Notes under the pieces: generated by a model | What the model was told of the DNA's origin: nothing | The model's input: the letters and a program-made list of their open reading frames with translations, nothing else | The model's database searches: none | In this document: positions 1 to 64,000 of the stretch, in pieces | How the letters are laid out: each line of letters starts with the position of its first letter | How positions within the stretch are numbered: position 1 is the stretch's first letter | NCBI RefSeq assembly: GCF_030814815.1 | Contig: NZ_JAUSVR010000001.1 | Location: 248,001 to 312,000 of the forward strand | Reading direction: 5' to 3' | Origin: Ancylobacter amanitiformis | Lineage (GTDB): Bacteria; Pseudomonadota; Alphaproteobacteria; Rhizobiales; Xanthobacteraceae | Length of the DNA: 64,000 nt | Position numbers and translations under genes: made by a program

Positions 1-1054
1 GCACGCCCTCGCGCCAGGCCGAGAAGCGCGTACCGGCGCGGCGCAGGTTCTCCGCGAGTTCGGAACGGCGATGCAGCGCGCCCATCAGCACGGCGAGCAG
101 CAGGATCGTGCTTTCCGCGATGGTCGAGTAATAGGCCGAGACGTTGAGGATCAAGAGGATATTGACCATCAGCACCAGCACGAAGGCGCCGATCACCGTG
201 CCGGTCAGCCCGCCGCGCCCGCCGCCGAGCAATGTGCCCCCGACCACCACCGCCGCGAACATCTGCAGCAGCATGGGGTTGCCGACCAGCGGATCGCCCG
301 CCCCGGTCTGGCCGGAAACGCACACCCCCGCCAGGCCATAGAAACCTCCGGCCAGCACATAGGTGAGGAAGCGCGCGCGGCGCGTGGCGATGCCCGCCGA
401 GCGCGCGCTGTCGGCATCGCCGCCCACGGCATAGAGCGCGATGCCGAACGGCGTCGCCTTCAGCCAGTACCAGAGGGCAAGGCACGCCAGGATGAGCGCG
501 CCGGTCATCGGCAGGAAGCCCGGGATGACCTCGGACCCCATGAATTCCCCGAGCGAGGCGTCGATCACGCCGCCGGGCTTGTCCATCACCAGCAGGGTGG
601 CGCCCTGCAGGATGAACATGGTCGCCAGCGTCACCACGATCGGCTGCAGGCGGAGAAACGCGATGAGCGCGCCATTGACCATGCCCACCAGCGCGCCGAT
701 GCCGATGCCGATCAGCAACAGCAGCACCGGCGAGGTCACGGCATCCGGCGGCAGCGCGGCGAGGCTCACATTGACCAGCGAGATCACCGCCGCGGCGGAG
801 AGGTCGAAGCCCCCGCTCAGGATGACGAGGGTCTGGCCCATGCCGGCGATCGCCAGCGGCGTGCCGCTCGAGACGATCTGCGAGATATCGTAATAGCTCA
901 GCGGGGTGGCGCTGACGGAAAGGATGATGCTGGCCAGCACCACCAGCACGCCGGCGGCGGTCAGCAGGCCGCGATCGCGGCCGAGGCGCCATTTGCGGCC
1001 GGCCGTGCCGTCCCGCAGGGCGGGTTCAAGTCGCTCTGTCATCTGCATGGCCAT
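1..1054 (-). CDS. Sugar ABC transporter permease (RbsC/YtfT type), C-terminus beyond window
   Basis: Inner-membrane permease of a ribose-type (CUT2) carbohydrate ABC importer. The reverse-strand frame reads from an ATG at 1054 (alternatives at 1048 and 1042) without a stop to base 1, about 351 residues, so the last residues lie outside the window. It shows a short charged N-terminus followed by many hydrophobic segments. The stretch LVILSGGFDLSAAAV is typical of BPD_transp_2 permeases, and the glycine-rich loop VVVGGTLLGGGRGGLTGTV marks the conserved cytoplasmic loop that contacts the ATPase. The start lies 1 bp after the ATPase stop codon, so the two are probably translationally coupled. The substrate is not identifiable. 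The call is read directly from the sequence, and only the exact start is uncertain. Confidence 0.88.
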   Translation of the reverse strand, partial: MAMQMTERLEPALRDGTAGRKWRLGRDRGLLTAAGVLVVLASIILSVSATPLSYYDISQIVSSGTPLAIAGMGQTLVILSGGFDLSAAAVISLVNVSLAALPPDAVTSPVLLLLIGIGIGALVGMVNGALIAFLRLQPIVVTLATMFILQGATLLVMDKPGGVIDASLGEFMGSEVIPGFLPMTGALILACLALWYWLKATPFGIALYAVGGDADSARSAGIATRRARFLTYVLAGGFYGLAGVCVSGQTGAGDPLVGNPMLLQMFAAVVVGGTLLGGGRGGLTGTVIGAFVLVLMVNILLILNVSAYYSTIAESTILLLAVLMGALHRRSELAENLRRAGTRFSAWREGV

Positions 1055-1055
1055 C

Positions 1056-2600
1056 TCACACCGCCAGTTTTTCGCGGGAGCTATCGGGCGCCGAACCAAG
1101 CGCGGCGGCCAGAATGTGTTCCTCGGTCAGCTGGTCGCCGGCCAGTTCGGCGGCGATGCGCCCGGCATAGAACACCAGTGTCCGGTCGGTGAGATGGACG
1201 AGTTCGGGGATCTCGGTGGAGTAGAAGATCACCGCCCCGCCCGCCTCGGCATAGGCGCGCAGCAACTGGTAGATCTCGTTCTTGGTGCCGACATCGATGC
1301 CGCGCGTCGGGTCGTAGACCAGCAGCACCCGCGCCTCGCTCAACAGCCATTTGGCGATGGCGATCTTCTGCTGGTTGCCGCCCGAGAAGGATTCCGCCGG
1401 CATCCATTCCGCGCGTTCGGCGACGTTCACCTGGCCGAACACCGCGCGCACGGCGGCCGCCTCCTTCGCCCGGTCGATGATGCCGAAGCGCGTGAAGCGC
1501 TCGATCACCGGGATCGTGGCGTTCTGCGTGCCGGTGAGCTTGAGGAACAGGCCCTCGGTCTTGCGCTCCTCCGGCACCAGGCTGATGCCGATGCGCGCGG
1601 AAATCGCATCGCCGGGCGAGGTGAACACCACCTTGCGCCCATCGACGGCGAGATGCCCGCGGCTGACCGGCCTCTCGCCGAACAGGGCGAGAAACAGATC
1701 CAGTTGGCCCATGCCCTGGAGGCCGGCAATGCCGAGGATCTCGCCCTCGCGCAGGCGGAAGCTGGCCTCGCGCAGCTTGCCCGCCGTCCCCATGCCATGG
1801 GCCGCGAGAACCTCGGTGCCGAGCCTGTGGCGGGTCTGGCCGCGTGGGGGAAAGGAGTGGATCAGCGAGCGGCCGGCAATCATGCGCACCACGTCCTCAT
1901 CCGCGAAGTCGCGGACATGGCCGGAGGCGATGTGCCTGCCGCTGCGCAGGATGGTGAGGTCGTCGCAGAAATCGCGCACCTCCCGCAGCCGGTGCGAAAT
2001 GAAGATGACCGTGGTGCCGCGCGCCTTCTCGCGCCGGATCACGGCGCCCATCCAGTCGACATCCGGCCCCGACAGGGCCGAGGTCGGCTCGTCGAGCAGG
2101 AGGATCCGCGGCCGGCGGAACACCGCGCGGGCGATTTCGATCTTCTGGCGGATGGCGAGGTCGAGATCGCCGATTTCGTCGTCGAGGTCGAAGCCGGCGA
2201 GGCCCAGTTCCTCGAAATGCCGCCCCACGTCGCGCCGCGCCTGTCGCCGCCGCACCATGCCGAGCGGCGACAGCGGCGAGCGCGGGATCAGCATGTTGTC
2301 GAGCACGCTCATGTTGCGCAGCAGCGTCATTTCCTGGAAAGCCGTCTGGATGCCATGGCGCTGCGCGGCCAGCGGCGTCTTCAGGCTGATGCTTTCGCCG
2401 AACACCCGGAGGCTGCCGGCATCCGGCGTGACGAGGCCGGACAGCATCTTCACCAGGGTCGACTTGCCGGCGCCATTCTCGCCCAGCAGCGCGTGAACGG
2501 TGCCGGTGCGAACCTCGACGGCCATGTCATCGAGCGCGATCGTCGCCCCATAGGCCTTGCGCACGCCGGACACGACGATCGCCGTCTTTTCGAGCGGCAT
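1056..2600 (-). CDS. Sugar ABC transporter ATP-binding protein, two nucleotide-binding domains (RbsA/MglA type)
   Basis: Energy-coupling subunit of the ribose-type importer, 514 aa, the usual length for this duplicated-domain family. The first domain has a canonical Walker A (GENGAGKST, residues 40-48) and Walker B (ILLLDEPTSAL), but its signature is degenerate (LAIRQK instead of LSGGxQQ). The second domain lacks a recognisable Walker A yet has a full signature (SGGNQQK) and Walker B (LLVYDPTRGIDVG). This asymmetry is normal for CUT2 ATPases. The start is supported by GGGAGGAA upstream of the ATG. It sits between the binding-protein gene and the permease in one leftward operon; the substrate (pentose, hexose or polyol) cannot be told. 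Confidence 0.92.
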   Translation of the reverse strand: MPLEKTAIVVSGVRKAYGATIALDDMAVEVRTGTVHALLGENGAGKSTLVKMLSGLVTPDAGSLRVFGESISLKTPLAAQRHGIQTAFQEMTLLRNMSVLDNMLIPRSPLSPLGMVRRRQARRDVGRHFEELGLAGFDLDDEIGDLDLAIRQKIEIARAVFRRPRILLLDEPTSALSGPDVDWMGAVIRREKARGTTVIFISHRLREVRDFCDDLTILRSGRHIASGHVRDFADEDVVRMIAGRSLIHSFPPRGQTRHRLGTEVLAAHGMGTAGKLREASFRLREGEILGIAGLQGMGQLDLFLALFGERPVSRGHLAVDGRKVVFTSPGDAISARIGISLVPEERKTEGLFLKLTGTQNATIPVIERFTRFGIIDRAKEAAAVRAVFGQVNVAERAEWMPAESFSGGNQQKIAIAKWLLSEARVLLVYDPTRGIDVGTKNEIYQLLRAYAEAGGAVIFYSTEIPELVHLTDRTLVFYAGRIAAELAGDQLTEEHILAAALGSAPDSSREKLAV

Positions 2601-2640
2601 CGGTTCCTCCCATCAAACGGTCCGAATTCGGAGCGGTGGA

Positions 2641-2669
2641 GCCGGCCCGCCGCGCGATGGCGGGCCGGC
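2641..2669 (-). promoter_or_regulatory. Intercistronic stem-loop between binding-protein and ATPase genes
   Basis: A perfect 11-bp inverted repeat (GCCGGCCCGCC, loop of 7, GGCGGGCCGGC) lies in the 75-bp gap between the binding-protein stop and the ATPase start. No T-run follows on the transcribed strand, so it is not a classic terminator. Similar hairpins in ABC operons stabilise the upstream message or attenuate, giving more binding protein than membrane subunits; that role is inferred here. Confidence 0.55.
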
Positions 2670-2675
2670 GACCGA

Positions 2676-3803
2676 TCAGTCCTCAGGCTGGCCGACGAGG
2701 GCCGCCTGCAGGCCGACTTCGGGAGTCAGCGGGGAGTAGATGGAGGCGAACCAGCCCGGGTTCGGGATGATGGCGGGCTGGAACGCGTTGCAGCCCTCCG
2801 ACATCTCCTTCCAGGTCCCCTCCTTGCAGAGCTTGATCGTGTCGTTGGTGACGATGTTCTGCGGCACATTGGTGAGGGCCGGGATATCGCCGCCCTGCAG
2901 CTTCTTCACCGCGAGCTTGAGCGCCAGCGCGCCGGTGAAGTTCTGCGAGCCCGACGACCAGCGCTTGGCGCCCATCGGGCGATAGGTGCCGTTGGCGCCC
3001 TCGACCTCGGTGCCGATGGGCAGCATCTGGATGCGGCCGCCATTGGAGGCCTCGCCGACGCAGGGACGCAGGTCCTTGTCGGCGATGCCGGCCTCATTCT
3101 GCATGGAATTGGCGGTGTAGCAGCCGACCTGGGTCCACAATCCGTCGATCTGGTCCCAGTTGCGGGTGGCGAGGATCTTCGACAGCTCGGTGCGGCCCAC
3201 CGCCTGGCTCCACATGCCGTTGGCCTCGCCGACGATCTGGATGCCGGGGTGCTTGGCGAAGACTTCCTTGGCGCCCTCGATGCGCAGCGCGTCGACCGTG
3301 GTGCCGGGCACGCCGTTGATCATGACGATCCGGCCCTTGCCGCCCAGCTGCTGAACCAGCCATTCCGCCGATTTGGTGCCCCAGTCGCGCTGGTCGATAT
3401 GCACGTTGTAGGCGCAGGGCTCGGTGATGATCGAGTCATAGGCGATGACCAGCACGCCCTTGGCACAGGCGTTCTTCACGGCCCCGTTCAGCGCGGTGGG
3501 CGAGATCGGGTAGACCACGATGGCATCGGCGCCGGCCTGCACCATCGAGTTGATCTGCTGGATCTGCTTCTGCGCATTGGGCCCGGCCACCTGCACCTGC
3601 AGGTCGATCTTGTCGATCATGCCGGGCGAGACGGCCATGGCCTTGAGCATGTTCGCGGCTTCGGCCTGCCAGTCATTGCCGATATAGCTCATGCTCAGGA
3701 AGACTTTGAACTTGCCCTCCTTGGCCGAGGCGGGTGCGGCGATGCCGAGAGCGGCGGCGGCAAGCCCGGCGAGCATGGCGGTCGTCTTCAGGATACGCTT
3801 CAT
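2676..3803 (-). CDS. Sugar ABC transporter substrate-binding protein (periplasmic, Peripla_BP_4 type)
   Basis: Periplasmic binding protein, 375 aa, first gene of the leftward importer operon. The N-terminus is a classical signal peptide (MKRILKTTAMLAGLAAAALG, then cleavage near APASA-KEG). The mature part has the sugar-binding pattern QQINSMVQAGADAIVVYP and a later YDSII segment. AGGAGGAAAAG lies just upstream of the ATG at 3803. At least five cysteines occur in the mature protein (for example NACAKG, TEPCAY, QVGCYT), which is more than usual and would permit disulfides. The ligand cannot be deduced. The regulator gene at 4181 is divergent and shares the control region. Confidence 0.9.
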   Translation of the reverse strand: MKRILKTTAMLAGLAAAALGIAAPASAKEGKFKVFLSMSYIGNDWQAEAANMLKAMAVSPGMIDKIDLQVQVAGPNAQKQIQQINSMVQAGADAIVVYPISPTALNGAVKNACAKGVLVIAYDSIITEPCAYNVHIDQRDWGTKSAEWLVQQLGGKGRIVMINGVPGTTVDALRIEGAKEVFAKHPGIQIVGEANGMWSQAVGRTELSKILATRNWDQIDGLWTQVGCYTANSMQNEAGIADKDLRPCVGEASNGGRIQMLPIGTEVEGANGTYRPMGAKRWSSGSQNFTGALALKLAVKKLQGGDIPALTNVPQNIVTNDTIKLCKEGTWKEMSEGCNAFQPAIIPNPGWFASIYSPLTPEVGLQAALVGQPED

Positions 3804-4043
3804 TCTTTTCCTCCTTGGTTGACCGGTTCAGGACCGGCCGGGGCGTTCCGCCAGGCGCGCTTATCCAGCGGGGAGACCTGAAAGCGCACGTGTCCGATCG
3901 CGCGAGAAACGCACGCCGGTCAGGGCGAAGACCGCCCGCTCTTTCACCGATTTCGTCCCCGGGTCCGCGCCTTTTGGCGTTCTGCCCACACTGCCTCCAA
4001 CAGCACCCTCAGAAGAGCGCGCCACCGATACCCCTGTCAACAT

Positions 4044-4070
4044 TTATCTGTGATGCGTGATCACAGATAA
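4044..4070. promoter_or_regulatory. Perfect palindrome, probable GntR/FCD operator
   Basis: Arms TTATCTGTGAT and ATCACAGATAA are perfect 11-bp inverted copies around a 5-bp centre (GCGTG). The site lies in the 377-bp divergent region between the sugar-importer operon (leftward) and the GntR-type regulator at 4181 (rightward), where an autoregulatory operator is expected. The core resembles TGTGA-N-TCACA but with a 7-bp spacer rather than the 6 bp of CRP sites. Binding by the neighbouring regulator is an inference. Confidence 0.65.
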
Positions 4071-4180
4071 TCTTTCCGTTTCCAGAAACTGCCGGAAGGG
4101 CTAGAATAGCCTTCCGTATCAGTGACATCCGCGAGCCAATCGCGTCATGATCGTTCCCCGACCCCGTCTTGAGCGCGCGT

Positions 4181-4960
4181 ATGGAAAAACTCACACCGAT
4201 CGACGTCAGCACCTTGCAGGAGCGCGTCTATTTTCGGCTGCGCGAGGCCATCTCGCAGGGTGATTTCGCGCCCGGGGCGACGCTGACCATCCGCACGCTG
4301 GCCGCCTCGCTCGGCACCAGCGCCATGCCGGTGCGCGAGGCGCTGAAGCGCCTGGTGGCCGAGAAGGTGCTGGAGCAGCGCTCGAACCGCAGCGTCGCGG
4401 TGCCCCAGTTCACCATGCCCTCGTTTCGCGAGCTGATCCGCATCCGCATGACCATCGAATCGCTCGCGACCCGCTGGGCGGCGCGCCGCGCCGACCCGGA
4501 GCTGCTCGATCACCTGCGCCAGCTCAATGCCCTGATGGCCGAGGCCATCGACCGGGGCGAGAGCGAGAAGGTGCTGGACGCCAACCGCCGTTTTCATTTC
4601 GCGATCTACGCGGCGGCGGACATGCCGCAACTGCTGGAGATCATCAAGGGATTGTGGCTGCGCACCGGCCCCTATCTGGGTGCCGCCTACCGGATGATTC
4701 CCGGCGCGCAATGGCATTTCCTGAACGGCACGCGGGTGCATGCGCGCATCATCGAGGCGATGTCGGCCGGCAATGCCGATCGCGCCGCCAATGGCATCGC
4801 CATGGACATCTGGTTCACGGCGCGGCGCTTCCGCCCGACCATGGAGCGCCTGTCCGGCGCCATACGGGACGGCGAGGCGGAAACAGCCCTCGATTTCGCC
4901 CAGCTCTATAGCGGGCTGCGGCTTCCCCCCGCCCTATCCCTGCCCGCCGGCGCCAAATAG
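4181..4960 (+). CDS. GntR-family transcriptional regulator, FCD subfamily
   Basis: DNA-binding regulator, 259 aa. Residues about 5-75 form the GntR winged helix-turn-helix (LREAISQGDFAPGATLTI, then SLGTSAMPVREALKRL). The rest is a helical FCD effector-binding domain with the typical ELIRIRMTIESLA start and RRFHFAIY metal-site helix. The ATG at 4181 is preferred; an in-frame TTG at 4169 would add four residues. It is divergent from the sugar ABC importer, with a strong palindrome between them, so it very likely controls that operon in response to the imported ligand or a metabolite of it. Confidence 0.88.
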   Translation: MEKLTPIDVSTLQERVYFRLREAISQGDFAPGATLTIRTLAASLGTSAMPVREALKRLVAEKVLEQRSNRSVAVPQFTMPSFRELIRIRMTIESLATRWAARRADPELLDHLRQLNALMAEAIDRGESEKVLDANRRFHFAIYAAADMPQLLEIIKGLWLRTGPYLGAAYRMIPGAQWHFLNGTRVHARIIEAMSAGNADRAANGIAMDIWFTARRFRPTMERLSGAIRDGEAETALDFAQLYSGLRLPPALSLPAGAK

Positions 4961-5080
4961 GCGCACGCGGCAGATCCAGCCCGACCGGCCCGCGCGGGCC
5001 CCGCATTTCCGCGCGGGAATAAAACCGCGCAACGAACACCCGCACGCGGAAACGCCCGCGGCGGATGGTGTGCGCGATGC

Positions 5081-5097
5081 ATTAATGTCTATACATA
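5081..5097. promoter_or_regulatory. HutC operator upstream of hutC
   Basis: The sequence ATTAATGTCTATACATA contains GTCTATAC, a match to the GTnTAnAC half-site arrangement known for HutC-subfamily GntR regulators. The same 17 bases recur at 11990-12006 between hutI and hutF. Its position 67 bp before the hutC start suggests autoregulation. Identity of the two copies is seen directly; the binding is inferred. Confidence 0.75.
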
Positions 5098-5163
5098 TTC
5101 TGCCGCTGCGCTAAGTTGCTCGTTTCGGCTCATCTGTGCCGATCGATCAAGGAGCCATCCGGC

Positions 5164-5907
5164 GTGCCCGCCACACTCCGCCCCTCGCCCCTGGCCGAAC
5201 CGAGCCAGACGCTGAGCCACCGCATCCGTACCGATCTGGAGGCAAAGATTCTCTCGGGCGACTGGGCGCCGGGGCACCGCATCCCATTCGAGCACGAATT
5301 GATGGCGCAGTATGGCTGCGCCCGCATGACGGTCAACAAGGTGATTGCCGGCCTGGTCGCCGCCGGTCTCATCGAGCGCCGCCGCCGGGCCGGCTCCTTC
5401 GTCGCCCAGCCCCGCATTCATTCGGCCGTGCTCCGCATTCCCGATCTGCCGGTGGAGATCGCGGCGCGCGGCGAGACCTATCGCTACCAGCTGATCGCCC
5501 GCAAGCGTCGTCCGGTCCGGCAGGACGATCCGGCCGGACTGGCGGACGAGGAAGGCGTGGAGGTTCTGGAACTCACCTGCCTGCATTATGCCAATGGCCG
5601 CCCGCTCGCGCTGGAACAGCGGCTCATCAGCCTGTCCACCGTGCCGGGGGCGGCCGAGGTGGATTTCGCCGCCGTCGCGCCGGGCTCCTGGCTGCTGCAG
5701 CACGTGCCGTGGACGGAGGCCGAGCACCGCATCAGCGCCCGCGCCGCCACCGCCCGCGTGGCGGAAGCGCTCGGCGTGACCAAGGGCGCCGCCTGCCTAT
5801 GCCTGGAGCGGCGCACCTGGCGCTCGGGCGAGACCGTCACCCATGTGCGCCAGCTGTTCCGCGGCGACGCCTATGATCTCGTCGCCCGCTTCTCGCCGCA
5901 GGGCTGA
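5164..5907 (+). CDS. hutC: Histidine utilisation repressor HutC (GntR family, UTRA domain)
   Basis: Repressor of the hut genes, 247 aa. The N-terminal third is a GntR winged helix (HRIRTDLEAKILSGDWAPG, then MAQYGCARMTVNKVIAGL), followed by a UTRA ligand-binding domain that in known HutC proteins senses urocanate. The GTG at 5164 is chosen because AAGGAG at 5149-5154 sits 9 bases upstream; a TTG at 5116 lies further out without such a site. The gene is convergent with hutD. Two identical operator sequences, in front of hutC and between hutI and hutF, indicate that HutC controls itself, the leftward hutIHGUD operon and the rightward hutF-rid pair. Confidence 0.9.
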   Translation: MPATLRPSPLAEPSQTLSHRIRTDLEAKILSGDWAPGHRIPFEHELMAQYGCARMTVNKVIAGLVAAGLIERRRRAGSFVAQPRIHSAVLRIPDLPVEIAARGETYRYQLIARKRRPVRQDDPAGLADEEGVEVLELTCLHYANGRPLALEQRLISLSTVPGAAEVDFAAVAPGSWLLQHVPWTEAEHRISARAATARVAEALGVTKGAACLCLERRTWRSGETVTHVRQLFRGDAYDLVARFSPQG

Positions 5908-5945
5908 GCGGCGCGGGGCTGATCGGCGCGGCGCTTTCCTGCGCC

Positions 5946-6512
5946 CTACCCGCCCGTTTCCGGCCACAGCTCGACGAGGAAGAACTCGGACGGCCCCTGC
6001 GGCGTGACATCCACCGCGCCGGGCAGCCGCGCGGCATCGTTCACGCCCAGCACCTGCCCGCCGACATCGAGGCCCGGCGAACGCGACAGCAGCAGCGCCA
6101 CTTCGCCCTCCGGCACGATCCCGCACCGCGCGGCGGTGACATGCCGGGTCAGGCGGTGCGCATAGCGGCCGCGCCGCGTCATCACGTTGAGGTCGAGGAT
6201 CGGCCCGCCGACCAGCGAGGCGTGCGTGCGCACATCGCCGGGGAAGCGGGCGGGCGCGCTCGCCAGCCCCACCCGCTCCGGCGCCCGCCCCTCGGCCTCC
6301 AGCACGATCCCCTCGCCCGCCAGCACGGCCAGCGAGCGATCAATCGCCGGGAAGAGCGAGAACGGACCGTCCTCGCTCACCCCCGCCATGCTGATGCGCC
6401 ACAGGAAGGCGTCGAGGCCGGCACCTTCGGGAAAGACGGCGATCTCGGTGGTCGAGCCGCCGCCATTCTTCCACGGCATGACGCGATGATCGGCGGCCCG
6501 CAGGATCTGCAT
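5946..6512 (-). CDS. hutD: HutD family protein
   Basis: Last gene of the leftward hut operon, 188 aa. The protein begins MQILRAADHRVMPWKNGGGST, a stretch that marks the HutD (DUF886-type) cupin-like family: the W-K-N-G-G-G segment near the N-terminus and SMAGVSEDGPFSLFP shortly after. HutD has no proven enzymatic activity; in Pseudomonas it has been proposed to buffer high intracellular urocanate or formylglutamate. It follows hutU by 16 bp, so it is co-transcribed. An upstream in-frame extension to 6659 overlaps hutU and reads as low-complexity shadow sequence, so the ATG at 6512 is preferred. Confidence 0.87.
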   Translation of the reverse strand: MQILRAADHRVMPWKNGGGSTTEIAVFPEGAGLDAFLWRISMAGVSEDGPFSLFPAIDRSLAVLAGEGIVLEAEGRAPERVGLASAPARFPGDVRTHASLVGGPILDLNVMTRRGRYAHRLTRHVTAARCGIVPEGEVALLLSRSPGLDVGGQVLGVNDAARLPGAVDVTPQGPSEFFLVELWPETGG

Positions 6513-6528
6513 CGGCGTCGCCCCCGTC

Positions 6529-8196
6529 TCAGCCGAGAATGCCGGGCAGGTCGAGCTGATGCTCCTTCGCGCACTCGATCGCGATCTCGTAGCCGGCATC
6601 GGCATGGCGCATGACGCCGGTCGCCGGATCGTTCCACAGCACACGGGCGATGCGGGCATCGGCCTCGTGGGTGCCGTCGCAGCAGATCACCATGCCGGAA
6701 TGCTGCGAGAAGCCCATGCCGACGCCGCCACCATGGTGCAGCGATACCCAGGTCGCGCCCGAGGCGGTGTTGAGCAGCGCGTTGAGCAGCGGCCAGTCGG
6801 ACACCGCGTCCGAGCCGTCCTTCATCGCCTCGGTCTCGCGGTTCGGCGAGGCGACCGAACCGCTGTCCAGATGATCGCGGCCGATGACGATGGGCGCCTT
6901 CAGCTCGCCCTTGCGCACCATCTCGTTGAAGGCGAGGCCGAGCCGGTGGCGATCGCCAAGGCCCACCCAGCAGATGCGCGCCGGCAGGCCCTGGAAGTGG
7001 ATACGCTCCCGCGCCATGTCCAGCCAGTTGTGCAGGTGGGCGTTGTCGGGAATGAGTTCCTTCACCTTGGCATCGGTCCTGTAGATGTCTTCCGGGTCGC
7101 CCGAGAGCGCCGCCCAGCGGAACGGACCGATGCCGCGGCAGAACAGCGGGCGGATATAGGCGGGCACGAAGCCGGGGAAGTCGAAGGCGTTCGTCACGCC
7201 CTCCTCCAGCGCCATCTGGCGGATATTGTTGCCGTAATCGACGGTGGGAATGCCGGCATGGAAGAAGTCGAGCATCGCCTTCACATGCACCGCCATCGAG
7301 GCCTTGGCCGCCTTGGTGACGCCAGCGGGATCGCTGATCTTGCGGTCCTCCCACTCGGCCAGCGTCCAGCCGATGGGCAGGTAGCCATTGACCGGATCAT
7401 GGGCCGATGTCTGGTCGGTGACGATGTCCGGCTTCACGCCGCGCCGCACCAGTTCGGGCAGCACCTCGGCCGTGTTGCCGAGCAGGCCGACGGAGAGCGG
7501 CTTGCCCTCGGCGCAGGACGTCTCGATCATCATCAGCGCCTCGTCGAGGCTGGTGGTCGACACGTCGAGATAGCCCGTGCGCAGGCGGAAATCGATCGAG
7601 GACGGCCGGCACTCGATGGCGAGGCAGCTCGCCCCCGCCATGGTGGCGGCCAGCGGCTGCGCGCCGCCCATGCCCCCGAGACCACCGGTGAGGATCCACT
7701 TGCCGGTGAGCGAGCCGCCGAAATGCTGCTGGCCCATCTCCACGAAGGTCTCGTAGGTGCCCTGCACGATGCCCTGCGCGCCGATATAGATCCACGAACC
7801 CGCGGTCATCTGGCCATACATGGCCAGCCCCTTCTTATCGAGCTCGTTGAAATGCTCCCAGGTCGCCCAGCGCGGCACGAGATTGGAATTGGCGATCAGC
7901 ACCCGCGGCGCGTCCTTGTGGGTGCGGAACACACCCACCGGCTTGCCCGACTGCACCAGAAGGGTCTGGTCGTCCTCCAGCGTCTTCAGCGTCGCGACGA
8001 TCTTGTCGTAGCTCTCCCAGTTGCGCGCGGCGCGGCCGATGCCGCCATAGACCACGAGTTCGCCGGGCTTCTCCGCGACATCGGGGTCGAGATTGTTCAT
8101 CAGCATGCGCAGCGGCGCCTCGGTCAGCCAGCTCTTCGCGTTGAGCGTGGTGCCATGGGGCGCGCGGATGACGCGGCTATTGTCGATGCGGGACAT
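6529..8196 (-). CDS. hutU: Urocanate hydratase (urocanase)
   Basis: Second enzyme of histidine degradation, converting urocanate to 4-imidazolone-5-propanoate with tightly bound NAD+. The 555-aa product has the family's normal length. It shows the Rossmann-like NAD loop [19 protein letters not shown], the conserved [19 protein letters not shown] segment, and the C-terminal [16 protein letters not shown] motif with the conserved glycines and histidines. The start at [13 protein letters not shown] gives the common N-terminus. It lies 11 bp downstream of hutG in the hutIHGUD operon. Confidence 0.97.
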
Positions 8197-8207
8197 GATG
8201 GCTCTCC

Positions 8208-9026
8208 TCAGGCGTGCGAGCGTGCGAAGGCGAGGCACGCTGTGAGAATGTCGGTCAGCGCCGCGCGGGCGGGCGCGGCATAGGCGGGGTCGAAGGCGCT
8301 CGGCCAGTTGGTTGAGTCCACCGGCCCCAGCGTCTCGGGCATGTAGGTGCGGCAGGCGAGTTCCATCTGCACGGCATGCACGCCGCGTTCCGGCGCGCCA
8401 TAGTGACGGGTGATGTAGCCGCCCTTGAACCGTCCATTGGACACGCGGGAGAAATCCGTCGCGTCGCAGATCGCCTCGATCCTGGCGAGCAGGTCCGGCG
8501 CGCAGCTCATCCCGGAATTGGTGCCGAGATTGAGGTTGGGCAGCGTGCCCTCGAACAGGCGGGGAATGACCGAGCGGATCGAATGGCAGTCATACAGAAC
8601 GACCGTGCCATGCGTGGCGCGGGCATGCGCGATCTCGGCCGCGAGCGCGGCGTGGTAGGGGTCGAAATAGGCCGCGCGGCGGGTGGCGACATCCGGCCCC
8701 TTGCCGTCGCGGTAGAGCGGTTCGCCGTCGAAGGTTGTGGTCGGGCACAGCTCGGTCGTCGCCTGCCCGGGATAGAGCGAGACCCCGGAAGGATCGCGGT
8801 TCACGTCGATCGCGGTGCGGGAGATGGACGTGCGCACCACGCTCGCACCGAGCCCCGCGGCGAAGTCGTACAGCGTCTCGATCCACCAGTCGCAATCCTT
8901 GCGGGCGAGCCAGGGCGAGACGAGATCATCGGCGATGTCCTCGGGAATGTCGGTGCCGGTATGCGGCAGCGAAAGCACCAGCGGCGCGCTGCCGCGAAGG
9001 ACGGTGAGGAAGGACGGGTGGGTCAT
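8208..9026 (-). CDS. hutG: N-formylglutamate deformylase HutG
   Basis: Zinc-dependent amidohydrolase releasing formate and glutamate from N-formyl-L-glutamate, the last step of the five-step pathway. The product is 272 aa. The motifs [13 protein letters not shown] near the N-terminus, [29 protein letters not shown] and GGYITRHYG are characteristic of the N-formylglutamate amidohydrolase family rather than of the arginase-like HutG of other bacteria. Pairing it with HutF at 12054 makes the route formiminoglutamate to formylglutamate to glutamate. The ATG at 9026 is preferred over upstream extensions, which run into a palindromic repeat. Confidence 0.93.
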
Positions 9027-9055
9027 GCGCGAGGCTCCCGGCAGGAGCGGCAAAG

Positions 9056-9166
9056 CCCCCTCTCCCCATCGGGGAGAGGGGTGGGGTGAGAGACCTTCGA
9101 CGCTCCGCGAGCGTGCGCCCCCTCTCCCGGCGCTTCGCGCCGACATCTCCCCCACGGGGAGAGGTT
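9056..9166. repeat. Interspersed palindromic intergenic repeat (CCTCTCCCC type)
   Basis: The 178-bp gap between hutG and hutH holds two hairpin-forming blocks: CCCTCTCCCCATCGGGGAGA near 9058-9077, and a second one with CCCCCTCTCCCGGCG at about 9118 ending in CCCACGGGGAGAGG at 9164. Related elements occur in many copies between genes in Hyphomicrobiales. Here one sits inside the hut operon, where it may form strong RNA structure between hutH and hutG. Confidence 0.7.
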
Positions 9167-9204
9167 AAGATGGCCCGTGCGAGGAAGCATCGCGTACATC
9201 TCCC

Positions 9205-10755
9205 TCACTCCCCCGAAATGGCCGGCAGCAGGTCTGCCGCCAACTCTGCGATGACGCCGGAACGCACCAGCGCGTTCGCCGCTTCCATGTCGGGCGAGAA
9301 ATGCCGGTCCTCGTCGAGATGGGGCACCTCGGCCCGCAGCCTCTCCCGCACCGTCTCCAGCACCGGCGAGGAGGCGAGCGGGGCGTGAAAATCGCAGCCC
9401 TGCGCGCTCGCCAGCAATTCGATGCCGATCACGGCAATGGCGTTCTCGACCATCGCCAGCAGCCGGCGTGCGCCATGGGCGGCCATGGACACATGGTCTT
9501 CCTGGTTGGCCGAGGTGGGGATGGAATCGACGCTGGCGGGATAGGCCCGCTGCTTGTTCTCGGAGACCAGCGCCGCCGCCGTCACCTGCGGGATCATGAA
9601 GCCGGAATTCAGCCCCGGCCGCGGGGTGAGGAAGGCCGGCATGCCCGACAGCGCGGGATCCACCAGCATGGCGATGCGCCGTTCCGCCAGCGAACCGATC
9701 TCGCACACCGCGAGGGCGATCATGTCGGCGGCGAAGGCCACCGGCTCGGCATGGAAGTTACCGCCCGAGAGCGCCTCATGCGCGCCCGCCCCGCTCTCGT
9801 CCACGAAGATCAGCGGATTGTCGGAGACACCGTTCGCCTCGGTGGCGAGCGTGGTCGCGGCCTGGCGCAGCACGTCGAGCGCGGCGCCCATCACCTGCGG
9901 CTGGCAGCGCAGGCAATAGGGGTCCTGCACCCGCTCGTCGCCCACCAGATGCGAGGCGCGGATGGCCGAACCGTTCATCAGGGCACGCAGCGCCTCCGCC
10001 GTCTCGATCTGGCCGCGATGCTTGCGCAAGCGGTGGATGCGCGGGTCGAACGGCGCGTCCGAGCCGCGCGCGGCATCGGTCGACAGCGCGCCGGTCACCA
10101 GCGCGGAGCGGAAGAGGTTCTCCGCCTCGAACAGGCCGGCCAGCGCGTTGGCGGTGGAGAACTGCGTGCCGTTGAGCAGCGCCAGCCCCTCCTTGGGGCC
10201 GAGCGTGACCGGGGCGAGCCCGGCGTCACGCAGCGCCGCCTCGGCGGGAAGGCGGGCGCCGTCGACGAAGATCTCGCCCACGCCGATCATGGTCGCGGTC
10301 ATGTGCGCGAGCGGGGCGAGGTCGCCCGAGGCGCCGACCGAGCCCTGGCAGGGCACCACCGGGGTGAGACCCCGGGCGAGCATGGCTTCCAGCAGCGCCA
10401 GCGTCGTGGGCTGGATGCCCGAGGCGCCCTGCGCGAGGCTGGCGAGCTTGAGCGCCATCATCAGCCGCGCCACCGGCACCGGCATGGGTTCGCCCACGCC
10501 CGCCGCATGCGACAGCACGATGTTGCGCTGGAGGGTGGCGAGGTCGGCGTCGCCAATGCGCACCGTGGCCAGCTTGCCGAAGCCGGTATTGATGCCGTAG
10601 ACGGGCTCGCCCTTGGCGAGGATGGCCGCCACCGCCCGGGCCGAGCGCTCCACGCCCGGCAGGCAGGCGGGATCGAGACTGGCGCGGGCGCCCTTGTAGA
10701 TCGCCCGCCACTGGCGGAGCGAGACATGGCCGGGATTCAGGACGATGTCGGTCAT
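9205..10755 (-). CDS. hutH: Histidine ammonia-lyase
   Basis: First enzyme of histidine degradation, eliminating ammonia from L-histidine to give urocanate. The product is 516 aa, normal for the family. The Ala-Ser-Gly triad that cyclises into the MIO electrophile is present in [15 protein letters not shown]. Other family segments include [11 protein letters not shown] near the N-terminus and [14 protein letters not shown] further on. The start overlaps the hutI stop by 4 bp (ATGA), so translation is coupled to hutI. Confidence 0.97.
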
Positions 10756-11954
10756 TTGCCTCTCCAGACGCGGGCGTGAAGCGGGTTGAATCCCATGCGG
10801 TAGACCAGTTCGGCCGGGCGCTCGATGTCCCAGACCGCGAGGTCGCAGCTCTTGCCGGCCTCCAGCGTGCCGGTCTCGCCGAGCCGGCCCAGCGCCCGCG
10901 CGGCCTCGCGCGTCACACCGGCAATGCACTCGTCCACCGTCAGGCGAAACAGGGTCGCGCCCATGTTCATGGTCAGCAGCAGCGAGGTCAGCGGCGAGGT
11001 GCCGGGATTGCAGTCGGTGGCCAGCGCGAGGTGGGTGCCGTGCCGGCGGAACAGGTCGACGGGCGGAACCTTGGTCTCGCGAATGAAATAGAACGCGCCC
11101 GGCAGCAGCACGGCCACCGTGCCGGCACCGGCCATGGCGGCGGCGCCTTCCTCGTCCGTGTGCTCCACATGATCGGCCGAGAGCGCGCCGAACTGCGCCG
11201 CCAGCTTTGCCCCGTGCAGGTTCGACAACTGGTCGGCATGCAGTTTCACCGGCAGCCCGAGCGCCTTGGCGGCGGTGAACACGCGCGCCACCTGCTCGGG
11301 CGAGAAGGCCAGCCCCTCGCAGAAGGCGTCCACCGCGTCGGCCAGCCCGGCTTGCGCGATCTCCGGCAGCAGGGCGATGACGTCGTCGATATAGCCGTCC
11401 TTGTCGCCCTTCGCCTCCGGCGGCAGGGCATGGGCGCCGAGATAGGTGGTCGTGACCGAGACCGGCCGCGCCGCGCCCAGCGCCCGCGCCGCCCGCAGGC
11501 TGGCGAGTTCGGCCGCGCGGGACAGGCCATAGCCCGATTTCACCTCAAGCGTGGTGACACCCTCGGCGATCAGCGCATCGAGCCGGGGCAGCGCGAGGGC
11601 GACCAGCTGCTCTTCGCTCGCCGCGCGCGTCGCCGCCATGGTGGAGACAATGCCCCCGCCGGCCCGGGCGATCTCCTCATAGGAGGCACCGGCAAGCCGC
11701 ATCTCGAATTCATGCGCCCGGTTGCCGCCGAAGATAAGATGGGTATGGCAGTCGATCAGCCCGGGCGTGATCCAGCGGCCCTCGACATCCACCACCTCGT
11801 CCGGCGCGAAATCCGGCGCGTCCGACGCGGGGCCGACATGAACGATGCGCCCGTCGCGGCTGGCGATGACGCCATCCTCGATGACGCCGAGCCCCTCGCG
11901 CGACGGCGCCAGCGTAGCCAGCCGCGCCCCCCGCCATACACGATCGCAGCGCAT
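10752..11954 (-). CDS. hutI: Imidazolonepropionase
   Basis: Third enzyme of histidine degradation, a metal-dependent amidohydrolase that opens the imidazolone ring to N-formimino-L-glutamate. The 400-aa protein has the [19 protein letters not shown] metal-binding and substrate segment, the EVKSGYGL motif, [19 protein letters not shown] and [11 protein letters not shown], all in the usual order. The ATG at 11954 gives the usual [16 protein letters not shown]-terminus; another ATG at 11987 would add 11 residues and begin almost inside the operator. It is first in the leftward operon, with the HutC operator just upstream. Confidence 0.96.
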
Positions 11955-11989
11955 GGACCCATCCTTCGGCGTGTGGTGACAAGACATCG

Positions 11990-12006
11990 ATTAATGTCTA
12001 TACATA
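11990..12006. promoter_or_regulatory. HutC operator in the hutI/hutF divergent region
   Basis: An exact 17-base copy of the sequence upstream of hutC (ATTAATGTCTATACATA, core GTCTATAC). It is placed 36 bp before the chosen hutI start and 48 bp before hutF, so one bound repressor could block both divergent promoters. The repetition is seen directly; regulation is inferred from the known HutC-subfamily consensus GTnTAnAC. Confidence 0.8.
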
Positions 12007-12053
12007 ATCGCATGATGACGAACTTGTCCATAGCCCTCGGGAGCGATGCCGCC

Positions 12054-13409
12054 ATGACCCGCCTCTGGTTCGAAAACGCTTTTCTGGCAGATGGTTGGGC
12101 AAGGAACGTGAGGCTCGACATCGCGCAGGGTCGCCTCATCGGCATCACCCGCGATGTCGCCCCCGATGGCGCGGACGAGCGCCATGCCCTCGCCCTGCCC
12201 GGCCTGCCGAACCTGCACAGCCACGCCTTCCAGCGCTCTTTCGCCGGCGGGGCGGAAGTGCGCGGGCCGAGCGGCGACAGTTTCTGGACCTGGCGCGAAG
12301 CGATGTACCGGGCGGTGGACCGGCTCGATCCCGACGAGGTCGAGGCCATTGCCGCGCAGGCCTATGTCGAGATGCTGGAAGCCGGCTTCACCCGCGTCGG
12401 CGAGTTCCACTATCTCCACCATGACCGCGACGGCGGAGCCTATGCCGATTGCGGCGAACTGAGCCAGCGAATCGCGGCCGCCGCGAACGAGACCGGCATC
12501 GCCCTCACCCTGCTGCCGGTGTTCTACGCCCATGGCGGCTTCGGCGGGCAGGCGCCCACGCACGGCCAGCGCCGCTTCATCAACGATATCGAGAGCTTCG
12601 GCCGGCTGATGGAATCGGCCCGCCGCGCCGTCTCCGCCCTGCCCGACGCGGTGCTCGGCATCGCCCCGCACAGCCTGCGCGCCGCAACGGTGGCGGAGAT
12701 CGCCGCCATCCTGCCGCTCGCGCAGGGCGGGCCGGTGCATATCCATGTCGCCGAGCAGACCCGCGAGGTGGAGGATTGCCTCGCCTGGGCCGGCAGGCGG
12801 CCGGTCGAGTACCTGCTCGACAATGCCGACGTCGATGCGCGCTGGTGCCTGATCCACGCCACCCACATGAGCGAGGCGGAGACGCTCGCCATGGCGCGAA
12901 GCGGCGCGGTGGCGGGGCTCTGCCCGATCACCGAGGCCAACCTGGGCGATGGCATTTTCCCGGCCCCCGCTTTCATCGCGGCCGGCGGCGCCTATGGCGT
13001 GGGCTCGGATTCCAATGTGCAGATCGACGCCGCCGGTGAATTGCGCCTGCTGGAATATTCGCAGCGCCTTGCCCTGCGCGCGCGCAACGTGCTGGCCATG
13101 AGCGAGGGCCGCTCGACGGGCGAGGCGCTGTTCGCCGCCGCGCTCTCGGGTGGCGCGCAGGCGCTGCAGGGAGCGAGCGGCCTCGCCATCGGCGCACCGG
13201 CCGATATTGTCAGCCTCGACGCCGCCCATCCGTCCCTCACTGGGCGCACCGGCGCGGCGCGGCTCGACGGCTGGATCTTCGCCGTGGCGGGAAATGCCGT
13301 TGACTGCGTCTGGCGCCGTGGTGAAAAGCTGGTGGCGGGCGGCAGGCATCGGGCGCGCGACAGCGTCAGCGCGCGTTTCCGCGCTGCCCTCGACAGGATC
13401 GCCGGGTGA
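12054..13409 (+). CDS. hutF: Formimidoylglutamate deiminase
   Basis: Amidohydrolase-superfamily enzyme that deiminates N-formimino-L-glutamate to N-formylglutamate and ammonia, the branch that needs HutG deformylase. The product is 451 aa. The TIM-barrel metal ligands appear in NLHSHAFQRSF, HIHVAEQTREVEDC, LIHATHMS and GVGSDSNVQID. The segment GEFHYLHHD is typical of HutF. The ATG at 12054 fits the homologous N-terminus MTRLWFENAFL, and the long upstream open frame is a shadow of hutI. It is divergent from hutI across the HutC operator and is followed closely by a RidA-family gene. Confidence 0.95.
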   Translation: MTRLWFENAFLADGWARNVRLDIAQGRLIGITRDVAPDGADERHALALPGLPNLHSHAFQRSFAGGAEVRGPSGDSFWTWREAMYRAVDRLDPDEVEAIAAQAYVEMLEAGFTRVGEFHYLHHDRDGGAYADCGELSQRIAAAANETGIALTLLPVFYAHGGFGGQAPTHGQRRFINDIESFGRLMESARRAVSALPDAVLGIAPHSLRAATVAEIAAILPLAQGGPVHIHVAEQTREVEDCLAWAGRRPVEYLLDNADVDARWCLIHATHMSEAETLAMARSGAVAGLCPITEANLGDGIFPAPAFIAAGGAYGVGSDSNVQIDAAGELRLLEYSQRLALRARNVLAMSEGRSTGEALFAAALSGGAQALQGASGLAIGAPADIVSLDAAHPSLTGRTGAARLDGWIFAVAGNAVDCVWRRGEKLVAGGRHRARDSVSARFRAALDRIAG

Positions 13410-13420
13410 GGGAGTTTTCG

Positions 13421-13816
13421 ATGGCGCCGCAATTCTTCATGATTCCCGGCGCACCGACGCCGGTCGCGCCCTTCAGCCACGCCGTCGAGGCGGATGGCTG
13501 GGTGTTCGTCACCGGCCAGATGCCGACCTGGCCGGACGATGATTCCCGCCCGCTACCCGAGGGCGCCGAGGCCCAGACCCGCCGCGTGATGGACAATCTG
13601 GTCATCGTGCTGGCAGGGCTGGGGCTGGATCTGTCCCATGTCGTGCAGGCGCGGGTCTATCTCACCGAGTTCAAGCGGGATTACCCCGAGATGAACACGG
13701 CCTATGCCTCGTATTTCCCCGAGAATCGCCGGCCGGCCCGCACCTGCGTGGGCGTCACCGGCCTCGCCCGCGATGCGCTGGTGGAGATCGATTTCATCGC
13801 CCGCCGGCCGGACTGA
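13421..13816 (+). CDS. RidA family protein (YjgF/YER057c/UK114)
   Basis: Small trimeric enamine/imine deaminase-family protein, 131 aa. It shows the family core with WVFVTGQMP, the AQTRRVMDNLVIVL helix, ARVYLTEFKRDY and the C-terminal PARTCVGVTGLARDALVEIDFIA, whose Arg in PARTC corresponds to the substrate-binding arginine of RidA. GGGAG lies before the ATG at 13421; a GTG at 13406 overlapping the hutF stop is less likely. Co-transcription with hutF suggests it clears a reactive imine or side product of histidine degradation, but this is inference. Confidence 0.88.
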   Translation: MAPQFFMIPGAPTPVAPFSHAVEADGWVFVTGQMPTWPDDDSRPLPEGAEAQTRRVMDNLVIVLAGLGLDLSHVVQARVYLTEFKRDYPEMNTAYASYFPENRRPARTCVGVTGLARDALVEIDFIARRPD

Positions 13817-13837
13817 CACGCCGGACCGACGCGAACG

Positions 13838-13875
13838 GGACAAGGCAGCGCCGCACGGCACCGCCTTGTCCTTTT
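13838..13875 (+). terminator. Rho-independent terminator after the hutF-rid operon
   Basis: Stem GGACAAGGC / GCCTTGTCC with a GC-rich loop region, followed directly by TTTT on the plus strand, 21 bp after the RidA stop and 20 bp before the end of the convergent hydrolase gene. Confidence 0.8.
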
Positions 13876-13895
13876 GCCCGGCGCGGAAACCGGCG

Positions 13896-14597
13896 TCAGA
13901 CCACTTTCACGTCCAGTGTGCCGACCCCGTCGACGCCGCCTTCCAGATGGTCGCCGCGCACGATGGCGCCCACTCCGGCCGGCGTGCCGGACATGATGAT
14001 GTCGCCGGCCTTCAGCTCGAACAGGCCGGAGAGGTAGGAGATCATCTCCGGCACCTTCCAGATCATCTGGTTGAGGTCGCCGCTCTGGCGCAGCGCGCCA
14101 TTGACCTTGAGCCACACCTTGCCGCTCGCGGGATGGCCGATCTTCGCGGCCGGCACCAGCGCCGAGGACGGGGCGGAGGCCTCGAAGGCCTTGCCCACTT
14201 CCCACGGACGGCCCAGTTTCTTGGCCTCGCCCTGCAGGTCGCGGCGGGTCATGTCGAGCCCGATGCCGTAGCCCCACACATGCTCCAGCGCCTTCTCGAC
14301 CGGGATGTTGATCCCGCCCTTGCCGATGGCGACAAGCATCTCAAGCTCGTAATGCACATCGCTCGACTTGTCGGGATAGGGGAAGGTGCCGTTGGTGATG
14401 ACGTTGTCGGGGTTCTTCTGGAAGAAGAAGGGCGGCTCCTTGTCGGGATCGTGCCCCATCTCTATGGCGTGCTCGGCATAGTTGCGGCCGACGCAATAGA
14501 TGCGATGGATGGGGAACAGCTTGTCCGAGCCCTCGACGGGCAGCGTCGGAATGCCGGGCGGCGAGATCACGTAGTGGGTGTCGATAGGCGCGTTCAT
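13896..14597 (-). CDS. Fumarylacetoacetate hydrolase family protein (acylpyruvate/fumarylpyruvate hydrolase-like)
   Basis: Metal-dependent C-C bond hydrolase, 233 aa, one FAH domain. The segment RIYCVGRNYAEHAIEMGHD followed by PPFFFQKNPDNV and HYELEMLVAIGKGG provides the metal-binding glutamates; the C-terminal part has MSGTPAGVGAIVRGD. The length and the start ISPPGIPTLPVEGSDKLFPI resemble fumarylpyruvate hydrolases of gentisate pathways, but closely related acylpyruvases are not separable by eye. Its ATG overlaps the stop of the upstream ABC permease by 1 nt, so it is the last gene of the NitT/TauT-type transporter operon. This suggests the imported compound is processed to a fumaryl- or acyl-pyruvate. 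Confidence 0.85.
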   Translation of the reverse strand: MNAPIDTHYVISPPGIPTLPVEGSDKLFPIHRIYCVGRNYAEHAIEMGHDPDKEPPFFFQKNPDNVITNGTFPYPDKSSDVHYELEMLVAIGKGGINIPVEKALEHVWGYGIGLDMTRRDLQGEAKKLGRPWEVGKAFEASAPSSALVPAAKIGHPASGKVWLKVNGALRQSGDLNQMIWKVPEMISYLSGLFELKAGDIIMSGTPAGVGAIVRGDHLEGGVDGVGTLDVKVV

Positions 14598-15349
14598 CAG
14601 CGTACTCCAGCGTAATAGTCGACGCGTTTCTCTAGGGATTCGATAAGGCCCGACAGCAGCATAGCTGCCGCGAACAGGATGATGGTAAGGGCCCAGAAAT
14701 TCTCCATGTCGAAGTTGCGCGAGTAGAGCTCGAACAATTCGCCATAGCCGAGGATCGAGACCAGCAGCTGCCCGATCACCACGCCCTTCACGCCACGGAT
14801 GACGCCAAGGCGGATGCCGGCGAGAATCTCCGGCAGTGCCGACAGCAGGATGATCCGGAAATAGAGGGCGAAGCGTGAGGCGCCGTAGCTGCGGCCCATC
14901 TCGATCAGCGAGGGCGGCACGCCCTGGATGCCGGCGCGCGTATCGAGCACGATGATCCACACCGCGAACAGGAACACGGTGACGACCACCGTCGTCTCGC
15001 CCATGCCGAACAGGATCATCAGCACCGGCACCAGCGCCGAGAGCGGCGCCGAGACGAAGATGTTGACCCAGATGCCGAGCAGGTTGTCGGCGGCGACCGA
15101 GCGCCCCATCAGCACGCCGATCGCCACGCCGACAAGGATGGCGAGCGCCATGCCGACAAGGAAGCTGTTCAGCGTGGTGATCGCCGCCGCCTGCCAGGTG
15201 CCGGTCTGCACCAGCGCCACGGCGGCCACGAGGACATCGGAGAGCGGAGGAATGAGGAACAGCGCACCCGAGCGCCCGACCAGTTCCCAGATGGCGCACC
15301 AGACGATGAGCGAGGCCATCATCGGCACGCGATAGCCGAACAATTTCAT
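14597..15349 (-). CDS. NitT/TauT-family ABC transporter permease (second permease)
   Basis: Inner-membrane permease, 250 aa, with about six hydrophobic segments and the conserved cytoplasmic EAA loop (EMGRSYGASRFALYFRIILL, then a SALPEILAGIRLG continuation). The N-terminus ASLIVWCAIWELVGRSG and the IPPLSDVL motif are typical of SsuC/TauC-like permeases for nitrate, taurine, sulfonates, aromatic acids or pyrimidines. It is separated from the ATPase gene by a 111-bp palindromic repeat and overlaps the downstream hydrolase gene by 1 nt. It is paralogous to the permease at 16271, so the importer may use a heterodimeric membrane channel. Confidence 0.9.
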   Translation of the reverse strand: MKLFGYRVPMMASLIVWCAIWELVGRSGALFLIPPLSDVLVAAVALVQTGTWQAAAITTLNSFLVGMALAILVGVAIGVLMGRSVAADNLLGIWVNIFVSAPLSALVPVLMILFGMGETTVVVTVFLFAVWIIVLDTRAGIQGVPPSLIEMGRSYGASRFALYFRIILLSALPEILAGIRLGVIRGVKGVVIGQLLVSILGYGELFELYSRNFDMENFWALTIILFAAAMLLSGLIESLEKRVDYYAGVR

Positions 15350-15359
15350 GCCGCCCTCC

Positions 15360-15462
15360 TAGAACGTTTCAGTGCTTCGCAGAGATATTGAAACGTTCTA
15401 TGCTTTTGTCTGTACGCATTTTCTTCACGCGAACCGGTATCCACTTCGCTCGAAAATGCTCT
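15360..15462. repeat. Interspersed intergenic repeat inside an ABC operon
   Basis: A 12-bp inverted repeat (TAGAACGTTTCA at 15360-15371 and TGAAACGTTCTA at 15389-15400, 17-bp loop) is followed by GCGAACCGGTATCCACTTCG and GCTCGAAAATGCTCTA. Read on the minus strand, this is the AGAGCATTTTCGAGC-AAGTGGATACCGGTTCGC element that recurs between genes in many Hyphomicrobiales. It fills the gap between the ATPase and the second permease and reaches the ATPase stop codon. Recognition is from memory of the family. Confidence 0.7.
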
Positions 15463-16267
15463 AATCCACATAGCGCTTCAGCCCCTGCCAGATCTCCTCG
15501 ACCGTATCGAGATAGGACTGATCGCGGCGGATGGCGTCCGGCGAGGCCGAGCGGTCGATTTCCGGCTCGATGATCTGGGAAATGCGGCCGGGACGGCGGG
15601 AGAGGATGACGATGCGGTCCGAGCAATAGACCGCCTCCTCGATCGAGTGGGTGACGAAGATGAAGGTCTTCTTCTCCTTCTCGACGAGGCTGAGCAGGTC
15701 TTCCTGGAACTTGCGCCGGTTCTGCTCGTCCACCGCCGAGAACGGCTCGTCGAGCAGCAGCACGTCCGCATTCACCGCGAAGGCGCGGGCGAGGCCGACG
15801 CGCTGGCGCATGCCGCCCGAGAGTTCGTGCGGGTATTTGCTCTCGAAACCGGTCAGCCCCACCTCGGCGATGTATTTCGCCGCGATGGCCTGCCGCTCGT
15901 CCCGGCCCATGCCCTTCAGCTCAAGGCCGAAGGCGACGTTGCGCATCACCGTGGCCCAGGGCATCAGCGCGAAATCCTGGAACACGAAGGCCCGCTCCGG
16001 GCCGGGGCCGGTGACGACCTGGCCGTTGACGCGGATCTCGCCCGCCGTCGCCGGGATCAGGCCGGCTATGATCTTGAGCAGCGTGGTCTTGCCGCAGCCG
16101 GAGGGGCCGAGCAGCGTGGTGAGCTTGCCGCGGGGGAAATCGAGGTCGATGGCGCGCAGCGCCTCCACCTCGCTATAGAGCTTGGAGATGCCGCGCACCT
16201 CGACGGCCACGTCGGAGCCGGCAAGGCGGGTGGCGGCAGCGGTCGCCTGGGCGGTGATGTTGCGCAT
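15461..16267 (-). CDS. NitT/TauT-family ABC transporter ATP-binding protein
   Basis: ATPase of the importer, 268 aa, single nucleotide-binding domain. Walker A is GPSGCGKTT, the Q-loop is FVFQDFALMPW, the signature is LSGGMRQRVGLARAF and Walker B is VLLLDEPFSAVD, with the switch histidine in FVTHSIEEAV. These match SsuB/TauB/NrtD-type ATPases. It follows the first permease by 3 bp. An interspersed repeat begins at its stop codon. Confidence 0.95.
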   Translation of the reverse strand: MRNITAQATAAATRLAGSDVAVEVRGISKLYSEVEALRAIDLDFPRGKLTTLLGPSGCGKTTLLKIIAGLIPATAGEIRVNGQVVTGPGPERAFVFQDFALMPWATVMRNVAFGLELKGMGRDERQAIAAKYIAEVGLTGFESKYPHELSGGMRQRVGLARAFAVNADVLLLDEPFSAVDEQNRRKFQEDLLSLVEKEKKTFIFVTHSIEEAVYCSDRIVILSRRPGRISQIIEPEIDRSASPDAIRRDQSYLDTVEEIWQGLKRYVD

Positions 16268-16270
16268 GGG

Positions 16271-17101
16271 TCAGGTCCTCCGCTTCTCGGGGCGCAGCAC
16301 GCGCAGCTCGAAGGCTTCCAGCGCGGCCAGCGTCAGCGTCGACACAAGGATGATGGAGACCACGGCCGCGTACATTTCCGGGTAGTCCGCCACCGAGCGG
16401 TGATAGGTGATGAGATCGCCGATGCCGGTCGGGGTGATCAGCAGTTCCGCCAGGATCACGCCGATGAAACCGGCGGCCAGCCCGAGCCGCAGGCCGGCAA
16501 AGATAACCGGCGAGGCATCGGGAATGATGATCTTGGTGATGCGCTGCCAACGCGTGCCCTGGAACGAGACGCACATCGCCACCAATGACGGATTGGCATT
16601 TCGCACCGCCTTGTAGCCGTTCAGCGCGATGACCGGCAGCGCCAGCATGATGACCGCCAGCGTCTTGGCCATGAGCCCGATGCCGTACACGAAGGTGATG
16701 AGCGGAATCAGCGCCGCCATCGGCGCGGCCTGCAGCACGATGAATACCGGCGCGACCAGCCATTCGGCAAAGCGCGACAGCCCCATCACGATACCCACCC
16801 CGACGCCGACCACCGCGGAGATGGCGATGCCGATGACGAGCGGCTGCAGCGTCTGCGCATAGGCCGCCACGAAGGCGCCGTTGAACAGCATGGTGAGGAA
16901 GGCGCGCAGGGTCTCCAGAAAGGTCGGGAAGGCGAAGCTGATCGGAACGCGACCGGCAATCTCCCAGACGAGGAAGAAAAGGCCGATCGACGCCGTCCGC
17001 CAGAGCGCCGTGCGATGCTCCGAGAGCTTCCTCCACAGGAAGGAAGCCTCGGTGCTGGGGAGGGCTCGTGGCGAGCCCTTCACATGCAGGGGCAACGACA
17101 T
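16271..17101 (-). CDS. NitT/TauT-family ABC transporter permease (first permease)
   Basis: Inner-membrane permease, 276 aa, with a soluble N-terminal extension of about 30 residues and about six membrane segments. The EAA loop reads SFQGTRWQRITKIIIPDASP followed by VIFAGLRLGLAAGFIG. It shares the SsuC/TauC architecture with the permease at 14597 but differs in sequence throughout. It follows the binding-protein gene by 10 bp and precedes the ATPase by 3 bp. Confidence 0.92.
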   Translation of the reverse strand: MSLPLHVKGSPRALPSTEASFLWRKLSEHRTALWRTASIGLFFLVWEIAGRVPISFAFPTFLETLRAFLTMLFNGAFVAAYAQTLQPLVIGIAISAVVGVGVGIVMGLSRFAEWLVAPVFIVLQAAPMAALIPLITFVYGIGLMAKTLAVIMLALPVIALNGYKAVRNANPSLVAMCVSFQGTRWQRITKIIIPDASPVIFAGLRLGLAAGFIGVILAELLITPTGIGDLITYHRSVADYPEMYAAVVSIILVSTLTLAALEAFELRVLRPEKRRT

Positions 17102-17111
17102 GCTCCCGGCC

Positions 17112-18116
17112 TCAGTTCGTGCCGACCTTGCCGAGCACGCGGTTCAGCGGCTCCAGCGACCAGAACTCCTCGATCTTGAGGCTCGCGGGCTGGCCGGTGA
17201 GCTGGCCCGACAGCGTGTAGAAGGCGAAGTCGTCCTTGGCCGCCGCCTCGCCGCCGCCATTGAGCGGGAATGCCTTGCCCTCCGCGAGTTCGGTGAAATA
17301 GGGCACGATGCTCTTCGCCTGGTCGGCCGGCAGGTCGGGCAGCAGATTGTACTTGGCGCGCCATTCGGCGACGACCGCCGGGTTCTTCGTCACCTCGCGC
17401 CAGGTGGTGAGGACGGATTCGACGATGATGTCGACCTCCTTCTGGTTCTTGTCGAGGAAGTCCTGCCGGGCGAACAGCGCCTCGTCCGTCGCGTTGACGC
17501 CATCCATCGGCAGCACGATGAACTTGCCGGGCGCCTTCTCCTCCAGCAGGCGGCGGCCGGCGGCATCGACGATGCTGGCCTTCACATTGCCCTGGATGAG
17601 CGCGCCCGCACGCACCTCGGAACCGGGGATGTAGCTGATCTTGGAGAACTTTATGCCCTGCTTGTCCTCCATAAGCCGCATGATCGCCTCGGTGCCCGAG
17701 CCGCGCGAATGGACCGCCACCTCCTGGCCGTCGAGGTCCTTCCAGGTCTTGTAGGACGCGGCGTTGACCACGGGGTAGAAGCGCAGCGTCGAAAGCTGGA
17801 GGAAGAGGCGCACCGGTACCTTCACCTTCTGGATGAGGGCATAGGGACCACCGACGCCGATATCCGCCTGCCCGCTCACCACCGCCTGCGCGGCGATGTC
17901 CTCGGACTTCAGATAGGTCATCTCGATCTCGACACCCTTCTGCCGGGCCAGTTCGAAGGCCGCGAGCAGATGCAGGTTTTCCACGCTGGCGATGTCGCCA
18001 TAAGCGACCCGCACCTTCGCTTCCGCCGAGGGCGCGAAGGCGATGACGGCGCCGAAGCCGAGCACGGCAGCGGCACCGGACAGGCGGCGAATTCCGGACG
18101 TGAGGTTGCTGAGCAT
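17112..18116 (-). CDS. NitT/TauT-family ABC transporter substrate-binding protein
   Basis: Periplasmic solute-binding protein, 334 aa, first gene of this leftward operon. The signal peptide runs from MLSNLTSGIRRLSGAAAV to an Ala-rich cleavage site (PSAEA-KVRVAYG). The mature part has the SsuA/ThiY-like pattern: an early segment AFELARQKGVEIEMTYLKSE, then AVVSGQADIGVGGPYALIQK and GQEVAVHSRGSGTEAIM. The ATG at 18116 is chosen because it starts the signal peptide. The ligand is unknown; the downstream fumarylpyruvate-hydrolase-like gene hints at an aromatic or dicarboxylic compound. Confidence 0.9.
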   Translation of the reverse strand: MLSNLTSGIRRLSGAAAVLGFGAVIAFAPSAEAKVRVAYGDIASVENLHLLAAFELARQKGVEIEMTYLKSEDIAAQAVVSGQADIGVGGPYALIQKVKVPVRLFLQLSTLRFYPVVNAASYKTWKDLDGQEVAVHSRGSGTEAIMRLMEDKQGIKFSKISYIPGSEVRAGALIQGNVKASIVDAAGRRLLEEKAPGKFIVLPMDGVNATDEALFARQDFLDKNQKEVDIIVESVLTTWREVTKNPAVVAEWRAKYNLLPDLPADQAKSIVPYFTELAEGKAFPLNGGGEAAAKDDFAFYTLSGQLTGQPASLKIEEFWSLEPLNRVLGKVGTN

Positions 18117-18209
18117 TTCATTCTCCCTGGTTCCGCGTGGTTTTTCCCACGGCTGGCCCAACTGGCGAGGTTGGATACCAATTTATCTTTGGTTTATATT
18201 GGCCCTCTG

Positions 18210-18241
18210 GTTTGGTCAAGCTCACATGCGCTTGACCAAAC
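18210..18241. promoter_or_regulatory. Inverted repeat, probable GntR/FCD operator
   Basis: Arms GTTTGGTCAAG (18210-18220) and CTTGACCAAAC (18231-18241) are perfect 11-bp inverted copies with a 10-bp spacer, centred in the divergent region between the ABC importer and the regulator at 18296. Related TTGGT/ACCAA half-sites occur on either side (18178-18202 and 18264-18283), suggesting several binding sites. Assignment to the adjacent regulator is inferred. Confidence 0.65.
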
Positions 18242-18295
18242 GATTCTGGCGTCGCATATATCGAACCAATCTAAACTTTGGTTGAGCCCGCACCC

Positions 18296-19006
18296 ATGCT
18301 GACGCCGCCCAGCGATATCCATCCCGAGAAAGGCGTTGTCACGCAGCTGCGCGCCTATCTCGCGCAGTCCGATCTCGCGGAAGACGGCCGCCTGCCGCCC
18401 GAGCGCGAACTTGCCTCGGCGCTCGGCGTCTCGCGCGCCGAGCTGCGCAAGGCGCTGGATGTGCTGGAGGCCGAGGGCCAGCTCTGGCGTCATGTCGGCA
18501 AGGGCACCTTCATGGGCAGCCGGCCGCTCGACACATTCGCCGACATCGCCGCCCTCGCCCGCCGCAGCAACCCGGCCGAGGTGATGCGCGCGCGAATTGC
18601 CATGGAGCCGGAGATCACCCGCGCCGCCGCCTTCACGGCCACCCCCGCCGATATCTCGGAAATGCGCCTGTGCCTGGCCCGCTCGCGACAGGCGGAGACC
18701 TGGCGGCAATATGAGGGCTGGGACACGCGGCTTCACCGCACCATCGCCGAGGCCACGCAGAACAGCCTGCTGCTCGGCCTGTTCGATACGCTCAACGCCG
18801 TGCGGCGTGCGGTGACATGGGGCCGGCTGCGCTCCGTGCCGGTGCGCCCGCTGCCCAGTCACCACAGCTTCGCCGAGCATGAAGCCATCGTCGACGCCAT
18901 CGAGCATCGCGACATGGCCGGCGCGGCGAGCGCCATGCGCGCTCACCTGATGACGGTGGAGCGCAAGCTGATGGAAAAGCAGATGCGCGCCGCCGGCGAA
19001 GGCTGA
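18296..19006 (+). CDS. GntR-family transcriptional regulator, FCD subfamily
   Basis: Regulator of 236 aa. The GntR winged helix is at about residues 10-75 (RLPPERELASALGVSRAELR, then HVGKGTFMG), followed by an FCD domain with the metal-site histidines in DTRLHRTIAEATQN and PLPSHHSFAEHEAIVDAI. The ATG at 18296 is preferred; a TTG at 18278 would add six residues. It is divergent from the NitT/TauT-type importer and probably controls it through the inverted repeat between the two genes. Confidence 0.87.
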   Translation: MLTPPSDIHPEKGVVTQLRAYLAQSDLAEDGRLPPERELASALGVSRAELRKALDVLEAEGQLWRHVGKGTFMGSRPLDTFADIAALARRSNPAEVMRARIAMEPEITRAAAFTATPADISEMRLCLARSRQAETWRQYEGWDTRLHRTIAEATQNSLLLGLFDTLNAVRRAVTWGRLRSVPVRPLPSHHSFAEHEAIVDAIEHRDMAGAASAMRAHLMTVERKLMEKQMRAAGEG

Positions 19007-19215
19007 CATCCGCGGGTGCTTGCGCCAGCGCAACGACGCAGCCTTCCGCGCGCCCCTACGGTGCCGGGAGAGCCGGAGCGTGAAAGGCTCGGAGATGACA
19101 GGTGGCCGCGCACGCGGCAGGCTGCTCGCTTCAGTGCGGCGCCCTGCCAGTCGCACGGTCGTCGCATCGCCGGCCGACATTCGACCCGAGCAGGGCCTAG
19201 AAGAAAGGACGGGCG

Positions 19216-20400
19216 ATGAGCGAGGCGCTTTTCGTCGTCAATGCCGGCAGTTCAAGCATCAAGTTCAAGCTCTACCGCATCATCGGTGAGGACATTGCCC
19301 CGTTGATCGCCGGAGCGCTCGACGGCATCGGCACCCAGCCGAAGCTGAAGGCGACGGATGCGGACGGCGCGGTGCTGGTCGAGCGCGGCTTCACGCCCGA
19401 GAAAATCGCCAGACCCTCCGATGCCCAGCACGCCATCGGCGACTGGCTCGCCCCGCTCCTCGCCGACCACCAGCTCATCGGCGTGGGACACCGCGTGGTG
19501 CATGGCGGGCCGCATTACGCGCACCCGGTTCTGGTCGACGATACGGTGCTGGCCACGCTGGAGAGCTTCATTCCGCTGGCGCCGCTGCACCAGCTCACCA
19601 ATCTCGATCCGATTCGCGTGCTCCGCGCACGCCGGCCCGACCTGCCGCAGGTCGCCTGCTTCGACACCGCTTTCCACCGCGGTCATCCCGAACTGGCCGA
19701 CCGATTTGCCATCCCGCGCGCGCTGTATGATGACGGCGTGCGTCGCTATGGCTTTCACGGCCTGTCCTACGAATATGTCTCCGGCCGGCTGCGCAATATC
19801 GCTCCCGATCTGGCCGCGGGGCGCGTGGTGATCGCGCATCTGGGCTCGGGCGCCTCGGCCTGCGCGTTGCTGGACGGGCGGAGCATGGAATCCACCATGG
19901 GGTTCACCGCGCTCGACGGCCTGCCCATGGGCACGCGCTGCGGCGCGCTGGACGCTGGCGTCGTGCTGCATCTCATCGAGCAGAAGGGCATGAGTCCGGC
20001 CGAGGTCGGCCACATGCTCTATCATGATAGCGGGCTGCGTGGCCTCTCCGGCATCAGCAGCGACATGCGCGAATTGCTGGCCTCACCGGAGCCCGCCGCC
20101 GCTCTCGCGGTGGATTATTTCACGCTGCATGTCGCGCAGGCCGTCGCCCGGCTATCCGTCACGCTCGGCGGGCTCGACGCGCTGGTCTTCACGGCCGGCA
20201 TCGGCGAACACGCGCCGCCGATCCGCGCGCGAATCGTGGCGCGTCTGGCGGTGCTCGGCCTTGCCCTCGACGAGGCCGCCAATGCCGCCGACGCGATCGA
20301 GATCCACGCGCGCGACAGCCACGCCCGCATCTTCGTGCTGCCGACCGACGAGGAGCGCATGATCGGCCTGCACACGCTCAAGCTGCTGCGCCCGGCCTGA
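19216..20400 (+). CDS. ackA: Acetate kinase (acetate/propionate kinase family)
   Basis: Converts acetyl phosphate and ADP to acetate and ATP, or the reverse. The 394-aa product has the signatures FVVNAGSSSIKFKLY at the N-terminus, VGHRVVHGGPHY, ACFDTAFHR with the catalytic Asp, RRYGFHGLSYEYVS and the ATP-binding HLGSGASACALLDGRSM. GAAAGGA lies before the start. No phosphotransacetylase or phosphoketolase gene lies beside it in the window, so its partner is elsewhere. Confidence 0.95.
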   Translation: MSEALFVVNAGSSSIKFKLYRIIGEDIAPLIAGALDGIGTQPKLKATDADGAVLVERGFTPEKIARPSDAQHAIGDWLAPLLADHQLIGVGHRVVHGGPHYAHPVLVDDTVLATLESFIPLAPLHQLTNLDPIRVLRARRPDLPQVACFDTAFHRGHPELADRFAIPRALYDDGVRRYGFHGLSYEYVSGRLRNIAPDLAAGRVVIAHLGSGASACALLDGRSMESTMGFTALDGLPMGTRCGALDAGVVLHLIEQKGMSPAEVGHMLYHDSGLRGLSGISSDMRELLASPEPAAALAVDYFTLHVAQAVARLSVTLGGLDALVFTAGIGEHAPPIRARIVARLAVLGLALDEAANAADAIEIHARDSHARIFVLPTDEERMIGLHTLKLLRPA

Positions 20401-20430
20401 ACGCGTGCCGGGCGTCGCGGACCGAACAGC

Positions 20431-21096
20431 CTATTGCGAGGGGTGAAGGTAGGCCTTGTACTCCGACTCGATCTGCTTGCGCCGTGCCGGGTTCAGCGTG
20501 TTGGCCACCATGGACCAGTTCATCTGGTAGCCCTGCAGCACGTCCGCCCGCGTCGCGAAATCCAGTTCGAAGAAATAGCGCCGCTTCTGGTCCGCGCTGG
20601 CCGCGTCCCAGACAATGGGCATGAACGTAAGCCGCCACCGCAGGTTGTGATATTCACGTGGTGCGGTGAGGCTGGACATCTCCCAACCGGCCAGCGCGAG
20701 GTCCGGCCGCGACATGGCGAGCCCGGCGGCAGCAACATCCTCCCAGGCATTTGCCGAGACCGGGTCGATCTTCAGCACCCCGACTGCCGCTTTCATGTTC
20801 TCCGGCGCCGTCAGCGACAAGCTCCGGGTGAAATGCGCGTAATACACGCGCGCGCGATTGCGCACCCCGGGCGTATCGCGCCACTCGGCGAAAGATGCGC
20901 GCCAGGCCGGGAAGGTGCTGAAATAAGGCGTGCCGGCATATTTGGAGCTGAGCAGTGCGCTCGCCGCATATTGCAGCTGGCTGAACCTGAACAGCTGCAC
21001 GCCTTCATAGACGAGGCCGGCGCCGGCGGCGAACAGGAACAGCGACAGCACCAGCCCTGCCGGCCGCAGCGCAACAGGAACCGACTGCGCGCTCAT
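20431..21096 (-). CDS. Uncharacterised single-span membrane protein of the exopolysaccharide locus
   Basis: I do not recognise this 221-aa protein. It has one N-terminal membrane segment (about residues 10-30, PAGLVLSLFLFAAGAGLVYE) and then a predominantly helical periplasmic part with many Trp and Tyr, including WRASFAEWRDTPG and a repeat-like ALAGWEMSSLTAPREYHNLRW. The layout could be TPR-like, but no clear repeat is visible. Its ATG overlaps the stop of the Wzc-type kinase by 4 bp, so the two are coupled and it probably assists polysaccharide assembly. Function is unknown. Confidence 0.75.
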   Translation of the reverse strand: MSAQSVPVALRPAGLVLSLFLFAAGAGLVYEGVQLFRFSQLQYAASALLSSKYAGTPYFSTFPAWRASFAEWRDTPGVRNRARVYYAHFTRSLSLTAPENMKAAVGVLKIDPVSANAWEDVAAAGLAMSRPDLALAGWEMSSLTAPREYHNLRWRLTFMPIVWDAASADQKRRYFFELDFATRADVLQGYQMNWSMVANTLNPARRKQIESEYKAYLHPSQ

Positions 21097-23318
21097 CCGA
21101 CGTAGTATTTCTTGTAATAGGCGGAGGAGTAATAGGAATACCGGCCATATTTCGGCGTGCGGCGCAGATCGACCATGTTGAAGGCGATGCCGCAAACCTT
21201 GCGGTCACCGGCCAGCCGCTCCAGCGAATGGCGCACGAACTCACGCGCGGTCGAGTTCCAGCGCACGACGAAGACCAGCTTGTCGGCTATCGGCGCCAGG
21301 ACGGCGGCGTCGACAACCGGCCCGATCGGGGGGGCGTCGAGCACGATCAGGTCGAAGCTCTGGCGCAGCTGCTCCACCAGGCTCTGCATGCGCCCGGAAC
21401 TCAGCAGGTCCGGAGGGCTCTGCGTCTTGGCACCGGAGCCCAGAACATAGAGACCGGAAGACTTGTCACGATAGAGAATGCCCTCGGACGATGCGGTCTG
21501 GGCCAGCAGTTCGACCAGGCCGGCGCGCTCGGTGAGGCCGAATTGCTGCGACACCGAGGGGCGACGCAGGTCGCAGTCGATCAGCAGGACCCGCTTGCCC
21601 GATGTCGCCGCCGACACGGCCAGCGCAATCGCCAGCGAGGTCTTGCCTTCGCCGGGCGAGGCCGAGGTCAGTTCGATAACCTGTGGCGGATTGTCAACAT
21701 CCGACATCTGCACGCCGGCGCGCAGGCTGCGTACCGATTCACTGAAGCGCGACAGCGGTTTGCTGATGAGATAATCGAGCACCGGCACACTGTCCTTGCC
21801 CTTCTCGCCCGACAGATCCACCCACTCGATGGAGGAGAGCACCGGCAGGCCGGTCGACTCCTCCACCTGGCGCGGACTGTTGAAGCCCGCATTGAGCATT
21901 TCCATCAGCAGAGCGATGCCGATGCCCGCCATCACGCCCAGCAGGCCGCCAACGGCGACCAGGATCTTCTTCTTCGGGAAGGACGGCGCGGAACTCACCA
22001 CGGCCGGCGTGATGATGCGCGCGTCCTGGATCGTCACCTCGGATTGCTCGCTGGTCAGCTTGGCCTGACCGAGGAACGTCTCGTAAAGTGTCCGGTTGGC
22101 GTCCGCGTCGCGCTCAAGCTCACGCAGGTGCACGGTGAGCGCGTTGTCCGCCGTCGTCTGGCCGGAAACCGCCGCGACATTCGCCGACATGGCATCGGCA
22201 CGGCTCTTGGCCACCTCATAGTCATTCTTGAGATTGGCGACGATGCGGGAAATTTCCCCGGTGATCAGCCGCTCGATCTCGCGCCGCTCCGCCCGCACAT
22301 TGACCACGAGCGGATGGCGCTCCCCATAACGCGACACGAGGTCCGCCTCGCGCGCGGAGGTTGCGGCCAGCCGGCCGCGCAGGTCGCTGATGACCCCGGA
22401 CGACATCACATCGGGAATGGCCTCAACCTTGCCCCCGCTGGCCATCAGCTGGCGCGCCTGCTCGTATTTCGCGAGCTTTCCGGCAGCCTCGGTCTGAATC
22501 TGCACCAGCTCCGCATTGACCTCGGACAGCTGCTGCTCGTTCAGCGTGCGGGAATCGACGGAGACAAGGTTGTTGTCGCTGCGGAACTTCTGCACCGCCT
22601 GTTCCGACTTGCGCAGCCCCTCGCGCAGCGACTGGAGGCGATCGGACAGCCAGGACGAGGCCCGGCGGGCGGCCTCGTAGCGGTTTTCCAACTGGTCGAC
22701 GATGTAGGCATCGGCGATAGCGTTGGCCAGGTTGGACGCCTTTTGCGGGCTGATCGAGGTGACGGACACCGACAGGATGGGGGTGCGCGTCACGCGCTCC
22801 ACCGTCAACGCTGCGCGTAGCCGCGCCACCGTGTCGCGGATCGCGGGTGAGATATCGCCCTTGGCGGCGACGTTGGCGCCCGGCGAATCGGCAAGCGATG
22901 CGCGGGTAGCCGGCGCGAAGCCGAGCCATCCGCGCATCGTGTCGAACCACGAGCGCGCGACAGGACGTTCGCCGAATTCGGGATCCTGGATCAGATTCTC
23001 GCGCTCGACCACCCGCTTGAGAAAGTTGAGCGAGGTGAGGATGGCGATCTGGCTATCGACCATGGTCGAATCGCGCTGCTCCTCCGCTCCCATGATCGCG
23101 ACGCCGAGATTGTTGCGCGAGGAGGAATCAAGCAGAATCTGCGCCGTGCTCGTAAAGCGGGGCGTCAATGAATAACTGATGACGACGGCAACTATGACGA
23201 AAGTCGAAGCAATTGCGACAATCAGCAACCAGCGACGAAGAGCGAAATCGACAATATGATGAAAATCGAAACTCTCGCTGTCCTCTTGTTTCGCCACGCC
23301 CGCAATTTGTCCGTGCAT
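21093..23318 (-). CDS. Exopolysaccharide co-polymerase / BY-kinase (Wzz-Wzc type)
   Basis: Inner-membrane polysaccharide chain-length and export regulator of 741 aa fused to a bacterial tyrosine kinase. Order: Wzz domain with first membrane span at about residues 30-51, a long coiled-coil periplasmic region with a GNVR-like stretch (RYGERHPLVVNVRAE), second membrane span (ILVAVGGLLGVMAGIGIALL), then the kinase: Walker A ASPGEGKT at 553-560, Walker A' LLIDCDLRRPS at 578-588, Walker B LIVLDAPPIG near 657. The C-terminus has eight tyrosines in its last 18 residues, the usual autophosphorylation cluster. It is divergent from the Wza-type gene at 23571. Confidence 0.94.
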   Translation of the reverse strand: MHGQIAGVAKQEDSESFDFHHIVDFALRRWLLIVAIASTFVIVAVVISYSLTPRFTSTAQILLDSSSRNNLGVAIMGAEEQRDSTMVDSQIAILTSLNFLKRVVERENLIQDPEFGERPVARSWFDTMRGWLGFAPATRASLADSPGANVAAKGDISPAIRDTVARLRAALTVERVTRTPILSVSVTSISPQKASNLANAIADAYIVDQLENRYEAARRASSWLSDRLQSLREGLRKSEQAVQKFRSDNNLVSVDSRTLNEQQLSEVNAELVQIQTEAAGKLAKYEQARQLMASGGKVEAIPDVMSSGVISDLRGRLAATSAREADLVSRYGERHPLVVNVRAERREIERLITGEISRIVANLKNDYEVAKSRADAMSANVAAVSGQTTADNALTVHLRELERDADANRTLYETFLGQAKLTSEQSEVTIQDARIITPAVVSSAPSFPKKKILVAVGGLLGVMAGIGIALLMEMLNAGFNSPRQVEESTGLPVLSSIEWVDLSGEKGKDSVPVLDYLISKPLSRFSESVRSLRAGVQMSDVDNPPQVIELTSASPGEGKTSLAIALAVSAATSGKRVLLIDCDLRRPSVSQQFGLTERAGLVELLAQTASSEGILYRDKSSGLYVLGSGAKTQSPPDLLSSGRMQSLVEQLRQSFDLIVLDAPPIGPVVDAAVLAPIADKLVFVVRWNSTAREFVRHSLERLAGDRKVCGIAFNMVDLRRTPKYGRYSYYSSAYYKKYYVG

Positions 23319-23570
23319 CTCGACTTCTCTGAACGTCCACAGATCGGACTCGACCCTACGCGGCGCGTATGGCACGCTTAAGTCGACTCTCAGTTTGCAT
23401 TATACTCGGTAGGGCTGCGATTCCTAGAGACGCCCTTGGGCGCCGATGCTAGAATTTTGTTCGTGCACGGGCGATCGCCGGCGAGACGCGGGGCAGGAAT
23501 CCAGATCAGGTTCTGTTAGCCAGGCAGTAATTCCGTGCGCAAACGTGCTTTGGTCTAACAAGGTAATATA

Positions 23571-24182
23571 ATGTTATTTCCGAGCGTAAGAGAGCTTGCC
23601 CCGTCCCGGAAGGCGATATCCACCACGCGACGGGCATTACTCATCATGATGGTCGGCTCCGCCGTGGCAGGCTGTGCCGGAACGCCCGGAGCCCCTCCCC
23701 CTGCGGCCGCTTCCGAAACCCCGCCAGAATACGTGCTCGGCACCGGCGACCGCATCCGCGTCACCGTCTTCAACGAGGAGAGCCTGTCCGGCGAGTTCGA
23801 GATCGACGCCTCCGGCGTCATTTCAATTCCGCTGATCGGCAATATCAAGGCTGCCGGCAAGACACCCCGGCAGGTCGAGCAGGATATTCGTGGCCAGCTC
23901 GCCTCCGGCTATATGCGCGACCCGCGCGTGAATGTCGAAGTGCTGAAATACCGCCCCTTCTACATCATCGGCGAAGTGACCAAGGCGGGCGAGTACGATT
24001 ACCGAAACGGCATGAACCTGCTCAGCGCCGTGGCCGTGGCGGGCGGCTTCACCTACCGGGCCAATGACCAGACGGTGTATATCCGTCGCGCCGGGCAGAC
24101 GCAGGAAAATTCCTATCCCGCGACCACGACGACGATGATCTATCCGGGCGACATCATCCGGGTGCCGGAACGGCTGTTCTGA
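23571..24182 (+). CDS. Polysaccharide export lipoprotein (Wza/BexD/GumB type)
   Basis: Outer-membrane polysaccharide export protein of 203 aa. A basic N-terminus leads to a hydrophobic stretch and a lipobox ending at Cys35 (VAGC). A Poly_export domain follows (YVLGTGDRIRVTVFNEESLS, then GVISIPLIGNIKAAGKT), then a SLBB-type domain (YIIGEVTKAGEYDYRNGMNL). It is short compared with E. coli Wza and lacks its long C-terminal helix, as is common in alphaproteobacteria. It is divergent from the Wzc-type kinase across a 252-bp region and stands alone on the plus strand. Confidence 0.93.
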   Translation: MLFPSVRELAPSRKAISTTRRALLIMMVGSAVAGCAGTPGAPPPAAASETPPEYVLGTGDRIRVTVFNEESLSGEFEIDASGVISIPLIGNIKAAGKTPRQVEQDIRGQLASGYMRDPRVNVEVLKYRPFYIIGEVTKAGEYDYRNGMNLLSAVAVAGGFTYRANDQTVYIRRAGQTQENSYPATTTTMIYPGDIIRVPERLF

Positions 24183-24498
24183 GCCTACCCCTCCCCGCGT
24201 TGGGCACCGATCCGGCGAATTCCGGCGCGGTGTCACCCGGCAGGGGCCCCCACCCCGGCGCGGCGAGATCCGCCCGCGCCGGCAGTCGTCCGGTCACCGC
24301 CAGTGCTCCCGCGCCGGGCGCGCATTCGGGCAACTCAAACGGCGTAGATAAACGTGCGGATCAGGCGAGCCGAACAGCGCGCGCGCTGGCGCCGCGGATG
24401 GTGAGGACTGCCGTTCCGATGCCCCCGTTCTGGTGAAGGCCTCCCCGATCCGTTGCCACGCGGGCGCTTCGCGCGAACCGGAATCGGCCGACAGGCGA
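24183..24498. other. Intergenic region, no gene seen
   Basis: 316 bp between the convergent export-lipoprotein and polymerase genes. It is GC-rich, has no credible short gene, and I see no strong hairpin with a T-run. Confidence 0.6.
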
Positions 24499-26013
24499 CT
24501 AGCGGCTGGTATCGAGCCGCCGGCTCCAGCTCTGCGCCAGTCCCGCGCCGAGCAGGGCCGCGAAGGTGAGCGTCACCGCCTGGATCTGCAGGCTGAAATC
24601 CAGTGTCGCGTGCGCCAGCACGAGGGCACTCGCCGCCAGGGTGATCAGGCTGACCATCGGCAATGTCTCGCGCCCGAGCGCGTTGCGGATCATCTGCACG
24701 AGCAGCCCGCCCAGCAACAACGCGACGGCCAGCGTGGCGGGTAGCCCGAGATCGAACAGCAATTCCACATAGCTGTTATGCGCCTTGTCCCAATGGAAAA
24801 GAATGCTGTCCATCAGGTCGTTGGGATCGCGATAGACCGCGAAAACCCGGTCGAAGCTGCCATAGCCGAACCCCGTCCACGGCGCGTCGCGCGCCGCCTC
24901 GAAGGCGCGCCGCGCGACGCTCAGGCGCACGCCAACGTCTCCGCTATCCGCCAGCCGGTCGGCGAACAGACCGCCGAAGGACAGTACCAGCGCCGCGATC
25001 ACCGCCCCCGCCACCGACAGGATGGCAATGGAGACAATCCGCTGCCGCCCCAGGGCCACCGTGGCCACCAGCAGCGTGATCACGCCGAGCAGGCTGGCCA
25101 CGATGCCGGCCCGCGAACCCGTTCCCAGCAGCGCAACCGTGACCACCATCATCGCCAGGACCAGAACCAGCCCGCGGCGGATCATTGCCTCGACAAAGGC
25201 GGCCACCCGCAACGCGATCGGCTGATGCCGACCCCGGCTGGCCCGCTGGGCGACACCGAGCAGCAGCCCGACAATGGCGACCAACCCCATGCCCGCATAG
25301 GTCGCATAGCTGTTGCGGTTGACGAAGGTCGAGGTCACCGCATCGCGATAATGCGTCTTCTCGACCCAGAGCATCGTGTCCGGAAAGAACCGCACCTGAA
25401 GAATGCCATAGACCGCGTAACCGACGGCAGCGACGGCGAAGGCAACGATGAACAGATGCGCGCGCAGCGTATCGCGGCAGAGTTGCAGCGCCAGGTAGAA
25501 CGCCGCCGCGCAGGTGAGCAGGCGCACCAGGCCAAGGACGCCCTCATCCGGCGTCGCCGAGATGCGCCCGGTCACCGGGCCGGCATCCGGCACCCGCGCC
25601 AGAACCTCCCGCGTCGGCTCCCAGAAAGCGCTGTCCCAGCCGCTCGGCGCCCAGCTGGACACCTGGAAGACGATCCAGCCCGCCAGGCCGACGAAGATCA
25701 CCGCAGCCCAGGCCACGTGCCTCGCGGCGACCGGGCGCGTTCCCCCGCGTGCGACGACGCCCGCCTCGAACAGCACCAGGATGGAGCCGAACAGCGCCGC
25801 GTTGAGGCCCCAGGTCGCGAGATCATTGCTGCCGAACAGGAAGGGAAGCCCTGCCACGGCGAGCGCGAACAGGATCAGAAGGACGTCATCGAACGTCTCA
25901 CCATACGTTCCCCGCCTCAGGAAGGACGGTCCCGAGCGAGCGCCGCGCGTCAACGGATCCCGGGAATAGCCGGCGGATTCATCGGACCGCCGGCGCCCCG
26001 CACGCGTGTTCAT
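24499..26013 (-). CDS. O-antigen ligase / polysaccharide polymerase family protein (Wzy_C domain)
   Basis: Polytopic inner-membrane protein of 504 aa with about 10-12 hydrophobic segments. The family's signature periplasmic loop reads TSTFVNRNSYATYAGMG, preceded by FFPDTMLWVEKTHY; GTGSRAG and GFGYGSFDRVF follow, and HWDKAHNSYVELLFDLGLP is the conserved H-N-x-Y-E motif of Wzy/WaaL proteins. In this context it most likely polymerises exopolysaccharide repeat units. The first 35 residues are polar and rich in Arg and Ser. The start overlaps the stop of the phosphatase gene by 4 bp. Confidence 0.9.
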   Translation of the reverse strand: MNTRAGRRRSDESAGYSRDPLTRGARSGPSFLRRGTYGETFDDVLLILFALAVAGLPFLFGSNDLATWGLNAALFGSILVLFEAGVVARGGTRPVAARHVAWAAVIFVGLAGWIVFQVSSWAPSGWDSAFWEPTREVLARVPDAGPVTGRISATPDEGVLGLVRLLTCAAAFYLALQLCRDTLRAHLFIVAFAVAAVGYAVYGILQVRFFPDTMLWVEKTHYRDAVTSTFVNRNSYATYAGMGLVAIVGLLLGVAQRASRGRHQPIALRVAAFVEAMIRRGLVLVLAMMVVTVALLGTGSRAGIVASLLGVITLLVATVALGRQRIVSIAILSVAGAVIAALVLSFGGLFADRLADSGDVGVRLSVARRAFEAARDAPWTGFGYGSFDRVFAVYRDPNDLMDSILFHWDKAHNSYVELLFDLGLPATLAVALLLGGLLVQMIRNALGRETLPMVSLITLAASALVLAHATLDFSLQIQAVTLTFAALLGAGLAQSWSRRLDTSR

Positions 26014-26753
26014 GTATGGATGATCCGCACCCGATCGCCCTCGAGCGCGACGCAGGTCAGCCGCCCGGTGAGATAGGCCCCCGTATCGACATTGATCCGG
26101 TTGGCCAGCACCTCGGGCTCGATGGCGGGGGTGTGACCATGAACGATTCGACCACCGTGATCGAGGCGCGAATCAACGAACAGGTCACGGATCCACATCA
26201 GGTCATCCGGCGCCTGCTGGCTCAGGGGCACGCCGGGGCGTATGCCGGCATGACAGAAGAAGTAGCCGCCAACCGCATGCGACGTCGGACGCTGCCGGAT
26301 GAAGGCGATGTGCTCCCCCGGCACGCTCGCGAGCACGGCTTCACGCAGCCCGTCCTCACGCCCGGCCATGGAGAAGCCGCGCGCCGAAATGCCGTAGGAG
26401 AACAGGGTCTCCACCCCGCCATTGGCGAGCCAGCCATCCCATGGCTGGCTGCGGTCCAGAGCGCCCAGCCACATGGCCTCGTGATTGCCCTTGAGGCAGA
26501 TCCAGCCGTCGCGATCCGCGCCCGTGATCAGCGCCTCGATGACCCGCCGACTGTCGGGTCCGCGGTCGATATAGTCGCCAAGGAACACGATCTGCGACGA
26601 GACGGCATCGCGACGGTCGTGCTCGATCTTGTCGAGCAGCGCGCACATGAGATCATAGCGGCCGTGGATGTCGCCGACCGCGTAGACTCGCACACCGTCC
26701 GGAATTCGATAAATCGCCGGACGCGCCGTCACGCGAAAGCGTGAAAAGAACAT
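26010..26753 (-). CDS. Metallophosphoesterase, serine/threonine protein phosphatase (PrpA/ApaH-like)
   Basis: PPP-type phosphatase of 247 aa. All metal motifs are visible: GDIHGRYD, GDYIDRGPDS, GNHE (in CLKGNHEAMW), and the two later histidines in FFCHAGIR and IVHGHTP. The family includes lambda-type protein phosphatases and diadenosine-tetraphosphatases. Overlap with the polymerase gene and location in the exopolysaccharide block suggest a role in regulating synthesis, possibly by dephosphorylating a component. Substrate unknown. Confidence 0.9.
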   Translation of the reverse strand: MFFSRFRVTARPAIYRIPDGVRVYAVGDIHGRYDLMCALLDKIEHDRRDAVSSQIVFLGDYIDRGPDSRRVIEALITGADRDGWICLKGNHEAMWLGALDRSQPWDGWLANGGVETLFSYGISARGFSMAGREDGLREAVLASVPGEHIAFIRQRPTSHAVGGYFFCHAGIRPGVPLSQQAPDDLMWIRDLFVDSRLDHGGRIVHGHTPAIEPEVLANRINVDTGAYLTGRLTCVALEGDRVRIIHT

Positions 26754-26820
26754 GACCTATCCGGCCTTCGACATTCCGACGGCATTCTGGCCCGTCATTG
26801 GGCAAACATGCCCCATATCA

Positions 26821-26847
26821 AAACTCCCCGCAAATCGCGGGGAGTTT
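26821..26847 (-). terminator. Rho-independent terminator after the outer-membrane barrel gene
   Basis: Perfect 11-bp stem AAACTCCCCGC / GCGGGGAGTTT with a 5-base loop, followed on the minus strand by TTTTGATAT, 24 bp beyond the barrel-gene stop. Confidence 0.8.
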
Positions 26848-26870
26848 CAAATTTCAGCGATCATACGGCT

Positions 26871-28139
26871 TCAGTACGCGAGGCTGATACCGGCCGACAC
26901 GATGTTCTGAGTGTAGTTCTCGACACCGGCGATGCCGTTATAGTTCGACGTGAAGTCCTGATAATTATAGGTCAGGCGCGCCGTGGCATGACGGTTGATC
27001 AGGTAGCGCAGCTCGCCGCCGAGCGTGTACTGGTCATCGTTACGCGGCAGGTTCTGGTAATCCTGGTTGTTGTAGCTGAACCAGGCCGACATCAGCAGGT
27101 TGCGCCGGAACTCGTAATCGCCACGAACGCCAAACGTCGAGCTGATGATACTCGAACCCTCAACCGTCCCGACCGAGTAGTTCGACGTCAACACGTCCTG
27201 CAGGGCGGTGAATGTCATCGTCAGCAGAGGCGAGGCGAACCAGTTGATGTTCGCGCCGTAGGTGAAATGCGGCACGGACTCCAGCGTACCGTCCGTCGTC
27301 CAGTCGGTGTAGCCGACATAGACCTCGCCACGCGTCAGACGCGACGGCTCGAACTGCAGACCGGTGGTGATCCAATACTGCTCGGCGTCATAATCGGTGT
27401 TCTCCATAAAGGACCACCGGTACTTGCCTTCCACGAAGGCGCTGGTCAGGGGGCTGATGAAGTAGCCGACACGGCCGCTGACCGTGTAATCCTGACCGTC
27501 GCGGTATGTCTGATCCGACGGTGCGCCGTCGAGCCAGCTCGAATAGGAGCGATCGCGATAATCGAACATCAACCGCGTCCAGAAGCGGTTGAATTCCTTG
27601 CGTAGACCAGCGCCGGCCGTGGTCTGGTCATAGGGCAGCGGGGAGGTGAGGCCATTATTGGTCTCGTCATCGCCCGGCAGTTCGTTCAGATGCGAGTAGC
27701 GCGCATAGCCGAACAGTTCCAGATCCGACGACACGTCGATACGGCCATTGCCGCCGACCGAATAGTTATTCCAGTCACCCGTGCTGTAATTCGCGTAGCT
27801 ACCATTCTCGAAATAGCTGTCGACCGAGAGGTAGTGGCGCGACCAGTTCGATTCCAGCTTCGCTGCCGGCCGGATGATAAAGATCGTATCGCCCTTCGGG
27901 GCACTACCCGATGCCGTGATATTGTCGTTATAGCCAACCGAACCGAACAGGGTCGGATAGAGCATAAACGAGCCAAGCTCAATTCCGGTGCTCGTCTTCG
28001 GACGATCGAGCACACCGACTTTCGCCGGGTCAAAAGGCCCCTTTTGCTGCAACGGAGGCAGATCCGACGCAAAAGCGAGCCCACCGAACACGCTACCCAA
28101 GAGACCGGATACGGCCCCGGCAGCCAATACGCGCTTCAT
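26871..28139 (-). CDS. Outer-membrane beta-barrel protein of the exopolysaccharide locus (BBP2-like)
   Basis: Predicted outer-membrane protein of 422 aa with a signal peptide (MKRVLAAGAVSGLLGSVFGG, cleavage near AFAS-DLPP). The rest is composed of alternating aromatic and polar strands such as SVGGNGRIDVSSDLELFGYA and FTYGANINWFASPLLTMTFT, with SAGISLAY as an aromatic C-terminal strand suitable for Bam recognition. Such barrels are common in alphaproteobacterial exopolysaccharide loci. It may act as an additional secretion or surface-anchoring channel. Its own terminator follows. Confidence 0.85.
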   Translation of the reverse strand: MKRVLAAGAVSGLLGSVFGGLAFASDLPPLQQKGPFDPAKVGVLDRPKTSTGIELGSFMLYPTLFGSVGYNDNITASGSAPKGDTIFIIRPAAKLESNWSRHYLSVDSYFENGSYANYSTGDWNNYSVGGNGRIDVSSDLELFGYARYSHLNELPGDDETNNGLTSPLPYDQTTAGAGLRKEFNRFWTRLMFDYRDRSYSSWLDGAPSDQTYRDGQDYTVSGRVGYFISPLTSAFVEGKYRWSFMENTDYDAEQYWITTGLQFEPSRLTRGEVYVGYTDWTTDGTLESVPHFTYGANINWFASPLLTMTFTALQDVLTSNYSVGTVEGSSIISSTFGVRGDYEFRRNLLMSAWFSYNNQDYQNLPRNDDQYTLGGELRYLINRHATARLTYNYQDFTSNYNGIAGVENYTQNIVSAGISLAY

Positions 28140-28356
28140 CTGCTCGCCCCACCCATTCCCCGCGGCTCAAGCTGCCGACGAGTACCCGGTTAAACATCCG
28201 CCCTGCCCCGGCAGACCCTCAACTCAAGCCGCTGCCGCGCAAAAGCGGCAACACTGAAAGAAATTCCGAAACCTTACGCCCACCGAGCCGCCAAGGAGCA
28301 ATATCGAACGGCGGCGATATTCTGCGACCATCAGTGGTGCATCGCACCATCAAGCT

Positions 28357-29097
28357 TCAGCTGCCGCCCCCACTGCCCGTGAACACCGTCGTAACGGACT
28401 CCGTCGGGACGAACTGGCTGGCCTGAATGTTAATCGTGGTCGACTGCGCATTCGGGCTGACGACCACGCTCGACGTGTCCTTGACCAAGGTGGGAACCGA
28501 AATCGCCAGCGGATTGGTGTTCGGTTCCGAACTATTATTGTCGGACAGCACCGAGGGAACGAGAGAACCCTGCTCAGCCAAAGCCGCTTCCACCGCGGAA
28601 CCGAAGGCGCTGCCGCGGGAGAAATCATCCGAAGCCAGGAACGTATTGACCGCCACCAGCGCCGCATTCGCCGACGCGCTGGAAGACGCCTGCGACTGCC
28701 AGGCCGCCACGGCCTGAGCCAGACCCTGCGCCATCTGGCTTACCAGGGACGGGTTAACACTGACCGCGATCACGGTCCCGTCAGCGTTCGTCACCGACAG
28801 GTCACCGGCCGTACCGCTGGAAATGGCATTGAGCTGAGCGACCAGCACCGCGGCATACGCCGGATTGCTCTGCAGCAACGCCGCAATCTGCCCGGGAACC
28901 TGAGGAGGCGCATTGAACGGGACGGACTGACTGGCCGCGAGCACGGACACGATCTGAGCCGTCGCCCACGCCGCGCTTCCGACAGCCGCCGTCTGCGCCC
29001 CGGCGGGCACAATCTGAGCCACCAAGCCCAAACCCGTCGCACCAGCGCCGAGCATCAGCGCCACGGCAGCCACGCGCAGCTTTCCCCGAACCATCAT
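28357..29097 (-). CDS. Secreted Ala/Ser-rich protein of unknown function
   Basis: I do not recognise this 246-aa protein. It has a clear signal peptide (RVAAVALMLGAGATGLGLVA, cleavage near GAQT) and a mature part rich in Ala, Ser, Val, Gln and Asn with almost no Cys, including LAQAVAAWQSQASSSASANA and a threonine-rich tail ending TVFTGSGGGS. Composition resembles secreted or surface-associated proteins of low complexity. It stands alone between the barrel gene and a long non-coding stretch, in the exopolysaccharide block. Function is open. Confidence 0.7.
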   Translation of the reverse strand: MMVRGKLRVAAVALMLGAGATGLGLVAQIVPAGAQTAAVGSAAWATAQIVSVLAASQSVPFNAPPQVPGQIAALLQSNPAYAAVLVAQLNAISSGTAGDLSVTNADGTVIAVSVNPSLVSQMAQGLAQAVAAWQSQASSSASANAALVAVNTFLASDDFSRGSAFGSAVEAALAEQGSLVPSVLSDNNSSEPNTNPLAISVPTLVKDTSSVVVSPNAQSTTINIQASQFVPTESVTTVFTGSGGGS

Positions 29098-29933
29098 ACA
29101 AACCCCTATCGCCCAGCCCCATTAGGGATAACAGCTGACCGTTGTTACGCTAGTGCAGAAAAGACACACAGGTCAAGAGTTCCGCCAGAAGTCGGGCCAA
29201 AAAAAACTGAATTAAATCCGCAATTTGTGTGAAATCCGAAGCAATTTAAGTGCACCTGCAATTCAGCCTCGTCGCTTTCTGTACGGCCGATGAAACACAA
29301 TACGCCGTCGATCCGAAGACTTCATCAATAACTACTTAACAACACTTAAATCAAACATGATTAACGCAATCTTATCTCGACGAATAGGCGAATACATTCG
29401 CAAACAAACGTCGTTTCAACGCTCGCGCCGCGCCGCGCTCAACTATCTGTTGCGCATCCCGTTATGGTGCATTGCAGAAGGCGGAAATCGGTCGATACGC
29501 GCGTGTGACGCACCACGCGGCGTGGAAAGCGACGGATTTCTCCCGCTACCCAAGCATTCTGGCGCTCAACGCGGCCTCGACCGGTATCGCTGCCAACCTG
29601 TTCCCGGGTCCGCTCCGGATCTTGGCGACATCTACCTCGCAACAATGCCGGCGCGGGCCACGGCTATTCCACTCCAGCTGCGAAGGTGCGAAGTGCTGCC
29701 GGCGGCTTTTCTTGGGTCCTGATGAAATCAAACTGACATAAACCGGCAGTCGGAGCCGCAATACTACTATCATACCTGCCCGAATCGCCGCAACCTGGGG
29801 AATGGGAGGCCTCCATGCCTGCATCCTCCGGATCGGGCGACGAGTTGCACCCGGCACATCTCTGGGTTATAGGCATGCAATCCCAGATTTCAGTCCGTGG
29901 ACGCCCGAGAGCCGCACCCGCTGCCCGCCGCCC
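29098..29933. other. Gene-poor, AT-richer intergenic region
   Basis: 836 bp with no convincing gene. The part nearest the secreted-protein gene (about 29150-29450) is clearly more AT-rich than its surroundings, with runs such as AAAAAAAACTGAATTAAAT, and probably holds that gene's promoter and regulator sites. Short open frames at 29357-29722 and on the minus strand near 29546-29857 have no recognisable domain, no good ribosome site and unusual composition. A small RNA or degraded gene cannot be excluded. Confidence 0.6.
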
Positions 29934-30722
29934 TCAGGTCAGGTCCGCAGCGGGCGATTCGAGCAGCGCGAGGCATAGCGCCGCCGCCGCGAAGTCGCGG
30001 TAGCGCGTGGCGCGGCGGGCGAGAGCCGCGTCATCCACGCCCCAGAGCAGTTCCTGCGCTTCCTCGTCAATATGAGCGGCGCGCCACCCCTGTTCGGCCG
30101 ACAAAACCCCTCGCCACGCCGCCAGCGCAAGGATCGCGGAGCCGGATAGCGTCGTCATCAGGTTGAGCGAGGCAAGGCGCAGCGCATCGGTTGGCAGATG
30201 CTTGGCGATCACCTCAAGCGAACGCGGAGGTTGCTCGACGAAGACAATTCCTTCGCTGAGGACGAACCGGGCGCCCAATTCAACCCGCGCCCAGTCGAGC
30301 AGCGGGTCCCACAACTCTTGCTGCAGCGCAACAAGGCTCTCGGGAGCGTCGGCCCGGTAGCACAGCAGATCGCTGCCGGCGTAGCGCACGATCTCGGCCG
30401 CCACCTCGGCACGGTTCGCTTCCACGCCGTCGATCGCCGAATTGACCAGCCGCGTCACCGGCATGCTCACCGGGTCGATCCGCTCGCCCTGCCCGTCCCA
30501 TTCCGCGGCAACCGCTTCCGCCAGCCCGCGCGCCGGCACGATGAAAAGGGCCCTGCCGGGCGTGCGCAACGGCCTCCCGTCCAGTTCGATGCGGAAGGCG
30601 CCGTCTTCAGTCGCAGCCGCCGCGGCACGCGCATAGAAGCGCTTGGGCATCGCCCGCTCGCCGAAACCCTGCGGCGGCGCCCCGCGTGTGGGCTCGCCGG
30701 CCGGCGGTTCAGTCTCGCTCAT
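29934..30722 (-). CDS. ATP12 family F1-ATPase assembly chaperone
   Basis: Homologue of mitochondrial Atp12 (ATPAF2), which binds the F1 alpha subunit during assembly. The 262-aa product has the family segments RFYARAAAAATEDGAFRIEL, LDGRPLRTPGRALF, EWDGQGERIDPVSMPVTRL and a C-terminal LNLMTTLSGSAILALA. The gene overlaps the HAD phosphatase gene by 14 bp; this pair is a conserved arrangement in alphaproteobacteria. The ATG at 30722 (MSETEPPAGE) is chosen. Confidence 0.92.
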   Translation of the reverse strand: MSETEPPAGEPTRGAPPQGFGERAMPKRFYARAAAAATEDGAFRIELDGRPLRTPGRALFIVPARGLAEAVAAEWDGQGERIDPVSMPVTRLVNSAIDGVEANRAEVAAEIVRYAGSDLLCYRADAPESLVALQQELWDPLLDWARVELGARFVLSEGIVFVEQPPRSLEVIAKHLPTDALRLASLNLMTTLSGSAILALAAWRGVLSAEQGWRAAHIDEEAQELLWGVDDAALARRATRYRDFAAAALCLALLESPAADLT

Positions 30723-31389
30723 GGGCGATCCTCCACAGCAGATCCATGGCCGGCACCAGATGCTCCGCATCGTCGATCAGGTGCTCGGCGCCGGATCGGT
30801 TCAGCAGTTCCGCCGCATGATAGCCCCAGGTCACGCCGATCGCCCGCGCGCCCGCCGCGCGCGCCATGATCATGTCGAAACTCGTATCGCCGATCAGCAC
30901 CGTGTCCTCCGGCCGCACGCCGGCCGCTTCCATCGCCTGCAGCACCATGGCCGGGTGCGGCTTGGAGGGCGCGTCATCGGCGGTCTGGATGGTGACGAAG
31001 CGCCCTTCCAGTCCGTGATGCTGCAGCACGGCGGCGACACCGCGCTGCGACTTGCCGGTGGCAATGCCCATCAGCACGTCGTCGCGCGCCGCCAGCCGGT
31101 CCAGCACGGTCCGCACGCCCGGATACATCGGCTCCAGGAAACCCGGCTCGGCGCGGATTTCGCGGAACGCCTCGCGGTAGAGATCGGCCATCGCCTCGGC
31201 CGGAAAACCGGGGTCGTGATCGCCCAGTTCGCGCATCGCCTCGACCAGAGACAGGCCCACAATGCCCAGCACGCGCCCGCGCGGTGGAAGCACATGGCCG
31301 CCGCGAGCAAAAGCACGGGTCATTGCCTCGACGATCACATGCTGGCTGTCGACCAGTGTGCCGTCACAATCGAACAGAGCGAGTTTCAC
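30709..31389 (-). CDS. HAD-family hydrolase (phosphoglycolate phosphatase-like)
   Basis: Haloacid-dehalogenase-superfamily phosphatase of 226 aa. Motif I is FDCDGTLVDS with nucleophile Asp7 and Asp9; motif II is GIATGKS; motif III Lys lies in SKPHP; motif IV is LIGDTSFDMIMA. A helical cap lies between motifs I and II. Substrate is uncertain; the family includes phosphoglycolate and pyrophosphate phosphatases. It is coupled by overlap to the ATP12 gene and lies just downstream of tRNA-Val on the same strand. Confidence 0.88.
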   Translation of the reverse strand: MKLALFDCDGTLVDSQHVIVEAMTRAFARGGHVLPPRGRVLGIVGLSLVEAMRELGDHDPGFPAEAMADLYREAFREIRAEPGFLEPMYPGVRTVLDRLAARDDVLMGIATGKSQRGVAAVLQHHGLEGRFVTIQTADDAPSKPHPAMVLQAMEAAGVRPEDTVLIGDTSFDMIMARAAGARAIGVTWGYHAAELLNRSGAEHLIDDAEHLVPAMDLLWRIAHERD

Positions 31390-31447
31390 GAGGCGATCAT
31401 CCGAGGCTCGCCCGCCGCGCCGTGCGGCCGGCAGGCCGGAAAAATTT

Positions 31448-31522
31448 GGTGGGCGGTGACGGGCTCGAACCGCCGACCCTCTCGGTGTAAACGAGATGCT
31501 CTACCAACTGAGCTAACCGCCC
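31448..31522 (-). tRNA. tRNA-Val (anticodon UAC)
   Basis: Read on the minus strand: acceptor stem GGGCGGT, D-arm AGCTCAGTTGGTAGAGC, anticodon arm TCTCG-TTTACAC-CGAGA with anticodon TAC, T-arm GGCGGTTCGAGCCCGTC and an encoded 3' CCA. All stems pair. The length is 75 nt including CCA. A run of T follows. Confidence 0.96.
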
Positions 31523-32135
31523 AACATATCCCGGCCTGCCCCCTCGCCGGAGCCGATGATCGGCAGCCGGCGTGAGGGACATTGACCGGCGCCAAGCCTG
31601 ACGGCTGGCAGCCATATACAGAGACCCGGCGCGGCCGTAAACCGGGCTCGCGCCGATCGCAGGTGCGCGGGAGGAGCGAAGGCCGATGCAATCCGCAGGC
31701 ACTGCCCTTCCGGCGCTGGAGCGCACCCTGTAGCGGACCGTGCGGGGGATGGAGAGCGGGTAATCCGGCGGCGCGCTGGAGCCTTACAACAGCTTGCGCG
31801 CAGCCATCGACGCGCAGAACCCCGGCGCAGGCTCTCGCCCGTGACATATCCCGAAACCGACCCAACAGGAGGACGACGGCAACGGGCTATCCGTGTCTGT
31901 CGCCGCGCAGGTTGTAACCGCGATACCTCGGCCAGACCGGCCGACGAGGACCTCCCGGTCCCCACCGCCCTGCAACAATCGCCAAGCGCCGTGCTCGCCA
32001 CGGGGTCGCTGCGCAGCATGCATAAGGCAACCGCACGCGACACCCGCGACGAGGAGACAACATTCCGGCTCGGCCGCGCCTCGCCCTGCGCCCCGCAACG
32101 CGAGGGGGCGCCGACCGCCGCCGGAATGCTCGAAA
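31523..32135. other. Intergenic region, no gene seen
   Basis: 613 bp between tRNA-Val and hupB. Open frames on both strands lack ribosome sites and recognisable domains. The promoter of tRNA-Val should lie at the left end and the end of the hupB transcript at the right end; I see no clean hairpin terminator. Confidence 0.55.
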
Positions 32136-32414
32136 TCAGCCGTTGACGATTTCCTTGAGGCCCTTGCCCGGCGTGAACTTCGGGGCCTTGGAAGCCTCGA
32201 TCTTCACCGGGTTGCCGGTACGCGGGTTGCGGCCTTCGCGCGCGGCGCGGGTCACGACGGAGAAGCTGCCGAAGCCGATGAGCTTCACTTCCTCGCCAGC
32301 CTTGAGCGAGGCGGCGATGGCATCGAAGGTCGCGTCGACCGCGGCCGCGGCAGCGGCCTTCGTCAGCTTGGCCTGCTCGGCCACGGCGGCGACGAGTTCG
32401 TTCTTCGTGGTCAT
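32136..32414 (-). CDS. hupB: HU-family DNA-binding protein
   Basis: Nucleoid-associated protein, 92 aa, the usual size. It begins MTTKNELVAAVAEQAKLTKA, then KLIGFGSFSVVTRAAREGRN, followed by the DNA-binding arm PRTGNPVKIEASKAPKFTPG and GKGLKEIVN. Located directly downstream of lon, the arrangement typical of hupB in proteobacteria. GGGAAGGA lies ahead of the ATG at 32414. Confidence 0.96.
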   Translation of the reverse strand: MTTKNELVAAVAEQAKLTKAAAAAAVDATFDAIAASLKAGEEVKLIGFGSFSVVTRAAREGRNPRTGNPVKIEASKAPKFTPGKGLKEIVNG

Positions 32415-32669
32415 GAGACCGGTCCTTCCCTTGATTGCACAAGAATCGCCGGCTGCATGCACCAGCGACGGGCGGGCACCCTTTCTCCAAATTACGGCGA
32501 ATGCAAGCGCATGGGCCGTGAAACCCGCACAAATACACGATTTTGCGGCGTCGACAGGTTACAAGATACCGCGATTCGCGTCCATTCCGGCCGCCCCCAA
32601 ATTAGGCGCCCGCGCCGGTCATCGCCGACCGGGCCGGGGCCCGTCGCCCTCCCCCGTGGCAGAAATGCA

Positions 32670-32702
32670 AACGGCGGCGCCCCCCAGGGGGACGCCGCCG
32701 TT
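32670..32702 (-). terminator. Rho-independent terminator after lon
   Basis: A long GC stem (AACGGCGGCG paired with CGCCGCCGTT, with CCCCC/GGGGG inside) lies 22 bp past the lon stop, followed on the minus strand by TTTGCATTT. It separates lon from hupB, which then needs its own promoter in 32415-32670. Confidence 0.75.
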
Positions 32703-32724
32703 GCTCGCCCGCGAAAGGAGGCGA

Positions 32725-35169
<2,445 letters not shown>

Positions 35170-35420
35170 GGCCCTATCCTTTCTGTTGACGGCCGTCGCC
35201 GCTCCCCGGCCGTGAAACCGGGGCGGCGGACCGTGCCGCAAGGCGGCCGGAACGCGAACGGAAATCGTTGTGCGGGAGCGGGGTGTGCCGCGAGAAGCAC
35301 GTCGATGCAGTCGTGGACCGGGTGTTGAAAGTCAGATGGAGACGCTCCCCCGGTCCGTCAAGGGAGACGGCCAAGCCGGCCGGGCGCGTGCGTCCGGCCT
35401 TGGTCCTCACGCAGCGGCGA

Positions 35421-36692
35421 TCAGGCGCTTGCGCCCGCATCGCCGGCCGCCCGATCCGCATAGATGTAGAGCGGACGCGCATTCTGCTCCACGACCTCCT
35501 TCGAGATGACGACTTCCTCGACGCCCTCGAGACCGGGCAGATCGAACATCGTGTCGAGCAGGATGCCTTCCATGATCGAGCGCAGGCCGCGCGCGCCGGT
35601 CTTGCGCTCGATGGCCTTGCGGGCGATGGCGCCGAGCGCCTCTTCATGGATGGTGAGCTCGACATTCTCCATTTCGAACAGCCGCTGATACTGCTTCACC
35701 AGCGCGTTCTTCGGATCCGAGAGGATCTTCTTGAGCGCCGCCTCGTCGAGATCCTCGAGCGTGGCGATCACCGGCAGGCGGCCGATGAATTCCGGGATCA
35801 GCCCGTATTTCAGCAGATCCTCGGGCTCCACCTCGCGGAACACCTCGCCGGGGCGACGGTCTTCGGGGGCGGAGACGACCGCGCCGAAGCCGATCGAGGT
35901 GCCCTTGCCGCGCGACGAGATGATCTTGTCGAGGCCCGCGAAGGCGCCGCCGCAGATGAACAGGATGTTGGTCGTGTCCACCTGCAGGAATTCCTGCTGC
36001 GGGTGCTTGCGCCCGCCCTGCGGGGGAACCGAGGCGACCGTGCCTTCCATGATCTTGAGCAGCGCCTGCTGCACGCCCTCGCCCGACACGTCCCTCGTGA
36101 TGGAGGGATTGTCCGACTTGCGGCTGATCTTGTCGATCTCGTCGATATAGACGATGCCGCGCTGCGCCCGCTCGACATTGTAGTCGGCCGACTGCAGCAG
36201 CTTGAGGATGATGTTCTCCACATCCTCGCCGACATAGCCCGCCTCGGTCAGCGTCGTCGCATCCGCCATGGTGAAGGGCACGTCGAGGATGCGGGCGAGC
36301 GTCTGCGCGAGCAGCGTCTTGCCCGAGCCCGTCGGCCCGATCAGCAGGATGTTCGACTTCGCCAGCTCGACATCGCCGGCATGCTTCGTCGCGTGGTTCA
36401 GGCGCTTGTAGTGGTTATGCACCGCCACCGAGAGAACCCGCTTGGCATGGAACTGGCCGATCACATAATCGTCCAGGACCTTGCAGATCTCCTTCGGGGT
36501 CGGAATGCCGTCCCGCGACTTCACCAGCGAGGATTTGTTCTCCTCGCGGATGATGTCCATGCACAGCTCGACGCATTCATCGCAGATGAACACGGTAGGT
36601 CCCGCAATCAGCTTGCGGACCTCGTGCTGGCTCTTGCCGCAGAACGAGCAATAAAGGGTGTTCTTGCTGTCGCCGCCGCCAACCTTGCTCAT
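35421..36692 (-). CDS. clpX: ClpXP protease ATP-binding subunit ClpX
   Basis: AAA+ unfoldase, 423 aa. The N-terminal zinc-binding domain has four cysteines ([10 protein letters not shown] and VFICDEC). Walker A is [11 protein letters not shown], followed by the pore loop [10 protein letters not shown] and Walker [11 protein letters not shown], then the [13 protein letters not shown] segment. The ATG at 36692 ([10 protein letters not shown]) is the standard start. It is separated from clpP by 378 bp, so it may have its own promoter. Confidence 0.98.
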
Positions 36693-37070
36693 GCGTCTCT
36701 CCGTCCGCTCGGCCAGCCGGGAATTCCCGGGCCCGCCCCAGTCTCGAAGGCCGCCGCGGGCCTCCTTAGTCGGGAGAAACGCGACGGCACCCAGGCCGTC
36801 AAAAAAAGAAGCGACTAGAGGTCCCAACCGCTCGGCCTAGCCAAGCATGCTAGACGCGAAACGATCAAGAAGGCATTAGCACCATCCCCGGTTTCGCCGG
36901 AGGGGCTTCTGCCCCGTCGTCACCCCTGTCACACCTCCTGGCGACACTTCATCCAAACGTCATGCAAGCGCGATACCGCGATGCACGCAAGCCCGCGCTT
37001 CAAATCAGCGCGGGTTACCTGTTCATATAGGAAGCCGACGTGGCTTCCGAAACACGCACGATAGAACCGC
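36693..37070. other. clpP-clpX intergenic region
   Basis: 378 bp with no gene. It must hold the end of the clpP transcript and very likely a clpX promoter. I could not assign -35/-10 elements or a strong terminator with confidence. Confidence 0.5.
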
Positions 37071-37703
37071 TCAGGCCTTGGCGGCGGCTTCGTCGGGGCG
37101 CTTGTCGATCACATTATCGATAAGACCAAACGACTTGGCCGCTTCGGCGGTGAGGAAGTTGTCACGCTCCAGCGCGTCCTCGACCACTTTCAGGTCCTGA
37201 CCCGTGTGCGTCACGTAGATTTCATTCAGCCGGCGCTTCAGACTCTCGACTTCCTTGGCGTGGATCAGGATGTCCGTCACCTGGCCCTGATAGCCGCCCG
37301 AGGGCTGATGCACCATGATTCGCGCGTTCGGCAGGGCGAAGCGCATGCCCTTCTCGCCCGCGGTCAGCAGCAGCGAGCCCATCGAGGCCGCCTGGCCGAT
37401 GCACAGCGTCGACACCGCCGGCTTGATGAACTGCATCGTGTCGTAGATGGCGAGGCCCGACGTCACCACTCCGCCGGGGGAGTTGATGTACATCGAGATT
37501 TCCTTCTTGGGGTTCTCCGCCTCAAGGAACAGCAGCTGCGCGACCATGAGGGTCGACATGTTGTCCTCGACCGGCCCGGTCAGGAAGATGATGCGCTCCT
37601 TGAGGAGGCGCGAATAGATGTCGTAGGAGCGCTCGCCCCGGTTGGTCTGCTCGACCACCATGGGGACGAGATAGTTCATATAGGTATCGATAGGGTCACG
37701 CAT
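37071..37703 (-). CDS. clpP: ATP-dependent Clp protease proteolytic subunit
   Basis: Serine peptidase that forms the 14-mer barrel, 210 aa. The catalytic triad is visible: Ser107 in GQAASMGS, His132 in MVHQPSGG and Asp181 in ERDNFL, with the exact 25- and 49-residue spacings of E. coli ClpP. It lies between tig and clpX, the usual order. Confidence 0.98.
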
Positions 37704-37889
37704 AATCCGCTCCTAAGCGAGCCGGCGACAGGTGCCGTCCGCGATTCCGTCTCTCCCAACATAAGCGGAAAGTCCATTCCCGCTAGGGCCCGCGCATAAT
37801 TCGCGCGCGACCGTTCGCCCAGCCCCCGCCTCCAGCCGCCCGAAAAGCGCCGGCCGGCGGACTGGGAAAGCACCCCGGCGGAACGGCAA

Positions 37890-37915
37890 AAGGGGCCGGC
37901 CAAGGCCGACCCCTT
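37890..37915 (-). terminator. Rho-independent terminator after tig
   Basis: Stem AAGGGG-CGGCC / GGCCG-CCCCTT with a short AA loop and one bulge on each side; on the minus strand it is followed by TTTTGCCG. It lies 56 bp beyond the tig stop. Confidence 0.75.
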
Positions 37916-37970
37916 CCCCAATCCGGCGTCCGGCGCGGGGCCCGCAGGCCCGCCGGTCACGCTCGCGCGA

Positions 37971-39323
37971 TCACGCGGCCTTGTCGGCCTCGTCCTCGGC
38001 GTAAAGCTCGTCGCGGGTCACGGGAACCTCCGTCACCTTGGCCTGATCCAGCAGGTAGTCGACAACCTTCTCCTCGAAGATCGGCGCGCGCAGGCTGGCC
38101 AGCGCCTGGGCGTTCTTGCGGTAGAACTCCCACACCTGCTGCTCCTGACCGGGGAACTGGCGGGCGCGCTCGACGACCGCGCGGGTCACTTCGTCGTCGC
38201 TCACCTGGATGTTGTTCTTCTCGCCGATCTCGGCGAGCACCAGGCCGAGGCGCACGCGGCGCTTGGCGATCTTGTCATAGTCGGCGCGGGCGGCCTCCTC
38301 GGTGGTGCCCTCGTCGGCGAAGCTGCGCTTCTGGGTATCCATCTCCGAGGTGATGGAATTCCAGATGCCCTCGAATTCCTGCTCGGCCAGCGAGGGGGGA
38401 ACGTCGAACTGGTGCAGCCCGTCGAGGGCGTCCAGCAGGCGGCGCTTCACCTTGTTGCGGCTCTGGGCGGCATGCTCCTGGGCGATGCGGCTCTTCACCT
38501 GCTCCTTCATGGCCTCAAGGCTCTCAAGGCCGAGGCTCTTGGCGAACTCGTCATCGACGCTCAGGTCGCCCGGGGCCTCGATCGTCTTGGCCGTGACCTC
38601 GAAGGAGGCGGCCTTGCCGGCGAGATGAGCGGCCTGATAGGCCTCCGGGAAGGTGACGCTGACGGTGCGGGTCTCGTCCGCCGTGATGCCGGTCAGCTGT
38701 TCCTCGAAGCCGGGGATGAAGCTGTTGGACCCCAGCACGACCGGGACATCCTCGCCCGAACCGCCCTCGAAGGCCTCGCCGTCGATCGAGCCGACGAAGG
38801 AAATGGTGACGCGGTCGCCGCTCTCGGCAGCGCCTTCCTTGGGCGAGAACGGGCGGTTGGATTCGGCGATGCGCTTCACCGTCTCCTCGACATCCTCGTC
38901 GGAAACCGCGAGCACCGGCTTGTCGAGGGTGATCGAGGCGAGATCGCCGATCTCGATCTTCGGCAGCACTTCGAGGCCGACCGTGTAGGCGAGATCCGCC
39001 TTGCCCTCGATCACCTCGTTCACCGCCGCCTCGTCCTGCGGCAGCTCGACCTTGGGCTGCAGCGCGAGGCGGAAGCCGTTATCGTCGATGATCTTCGAAT
39101 TGGCCTCGTTCACGGCCTGGTCGATCACCTCGGCCAGAACCGACTTGCCGTAGAGGCGCTTCAGATGGGCGACCGGCACCTTGCCGGGACGAAACCCGTT
39201 GATCCGGACCTTGTCCTGCATCTCGTTCAGGCGGGCAGTGGCCTTGGCGTCGAGTTCGGCGGCCGGCAGCACCACGCGATATTCGCGCTTGAGACCTTCG
39301 GCGAGGAGTTCGGTGACCTGCAT
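37971..39323 (-). CDS. tig: Trigger factor
   Basis: Ribosome-associated chaperone and peptidyl-prolyl isomerase, 450 aa. The N-terminal ribosome-binding domain carries the signature [18 protein letters not shown]. The FKBP-like domain follows ([20 protein letters not shown]) and the helical C-terminal domain contains [18 protein letters not shown]. The start at [15 protein letters not shown] is standard; an upstream extension overlaps tRNA-Leu and is rejected. Confidence 0.97.
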
Positions 39324-39452
39324 GTTCAATCGGCCTTCGTCGTGTTTGCCGCGGGGGCGGCGCTCTGAAATCGTGGTGCGGGGCATCGCCGCTCGCACGG
39401 CATCGCCCTCGTCGGAGTCGGTCGGTCGGAAGGCTCCGGGCGTTGGAAACAC

Positions 39453-39537
39453 TGGTGCGGGCGGAGGGTTTCGAACCCCCACGACTTTCGTCACGGGAAC
39501 CTAAATCCCGCGCGTCTACCAGTTCCGCCACGCCCGC
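39453..39537 (-). tRNA. tRNA-Leu (anticodon UAG)
   Basis: On the minus strand: acceptor GCGGGCG, D-arm with GGTAGACGC, anticodon arm CGGGA-TTTAGGT-TCCCG with anticodon TAG, a long variable arm (TGACGAAAGTCG), T-arm GGGGGTTCGAAACCCTC and encoded CCA. The long variable arm and 85-nt length fit a class II leucine tRNA. It is immediately upstream of tig. Confidence 0.96.
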
Positions 39538-39726
39538 GGACGCATCGGCCACCTTCGTTCCCGCGAGACGCGATGTCACGAAGGCATGCGGATGCGTGCA
39601 CCCGAAAAGTGCCGCCAGCCGGGTGCGGGCTTATAACACGGCGATGTCGCAGCGCCAGCGCAAAATGCAACGCGCGCCTGCGCTTTGTCATGCCGCTTTC
39701 ACACGATCCGGCGCGCGCGGACGGCG

Positions 39727-41223
39727 CTACGCTCCGCCCTCTGCCCCGAGATGCGCGAACAGGCGCGCATAGACCGGCCGCAGCGCGTCGATGAGGTCGT
39801 CGGCGACAAGTCCGGGCCCCGCCTCCCGCGCCGCCTCGCCGTGCAGCCAGACCGCGGCCGCGGCAGCCTCGAAAGGCGGCATGCCCTGGCACAGCAGCCC
39901 GCCGGCAATGCCGGCCAGCACGTCGCCCGCGCCCGCCGTCGCCAGCCAGGGCGGCGCGTTGGCGGCGATCGCCGCGCGCCCGTCCGGCGAGGCCACCACG
40001 GTGTCCGGCCCCTTGAGAAGCAGGGTGATGCCAAGCCGGCGCGCGCCCGCCCGCACCCGCTCCAGCTTGGAGGGTGCCTCCAGCACCTCGGGGCAGCCCT
40101 CGAACAGTCGGGCGAATTCACCGTCATGCGGAGTGGCGATGGCGGCCGGCGACGGGGCGATGGCGCGCGCCAGATCGTCCGCCGCCCCGGCGAAGCTGGT
40201 GAGCAGGTCGGCATCCAGCACCAGCCGCCGACCGGCAGCGGCGGCGAGCTTGGCGCGGGTCGCCTCCCCCACCCCGACGCCGGGACCGATCACGAGGGTC
40301 GACAGCCGCCGGTCGGCCAGAAGTCCGGCAAGTTCCTCCGCATCCTCGACCGGGCGCACCATGATCGCCGACAGGTTGGCCGCATGGATCGGCAGCGCCG
40401 CCGCCGCGCAGGCGACCGTGACCAGCCCCGCCCCGGCCCGCAGCGCCGCGCGGGCGGCCAGTCGCGTCGCCCCCGTCGCCTGAACCGGACCCGACACCGC
40501 GACGAGGTGGCCGCGCGCATATTTGTGCCCCTCGATGCGCGGCAGCGGAAAGGCGCCTCCCCAAAGCCCGGGATCGTTCGTGAAGGCCTGCGGGCGGATG
40601 GCATCGATCACGTGGCGGCGAATGCCGATATCCGCCACGGTGAGGGCGCCCGTGTGGAGCCGGCCGGGCAGCAGCAGGTGGCCCGGCTTGGCGCGGAAGA
40701 AGGTGACGCTCCAGCGCGCCCGGATCGCCGCGCCGCGCACCTGCCCGCTCGCGCCATCGATGCCGGATGGCAGATCGACCGCGAGCACCGGAACGCCGCG
40801 GGCATTCACCCGCTGCACCAGCGCCCGCGCCTCGCCATCGAGATCGCGCGCCAACCCGGCGCCGAACAGCGCGTCGATAACCAGATCGACGTCGTCGAGC
40901 GAGGCCTCTTCGGCGCGCTCCGCCGGCCCGGTCCAGCGGCCGGCCATGGCTCCCGCATCGCCGCGCAGCGAGCCGCGCCCGCCCAGAAGCGCCAGGCGAA
41001 CCCGATAGCCGGCCTCCACCAGCCGGCGCGCCGCCACGAAACCGTCGCCGCCATTATTGCCCGGCCCGCACAGAACCAGCACCGAAGCGCCGATCCGCGT
41101 CACCTGCGCGGCGACGCGCGCGACTGCCGCGCCGGCCGCCTCCATGAGCACGATGCACGGCAGGCCCCGCGCGATGGTCAGCGCATCCGCGCGCGCCATC
41201 TCCTCCGGCGTGAGCAGTTCCAT
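39727..41223 (-). CDS. nnr: Bifunctional NAD(P)H-hydrate epimerase / ADP-dependent dehydratase
   Basis: Repairs hydrated NADH and NADPH (NAD(P)HX). The 498-aa protein fuses an N-terminal YjeF epimerase domain (VLCGPGNNGGDGFVAARRL; DLPSGIDGASG) to a C-terminal ribokinase-like dehydratase domain (HKYARGHLVAVSG; RAGAGLVTVA; LLLKGPDTVV; ATAGAGDVLAGIAGG). The ATG at 41223 with GGGGAAAG upstream is chosen over an earlier ATG at 41265. It is divergent from glnB-glnA, an arrangement common in alphaproteobacteria. Confidence 0.95.
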   Translation of the reverse strand: MELLTPEEMARADALTIARGLPCIVLMEAAGAAVARVAAQVTRIGASVLVLCGPGNNGGDGFVAARRLVEAGYRVRLALLGGRGSLRGDAGAMAGRWTGPAERAEEASLDDVDLVIDALFGAGLARDLDGEARALVQRVNARGVPVLAVDLPSGIDGASGQVRGAAIRARWSVTFFRAKPGHLLLPGRLHTGALTVADIGIRRHVIDAIRPQAFTNDPGLWGGAFPLPRIEGHKYARGHLVAVSGPVQATGATRLAARAALRAGAGLVTVACAAAALPIHAANLSAIMVRPVEDAEELAGLLADRRLSTLVIGPGVGVGEATRAKLAAAAGRRLVLDADLLTSFAGAADDLARAIAPSPAAIATPHDGEFARLFEGCPEVLEAPSKLERVRAGARRLGITLLLKGPDTVVASPDGRAAIAANAPPWLATAGAGDVLAGIAGGLLCQGMPPFEAAAAAVWLHGEAAREAGPGLVADDLIDALRPVYARLFAHLGAEGGA

Positions 41224-41386
41224 CGGCTTTCCCCTTTCGGGCGGGAACGTGGCGATCTGATTCACTCTAGGCGAAGGCGGGCGGCTGCGACGAAGAAACG
41301 GCCTGAGAATAACAATCTCATACCGTTTGCCTATTTTGCGCGCGCCCTTGTCGCGAGACCTCTCGGCTTATCTGACTATATTTTAA

Positions 41387-41908
<522 letters not shown>

Positions 41909-42040
41909 CAGCAAGCGTAATATGGTCGGGTTTCAGGGCACGCGCCGCATCGTGAAGGATGCGGCGCGTCGCTGTGTTGACCAACCGCTTGGGATCAGCC
42001 TGCCTGTTGAGCGGCGGCTGAAGAAAGAGGCACGATTGTA

Positions 42041-43450
<1,410 letters not shown>

Positions 43451-43471
43451 GCCAGCGCTCGCCGAATGTGG

Positions 43472-43499
43472 AAAGGGGCGCCCTGTGGCGCCCCTTTTT
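43472..43499 (+). terminator. Rho-independent terminator after glnA
   Basis: Perfect 11-bp stem AAAGGGGCGCC / GGCGCCCCTTT with a CTGT loop, running into TTTTT, 21 bp after the glnA stop. Confidence 0.92.
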
Positions 43500-43538
43500 C
43501 ATGAACCATGGCGGATGGCGCGGGGCGGCGCCCGCCCC

Positions 43539-44735
43539 TCACGCGTCCAGCACCACCGGACCGGCGGGGGCGATCTCAATGCGGTTTCGCCCCTGCGATT
43601 TGGCGCGATACAGCACCGTGTCGGCTTCCGCGATCAGCGCCTGCAGCCGCATCCCATGGCTGGCCGATGGCTCACTCTTCGGCAGGTCCGCCACGGCGAG
43701 GCCGATGCTGACCGTGCACTGGATTGCCTCGCCCGCGTCGCCGAAACGCATGGAAGCCACCGCTTCGCGAAGCCCGTGCTGCACCCGTTCCGCGGCCAGC
43801 CGCGCGTCGGACAGCAGCGCGCCCGGCAGCACGGCCGCGAATTCCTCGCCACCGATGCGCCCGATAATGTCGCCGTGGCGCAGATTTTCCCGCAGTACCC
43901 GCGCGAATATCGACAGCACGCGATCGCCCGCGCCATGGCCGAACCGATCGTTGACCAGCTTGAAATGGTCGAGATCGAGCAGCATCACCGCCATCGCACC
44001 TCCGGCGACGCATTCACCCATCGCCGATTCCATGAAACCGCGCCGGTTCAGAAGCCCCGTCAGTTCGTCGCGCTGCGCCGCGCTGCGATAGTGCATTTCG
44101 CGGCGCTCGCGCACCATCAGCACCATCGCGAAGCAGATGAAGATCATCATCGCCAGCGCTAGCAGGCCAAAGCCCGCCATGGCCGGATCGGAGAACAGCG
44201 CCACCCTGTCATGCCGGTCCACCTGCGCCGTGACGGTGGGAATCCGCGCGAGGTTGAACACGAGGACCACCGCCAGCAGCGTGAGCAGCGCCAGGCGCGG
44301 CTGCGAAACCAGGCGCCCCCGGCGCAATTGCGCGATCGCCAGCAGATTGAGCCCGTCGATCATCAGCGAGATGAGAACCACCCGGTGGGCCGTCGATTCC
44401 GCGAAAAAGGGAAGCTGGCAAAGCGCCACGAACAGAAATGGCGCGATGAGCGCGCGCTGCGTGCGCGGCGGACGACCATCGAACCGGCGCAGCCCCGTCC
44501 AGAACAGGCCGTAGCCCGCCAGCATGGCGCCATTGCCGAGGGCGATCGACAGGGCGTCAGGAATGACGCCCCGCAACGCAACACACAGGATGCCGATCAC
44601 CAGCAACTCGATCGCCGCGGCCCAGTGCGCCAGCGCCGGCTCGGAGGGGGTCAGCCACCAGACGAACAGCATAGCCGCCGCCAGCATGGTCGCTGCGGCC
44701 ATCAGCACAACCCAGAGTGTCCACGGATCAAACAT
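43539..44735 (-). CDS. Membrane diguanylate cyclase (GGDEF), with intact I-site
   Basis: Makes cyclic di-GMP. The 398-aa protein has about seven N-terminal membrane segments (first: WVVLMAAATMLAAAMLFVWW) and a C-terminal GGDEF domain with the active site as GGEEF. An inhibitory I-site RxxD (RHGD) lies exactly five residues before GGEEF, so product feedback is expected. The ATG at 44735 (MFDPWTLW) aligns with the paralogue upstream; an ATG at 44759 would add eight residues. It is a tandem paralogue of the gene at 44913 and is convergent with glnA. Confidence 0.9.
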   Translation of the reverse strand: MFDPWTLWVVLMAAATMLAAAMLFVWWLTPSEPALAHWAAAIELLVIGILCVALRGVIPDALSIALGNGAMLAGYGLFWTGLRRFDGRPPRTQRALIAPFLFVALCQLPFFAESTAHRVVLISLMIDGLNLLAIAQLRRGRLVSQPRLALLTLLAVVLVFNLARIPTVTAQVDRHDRVALFSDPAMAGFGLLALAMMIFICFAMVLMVRERREMHYRSAAQRDELTGLLNRRGFMESAMGECVAGGAMAVMLLDLDHFKLVNDRFGHGAGDRVLSIFARVLRENLRHGDIIGRIGGEEFAAVLPGALLSDARLAAERVQHGLREAVASMRFGDAGEAIQCTVSIGLAVADLPKSEPSASHGMRLQALIAEADTVLYRAKSQGRNRIEIAPAGPVVLDA

Positions 44736-44912
44736 CGTGGCTGGAACGCAGCCCCTCATATGTCGGCACGATTATTCCCCTACGATAGCGCCGATAGCGC
44801 GCGGAGCGCAAAGCGGAAGGTGATACTGAGGGTAAGCGAGAAACAGCGTGCAAGAAACGCACGCGAAAGAGCGCCTGCAGGAGATGACGGGGGGCGGAGC
44901 GAACCGCCGTGC

Positions 44913-46109
44913 TCAGGTGCGGCCGCTGGACGGCGTGAGTTCGACGACCTCGACGCGATTGCGTCCCGCCGCCTTTGCGGCATAAAGCGCCAGGTCCGCC
45001 TGGGCAATGGCGAGGTGCAGCCTGGCCTCGGCCTCCGCCGCGCTTGCCGCCGGCGGAAAACGGCCGAAGGCGATGCCGATGCTGACGGTGGGCTCCAGCG
45101 GCGCATGAGTTCCCCCCAGCCCCAGCGCGGCGCTGGCAAACGCGAAGGCCCGGCGCCAGCGCTCCGCCAGTTCCCGCGCCACGTGGCATTGCGCCGCGGG
45201 CAGCACGGCGCCGAATTCCTCGCCGCCCAGCCGACCGATGATGCTCGCCGGCGGGCTCTCATCCTTCAGCACCGTGGCAAACGCAGTGAGAACGCGATCA
45301 CCCGCGGCGTGGCCGTGGCGGTCGTTCACCTGCTTGAAATGATCGAGATCCAGCAGAACCATCGCGATATCGCCGCCGCGGCGACAGATTTCGGCGGCGC
45401 GCTCATGAAAATCGCGGCGATTTGACAGACCGGTCAGTTCGTCGCGCCGCGCCGCGTTGGCGAAATGCGCCTCCCGCCGCTCGCGCACGGCCAGGGTCAG
45501 AAGGAAGCTCGCGAGGAAAAGGCTGGCAAGCGCCGCCACGCCGAAGGCCACGCCCACCGGCGTCATCAGCATGACCGGCCGGGCGCCGACGAACAGCGTG
45601 ACCACCGCGATCCGTGCGAATTGCATGAGCAGCATGAAGGCCAGCACCGCCAGCAGCCCACGCTGGCCGATCCCCCGGGGATCCTCGCCGCGCCACAATT
45701 CCCGCATGGCGAGGCCGAGCAGGCCGGCGGCCAGGAGCGCCTGGATCGCCAGCCTTTCGACCAGCGTTTCTTCGAAGAAGGGCAGCAGGCAGAGCGCGCC
45801 CCACAGGGCCGGCGCCGCGGCAACCAGACGCCAGCGGACGGCGCGCCCGCGAAAACTGCGCGTCGACGCCCAGAACAACCCGTAGCCGGCAAGCACCGCG
45901 CCATTGCCAAGAAAGATCGCCAGCCGCGCCGGCAGATGCTCCATGGCGAAACCGCACAGGATGGCAAACACCATGCAGGCAAGGCCGGCCGCCCAATAGG
46001 CCAGCGAGCGCTCCGCCGGGCCGGCCGCCCAGGCGAGCAGCATGGCGCCGATCACCAGCCCGGAAACGAGGGTGACGACAGTCCAAAGCGTCCAGGGATC
46101 GAGCCCCAT
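44913..46109 (-). CDS. Membrane diguanylate cyclase paralogue (GGDEF), lacking the I-site
   Basis: The 398-aa product has the same plan as the neighbour at 43539: about seven membrane segments beginning LDPWTLWTVVTLVSG, and a GGDEF domain with GGEEF. The position of the I-site RxxD reads PPAS, so product inhibition through that site is absent. The start is set at ATG 46109 by alignment with its paralogue; a TTG at 46163 would add 18 residues and overlap the rpsI terminator. Equal length and shared membrane part show a tandem duplication with divergence. Confidence 0.88.
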   Translation of the reverse strand: MGLDPWTLWTVVTLVSGLVIGAMLLAWAAGPAERSLAYWAAGLACMVFAILCGFAMEHLPARLAIFLGNGAVLAGYGLFWASTRSFRGRAVRWRLVAAAPALWGALCLLPFFEETLVERLAIQALLAAGLLGLAMRELWRGEDPRGIGQRGLLAVLAFMLLMQFARIAVVTLFVGARPVMLMTPVGVAFGVAALASLFLASFLLTLAVRERREAHFANAARRDELTGLSNRRDFHERAAEICRRGGDIAMVLLDLDHFKQVNDRHGHAAGDRVLTAFATVLKDESPPASIIGRLGGEEFGAVLPAAQCHVARELAERWRRAFAFASAALGLGGTHAPLEPTVSIGIAFGRFPPAASAAEAEARLHLAIAQADLALYAAKAAGRNRVEVVELTPSSGRT

Positions 46110-46166
46110 TGCCCAGTCGGGAATACCCGCCTCTTGCCAAAAAGCACGCAGAGTATCGACCAATAA

Positions 46167-46194
46167 AAAGGGCAGGCCGCAAGGCCTGCCCTTT
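46167..46194 (-). terminator. Rho-independent terminator after rpsI
   Basis: Perfect 12-bp stem AAAGGGCAGGCC / GGCCTGCCCTTT with a GCAA loop; on the minus strand it is followed by TTATTGG. It lies 25 bp past the rpsI stop. Confidence 0.9.
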
Positions 46195-46218
46195 GAAAAC
46201 GAACCGGAGCAGGTCCGA

Positions 46219-46698
46219 TCAGCGCTTCGAGAACTGGAAGCTGCGGCGGGCCTTCGCCTTGCCGTACTTCTTGCGCTCGACCACGCGCGAGTCGCGGGTC
46301 AGGAAGCCACCCTTCTTCAGCGGGCTGCGCAGCTCGGGCTCGTAATAGGTGAGCGCGCGGGAAATGCCGTGGCGCAGCGCGCCGGCCTGGCCGGAGAGGC
46401 CGCCGCCGGAAACCGTGCAGACCACGTCATACTGGCCGGTGCGGGCCGCCGTGGTGAAGGGCTGCTGAATGATGAGGCGCAGCACGGGACGGGCGAAATA
46501 GGTCTCGAGCGCGCGGTCATTGACCACGATCTTGCCCGTGCCCGGACGGACCCACACGCGGGCGACCGCGTTCTTGCGCTTGCCCGTAGCATAGGCGCGA
46601 CCCTGACGGTCGAGCTTCTGGACGTGCTTGGGCGCCTCGGCGACAGCCTGCGACTTCAGGGCCTCGAGCCCGTCGAGCGACTGGATGAGCTCAGCCAT
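46219..46698 (-). CDS. rpsI: 30S ribosomal protein S9
   Basis: Small-subunit protein, 159 aa with an alphaproteobacterial N-terminal extension of about 30 residues. The family core starts at [18 protein letters not shown], then [19 protein letters not shown], ending in the basic tail [16 protein letters not shown]. It follows rplM by 2 bp in the conserved rplM-rpsI operon. Confidence 0.98.
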
Positions 46699-46700
46699 GA

Positions 46701-47162
46701 TCAGATCCCAACATTCTTACGGTTGAGCGCGGCGACGTCGAGCGTCTCCGGCTTCTGGGCTTCGTGCGGGTGGCTGGCGCCCTTGTAGACGCGCAGATTG
46801 CCGAGAATCTTGCGGCCCAGCGGGCCACGGGCGAGCATGCGCTCCACGGCCTTCTCGACGACGCGCTCGGGAAAACGACCCTCGAGGACGAACTTCGCAG
46901 TCCGCTCCTTGATGCCACCCGGGAAGCCGGTGTGGTGGTAGTAGACCTTGTCGTTGCGCTTGTTGCCGGTCAGCACGACCTTGTCGGCATTGATGACGAC
47001 GACGTTGTCGCCGCAATCGACATGCGGAGTGTAGGTCGGCTTGTGCTTGCCCTTCAGGCGGGTGGCGATGAGGACCGCGAGACGGCCGACCACAAGGCCG
47101 GAGGCGTCGATCACGACCCACTTCTTTACTACGTCGGCCGGTTTTGCCGAATAGGTGCTCAT
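46701..47162 (-). CDS. rplM: 50S ribosomal protein L13
   Basis: Large-subunit protein, 153 aa. It has [53 protein letters not shown] and the [20 protein letters not shown] signature. The ATG at 47162 (MSTYSAKP) is preferred to one four codons upstream. Confidence 0.98.
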
Positions 47163-47335
47163 GGGGATATCCATTACAAGGCGTGTGGGGCCTTGGCGGC
47201 CGCACTTCTCTCTGGAGCGGGCTTCTAGCCGAAGCCGCGCACAACGTCAATGTGATGACATCGCGATAATGCAAGTAAAAACAATGACTTGCAACTTAGG
47301 TATTTTACTACCTCGCGATAAGCCCCTCAAAATGC

Positions 47336-47779
47336 TCAGGCGGGGATGGAATAGGTCGCCACCGCGTGGGCGCACAGCTCCTCCGCACCCGTGACGGCGA
47401 AAGGATCGCCCGCCCCGGCATGGGGCGCGCGCAGCCCCACCTCGCACACGGCGAGCCGCTTGCCGAGCTTCATCAGCCGCGCATCGGCGACCAGCAGGCC
47501 GACCGTGGGCTTGCGCAGGAAGTTGATGGAGAAGCTGGTCGTCACCGCCAGCGGCACCGGCCCGATCGCGGAAAGGATCACCGCATAGGCGGCAATATCG
47601 GCAAGGCCCATCATCGCCGGGCCGGACACCGTGTCGCCCGGCCGCAGGTGTTCCGTGCCCGCCTCCAGCACCAGCCCGGCGCCCGCCGCGTCGACGCGCA
47701 CCACGCGGTGCGGCCGGCCGGGCCCGAAGGCCTGGGGAAACTGCGCGACGAGATAGGCCTGCAGCTGGTCAGCGTCCAT
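47336..47779 (-). CDS. PaaI-type hotdog-fold thioesterase
   Basis: Probable acyl-CoA thioesterase, 147 aa. The hotdog-fold signature is GDTVSGPAMMGLADIAAYAV, with the conserved FSINFLRKPTVG strand. The start is not certain: ATG 47779 gives the usual family length and N-terminus (MDADQLQAYLVAQFPQAF), while ATG 47821 would add 14 Gly-rich residues. The substrate is unknown. It is divergent from the CoA-binding protein gene. Confidence 0.82.
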   Translation of the reverse strand: MDADQLQAYLVAQFPQAFGPGRPHRVVRVDAAGAGLVLEAGTEHLRPGDTVSGPAMMGLADIAAYAVILSAIGPVPLAVTTSFSINFLRKPTVGLLVADARLMKLGKRLAVCEVGLRAPHAGAGDPFAVTGAEELCAHAVATYSIPA

Positions 47780-47949
47780 GCTCCCACCCGCGCCCGCCGA
47801 CTCCGTGCCGCCCATCGCCATCCCCTCGCCCTCGCCTGCACCATCCCGCGCCGCCATCCATCCATGGCCTTGATGCGTCCGCCGCACCATATTGGCGGGA
47901 AGCTAGGGATACCGCACCTGCCCCGCGCGGGTGCCGCGAGGAGAATGGC

Positions 47950-48390
47950 ATGGACCATGACGCCTATGACGACGCTTTTGTCGCGGACTGGCTGCAGCGT
48001 GTGCGCACCATCGCGGTGGTGGGCGCCAGCCCAAACCCCGCGCGGCCGAGCCATGGCGTCGCCCATTATCTCGCGCGGCACGGCTATGAGGTGTTTTTGG
48101 TCAATCCCGGTCAGGCGGGGCGCGAGGTGGACGGGCTGCGCTTCTACGCCACGCTCGCCGACCTGCCCAAGCCGATCGACATGGTCGACGTGTTCCGTGC
48201 GCCCGAGCACCTCGCCGCTTTGGTCGAGGAGGTTATCGCCCTCGCCCCGCGTCCCCGGCTGATCTGGACCCAGCTCGGCGTGCGTGACGACCGGGCGGCC
48301 GCGACGGCGGAGGCGGCGGGCGTCGCGGTGATCATGGATCGCTGCCCGGCCATCGAGATCCCGCGCCTGCGTCTGGCCAGTGTGGGGTGA
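47950..48390 (+). CDS. CoA-binding domain protein (YccU type)
   Basis: Small Rossmann-fold protein of 146 aa with the CoA-binding signature TIAVVGASPNPARPSHGVAHYL, then YEVFLVNPG and PKPIDMVDVFR; the conserved Cys lies in MDRCPAIE. Function in this family is poorly known. It is upstream of metY on the same strand with a convergent phosphatase gene in between. Confidence 0.88.
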   Translation: MDHDAYDDAFVADWLQRVRTIAVVGASPNPARPSHGVAHYLARHGYEVFLVNPGQAGREVDGLRFYATLADLPKPIDMVDVFRAPEHLAALVEEVIALAPRPRLIWTQLGVRDDRAAATAEAAGVAVIMDRCPAIEIPRLRLASVG

Positions 48391-48454
48391 GGGTGGGCCA
48401 AGGTTCGGGCAAGGCTTGCCCAAGGCTTGCGCGAGGTTCGGGCGAGGCTCTCGC
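48389..48454. repeat. Six-unit 11-bp tandem repeat
   Basis: Successive 11-base units, starting at the stop codon of the CoA-binding gene: GAGGGTGGGCC, AAGGTTCGGGC, AAGGCTTGCCC, AAGGCTTGCGC, GAGGTTCGGGC, GAGGCTCTCGC. Consensus RAGGYTYGSGC for units 2-5; the first and last are more degenerate. It sits between convergent genes. Confidence 0.75.
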
Positions 48455-48483
48455 ACGCGTCCCCGCGCGGCCGGCCGGAAGGC

Positions 48484-49068
48484 TCAGCTGCGCGGGTAGC
48501 CCAGTTGCGGCTCCAGTCGCTCGAACGTCTCGTCCATGGCGTAATAGGGCATGAACGGCAGGCTGAAATGGCCGAAGCGCACGGAAAGCTGCGATTCGGC
48601 GGTCAGTTCGTCGGCCTTCTTGACCACGGCGAGATAGAGCGCGGAGGCGAGGCCGGTGCGGTCGGCACCCGAGCGACAGTGCACGAGAATCGGCCGTGGC
48701 ACATCGGCCAGCGTGGCGAGATAGTCCTTCACCTGCTCGTCGGTCAGCTCGCGCCGCGCCGACCAGGCGAGGTTGACCAGCCGCACGCCGGCGGCGTCGG
48801 CGATCTTCGCCTCTTCCCTGTACCAGGCCGAATCCTCGGACGGGCCGCGCAGGTTGATGATGGTGCGAATCCCGCGTGTCGCGAGCACCTCGCGCAATTG
48901 CTCGGGCGGCAGCGTGGCGGAACGATAAAGCTCGCCGACGAGGACGGTATGCAGATTGCCGTTGCCATAGGCCCAGCCGGCATAACTGCCGACGATGAGA
49001 AAGCCGGTCAGGCCAAGGCCCATCACCCGCCGTACCCAGCGCCGCACGCGCCCACGCACTTCCGTCAC
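48484..49068 (-). CDS. Dual-specificity/tyrosine phosphatase-family protein, membrane-anchored
   Basis: Cys-based phosphatase of 194 aa. The signature loop HCRSGADRT (His130, Cys131, Arg137) is intact, and the general-acid region is around TDEQVKDYL. One N-terminal membrane span (VMGLGLTGFLIVGSYAGWAY) implies the catalytic domain lies in the periplasm. LYRSATLPPEQLREVL is typical of DSP-family periplasmic phosphatases. The substrate is unknown; tyrosine, phosphoinositide or polyphosphate substrates occur in relatives. Confidence 0.87.
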   Translation of the reverse strand: MTEVRGRVRRWVRRVMGLGLTGFLIVGSYAGWAYGNGNLHTVLVGELYRSATLPPEQLREVLATRGIRTIINLRGPSEDSAWYREEAKIADAAGVRLVNLAWSARRELTDEQVKDYLATLADVPRPILVHCRSGADRTGLASALYLAVVKKADELTAESQLSVRFGHFSLPFMPYYAMDETFERLEPQLGYPRS

Positions 49069-49248
49069 TTGCCACGCCTCCCCGTCGGTCTACGGAAAGA
49101 CGCATGGCAGGCGAAGCTGACAGCCAGCTTACAACGCCAGCGACAGGCTGACGCGGCGGCGGGCGCCAAACCACATTGTCGCTTTGCTGATAGAAACCAA
49201 TCCCGGATCTATTGCGTTTTTTATCGAAGGGGCAACACTGGCGCCCGA

Positions 49249-49264
49249 TGGCACCCAAGTGCCA
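49249..49264 (+). promoter_or_regulatory. Small hairpin just before the metY ribosome site
   Basis: TGGCAC-CCAA-GTGCCA forms a perfect 6-bp stem ending two bases before AGGAGG (49267-49272). It could influence translation of metY. No known SAM or SAH riboswitch pattern was recognised in the surrounding leader. Confidence 0.5.
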
Positions 49265-49281
49265 ACAGGAGGATGCCCGAG

Positions 49282-50583
49282 ATGACCGACACCCCCGCTT
49301 CCGATCCCGCCTCGCCCGGCTTTGCCACGCTTTCCGTGCATGCCGGCGCCCAGCCGGACCCGACCACCAAGGCGCGCGCCACGCCGATCTACCAGACCAC
49401 GTCCTTCGTGTTCGACGATGTCGACCACGCGGCGGCGCTGTTCGGCCTGAAGGCCTTCGGCAATATCTACACGCGCATCGGCAACCCGACCAATGCCGTG
49501 CTGGAGGAGCGCGTCGCCGCGCTGGAGGGCGGCACCGCCGCGCTCGCCGTGGCCTCGGGCCATGCCGCCCAATTGCTGGTCTTCCAGACGCTGCTGATGC
49601 CGGGCGACGAATTCGTGGCGGCGCGCAAGCTCTATGGCGGCTCCATCAACCAGTTCAACCACGCCTTCAAGAGTTTCGGCTGGAACGTGGTCTGGGCCGA
49701 TTCGGACGATGTCGCCTCGTTTGAGCGGGCCATCTCGCCAAAGACCAAGGCGATCTTCGTCGAATCCATCGCCAATCCCGGCGGCATCATCACCGACATC
49801 GCCGCCGTCGCGAAGATAGCCAGGCGCGCGGGCGTGCCGCTGATCGTCGACAACACGCTGGCGACACCCTACCTCATCCGCCCATTCGAGCACGGCGCCG
49901 ACATCATCGTCCATTCCGCGACCAAGTTCCTCGGCGGCCACGGCAATTCCATCGGCGGCATCATCGTGGACGGCGGCTCGTTCAACTGGCTGCGCGAGGG
50001 GCGCTATCCCTTCCTGTCGCAGCCGCGGCCGGAATATGAGGGGATCGTCATCGGCGAGACCTTCGGCAATTTCGCCTTCGCCATCGCCGCGCGCGTGCTC
50101 GGCCTGCGCGATCTCGGGCCGGCACTGTCGCCGTTCAACGCCTTTCTCATCCTCACCGGCATCGAGACGCTGCCGCTGCGCATCCAGAAGCACAGCGACA
50201 ACGCGCTCGCGGTGGCGAAATTCCTGACCGACCACCCCAAGGTGGAATGGGTCAGCTATCCCGGCCTGGCGGGCGACCGTTATTACAATCTCGGCCAGCG
50301 CTACACGCCCAAGGGCGCGGGCGGCGTGTTCACCTTCGGGCTCAAGGGCGGCTTCGAGGCGGGCGTGGCGCTGGTCTCGCACGTCAAGCTGTTCTCGCAT
50401 CTGGCCAATATCGGCGACACCCGCTCGCTCATCATCCACCCGGCCTCCACCACCCATCGCCAGCTTGCCGACGAGCAGAAGACCCTCGCCGGTGCCGGGC
50501 CGGACGTGGTGCGCCTGTCGGTCGGCATCGAGGACGCCGCCGACATCATCGCCGACCTGGAACAGGCGCTGCGGCACGCCTGA
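49282..50583 (+). CDS. metY: O-acetylhomoserine aminocarboxypropyltransferase (sulfhydrylase)
   Basis: PLP enzyme that makes homocysteine from O-acetylhomoserine and sulfide; 433 aa, the typical length of this class. Motifs: TLSVHAGAQPDP, YTRIGNPTNAVLEERVAALE, IANPGGIITDI, VDNTLATPYLIRPFEHGAD, and the PLP lysine in VHSATKFLGGHG. The ATG at 49282 is set by AGGAGG nine bases upstream; an ATG at 49273 directly abuts that site. It is likely regulated by methionine status, but no riboswitch is recognised. Confidence 0.95.
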   Translation: MTDTPASDPASPGFATLSVHAGAQPDPTTKARATPIYQTTSFVFDDVDHAAALFGLKAFGNIYTRIGNPTNAVLEERVAALEGGTAALAVASGHAAQLLVFQTLLMPGDEFVAARKLYGGSINQFNHAFKSFGWNVVWADSDDVASFERAISPKTKAIFVESIANPGGIITDIAAVAKIARRAGVPLIVDNTLATPYLIRPFEHGADIIVHSATKFLGGHGNSIGGIIVDGGSFNWLREGRYPFLSQPRPEYEGIVIGETFGNFAFAIAARVLGLRDLGPALSPFNAFLILTGIETLPLRIQKHSDNALAVAKFLTDHPKVEWVSYPGLAGDRYYNLGQRYTPKGAGGVFTFGLKGGFEAGVALVSHVKLFSHLANIGDTRSLIIHPASTTHRQLADEQKTLAGAGPDVVRLSVGIEDAADIIADLEQALRHA

Positions 50584-50830
50584 GCGCGCGGTGCATGCAA
50601 GGGGAACGGGACGGCATGGCGGCGCGCACGATTCCTTTCACACCGGTGCCCCGTGCCGATCGTGAATGAATTATGAGCCCGCCATGCAGGCATCGCAGGG
50701 CTGGGATGCGGTATAATTCCTACCAAATGGGCAGGGTGTCGATTATCTAGGCAACAAGCTGATTAACGGACGTGCAGCTGCCGGGGAGCCCGGAGGCCGC
50801 GTCCCGCTTCTGAACCTGATGGAGATTGAC

Positions 50831-50992
50831 ATGCTGCTCTGGGGCCTTGTTGCCAAGCAGATCCGCCGCTGGCAGGCGTACCGCCGCACGATCAACGAGC
50901 TTTCGCAGCTCGATGACCGCACCCTCGCCGACATCAATGTCGCCCGTGGTGAGATCACGAACGTTGCGCGTCGCGCGGCCGCTGCCGCCTGA
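50831..50992 (+). CDS. DUF1127 domain small protein
   Basis: 53-aa protein starting [19 protein letters not shown]. The core [20 protein letters not shown] matches DUF1127, the small Arg-rich proteins common in alphaproteobacteria; relatives have been linked to RNA maturation, phosphate metabolism and stress in Agrobacterium and Rhodobacter. GGAG at 50820-50824 precedes the ATG. A strong terminator follows, so it is a one-gene transcript; a TATAAT-like box occurs near 50712. Confidence 0.88.
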
Positions 50993-51032
50993 TCGACCGG
51001 TTTTCGGACCTCGCATCCGAGCGATCTTGTAC

Positions 51033-51070
51033 AAGAACGGCCCCGGAATTTTCCGGGGCCGTTCTTTTTT
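51033..51070 (+). terminator. Rho-independent terminator after the DUF1127 gene
   Basis: A perfect inverted repeat of 16 bases per arm (AAGAACGGCCCCGGAA and its complement, tight TT centre) running into TTTT. It is one of the strongest terminators in the window. Confidence 0.95.
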
Positions 51071-51141
51071 GCCCACGTTCCGTGCTAAGGCCGCGCGTCG
51101 ACGGCAAGAAGAAGGCGCCACGTGCGCGTAATCGATTGGTC

Positions 51142-52575
51142 ATGAGCATCACGGACAAGCCCCCCGTTCACGTCATCGGCGGCGGCCTCGCCGGCTCCGA
51201 GGCGGCATGGCAGATCGCCCGCCGGGGCATCCGCGTCATCCTGCACGAGATGCGGCCCACCCGCGCCACCGATGCGCACAGGACGCAGGCACTGGCTGAA
51301 TTGGTCTGCTCCAATTCGTTCCGCTCGGACGACGCCACCTCCAACGCGGTCGGCGTGCTGCATGCCGAGATGCGCCGGCTCGGCTCGCTCATCATGGCCT
51401 GCGCCGATCGTCACCAGCTGCCGGCCGGCGGTGCGCTGGCGGTGGACCGCGATGCCTTCGCCGCCGCCGTCACCGCTGCCCTGGAGCAGCACCCCGGCAT
51501 CGCCATCGAACGCGGCGAAATCGACGGCCTGCCGCCGGACGCATGGGATTCGGTCATCATCGCCACCGGCCCGCTCACCTCCCCGGCCCTCGCCGAGGCC
51601 ATCCGCGCCCGCACGGACGAGACGGCGCTGGCCTTCTTCGACGCCATCGCGCCCATCGTTCATTTCGATTCGATCGACATGAACATGTGCTGGTTCCAGT
51701 CGCGCTACGACAAGGCGGGCCCGGGCGGCACCGGCGCGGACTATATCAACTGCCCGATGGACAAGGCGCAGTACGATGCCTTCGTCGCCGCCCTCATCGC
51801 CAGCGACACCGTGCCGTTCCGTGATTTCGAAGCGGCGACGCCCTATTTCGACGGCTGCCTGCCCATCGAGGTCATGGCCGCGCGCGGGCCGGAGACGCTG
51901 CGCCACGGCCCGATGAAGCCAATGGGCCTGACCAATGCGCATAACCCGACGGTGAAGCCCCATGCCGTGGTGCAGCTGCGGCAGGACAATGCGCTCGGCA
52001 CGCTGTTCAACATGGTCGGCTTCCAGACCAAGACCCGCCATTCCGAGCAGGTGCGCATCCTGCGCATGATCCCCGGGCTGGAAAACGCCGAATTCGCCCG
52101 GCTGGGCGGCCTCCACCGCAACACCTATCTCAACTCGCCCAAGCTGCTAGACGGCACGCTGCGGCTCAAGGTCGAGCCGCGGCTGCGCTTCGCCGGCCAG
52201 ATCACCGGCTGTGAGGGCTATGTGGAAAGCGCGGCGATGGGCCTCATGGCCGGCCTGTTCGCCAGCGCCGAGCGCCTTGGAGACGAGCCCTCCGTGCCGC
52301 CGCCGACCACCGCCTTCGGCGCGCTGATCAACCACATCACCGGCGGGCATATCGAGACCGTCGAGGCCGGGCCCCGCTCCTTCCAGCCGATGAACATCAA
52401 TTTCGGCCTGTTCCCCCCGCTGGAGGCCACCCCCACCCGCGATGCGGAGGGCAACCGGTTGCGCGGCACGCAGAAAACCGTGGCCAAGAAGCAGGTCATG
52501 GCGGCGCGGGCGCTGCGCGACCTCGATCAATGGGCGACCCTCCACGCCGATCCTTCGTGCGAGGCTGCCGCGTGA
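51142..52575 (+). CDS. trmFO: tRNA (uracil-54-C5)-methyltransferase, folate-dependent
   Basis: FAD- and methylene-THF-dependent enzyme making ribothymidine at tRNA position 54; 477 aa. The FAD-binding site is [20 protein letters not shown], followed by [30 protein letters not shown] and a C-terminal [17 protein letters not shown]. The start at [13 protein letters not shown] is standard. The stop overlaps the GTG of the next gene by 4 bp. Confidence 0.96.
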
Positions 52576-53648
52576 CCCAGGCGCTTCCCGACGCCGCGCG
52601 CGGCACATTCGAACTCGACACCGTGCTCAAGCGCGACATCTTCTCGACCATCGAGCGCGGCCTGTGGCGCGATGAGGCCGGCAACGCCTTTCCCGCCGTG
52701 CGCCGGCGCTACACCGATGTGAAATGGTGGATAAAGCCGCTGGCGCGGCATTTCGCCCGCCGCGAGGCACGCGCCTTGCGCCGGGCGGAGGGCAGCGGCC
52801 ACACGGTGCCGGTCTATGCGCTGGAAGAAGGCGCGCTGGTGCGTGGCTTCGTCGACGGCATTCCGCTGCAGATCGCCCGCCCCTATGGCGATGCCGCGTT
52901 TTTCCGCTCGGCGCGCGAGGGCCTGCGTGAGGTGCACCGCCGGCGCATCGCCCATAACGACCTCGCCAAGCCGCAGAACTGGCTCTATGCCGCCGACGGG
53001 CGGGCGGTGCTGATGGATTTCCAGCTCGCCTTCTGCTTCGAGCGCCGCTCGAAATTCTTCCGCGTCGCCGCCTATGAGGATATCCGCCACCTGCTCAAGC
53101 AGAAGCGCAGCTTCTGCCCGGAGGCGCTGACACCCATGGAAAAGCGCATCCTCGCCCGCAAGAGCCTGTTCACCCGCATCTGGATGGCGACCGGCAAGCA
53201 GGTGTATAACTTCGTCACCCGCCGCCTGCTCAACTACCACGATACCGAAGGGCGCGGCCCGCGCGCCATGGAGCAGGGCCCGCGCATCGCCGAGGCGCTC
53301 GGCGCGGCGCCGGGGGTGCGGGGCGTGCATATCGCCGATTTCCCCACCGCCGGCCACAGCTTCGGCCTCTACGCCTTCGTCGAGGCGACCGGCACCAGCG
53401 AGGAAACCCTGCGCGCGCATCTGGCCACCACCGTGCCCGATATCCTGCCGCCCGAGCACCTGCAGATCGTGCCGGCCCTGCCCCGCGATGAGGCCGGCGA
53501 GGTGCGTGACGACCTGCTGCGCCTCGTCGCGCTGAACCAGATCGACCAGCTTGAGCAATTGCCCCGCAGCGCCAGCGAGCAGGCGGCGATCGACGCCATC
53601 ATCCGCGACCGCCGCAACCTGAGCGACCGGGTGCGGCGCGGCATCTGA
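52572..53648 (+). CDS. Kinase-like protein fused to an AMP-binding-enzyme C-terminal domain
   Basis: 358-aa protein with two parts. Residues about 20-200 form a protein-kinase-like fold with an unusual catalytic loop [10 protein letters not shown] (Asp130, where HRD would be expected) and a metal loop MDFQLA (Asp149; DFQ in place of DFG), closer to RIO/lipopolysaccharide kinases than to classical Ser/Thr kinases. Residues about 238-328 resemble the C-terminal lid domain of acyl-CoA synthetases ([20 protein letters not shown], then [20 protein letters not shown] and [12 protein letters not shown]). The GTG at 52572 overlaps the trmFO stop by 4 bp with GAGG eight bases upstream. Function unknown. 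Confidence 0.72.
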
Positions 53649-53744
53649 TGCATCCCGCGCCGCCTTGACACGCCCGACCCGCCCGAAATGATCGGCGGCG
53701 GGGGAATCGGGGCATCATCCGGCCGAAGCGTGCCTGGGAGACTT

Positions 53745-54755
53745 ATGCGTTACCTCATCACCGGCACGGCAGGCTTCATCGGCTACCATCTGGCGCGGCG
53801 GCTGCTCGAAAACGGGCACGAGGTGGTCGGCTTCGACGGCATGACCGCCTATTACAATCTCAAGCTGAAAGAAGCCCGGCACGCCGCGCTGGCGCAGTTT
53901 CCCGCCTTCACGCCGCATATCGGCATGCTGGAGGACCGCGCCGCGCTGGCCCGCGCCACCACCGCCCGGCCCGACATCATCGTCCACCTCGCGGCCCAGG
54001 CGGGGGTGCGCTACAGCCTGGAAAATCCCAAGGCCTATCTCGATTCCAACCTTGTCGGCTCGTGGAACGTGCTGGAGCTGGCGCGGGAACTGGGCGTCCA
54101 GCATCTGCTGCTCGCCTCCACCTCCTCCATCTACGGCGCCAACCCGACCATCCCCTTCCATGAAACGGACCGGGCCGACGAGCCGCTGACCTTCTATGCC
54201 GCCAGCAAGAAGGGCATGGAGGCAATGGGCCATTCCTACGCCCATCTCTACCGGCTGCCGACGACGGCTTTCCGCTTCTTCACCGTGTATGGCCCCTGGG
54301 GTCGGCCGGACATGGCGCTGTTCAAGTTCGTCGCCGCCATGCTCGAGGACCGCGAGATCGAGATCTATGGCGAAGGGCGGATGAGCCGCGACTTCACCTA
54401 TATTGACGACCTGATCGAAGCCATCATCCGCCTTGCCGCGCTGCCGCCCGACGAGACCAACCGGGTCGAAGCGCCGGCCGGCATCGACACGCTGTCGCAT
54501 CAGGGGCCGTATCGCGTGGTCAATATTGGCGGTGGCCAGCCCGTGGGCCTGATCGATTTTGTCGAGACCATCGAGGCCGTGCTCGGCAAGCCGGCCCGGC
54601 GTCTCATGCTGCCCATGCAGAAGGGCGATGTGCCGCGCACCTTCGCCAGCCCGGACCTTCTCGTCGCGCTCACCGGCTATCGGCCGGCGACGCCGCTGGA
54701 TGAGGGCGTACACGCCTTTGTCGACTGGTATCTCGACGCGCGCGCCTATCTCTGA
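53745..54755 (+). CDS. NAD-dependent epimerase/dehydratase, UDP-glucuronate 4-epimerase-like
   Basis: Extended short-chain dehydrogenase of 336 aa. The NAD-binding motif is [20 protein letters not shown], the catalytic YxxxK is in [12 protein letters not shown], and [14 protein letters not shown] carries the Ser. The insertions [19 protein letters not shown] and [13 protein letters not shown] match bacterial UDP-glucuronate 4-epimerases, which supply UDP-galacturonate for surface polysaccharides. It follows the kinase-like gene by 96 bp on the same strand. Confidence 0.9.
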
Positions 54756-54758
54756 GCG

Positions 54759-55697
54759 CTACAGTTCACCCGTTTCGGCAGGCGCGGGCTCTCTTGCGTC
54801 GGTGCGCGCCTGCGCCAGCAGTTCGCGCAGGAAGGCATCGACCAGCGGTTGCTCGCCCGACAACCGCCGGGTGGCGGCAAAATGGGGCGATTCGAACCCA
54901 TAGCTCTCCGGCCGCAGCACGCGCATCTGCCCCCGCGCCGCCCAATCCTCGCCGATATGGCGCGGAAGGTAGCCGATGAAACGGCCGGACAGGATCATCA
55001 TCACCTGCGCTTCCATCTGCACGATGGCGGCGCTGGCGCGCGGGTGGTTCACCCGGTAGAGGTCGTCGAGGTGGCGGTAGCGTCGCACCGAGAACAGCGC
55101 TTCCTCGATTCGCGCGTGGCTGATCGCCTCCGCCGGCAGCGCGAATAGCGGATGGCCGCGCCCGCAATAGAGCGCCTGCGGCTCGCGGTGCAGCGGCACA
55201 TAGGTGATGCCCGGCACTTTCTGCGAGAACGGGCCGATCACCACGTCGCGCACGCCGTCCATCAGCGCCCGTTCCAGCACCAGCGGCGTGCCGAGTTCGA
55301 GGTCGACGAACACTTCCGAGGCATAGGCCATGTAGCGCGCCAGCGCGGTCTGCAGGCCGAGCCGCGGGTTCGTCACCACGCCATCGACAATGCCGACCCG
55401 GAGCCGCCCCACGAGGCGCTGCTGGTCGCGCCCGATGCGGCCGTGGAACGCGTCGATGTCCTCGAACAGCTGGAGCGCGGCGGCAAGAATCGCTTCGCCG
55501 AACGGCGTCAGGCGGAAGCCCGCCCGCCCGCGCTCGCATAATTGCCCGCCCAGCTTGCGCTCCAGCGCCGCGAGATGTGTGGAAAGCGTGGACTGGGAAA
55601 GATTGAGCGCGATCTGCGCATCCTGGAATCCGCCCTCCTGCGCCAGCACGACGAAGACGCGCAGCAGGCGCAGATCGATATTATCGAGCCGTCGCAT
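54759..55697 (-). CDS. LysR-family transcriptional regulator
   Basis: 312 aa. The N-terminal winged helix is classical (LRLLRVFVVLAQEGGFQDAQ, then NLSQSTLSTHLAALERKLG), followed by a LysR effector-binding domain (LRVGIVDGVVTNPRL; DVVIGPFS). AAAGGAG lies 9-10 bases before the ATG at 55697; an ATG at 55721 is less likely. It is divergent from the SDR-SDR-creatininase-ureohydrolase genes and is their probable activator. Confidence 0.9.
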   Translation of the reverse strand: MRRLDNIDLRLLRVFVVLAQEGGFQDAQIALNLSQSTLSTHLAALERKLGGQLCERGRAGFRLTPFGEAILAAALQLFEDIDAFHGRIGRDQQRLVGRLRVGIVDGVVTNPRLGLQTALARYMAYASEVFVDLELGTPLVLERALMDGVRDVVIGPFSQKVPGITYVPLHREPQALYCGRGHPLFALPAEAISHARIEEALFSVRRYRHLDDLYRVNHPRASAAIVQMEAQVMMILSGRFIGYLPRHIGEDWAARGQMRVLRPESYGFESPHFAATRRLSGEQPLVDAFLRELLAQARTDAREPAPAETGEL

Positions 55698-55729
55698 GGG
55701 GTTCGGCTCCTTTCTACTCACATCGATTT

Positions 55730-55770
55730 ATCTAAATGTAAGCTTCCACTAATTCCGATTTTTTCGGAAG
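55730..55770. promoter_or_regulatory. Candidate LysR binding region
   Basis: In the 162-bp divergent gap two inverted elements are visible: ACAT-N12-ATGT (about 55721-55740) and a clean palindrome TTCCGA-TTTTT-TCGGAA at 55753-55769, both AT-rich in a GC-rich background. Such dyads with T-N11-A character are typical for LysR regulators. Binding is inferred. Confidence 0.45.
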
Positions 55771-55859
55771 TGAATTTGCGAGACCATGGCCTTGTCCTCG
55801 CACAGGAGCGCCCGCGTGCCCCTCCGTCATCCTGTCCGCACCCGGCGCGGGAGCGCCGC

Positions 55860-56618
55860 ATGAGCCTCGATGGGCTTTCCGGGCGCACGGTGCTCGTCAC
55901 CGGATCGAGCCGGGGAATCGGCCTCGGCATCGCCCGCGCCTTCGCCACCGCCGGCGCGGACCTGCACATGCTGGCCGATGATGCCGCCATCTTCGAGGTG
56001 GCCGGGCGGCTCGGCGCGCGCGGCCACTGCGCCGACATCACCTCCAGCGAAGCCGTGGGCGAGGTCGCCGCCGCGCTCCCCCATCTCCACGTGCTGGTGA
56101 ACAATGCCGGGCTCGAACGGGTGACGCCGCTGGACGATGCGAGCGAGGCCAATGAGGCGACGTTCCGCCGCGTGCTTGATATCAACGTGGTCGGCACATT
56201 TCTCGTCACCCGCGCCCTGCTGCCTCGGATGGGCCATGGCGGGCGCATCATCAACACCGCCTCGGTGTGGTCGCGCGGGGCGGAAGCGCTGTTCGGCGCC
56301 TATGTCGCGTCCAAGCACGCGACCATCGGGCTGACAAAGACCTGGGCGAAGGAACTCGGCCCGCGCGGCATCACGGTGAACGCGGTGTGCCCGGGCTGGG
56401 TGCGCACGGAAGCCTCGCTGCGCTCGCTCCATGCCATGGCGGCGCGCACCGGCATGGAGCCGGAGGTTCTGCTGGAGGAGATCGTCGCCGCGCAGATCCT
56501 GCCCGGCTTCATGGAACCGGAAGACGTGGCCGGCACCTATCTGTTCCTGGCGTCCGACCTTGCCTCCAACATCACCGGCCAGAGCGTCGGTGTCGATCGC
56601 GGAGAATTCACATGGTAA
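55860..56618 (+). CDS. Short-chain dehydrogenase/reductase (first of two)
   Basis: Classical SDR of 252 aa. Cofactor motif TGSSRGIG at residues 14-21, NNAG at 81-84, catalytic Ser135, Tyr148 and Lys152 (AYVASKHATIGLTKTWA), and the PGWVRTE segment. The residues after the second strand (LADDAAIF) do not show a clear basic NADP site, so NAD is somewhat favoured. Start at the ATG spanning 55860-55862. It is the first gene of the operon divergent from the LysR regulator and overlaps the second SDR by 7 bp. Confidence 0.9.
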   Translation: MSLDGLSGRTVLVTGSSRGIGLGIARAFATAGADLHMLADDAAIFEVAGRLGARGHCADITSSEAVGEVAAALPHLHVLVNNAGLERVTPLDDASEANEATFRRVLDINVVGTFLVTRALLPRMGHGGRIINTASVWSRGAEALFGAYVASKHATIGLTKTWAKELGPRGITVNAVCPGWVRTEASLRSLHAMAARTGMEPEVLLEEIVAAQILPGFMEPEDVAGTYLFLASDLASNITGQSVGVDRGEFTW

Positions 56619-57364
56619 CGCCTCACAGGGAAGTTCCTCACCGGGAGCCGCCTCACAAGGATCTGCGGGTCGTCGTCACGGGTGCCGGGAGCGGCATCGG
56701 CCGGGCCACGGCGGATGCCCTGTTCGAGGCTGGAGCCAAGGTCATCGGCTTCGACCTGCGCCCGCCGGACCGCGCCAACTGGGCGACCATCATCACCAAC
56801 GTGGCGGAGGAGGCCTCCGTCGTCGCCGGCATGGAGGCGGCCGTCGCCGAGCTGGGCGGGTTGGACGCCATCGTCAACTGCGCCGGGCTATTGATCGAAA
56901 TGCCGCTCTCGGAATTCGATGTCGAGGCCTATGAGCGCATGGCGGCGGTGAATGTGCGCGGCCCCATCCTGATGGCGCGTGAGGCGTTGCGCCATTTCAA
57001 CGGGCGCGGCGAGACGCGCGGGCGCATCGTGAACATCGCCTCCGAGCTGGCCTATCTCGGCCGCGCCGGCGCCTCCGGCTATTGCGCGACCAAGGGCGCG
57101 ATCGTCTCGCTGACCCGCGCCTTCGCGCGCGAACTGGGTCCGCACATCCTGGTCAACGCCATCGCCCCCGGCCCGGTGGATACGCCGCTGCTCGGCTTTG
57201 GTGCGATGACCCCGGAGGCGCAGAAGCTGGAGACCGCCAACCCGCTCGGCCGGGTCGGCCGGCCGGAGGAGGTGGCGCAGGCGGTGCTGTTCCTGCTCAG
57301 CCGCGCAACCGGCTTCATTACCGGCCAGTGCATCAGCGTCGACGGCGGCGCGGCGATGCACTGA
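56612..57364 (+). CDS. Short-chain dehydrogenase/reductase (second of two)
   Basis: Classical SDR of 250 aa with a 16-residue His- and Pro-rich N-terminal tail. Cofactor motif TGAGSGIG at 23-30, Asp at the end of the second strand (GFDLR), which favours NAD, and catalytic Ser144, Tyr157 and Lys161 (SGYCATKGAIVSL). It is translationally coupled to the first SDR (7-bp overlap, GGAGA upstream) and followed by the creatininase-family gene after 26 bp. Substrate unknown; a hydroxyl on a polyol, cyclitol or sugar acid is plausible. Confidence 0.9.
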   Translation: MVTPHREVPHREPPHKDLRVVVTGAGSGIGRATADALFEAGAKVIGFDLRPPDRANWATIITNVAEEASVVAGMEAAVAELGGLDAIVNCAGLLIEMPLSEFDVEAYERMAAVNVRGPILMAREALRHFNGRGETRGRIVNIASELAYLGRAGASGYCATKGAIVSLTRAFARELGPHILVNAIAPGPVDTPLLGFGAMTPEAQKLETANPLGRVGRPEEVAQAVLFLLSRATGFITGQCISVDGGAAMH

Positions 57365-57390
57365 ACCCACGGACATCAGAGGGAAAGACC

Positions 57391-58167
57391 ATGGTCGACA
57401 GCCTGCGCCTGGACGAACTGAGCTGGCCGGAATTCGCGCGCAAGGTGGCGGCCGGCGCGCCCGTGCTGCTGCCGCTCGGCTCCACCGAGCAGCACGGCCC
57501 CCACCTGCCGCTCAATGTCGACGTCGTGCTGCCGACCGGCGTGTGCGAGCGCGTCGCCCGCGAGATCGGCGGCATCGTCGCGCCCACGCTCAATTACGGC
57601 TGCAAGTCGATGCCGCGCTCGGGCGGCGGCGAGGTGTTCCCCGGCACGCTGAGCCTCGACGCCCACACGTTCGCGCTGGTGCTGCGCGACGTGATCCGCA
57701 ATCTGGGCCGGCAGGGCGTGCGCCGGCTGGTCATCGTCAACGGCCATTACGAGAATTGCTGGCCCTCGGTCGAGGGGCTGGACCTCGCCCTGCGCGAACT
57801 GCGCCGCGACGGCATCACCGACATGCAGGTGATGCGGCTGGAATACTGGGACTTCGCCACCCGCGCCACGCTCGACCAACTGTTCCCGGACGGCTTCCCC
57901 GGCATCGATCTCGAACATGCCAGCCTCTTGGAAACTTCGCTCATGCTGCTACTGCGGCCCGAGCTCGTGGAGATGGACAAGGTGCCGACCGACGGGCCGG
58001 CCACGTTCCCACCCTATGACCGGTTTCCCGTGCCCGACGATTTCGGCCTGCCGCCCTCCGGCGTGCTGGCGGTGGCGGTCGGCTCCACCTCGGAGAAGGG
58101 CGAATTGCTGATGGCGGATTACATCACCCGCATATCCGCCGCCATCGTCAAGGAATTCGGGCTGTGA
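57391..58167 (+). CDS. Creatininase family amidohydrolase
   Basis: Metal-dependent ring-opening amidohydrolase family, 258 aa. The dinuclear metal ligands are all present with the spacing of Pseudomonas creatininase: Glu33, His35 and Asp44 in GSTEQHGPHLPLNVD, and His119 and Glu121 in VNGHYEN. The family includes creatinine amidohydrolase, the mycofactocin protein MftE and the 3-dehydro-scyllo-inosose hydrolase IolN. Its place between two dehydrogenases and two ureohydrolases suggests it opens a ring in a guanidino- or cyclitol-derived compound; this is inference. Confidence 0.9.
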   Translation: MVDSLRLDELSWPEFARKVAAGAPVLLPLGSTEQHGPHLPLNVDVVLPTGVCERVAREIGGIVAPTLNYGCKSMPRSGGGEVFPGTLSLDAHTFALVLRDVIRNLGRQGVRRLVIVNGHYENCWPSVEGLDLALRELRRDGITDMQVMRLEYWDFATRATLDQLFPDGFPGIDLEHASLLETSLMLLLRPELVEMDKVPTDGPATFPPYDRFPVPDDFGLPPSGVLAVAVGSTSEKGELLMADYITRISAAIVKEFGL

Positions 58168-58340
58168 TCCGGTTTCCCGGACAAGCGGCGCGAAGCGCGG
58201 CGCCGATCCGGGATCCAGGAGACAATCCGCAAGCGTCCAAATTGTCTTTCGCCGCCTGCGGCGGAGTCCTGCGCTGGATCCCGGCTCGGCGCTCCGGCTT
58301 CGCCTCCGCTGGGCCGGGAAACGAGGACGACAGGGCCGTG
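58168..58340. repeat. Interspersed palindromic intergenic repeat (GGATCCAG type)
   Basis: Imperfect inverted blocks between the creatininase and first ureohydrolase genes: GGTTTCCCGGAC at 58171 and CCGGGAAACGAGGAC near 58315, with CCGGGATCCAGG (58208) and CTGGATCCCGG (58273) as an inner pair. This is the kind of long imperfect palindrome dispersed between genes in Hyphomicrobiales. It separates parts of one operon. Confidence 0.7.
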
Positions 58341-58356
58341 CCCCAATGAGGTTTCC

Positions 58357-59313
58357 ATGACGAAAAAATTCGAGCCGCTCGATTCCGGCACCATCCCGCG
58401 TTTTGCCGGCCTTCCCACCTTCATGCGGCTGCCGGTGGCCGAGCCGTCCGAAGTCGACATCGCCATACTCGGCGTGCCCTTCGACCTCGGCACCACAAAC
58501 CGCGCCGGCACCCGCCACGGACCGCGCGAACTGCGCAACCAGTCCAGCCTGATGCGCCGCGTGCACCATGTCACCGGCCTCTCGCCCTATGACCGCGCGC
58601 GGGTGGCCGATTGCGGCGATGTCATCATCGACCCGTTCGATCTGATGCGCTCGCTCGATCTCATCAGCGCCCATTATGCCGGGGTGCGCGCGGCCGGGGC
58701 GCGGCCGCTGACGGCGGGTGGCGACCATCTCATCAGCCTGCCGATCCTGCGCGGGCTGGTGGAAGACGGCCCTGTCGGCCTCATTCAGTTCGACGCGCAT
58801 TCAGATACTTACGACAGTTTCTTCAACGGAAGTCGTTACACCCACGGCACGCCGTTCCGCCGCGCCATCGAGGAAGGGCTGATCGACCCCACGCGCTTCG
58901 TCCAGATCGGCCTGCGCGGCGCCATCTCCGATGCCGGCAATTACGATTACGCCCGCGATGTCGGCGTGCGCATCATCTTCATCGAGGAACTGGTCGCGCG
59001 CGGCGTCGAGGACGTGATGGCGGAAGCGCGGGCCATCGTCGGCGACGCGCCCACCTATGTCACCTTCGACATTGACGGCATCGACCCCTCGCAGGCCCCC
59101 GGCACCGGCACGCCGGAGATCGGCGGCTTCTCCACCCGCGAGGCGCAGGCCATGGTGCGCCTGCTCGACGGGCTCGACATCATCGGCGCCGACCTCGTCG
59201 AAGTCGCCCCGCCCTTCGATCCATCCGGCCTCACCGCGCTGACCGGGGCCACCATCCTGTTCGAACTGCTCTGCGTGCTCGCCGGCACCGTCGAGCGGAA
59301 GGGAGCGCGCTGA
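58357..59313 (+). CDS. Ureohydrolase family protein, agmatinase-like (first of two)
   Basis: Binuclear Mn hydrolase of the arginase/agmatinase family, 318 aa. Metal motifs: GGDH at residues 121-124, DAHSD at 146-150, and DIDGIDPS at 238-245. The family removes urea from guanidino compounds (agmatine, guanidinobutyrate, guanidinopropionate, guanidine). The N-terminal RFAGLPTFMRLPVAEP resembles guanidinobutyrase/guanidinopropionase-like members, but specificity cannot be read. It overlaps the second copy by 1 nt and follows the creatininase gene across a repeat. Confidence 0.9.
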   Translation: MTKKFEPLDSGTIPRFAGLPTFMRLPVAEPSEVDIAILGVPFDLGTTNRAGTRHGPRELRNQSSLMRRVHHVTGLSPYDRARVADCGDVIIDPFDLMRSLDLISAHYAGVRAAGARPLTAGGDHLISLPILRGLVEDGPVGLIQFDAHSDTYDSFFNGSRYTHGTPFRRAIEEGLIDPTRFVQIGLRGAISDAGNYDYARDVGVRIIFIEELVARGVEDVMAEARAIVGDAPTYVTFDIDGIDPSQAPGTGTPEIGGFSTREAQAMVRLLDGLDIIGADLVEVAPPFDPSGLTALTGATILFELLCVLAGTVERKGAR

Positions 59314-60269
59314 TGTCGCATGGTTATGAAGCGGGCCGGCTCGACCTGCCCTTCGTCGGCATCTGCACTTTCGGCAAATACCCGCTGCAACTGGACTGGA
59401 ATGCCATTGACGCCGACGTCGCGGTGCTCGGCGCACCGTTCGACATGGGCACGCAGTGGCGCTCGGGCGCCCGCTCGGGTCCGCGCGCCATTCGCGAGGC
59501 TTCGACACTGTTTTCGTTCGGCCATTCCGGCGCCTATGACCACGAAGACGATATCACTTACCTTCCCGCCGGATCGACGCGCATCGTCGATATCGGCGAT
59601 GCCGACATGGTCCACACGGACACGCTCACCAGCCACGCCAACATCGAATATGCCGTGCGCAAGGTCCTCGCTGCCGGCGCGCTCCCGGTGGTGCTGGGCG
59701 GCGATCATTCGATCAATATCCCCTGCATCGAGGCGTTCTCGGAACAGGAGCCGATCCACATCGTGCAGTTCGACGCGCATCTCGACTTTGTCGACGAGCG
59801 GCACGGCGTCACCCGCGGCCATGGCAACCCGCTGCGCCGCGCCGCCGAGAAGCCCTATGTCACCGGCCTCACCCAACTCGGCATCCGCAACGTCTCCTCC
59901 ACCGCGCGCGAGGGCTATGAGGCGGCGCGGGCCATGGGTTCGGACATTCTGAGCGTGCGCCAGATCCGCAAGCTGGGCACCGAAGCGGTGCTGGCGCGCA
60001 TCCCCGAGGGCAAGCGCTATTACGTGACGCTCGACATTGACGGTTTCGATCCCTCCATCGCCCCCGGCACCGGCACGCCGAGCCATGGCGGCTTCACCTA
60101 TTACGAGGTGCTGGAACTGCTCGACGGGCTGGCCCGACGCGGCAGCGTGGTGGGGATCGACCTGGTGGAAGTGGCACGTGAATACGACCCTGCCGGCACG
60201 ACCGCGATCCTCGCCGCGCAGATTCTGCTCAACTTCATCGGTCGCATCCTGCACCATCGGCACCCGTGA
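59313..60269 (+). CDS. Ureohydrolase family protein, agmatinase-like (second of two)
   Basis: Also 318 aa, but clearly different from its neighbour. Metal motifs: GGDH at 129-132, DAHLDFVD from 154, DIDGFDPS from 241. The N-terminus (PFVGICTFGKYPLQLDW) and TQWRSGARSGPRAIREAST are typical of agmatinase/guanidinobutyrase relatives. The ATG shares one base with the TGA of the first copy. Two tandem, diverged copies could act on two guanidino positions of one substrate, or form a hetero-oligomer. Confidence 0.9.
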   Translation: MSHGYEAGRLDLPFVGICTFGKYPLQLDWNAIDADVAVLGAPFDMGTQWRSGARSGPRAIREASTLFSFGHSGAYDHEDDITYLPAGSTRIVDIGDADMVHTDTLTSHANIEYAVRKVLAAGALPVVLGGDHSINIPCIEAFSEQEPIHIVQFDAHLDFVDERHGVTRGHGNPLRRAAEKPYVTGLTQLGIRNVSSTAREGYEAARAMGSDILSVRQIRKLGTEAVLARIPEGKRYYVTLDIDGFDPSIAPGTGTPSHGGFTYYEVLELLDGLARRGSVVGIDLVEVAREYDPAGTTAILAAQILLNFIGRILHHRHP

Positions 60270-60614
60270 TGGAGGCGACGAACCCACACGAACAGAGGGC
60301 GCGCAGACAAGGGCGATGCGCGAAACAGGCACACTGGACAATCCAGGCTGCATCCGCGAGGAGGCCGTGAGGAGGGAGCCGGGCATTTGCGAAGACCACA
60401 TCGGCGACAAAGTCAAGGCTTCGCCCTACGCTGCCGGAAGCAGCAACAGAAAGGTATCCGGAAACGGACTGTTTCCGTTTTATTCGCCAAAACTTTAGAG
60501 CTGAACGAAAATCGCCTTCTTCTGGAGGCATGTGTAGCATAATAAACTATGAATCGAGTCCGGACGTTCGCGGCCGGGCTCGCGCGTTTGTTTGGGGATT
60601 AGGGGCATCTGCGC
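60270..60614. other. Intergenic region with a weak terminator-like hairpin
   Basis: 345 bp between the second ureohydrolase and the MarR-family gene. CGGAAAC-GGACT-GTTTCCG at 60459-60477 followed by TTTTATT on the plus strand could end the catabolic operon, although it is 190 bp from the stop. The MarR-family promoter should lie at 60490-60600. No gene seen. Confidence 0.5.
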
Positions 60615-61172
60615 ATGGCAAGCAAGCCGGCGACTGAAAATGACGGCGCCGAAAACGGCGAAGGACTGCAGTTACCATCCCTCGCTCCATCAACGAACGA
60701 GGCTAACGCGGAACAGGTCATCACTCATCTGGAGATCGCCCGGCTGATCGAGCGAGCGCATCGCCGCTTTCTCGACCTGCTGCGAATCGACCTTGCGCGG
60801 TTCGGAATCGACGACATCAGCCCGTCGCAGGTGATGCTGCTGTTCACCATCGGCAGCGACGAACTCTCCGTGCGCGACCTGCTGGAGCGCGGGCACTATC
60901 TCGGCTCCAATGCGTCGTACAATCTCAAGCAGCTTGTGGAGGCGGACTATGTGCACCGCTCGCCCTCGCTGCGCGATCGGCGCTCCGCCCGCCTGCGGCT
61001 GACGCCCAAGGCCGTGCAACTATGCGACGCCATCCGCTCGGTGCATGAGCAGGGCACGCGCACCGGCTCGCGTGACGAACCCGACGCTCAGGACATGTCG
61101 GTGACCTACAGCGTGTTGCGCCGGCTTGAAATCCTCTGGACCGGCATGCTGCGCTACGGCGAGAATGGCTAG
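60615..61172 (+). CDS. MarR-family transcriptional regulator (LdtR-like)
   Basis: 185-aa winged-helix regulator. A polar N-terminal tail of about 35 residues precedes the MarR fold: RRFLDLLRIDLARFGIDDIS, then PSQVMLLFTIGSDELSVRDL and the recognition region GHYLGSNASYNLKQLVEADY with wing SLRDRRSARLRL. The YLGSNxSYN stretch resembles LdtR, a conserved Hyphomicrobiales regulator that in Liberibacter controls an L,D-transpeptidase and stress tolerance. This identification is from memory of the motif; no transpeptidase gene is nearby. Confidence 0.78.
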   Translation: MASKPATENDGAENGEGLQLPSLAPSTNEANAEQVITHLEIARLIERAHRRFLDLLRIDLARFGIDDISPSQVMLLFTIGSDELSVRDLLERGHYLGSNASYNLKQLVEADYVHRSPSLRDRRSARLRLTPKAVQLCDAIRSVHEQGTRTGSRDEPDAQDMSVTYSVLRRLEILWTGMLRYGENG

Positions 61173-61479
61173 TTGACGGAACGTACCGCCCGCGTGCCGG
61201 GCGGTACGGAAGGTGCCCAACCCATCCAGAGACCCCCAGCATCCAGAGACCGCGGCATCCAGAGACCGCCGAGCGAGGACAGCGCGACTTCCGGCCGGAG
61301 GTCGCGCTGTTTGCCTATGAGGCGTTTCGTCCGGGCGTATTCGTCTCCATTCTGGCCACCGCAGCCGGCCAGAATACCCGGCGCGGCCTGAAGGCGGGCA
61401 GCCGTCGCCCCCGGTGCCGGCGAGCGGAGCACCGCCCCGCTTTTTCAACACCCGCACGCCCAGCGCCCGATTCGGCCGA
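61173..61479. other. Intergenic region with short tandem repeats and a terminator hairpin
   Basis: 307 bp between convergent marR and pgm genes. CATCCAGAGACC occurs three times (61223, 61240, 61256). A 12-bp stem (AGCGCGACTTCC paired with GGAGGTCGCGCT, one G-T pair, GGCC loop) at 61281-61308 is followed by GTTTGCC and may terminate marR transcripts. No gene seen. Confidence 0.6.
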
Positions 61480-63228
<1,749 letters not shown>

Positions 63229-63231
63229 GGA

Positions 63232-64000
<769 letters not shown>

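What the first reader, a model, noticed from the sequence alone, without database searches (positions are those of the whole stretch)
54759..60269. Possible undescribed guanidino-compound catabolic operon: LysR, two SDRs, creatininase, two ureohydrolases
Seen: a LysR gene divergent from SDR-SDR-creatininase-ureohydrolase-ureohydrolase, with overlaps of 7 and 1 nt, all active-site residues intact. Known: ureohydrolases release urea from guanidino groups; creatininase-family enzymes open amide or lactone-like rings, and one member (IolN) acts on an oxidised cyclitol. Inference: a substrate with a ring, oxidisable hydroxyls and one or two guanidino groups. Streptidine-like diguanidino cyclitols fit the enzyme count; creatinine analogues or guanidino acids are simpler alternatives. 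I know of no described pathway with this exact set.
Basis: partly seen in the sequence, partly recalled or inferred. Interest (0 to 1): 0.72.

Follow-up and report, generated by a model that had tools for sequence, protein, structure and literature searches.

The report
Undescribed guanidino-compound breakdown operon
A recurring set of bacterial genes appears to oxidise, ring-open and strip urea from an unidentified small guanidine compound, and its creatininase and agmatinase labels are probably misleading.

Summary
The six genes are real and intact at the stated places; only the LysR start looks misplaced. All six lie together in 23 of 80 loci fetched with UH2, so this is no local accident. 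Of 34 non-redundant loci seeded with SDR1, 29 have a ring-opening hydrolase within 8 kb: the creatininase (15) or an unrelated PuuE-like protein (14), never both. The guanidine enzyme varies too: UH1, UH2, both, or in one locus an arginine-deiminase-family protein. One guanidino group is enough; a diguanidino cyclitol is not needed.

The creatininase passes the curated model and keeps its metal ligands, but Trp174 is replaced in 48 of 48 SDR-linked copies, while 11 of 13 unlinked ones keep it. Four of six M24 proteins were examined; none looks like creatinase. Creatinine itself is unlikely.

Best reading: the SDRs oxidise a small guanidino alcohol or cyclic carbinolamine to a creatinine-like ring, the creatininase-type enzyme opens it, ureohydrolases release urea. 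Against: four distant versions outside the class show no ureohydrolase. The substrate is unidentified; ten paper searches found no description.

The parts
54759..55697 (-). LysR-family regulator, divergent (called from GTG 55721; ATG 55697 is the likelier start)
   Evidence: Pfam HTH_1 and LysR_substrate; below the cut-off of the 25 NCBIfam models shown; two relatives start at MRRLDN
55698..55859 (.). Divergent regulatory region with a LysR-box-like element (55720-55739) and a conserved TTCCAnTAA block after it
   Evidence: alignment of 14 intergenic regions, window plus 13 loci without an ABC importer in between: CATCGA in 14 of 14, the second half CGAT in 13 of 14 (degenerate in the window)
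55860..56618 (+). SDR1, classical short-chain dehydrogenase
   Evidence: Pfam adh_short_C2; below every NCBIfam cut-off shown; best PDB D-3-hydroxybutyrate dehydrogenase, 140 bits
56612..57364 (+). SDR2, classical short-chain dehydrogenase, 7-nt overlap with SDR1
57391..58167 (+). Creatininase-type ring-opening hydrolase; ligands kept, Trp174 replaced by Ile
   Evidence: TIGR04448 366.8 bits, cut-off 235; 1j2t 272 bits; residue counts
58168..58356 (.). Interspersed repeat between creatininase and UH1; not part of the module
   Evidence: 30 matches in the genome, mostly partial; gap only 19 nt in L001
58357..59313 (+). UH1, ureohydrolase of the guanidinopropionase (GpuA) side of the family
   Evidence: 3nip 407 bits, 3nio 318, E. 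coli SpeB 222; tree
59313..60269 (+). UH2, ureohydrolase of an uncharacterised, strongly conserved clade (named speB in many plasmid records)
   Evidence: best PDB Deinococcus agmatinase 197 bits; tree; 80 loci at 76-98% identity; speB names

Best explanation
A catabolic operon, probably LysR-controlled, for a small guanidino compound other than creatinine. SDR1 and SDR2 oxidise an alcohol and/or the cyclic carbinolamine (hemiaminal) that a guanidino aldehyde forms, giving a cyclic acyl-guanidine or imide of creatinine type. The Trp174-less creatininase-type enzyme opens that ring to a guanidino acid. UH1 (guanidinopropionase side) and/or UH2 hydrolyse it to urea and an amino acid; urea goes to the genome's urease. 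This mirrors dehydrogenase-plus-lactonase steps in sugar oxidation. Shown: gene set, recurrence, interchangeable openers and guanidine enzymes, residue signature, urease in the genome. Inferred: direction, order of steps, ring chemistry, substrate class.
For: Recurrence: 23 of 80 UH2-seeded loci hold all six genes. SDR1-seeded set: 29 of 34 have a ring-opener within 8 kb, creatininase 15, PuuE-like 14, both 0; probability of no overlap under independence 8e-6, ignoring kinship. L187 and L191 are the same LysR/ABC/SDR1/UH1/UH2/SDR2 operon with PuuE-like in place of the creatininase. The PuuE-like protein is nearest to 3rxz (222 bits) and a distant relative of PuuE allantoinase, a cyclic-ureide hydrolase (60 bits). 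A ureohydrolase is near SDR1 in 23 of 34; L192 has an ADI/DDAH-family protein instead. Residue 174 is not Trp in 48 of 48 SDR-linked creatininases (43 with SDR1 at 48% or more, 1 with SDR2 only, 4 with distant SDRs; at least two genes counted twice) but Trp in 11 of 13 unlinked ones. One genome of the window's genus (G459) holds both: Ile in the module copy, Trp in the unlinked paralog (L228, L232). A taurine-type binding protein gene is near SDR1 in 28 of 55 loci. Urease alpha is in the genome. N-(hydroxymethyl)guanidine is an unexpectedly stable hemiaminal (PMC12508155, passages incl. abstract).
Against: No activity is known for any gene in this context. SDR sequences do not reveal substrate. 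5 of 34 SDR1 loci have no opener and 11 of 34 no UH. Four distant versions in another class (L229, L230, L231, L233; SDRs 37-46% identical, SDR1 not recognised in L231) pair a Phe174 creatininase with SDR-like genes; of these, a desaturase-type gene and a lactonase-type gene were identified in L229 and a biuret-hydrolase-like gene in L233, and no ureohydrolase motif set was found in any of the four. So the SDR-creatininase pair need not serve a guanidine there. Both UHs narrowly pass the agmatinase cut-off (186 and 178 against 174.3). The window operon has no transporter gene. UH2 lies without SDR1 in 51 of 80 loci, some short, so it has a wider role. GpuA Tyr157 is Phe here and varies among linked UH1s (30 Phe, 12 Tyr, 1 Leu). 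The unlinked control is small: one of the 13 (L216) is below the TIGR04448 cut-off, and two (L207, L208) come from one genus.
Confidence: 0.54

Rival explanations
1. Creatinine route without creatinase: creatininase opens creatinine to creatine and a ureohydrolase yields sarcosine and urea; the SDRs feed in an alcohol such as creatinol.
For: TIGR04448 equivalog cut-off passed; no creatinase recognised among the four of six M24 proteins examined; four loci (L012, L016, L020, L021) and L212 carry a Rieske oxygenase, GbcA-like where tested (L012, L212), fit for N-methyl groups
Against: Trp174 replaced in 48 of 48 SDR-linked copies; no sarcosine-handling gene recognised among recurrent neighbours (by eye); two SDRs are not needed for creatinine
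Confidence: 0.12
2. Two joined units: SDR1-SDR2-creatininase handle a ring without a guanidine (oxidised cyclitol, lactone or imide), while the ureohydrolases are separate nitrogen scavengers.
For: UH2 often stands without SDR1, for example with an amino-acid ABC importer; L087, L203, L204 have SDRs and creatininase with no UH within 8 kb; four distant versions show no ureohydrolase motif set, with a lactonase-type gene identified in L229 and a biuret-hydrolase-like gene in L233
Against: creatininase scores far above IolN (366.8 against 67.7 bits); UHs recur with SDR1 in 23 of 34 loci, and in L192 an ADI-family protein stands there instead
Confidence: 0.16
3. UH1 and UH2 form one heteromeric enzyme like metformin or dimethylguanidine hydrolase.
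For: adjacent ureohydrolase genes with 1-nt overlap; such heteromers exist (PMC11399263, passages)
Against: both keep the metal motifs, unlike the degenerate beta subunit reported there; UH1 or UH2 occurs without the other in 16 of 55 SDR1 loci; metformin hydrolase is a distant match
Confidence: 0.06
4. Streptidine-like diguanidino cyclitol pathway: each ureohydrolase removes one guanidino group.
For: enzyme count only
Against: 28 of 55 SDR1 loci lack the UH1-UH2 pair; UH1 sits with an enzyme of a short linear guanidino acid
Confidence: 0.03

Closest known systems
Creatininase (creatinine amidohydrolase, TIGR04448; PDB 1j2t)
   Same: family, length, metal ligands, Trp154
   Different: Trp174 replaced in the SDR-linked copies examined; SDR partners; no creatinase recognised among the M24 proteins examined
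3-Guanidinopropionase GpuA of Pseudomonas aeruginosa (PDB 3nip)
   Same: closest characterised relative of UH1; metal motifs
   Different: Tyr157 is Phe in the window; partnered with SDRs and a ring-opener
Agmatinase SpeB / Deinococcus agmatinase (PDB 7lol, 1wog)
   Same: UH2 and UH1 narrowly pass the agmatinase model; many plasmid records name UH2 speB
   Different: UH2 is a separate long-branched clade; UH1 is nearer GpuA
Allantoinase PuuE / PDB 3rxz deacetylase-fold protein
   Same: relative of a cyclic-amide hydrolase that replaces the creatininase in sister operons
   Different: weak similarity to PuuE itself (60 bits against 222 to 3rxz); not in the window
Metformin and dimethylguanidine hydrolases (MefH, DmgH)
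   Same: tandem ureohydrolase genes
   Different: distant sequences, no degenerate subunit; no nickel chaperone recognised by eye among the ORFs of 50-64 kb, not searched with a model
3-Dehydro-scyllo-inosose hydrolase IolN
   Same: creatininase superfamily
   Different: 67.7 bits against a cut-off of 245

Membership tests
Creatininase (TIGR04448) | score above curated cut-off | tested here: met
   366.8 bits, cut-off 235
Creatininase (TIGR04448) | metal and catalytic residues E34, H36, D45, H120, E122 and Trp154 (roles recalled) | tested here: met
Creatininase (TIGR04448) | active-site Trp174 (role recalled) | tested here: not met
   Ile in the window; 0 of 48 SDR-linked copies have Trp, 11 of 13 unlinked do
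Creatininase (TIGR04448) | turns over creatinine | not testable with these tools
   needs enzyme assay
3-Guanidinopropionase (GpuA) | groups with GpuA to the exclusion of GbuA and SpeB | tested here: inconclusive
   UH1 next to GpuA with support 84-90, not starred; bit scores 407, 318, 222
3-Guanidinopropionase (GpuA) | specificity residue Tyr157 (recalled) | tested here: not met
   Phe in the window
Agmatinase (TIGR01230) | score above curated cut-off 174.3 | tested here: met
   UH1 186, UH2 177.9; own-genome paralogs L109 and L110 pass too
Agmatinase (TIGR01230) | groups with a characterised agmatinase | tested here: inconclusive
   UH1 not with E. coli SpeB; UH2 only with Deinococcus agmatinase over very long branches
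Metformin hydrolase type heteromer | second subunit lacks metal ligands | tested here: not met
   GGDH, DAHxD and DxDxxDP in both UHs
IolN (3-dehydro-scyllo-inosose hydrolase) | score above curated cut-off 245 | tested here: not met
   67.7 bits
Guanidine-riboswitch-controlled operon | Rfam guanidine riboswitch upstream | tested here: not met
   no Rfam hit at gathering threshold in window 52000-62000

The most novel reading that the evidence does not exclude
A widespread, undescribed pathway for a guanidino alcohol or cyclic guanidine. A Trp174-less creatininase subfamily and an unrelated PuuE/CE4-fold hydrolase are interchangeable openers of the same creatinine-like ring, made by two SDRs from a carbinolamine. 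UH2, named speB agmatinase in many alphaproteobacterial records, would be a guanidino-acid hydrolase of new specificity. That would be new activities in several enzyme families and a new nitrogen source.
Probability: 0.48. Interest if true: 0.68.

Novelty: new variant of a known kind. Interest (0 to 1): 0.52.

Why it matters
Guanidine metabolism is being mapped now, and the natural guanidino compounds that bacteria eat are mostly unknown. This module gives a testable handle: interchangeable steps, a residue that flags creatininases unlikely to act on creatinine, and a large clade labelled agmatinase that may be misnamed. It would also warn against predicting creatinine or polyamine metabolism from these annotations.

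Tried and rejected
Classical creatinine-creatine-creatinase route: rejected as best reading. Four of six M24 proteins of the genome were examined and none resembles creatinase closely (best 1chm, 79 bits for L119); L116 and L117 were not searched further.

GpuA Tyr157 as a module marker: tried, fails (30 Phe, 12 Tyr, 1 Leu among linked UH1s).

Downstream enzymes to name the product: ORF clustering within 9.5 kb of SDR1 showed, among clusters in three or more loci, no further enzyme that I recognised beyond SDRs, ABC parts, openers, UHs, regulators, DUF1989 and a few Rieske oxygenases and amidases; many other clusters look like shadow reading frames (read by eye). Leads left open: Rieske oxygenase (L012, L016, L020 = L181, L021, L212), NtaA-type monooxygenase (L087), aminotransferase V and HpcH aldolase (L083), type III glutamine-synthetase-like gene (L203, L205), ADP-ribosylglycohydrolase (L090), glyA (L081).

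Methylglyoxal-arginine adducts, 5-hydroxycreatinine, dihydroisocytosine, guanidinoethanol: considered as substrates on chemistry alone (recalled); nothing in the data chooses among them, and a search for some such names listed no pathway. Guanidine riboswitch: none.

Full report
What is there. The genes stand as described: a LysR regulator divergent from SDR1, SDR2, a creatininase-family enzyme and two ureohydrolases. SDR1 and SDR2 overlap by 7 nt, UH1 and UH2 by 1 nt. In the closest relative, L001 (Ancylobacter tetraedralis, 95-98% identical proteins), the gap is 19 nt; in the related loci L002-L015 other than L009 and L012 it ranges from 19 to 205 nt. The LysR probably starts at 55697, because the called GTG start lies in an element conserved in the alignment of 14 intergenic regions (first half in 14, second half in 13, degenerate in the window).

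Family placement. The creatininase passes TIGR04448 (366.8 bits, cut-off 235) and is far from IolN (67.7, cut-off 245). UH1 is closest to guanidinopropionase (407 bits), then guanidinobutyrase (318), then E. coli agmatinase (222). UH2's best solved relative is Deinococcus agmatinase at 197 bits. In a quick tree of 132 rows UH1 sits beside GpuA with moderate support (84-90); UH2 forms its own clade on very long branches. Both pass the agmatinase cut-off narrowly (186 and 178 against 174.3), a result against over-reading the split. The SDRs reach none of the curated cut-offs shown.

Recurrence. The one scan of genome contigs with UH2 kept the best 80 of 285 relatives. 23 of these 80 hold LysR, SDR1, SDR2, creatininase, UH1 and UH2: Ancylobacter and other Xanthobacteraceae, Chelatococcus, Methylopila, Hansschlegelia, a Rhizobiaceae strain, a Rhizobiales MAG and Bauldia. 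29 of 80 have SDR1. In 10 of the 23 (L009, L012, L016, L018, L020-L023, L054, L057) a taurine-type ABC importer lies between LysR and SDR1, unlike the window, and four (L012, L016, L020, L021) carry a Rieske oxygenase after the creatininase. SDR1 is rare: 8 of 385 class genomes and 34 of 397 order genomes at E 1e-60, own genome included.

Interchangeable parts. To avoid seeding on the ureohydrolase I took 40 loci found by SDR1: 6 plasmid records of the 16 (L081, L082, L083, L086, L087, L090; L082 was opened through its UH2 hit), 8 regions from the 7 other genomes, and 26 of the 34 genomes. The eight left out were the own genome, one of its genus and six of one genus already represented. Six with under 1.5 kb of flank were dropped (L100, L102, L103, L104, L202, L205); none of the remaining 34 was a near-copy of another at 95%. 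Within 8 kb, 15 have the creatininase, 14 a PuuE-like deacetylase-fold protein, none both, five neither; independence would give no overlap with probability 8e-6, without correction for kinship. 23 of 34 have a ureohydrolase and 26 of 34 an SDR2. L187 and L191 show the exchange inside one operon type: LysR, importer, SDR1, UH1, UH2, SDR2, PuuE-like. In L192 a DUF1989 protein and an arginine-deiminase/DDAH-family protein stand where the ureohydrolases would be; L203 and L204 have DUF1989 and no UH. Among 55 non-redundant SDR1 loci of all origins, 27 have UH1 and UH2, 10 UH1 only, 6 UH2 only, 1 another ureohydrolase, 11 none (counted from the rows). What is conserved is a logic: oxidise, open a ring and, in most versions, process a guanidine.

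Why not creatinine. I recall that Trp174 of Pseudomonas creatininase closes over the substrate. In one search it is replaced in all 40 SDR1-linked copies (Ile 20, Thr 16, Met 2, Tyr 1, Phe 1) and the one SDR2-linked copy (Thr), while of ten unlinked creatininases eight have Trp and two Leu. A second sample (12 of 398 phylum genomes pass the cut-off; ten regions fetched) adds three SDR1-linked copies (Ile), four linked to distant SDRs (Phe) and three unlinked ones (all Trp). Total: 48 of 48 linked not Trp, 11 of 13 unlinked Trp. One unlinked protein (L216) is below the curated cut-off. Genome G459, of the window's genus, holds a module copy with Ile (L228) and an unlinked paralog with Trp (L232). 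The metal ligands stay, apart from one Asn at His120 among the 30 copies.

A version that does not fit. In L229, L230, L231 and L233, outside the class, creatininase lies with SDR-like genes (37-46% identity; in L231 only the SDR2-like one was found), a taurine-type binding protein and a protein of unknown family also seen in L012 and L016. In L229 I identified a fatty-acid-desaturase-type gene, an EamA transporter and a lactonase-type hydrolase, and in L233 a biuret-hydrolase-like protein. No ureohydrolase motif set was found in the four stretches. Either this is another pathway with the same ring chemistry, or the SDR-creatininase pair is not tied to guanidines.

Mechanism proposed. Guanidino aldehydes of two or three carbons should cyclise to carbinolamines, and PMC12508155 (passages, abstract among them) reports that N-(hydroxymethyl)guanidine is an unexpectedly stable hemiaminal. 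An SDR could oxidise such a ring to a creatinine-like acyl-guanidine; the creatininase-type or PuuE-like enzyme would open it to a guanidino acid; UH1, near an enzyme of 3-guanidinopropionate, or UH2 would free urea for the urease present on contig C20. Order, direction and substrate are inference. UH2 alone beside an amino-acid importer (L085) fits a guanidino acid taken up ready-made.

Literature. Ten searches of the open-access library listed no paper on this gene set; several returned capped lists. I saw passages of PMC11399263, PMC6742649, PMC9772407 and PMC12508155, and listings for the rest. Subscription papers and preprints were not covered. PMC9772407 (passages) reports that human 'agmatinase' is really a guanidino-acid hydrolase, a useful parallel for UH2.

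Verdict.

Noticed in passing
window 58168-58356: Partly self-complementary interspersed repeat between creatininase and UH1; 30 matches in the genome on both strands, its own place included. The gap at this place varies among Ancylobacter-type loci (19-205 nt).
   Followed up: partly
L229, L230, L231, L233: Distant SDR-creatininase (Phe174) cluster outside Alphaproteobacteria, with no ureohydrolase motif set; desaturase-type, EamA and lactonase-type genes identified in L229, a biuret-hydrolase-like gene in L233.
   Followed up: partly
L012:10951-11718 and L229:5866-6678: A protein of about 255-270 residues without any Pfam or NCBIfam match recurs beside the module (35% identical between L012 and L229).
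   Followed up: partly
L112 (G000 contig C14:40409-41230): The same genome encodes a close relative of the guanidine hydrolase structure 7esr (540 bits), so it may use free guanidine too.
   Followed up: partly
L110 (G000 contig C21:40725-41546): A further ureohydrolase paralog in what looks by eye like an ABC-importer gene cluster; five arginase-family genes in all.
   Followed up: no
window 6529-13409: Looks like a histidine-utilisation (hut) region, judged by eye from translations; not searched.
   Followed up: no
L203:3996-5396 and L205:6437-7828: A type III glutamine-synthetase-like gene beside SDR1/SDR2/DUF1989, just under the curated cut-off (452 and 438 against 469.6 bits); could point to an amine product such as methylamine.
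   Followed up: no
L090:8001-14250: SDR1 next to an ADP-ribosylglycohydrolase-family gene, DUF1989, a TRZ/ATZ-type amidohydrolase, PuuE-like and an amidase: perhaps a different pathway sharing SDR1 and the opener.
   Followed up: partly
L212:8091-10900: Minimal cluster Rieske oxygenase, creatininase (Thr174), SDR2 with no SDR1 or UH found in the stretch.
   Followed up: partly
L121 (G000 contig C4): Ectoine-hydrolase-like M24 gene, 385 bits against a cut-off of 613.
   Followed up: no
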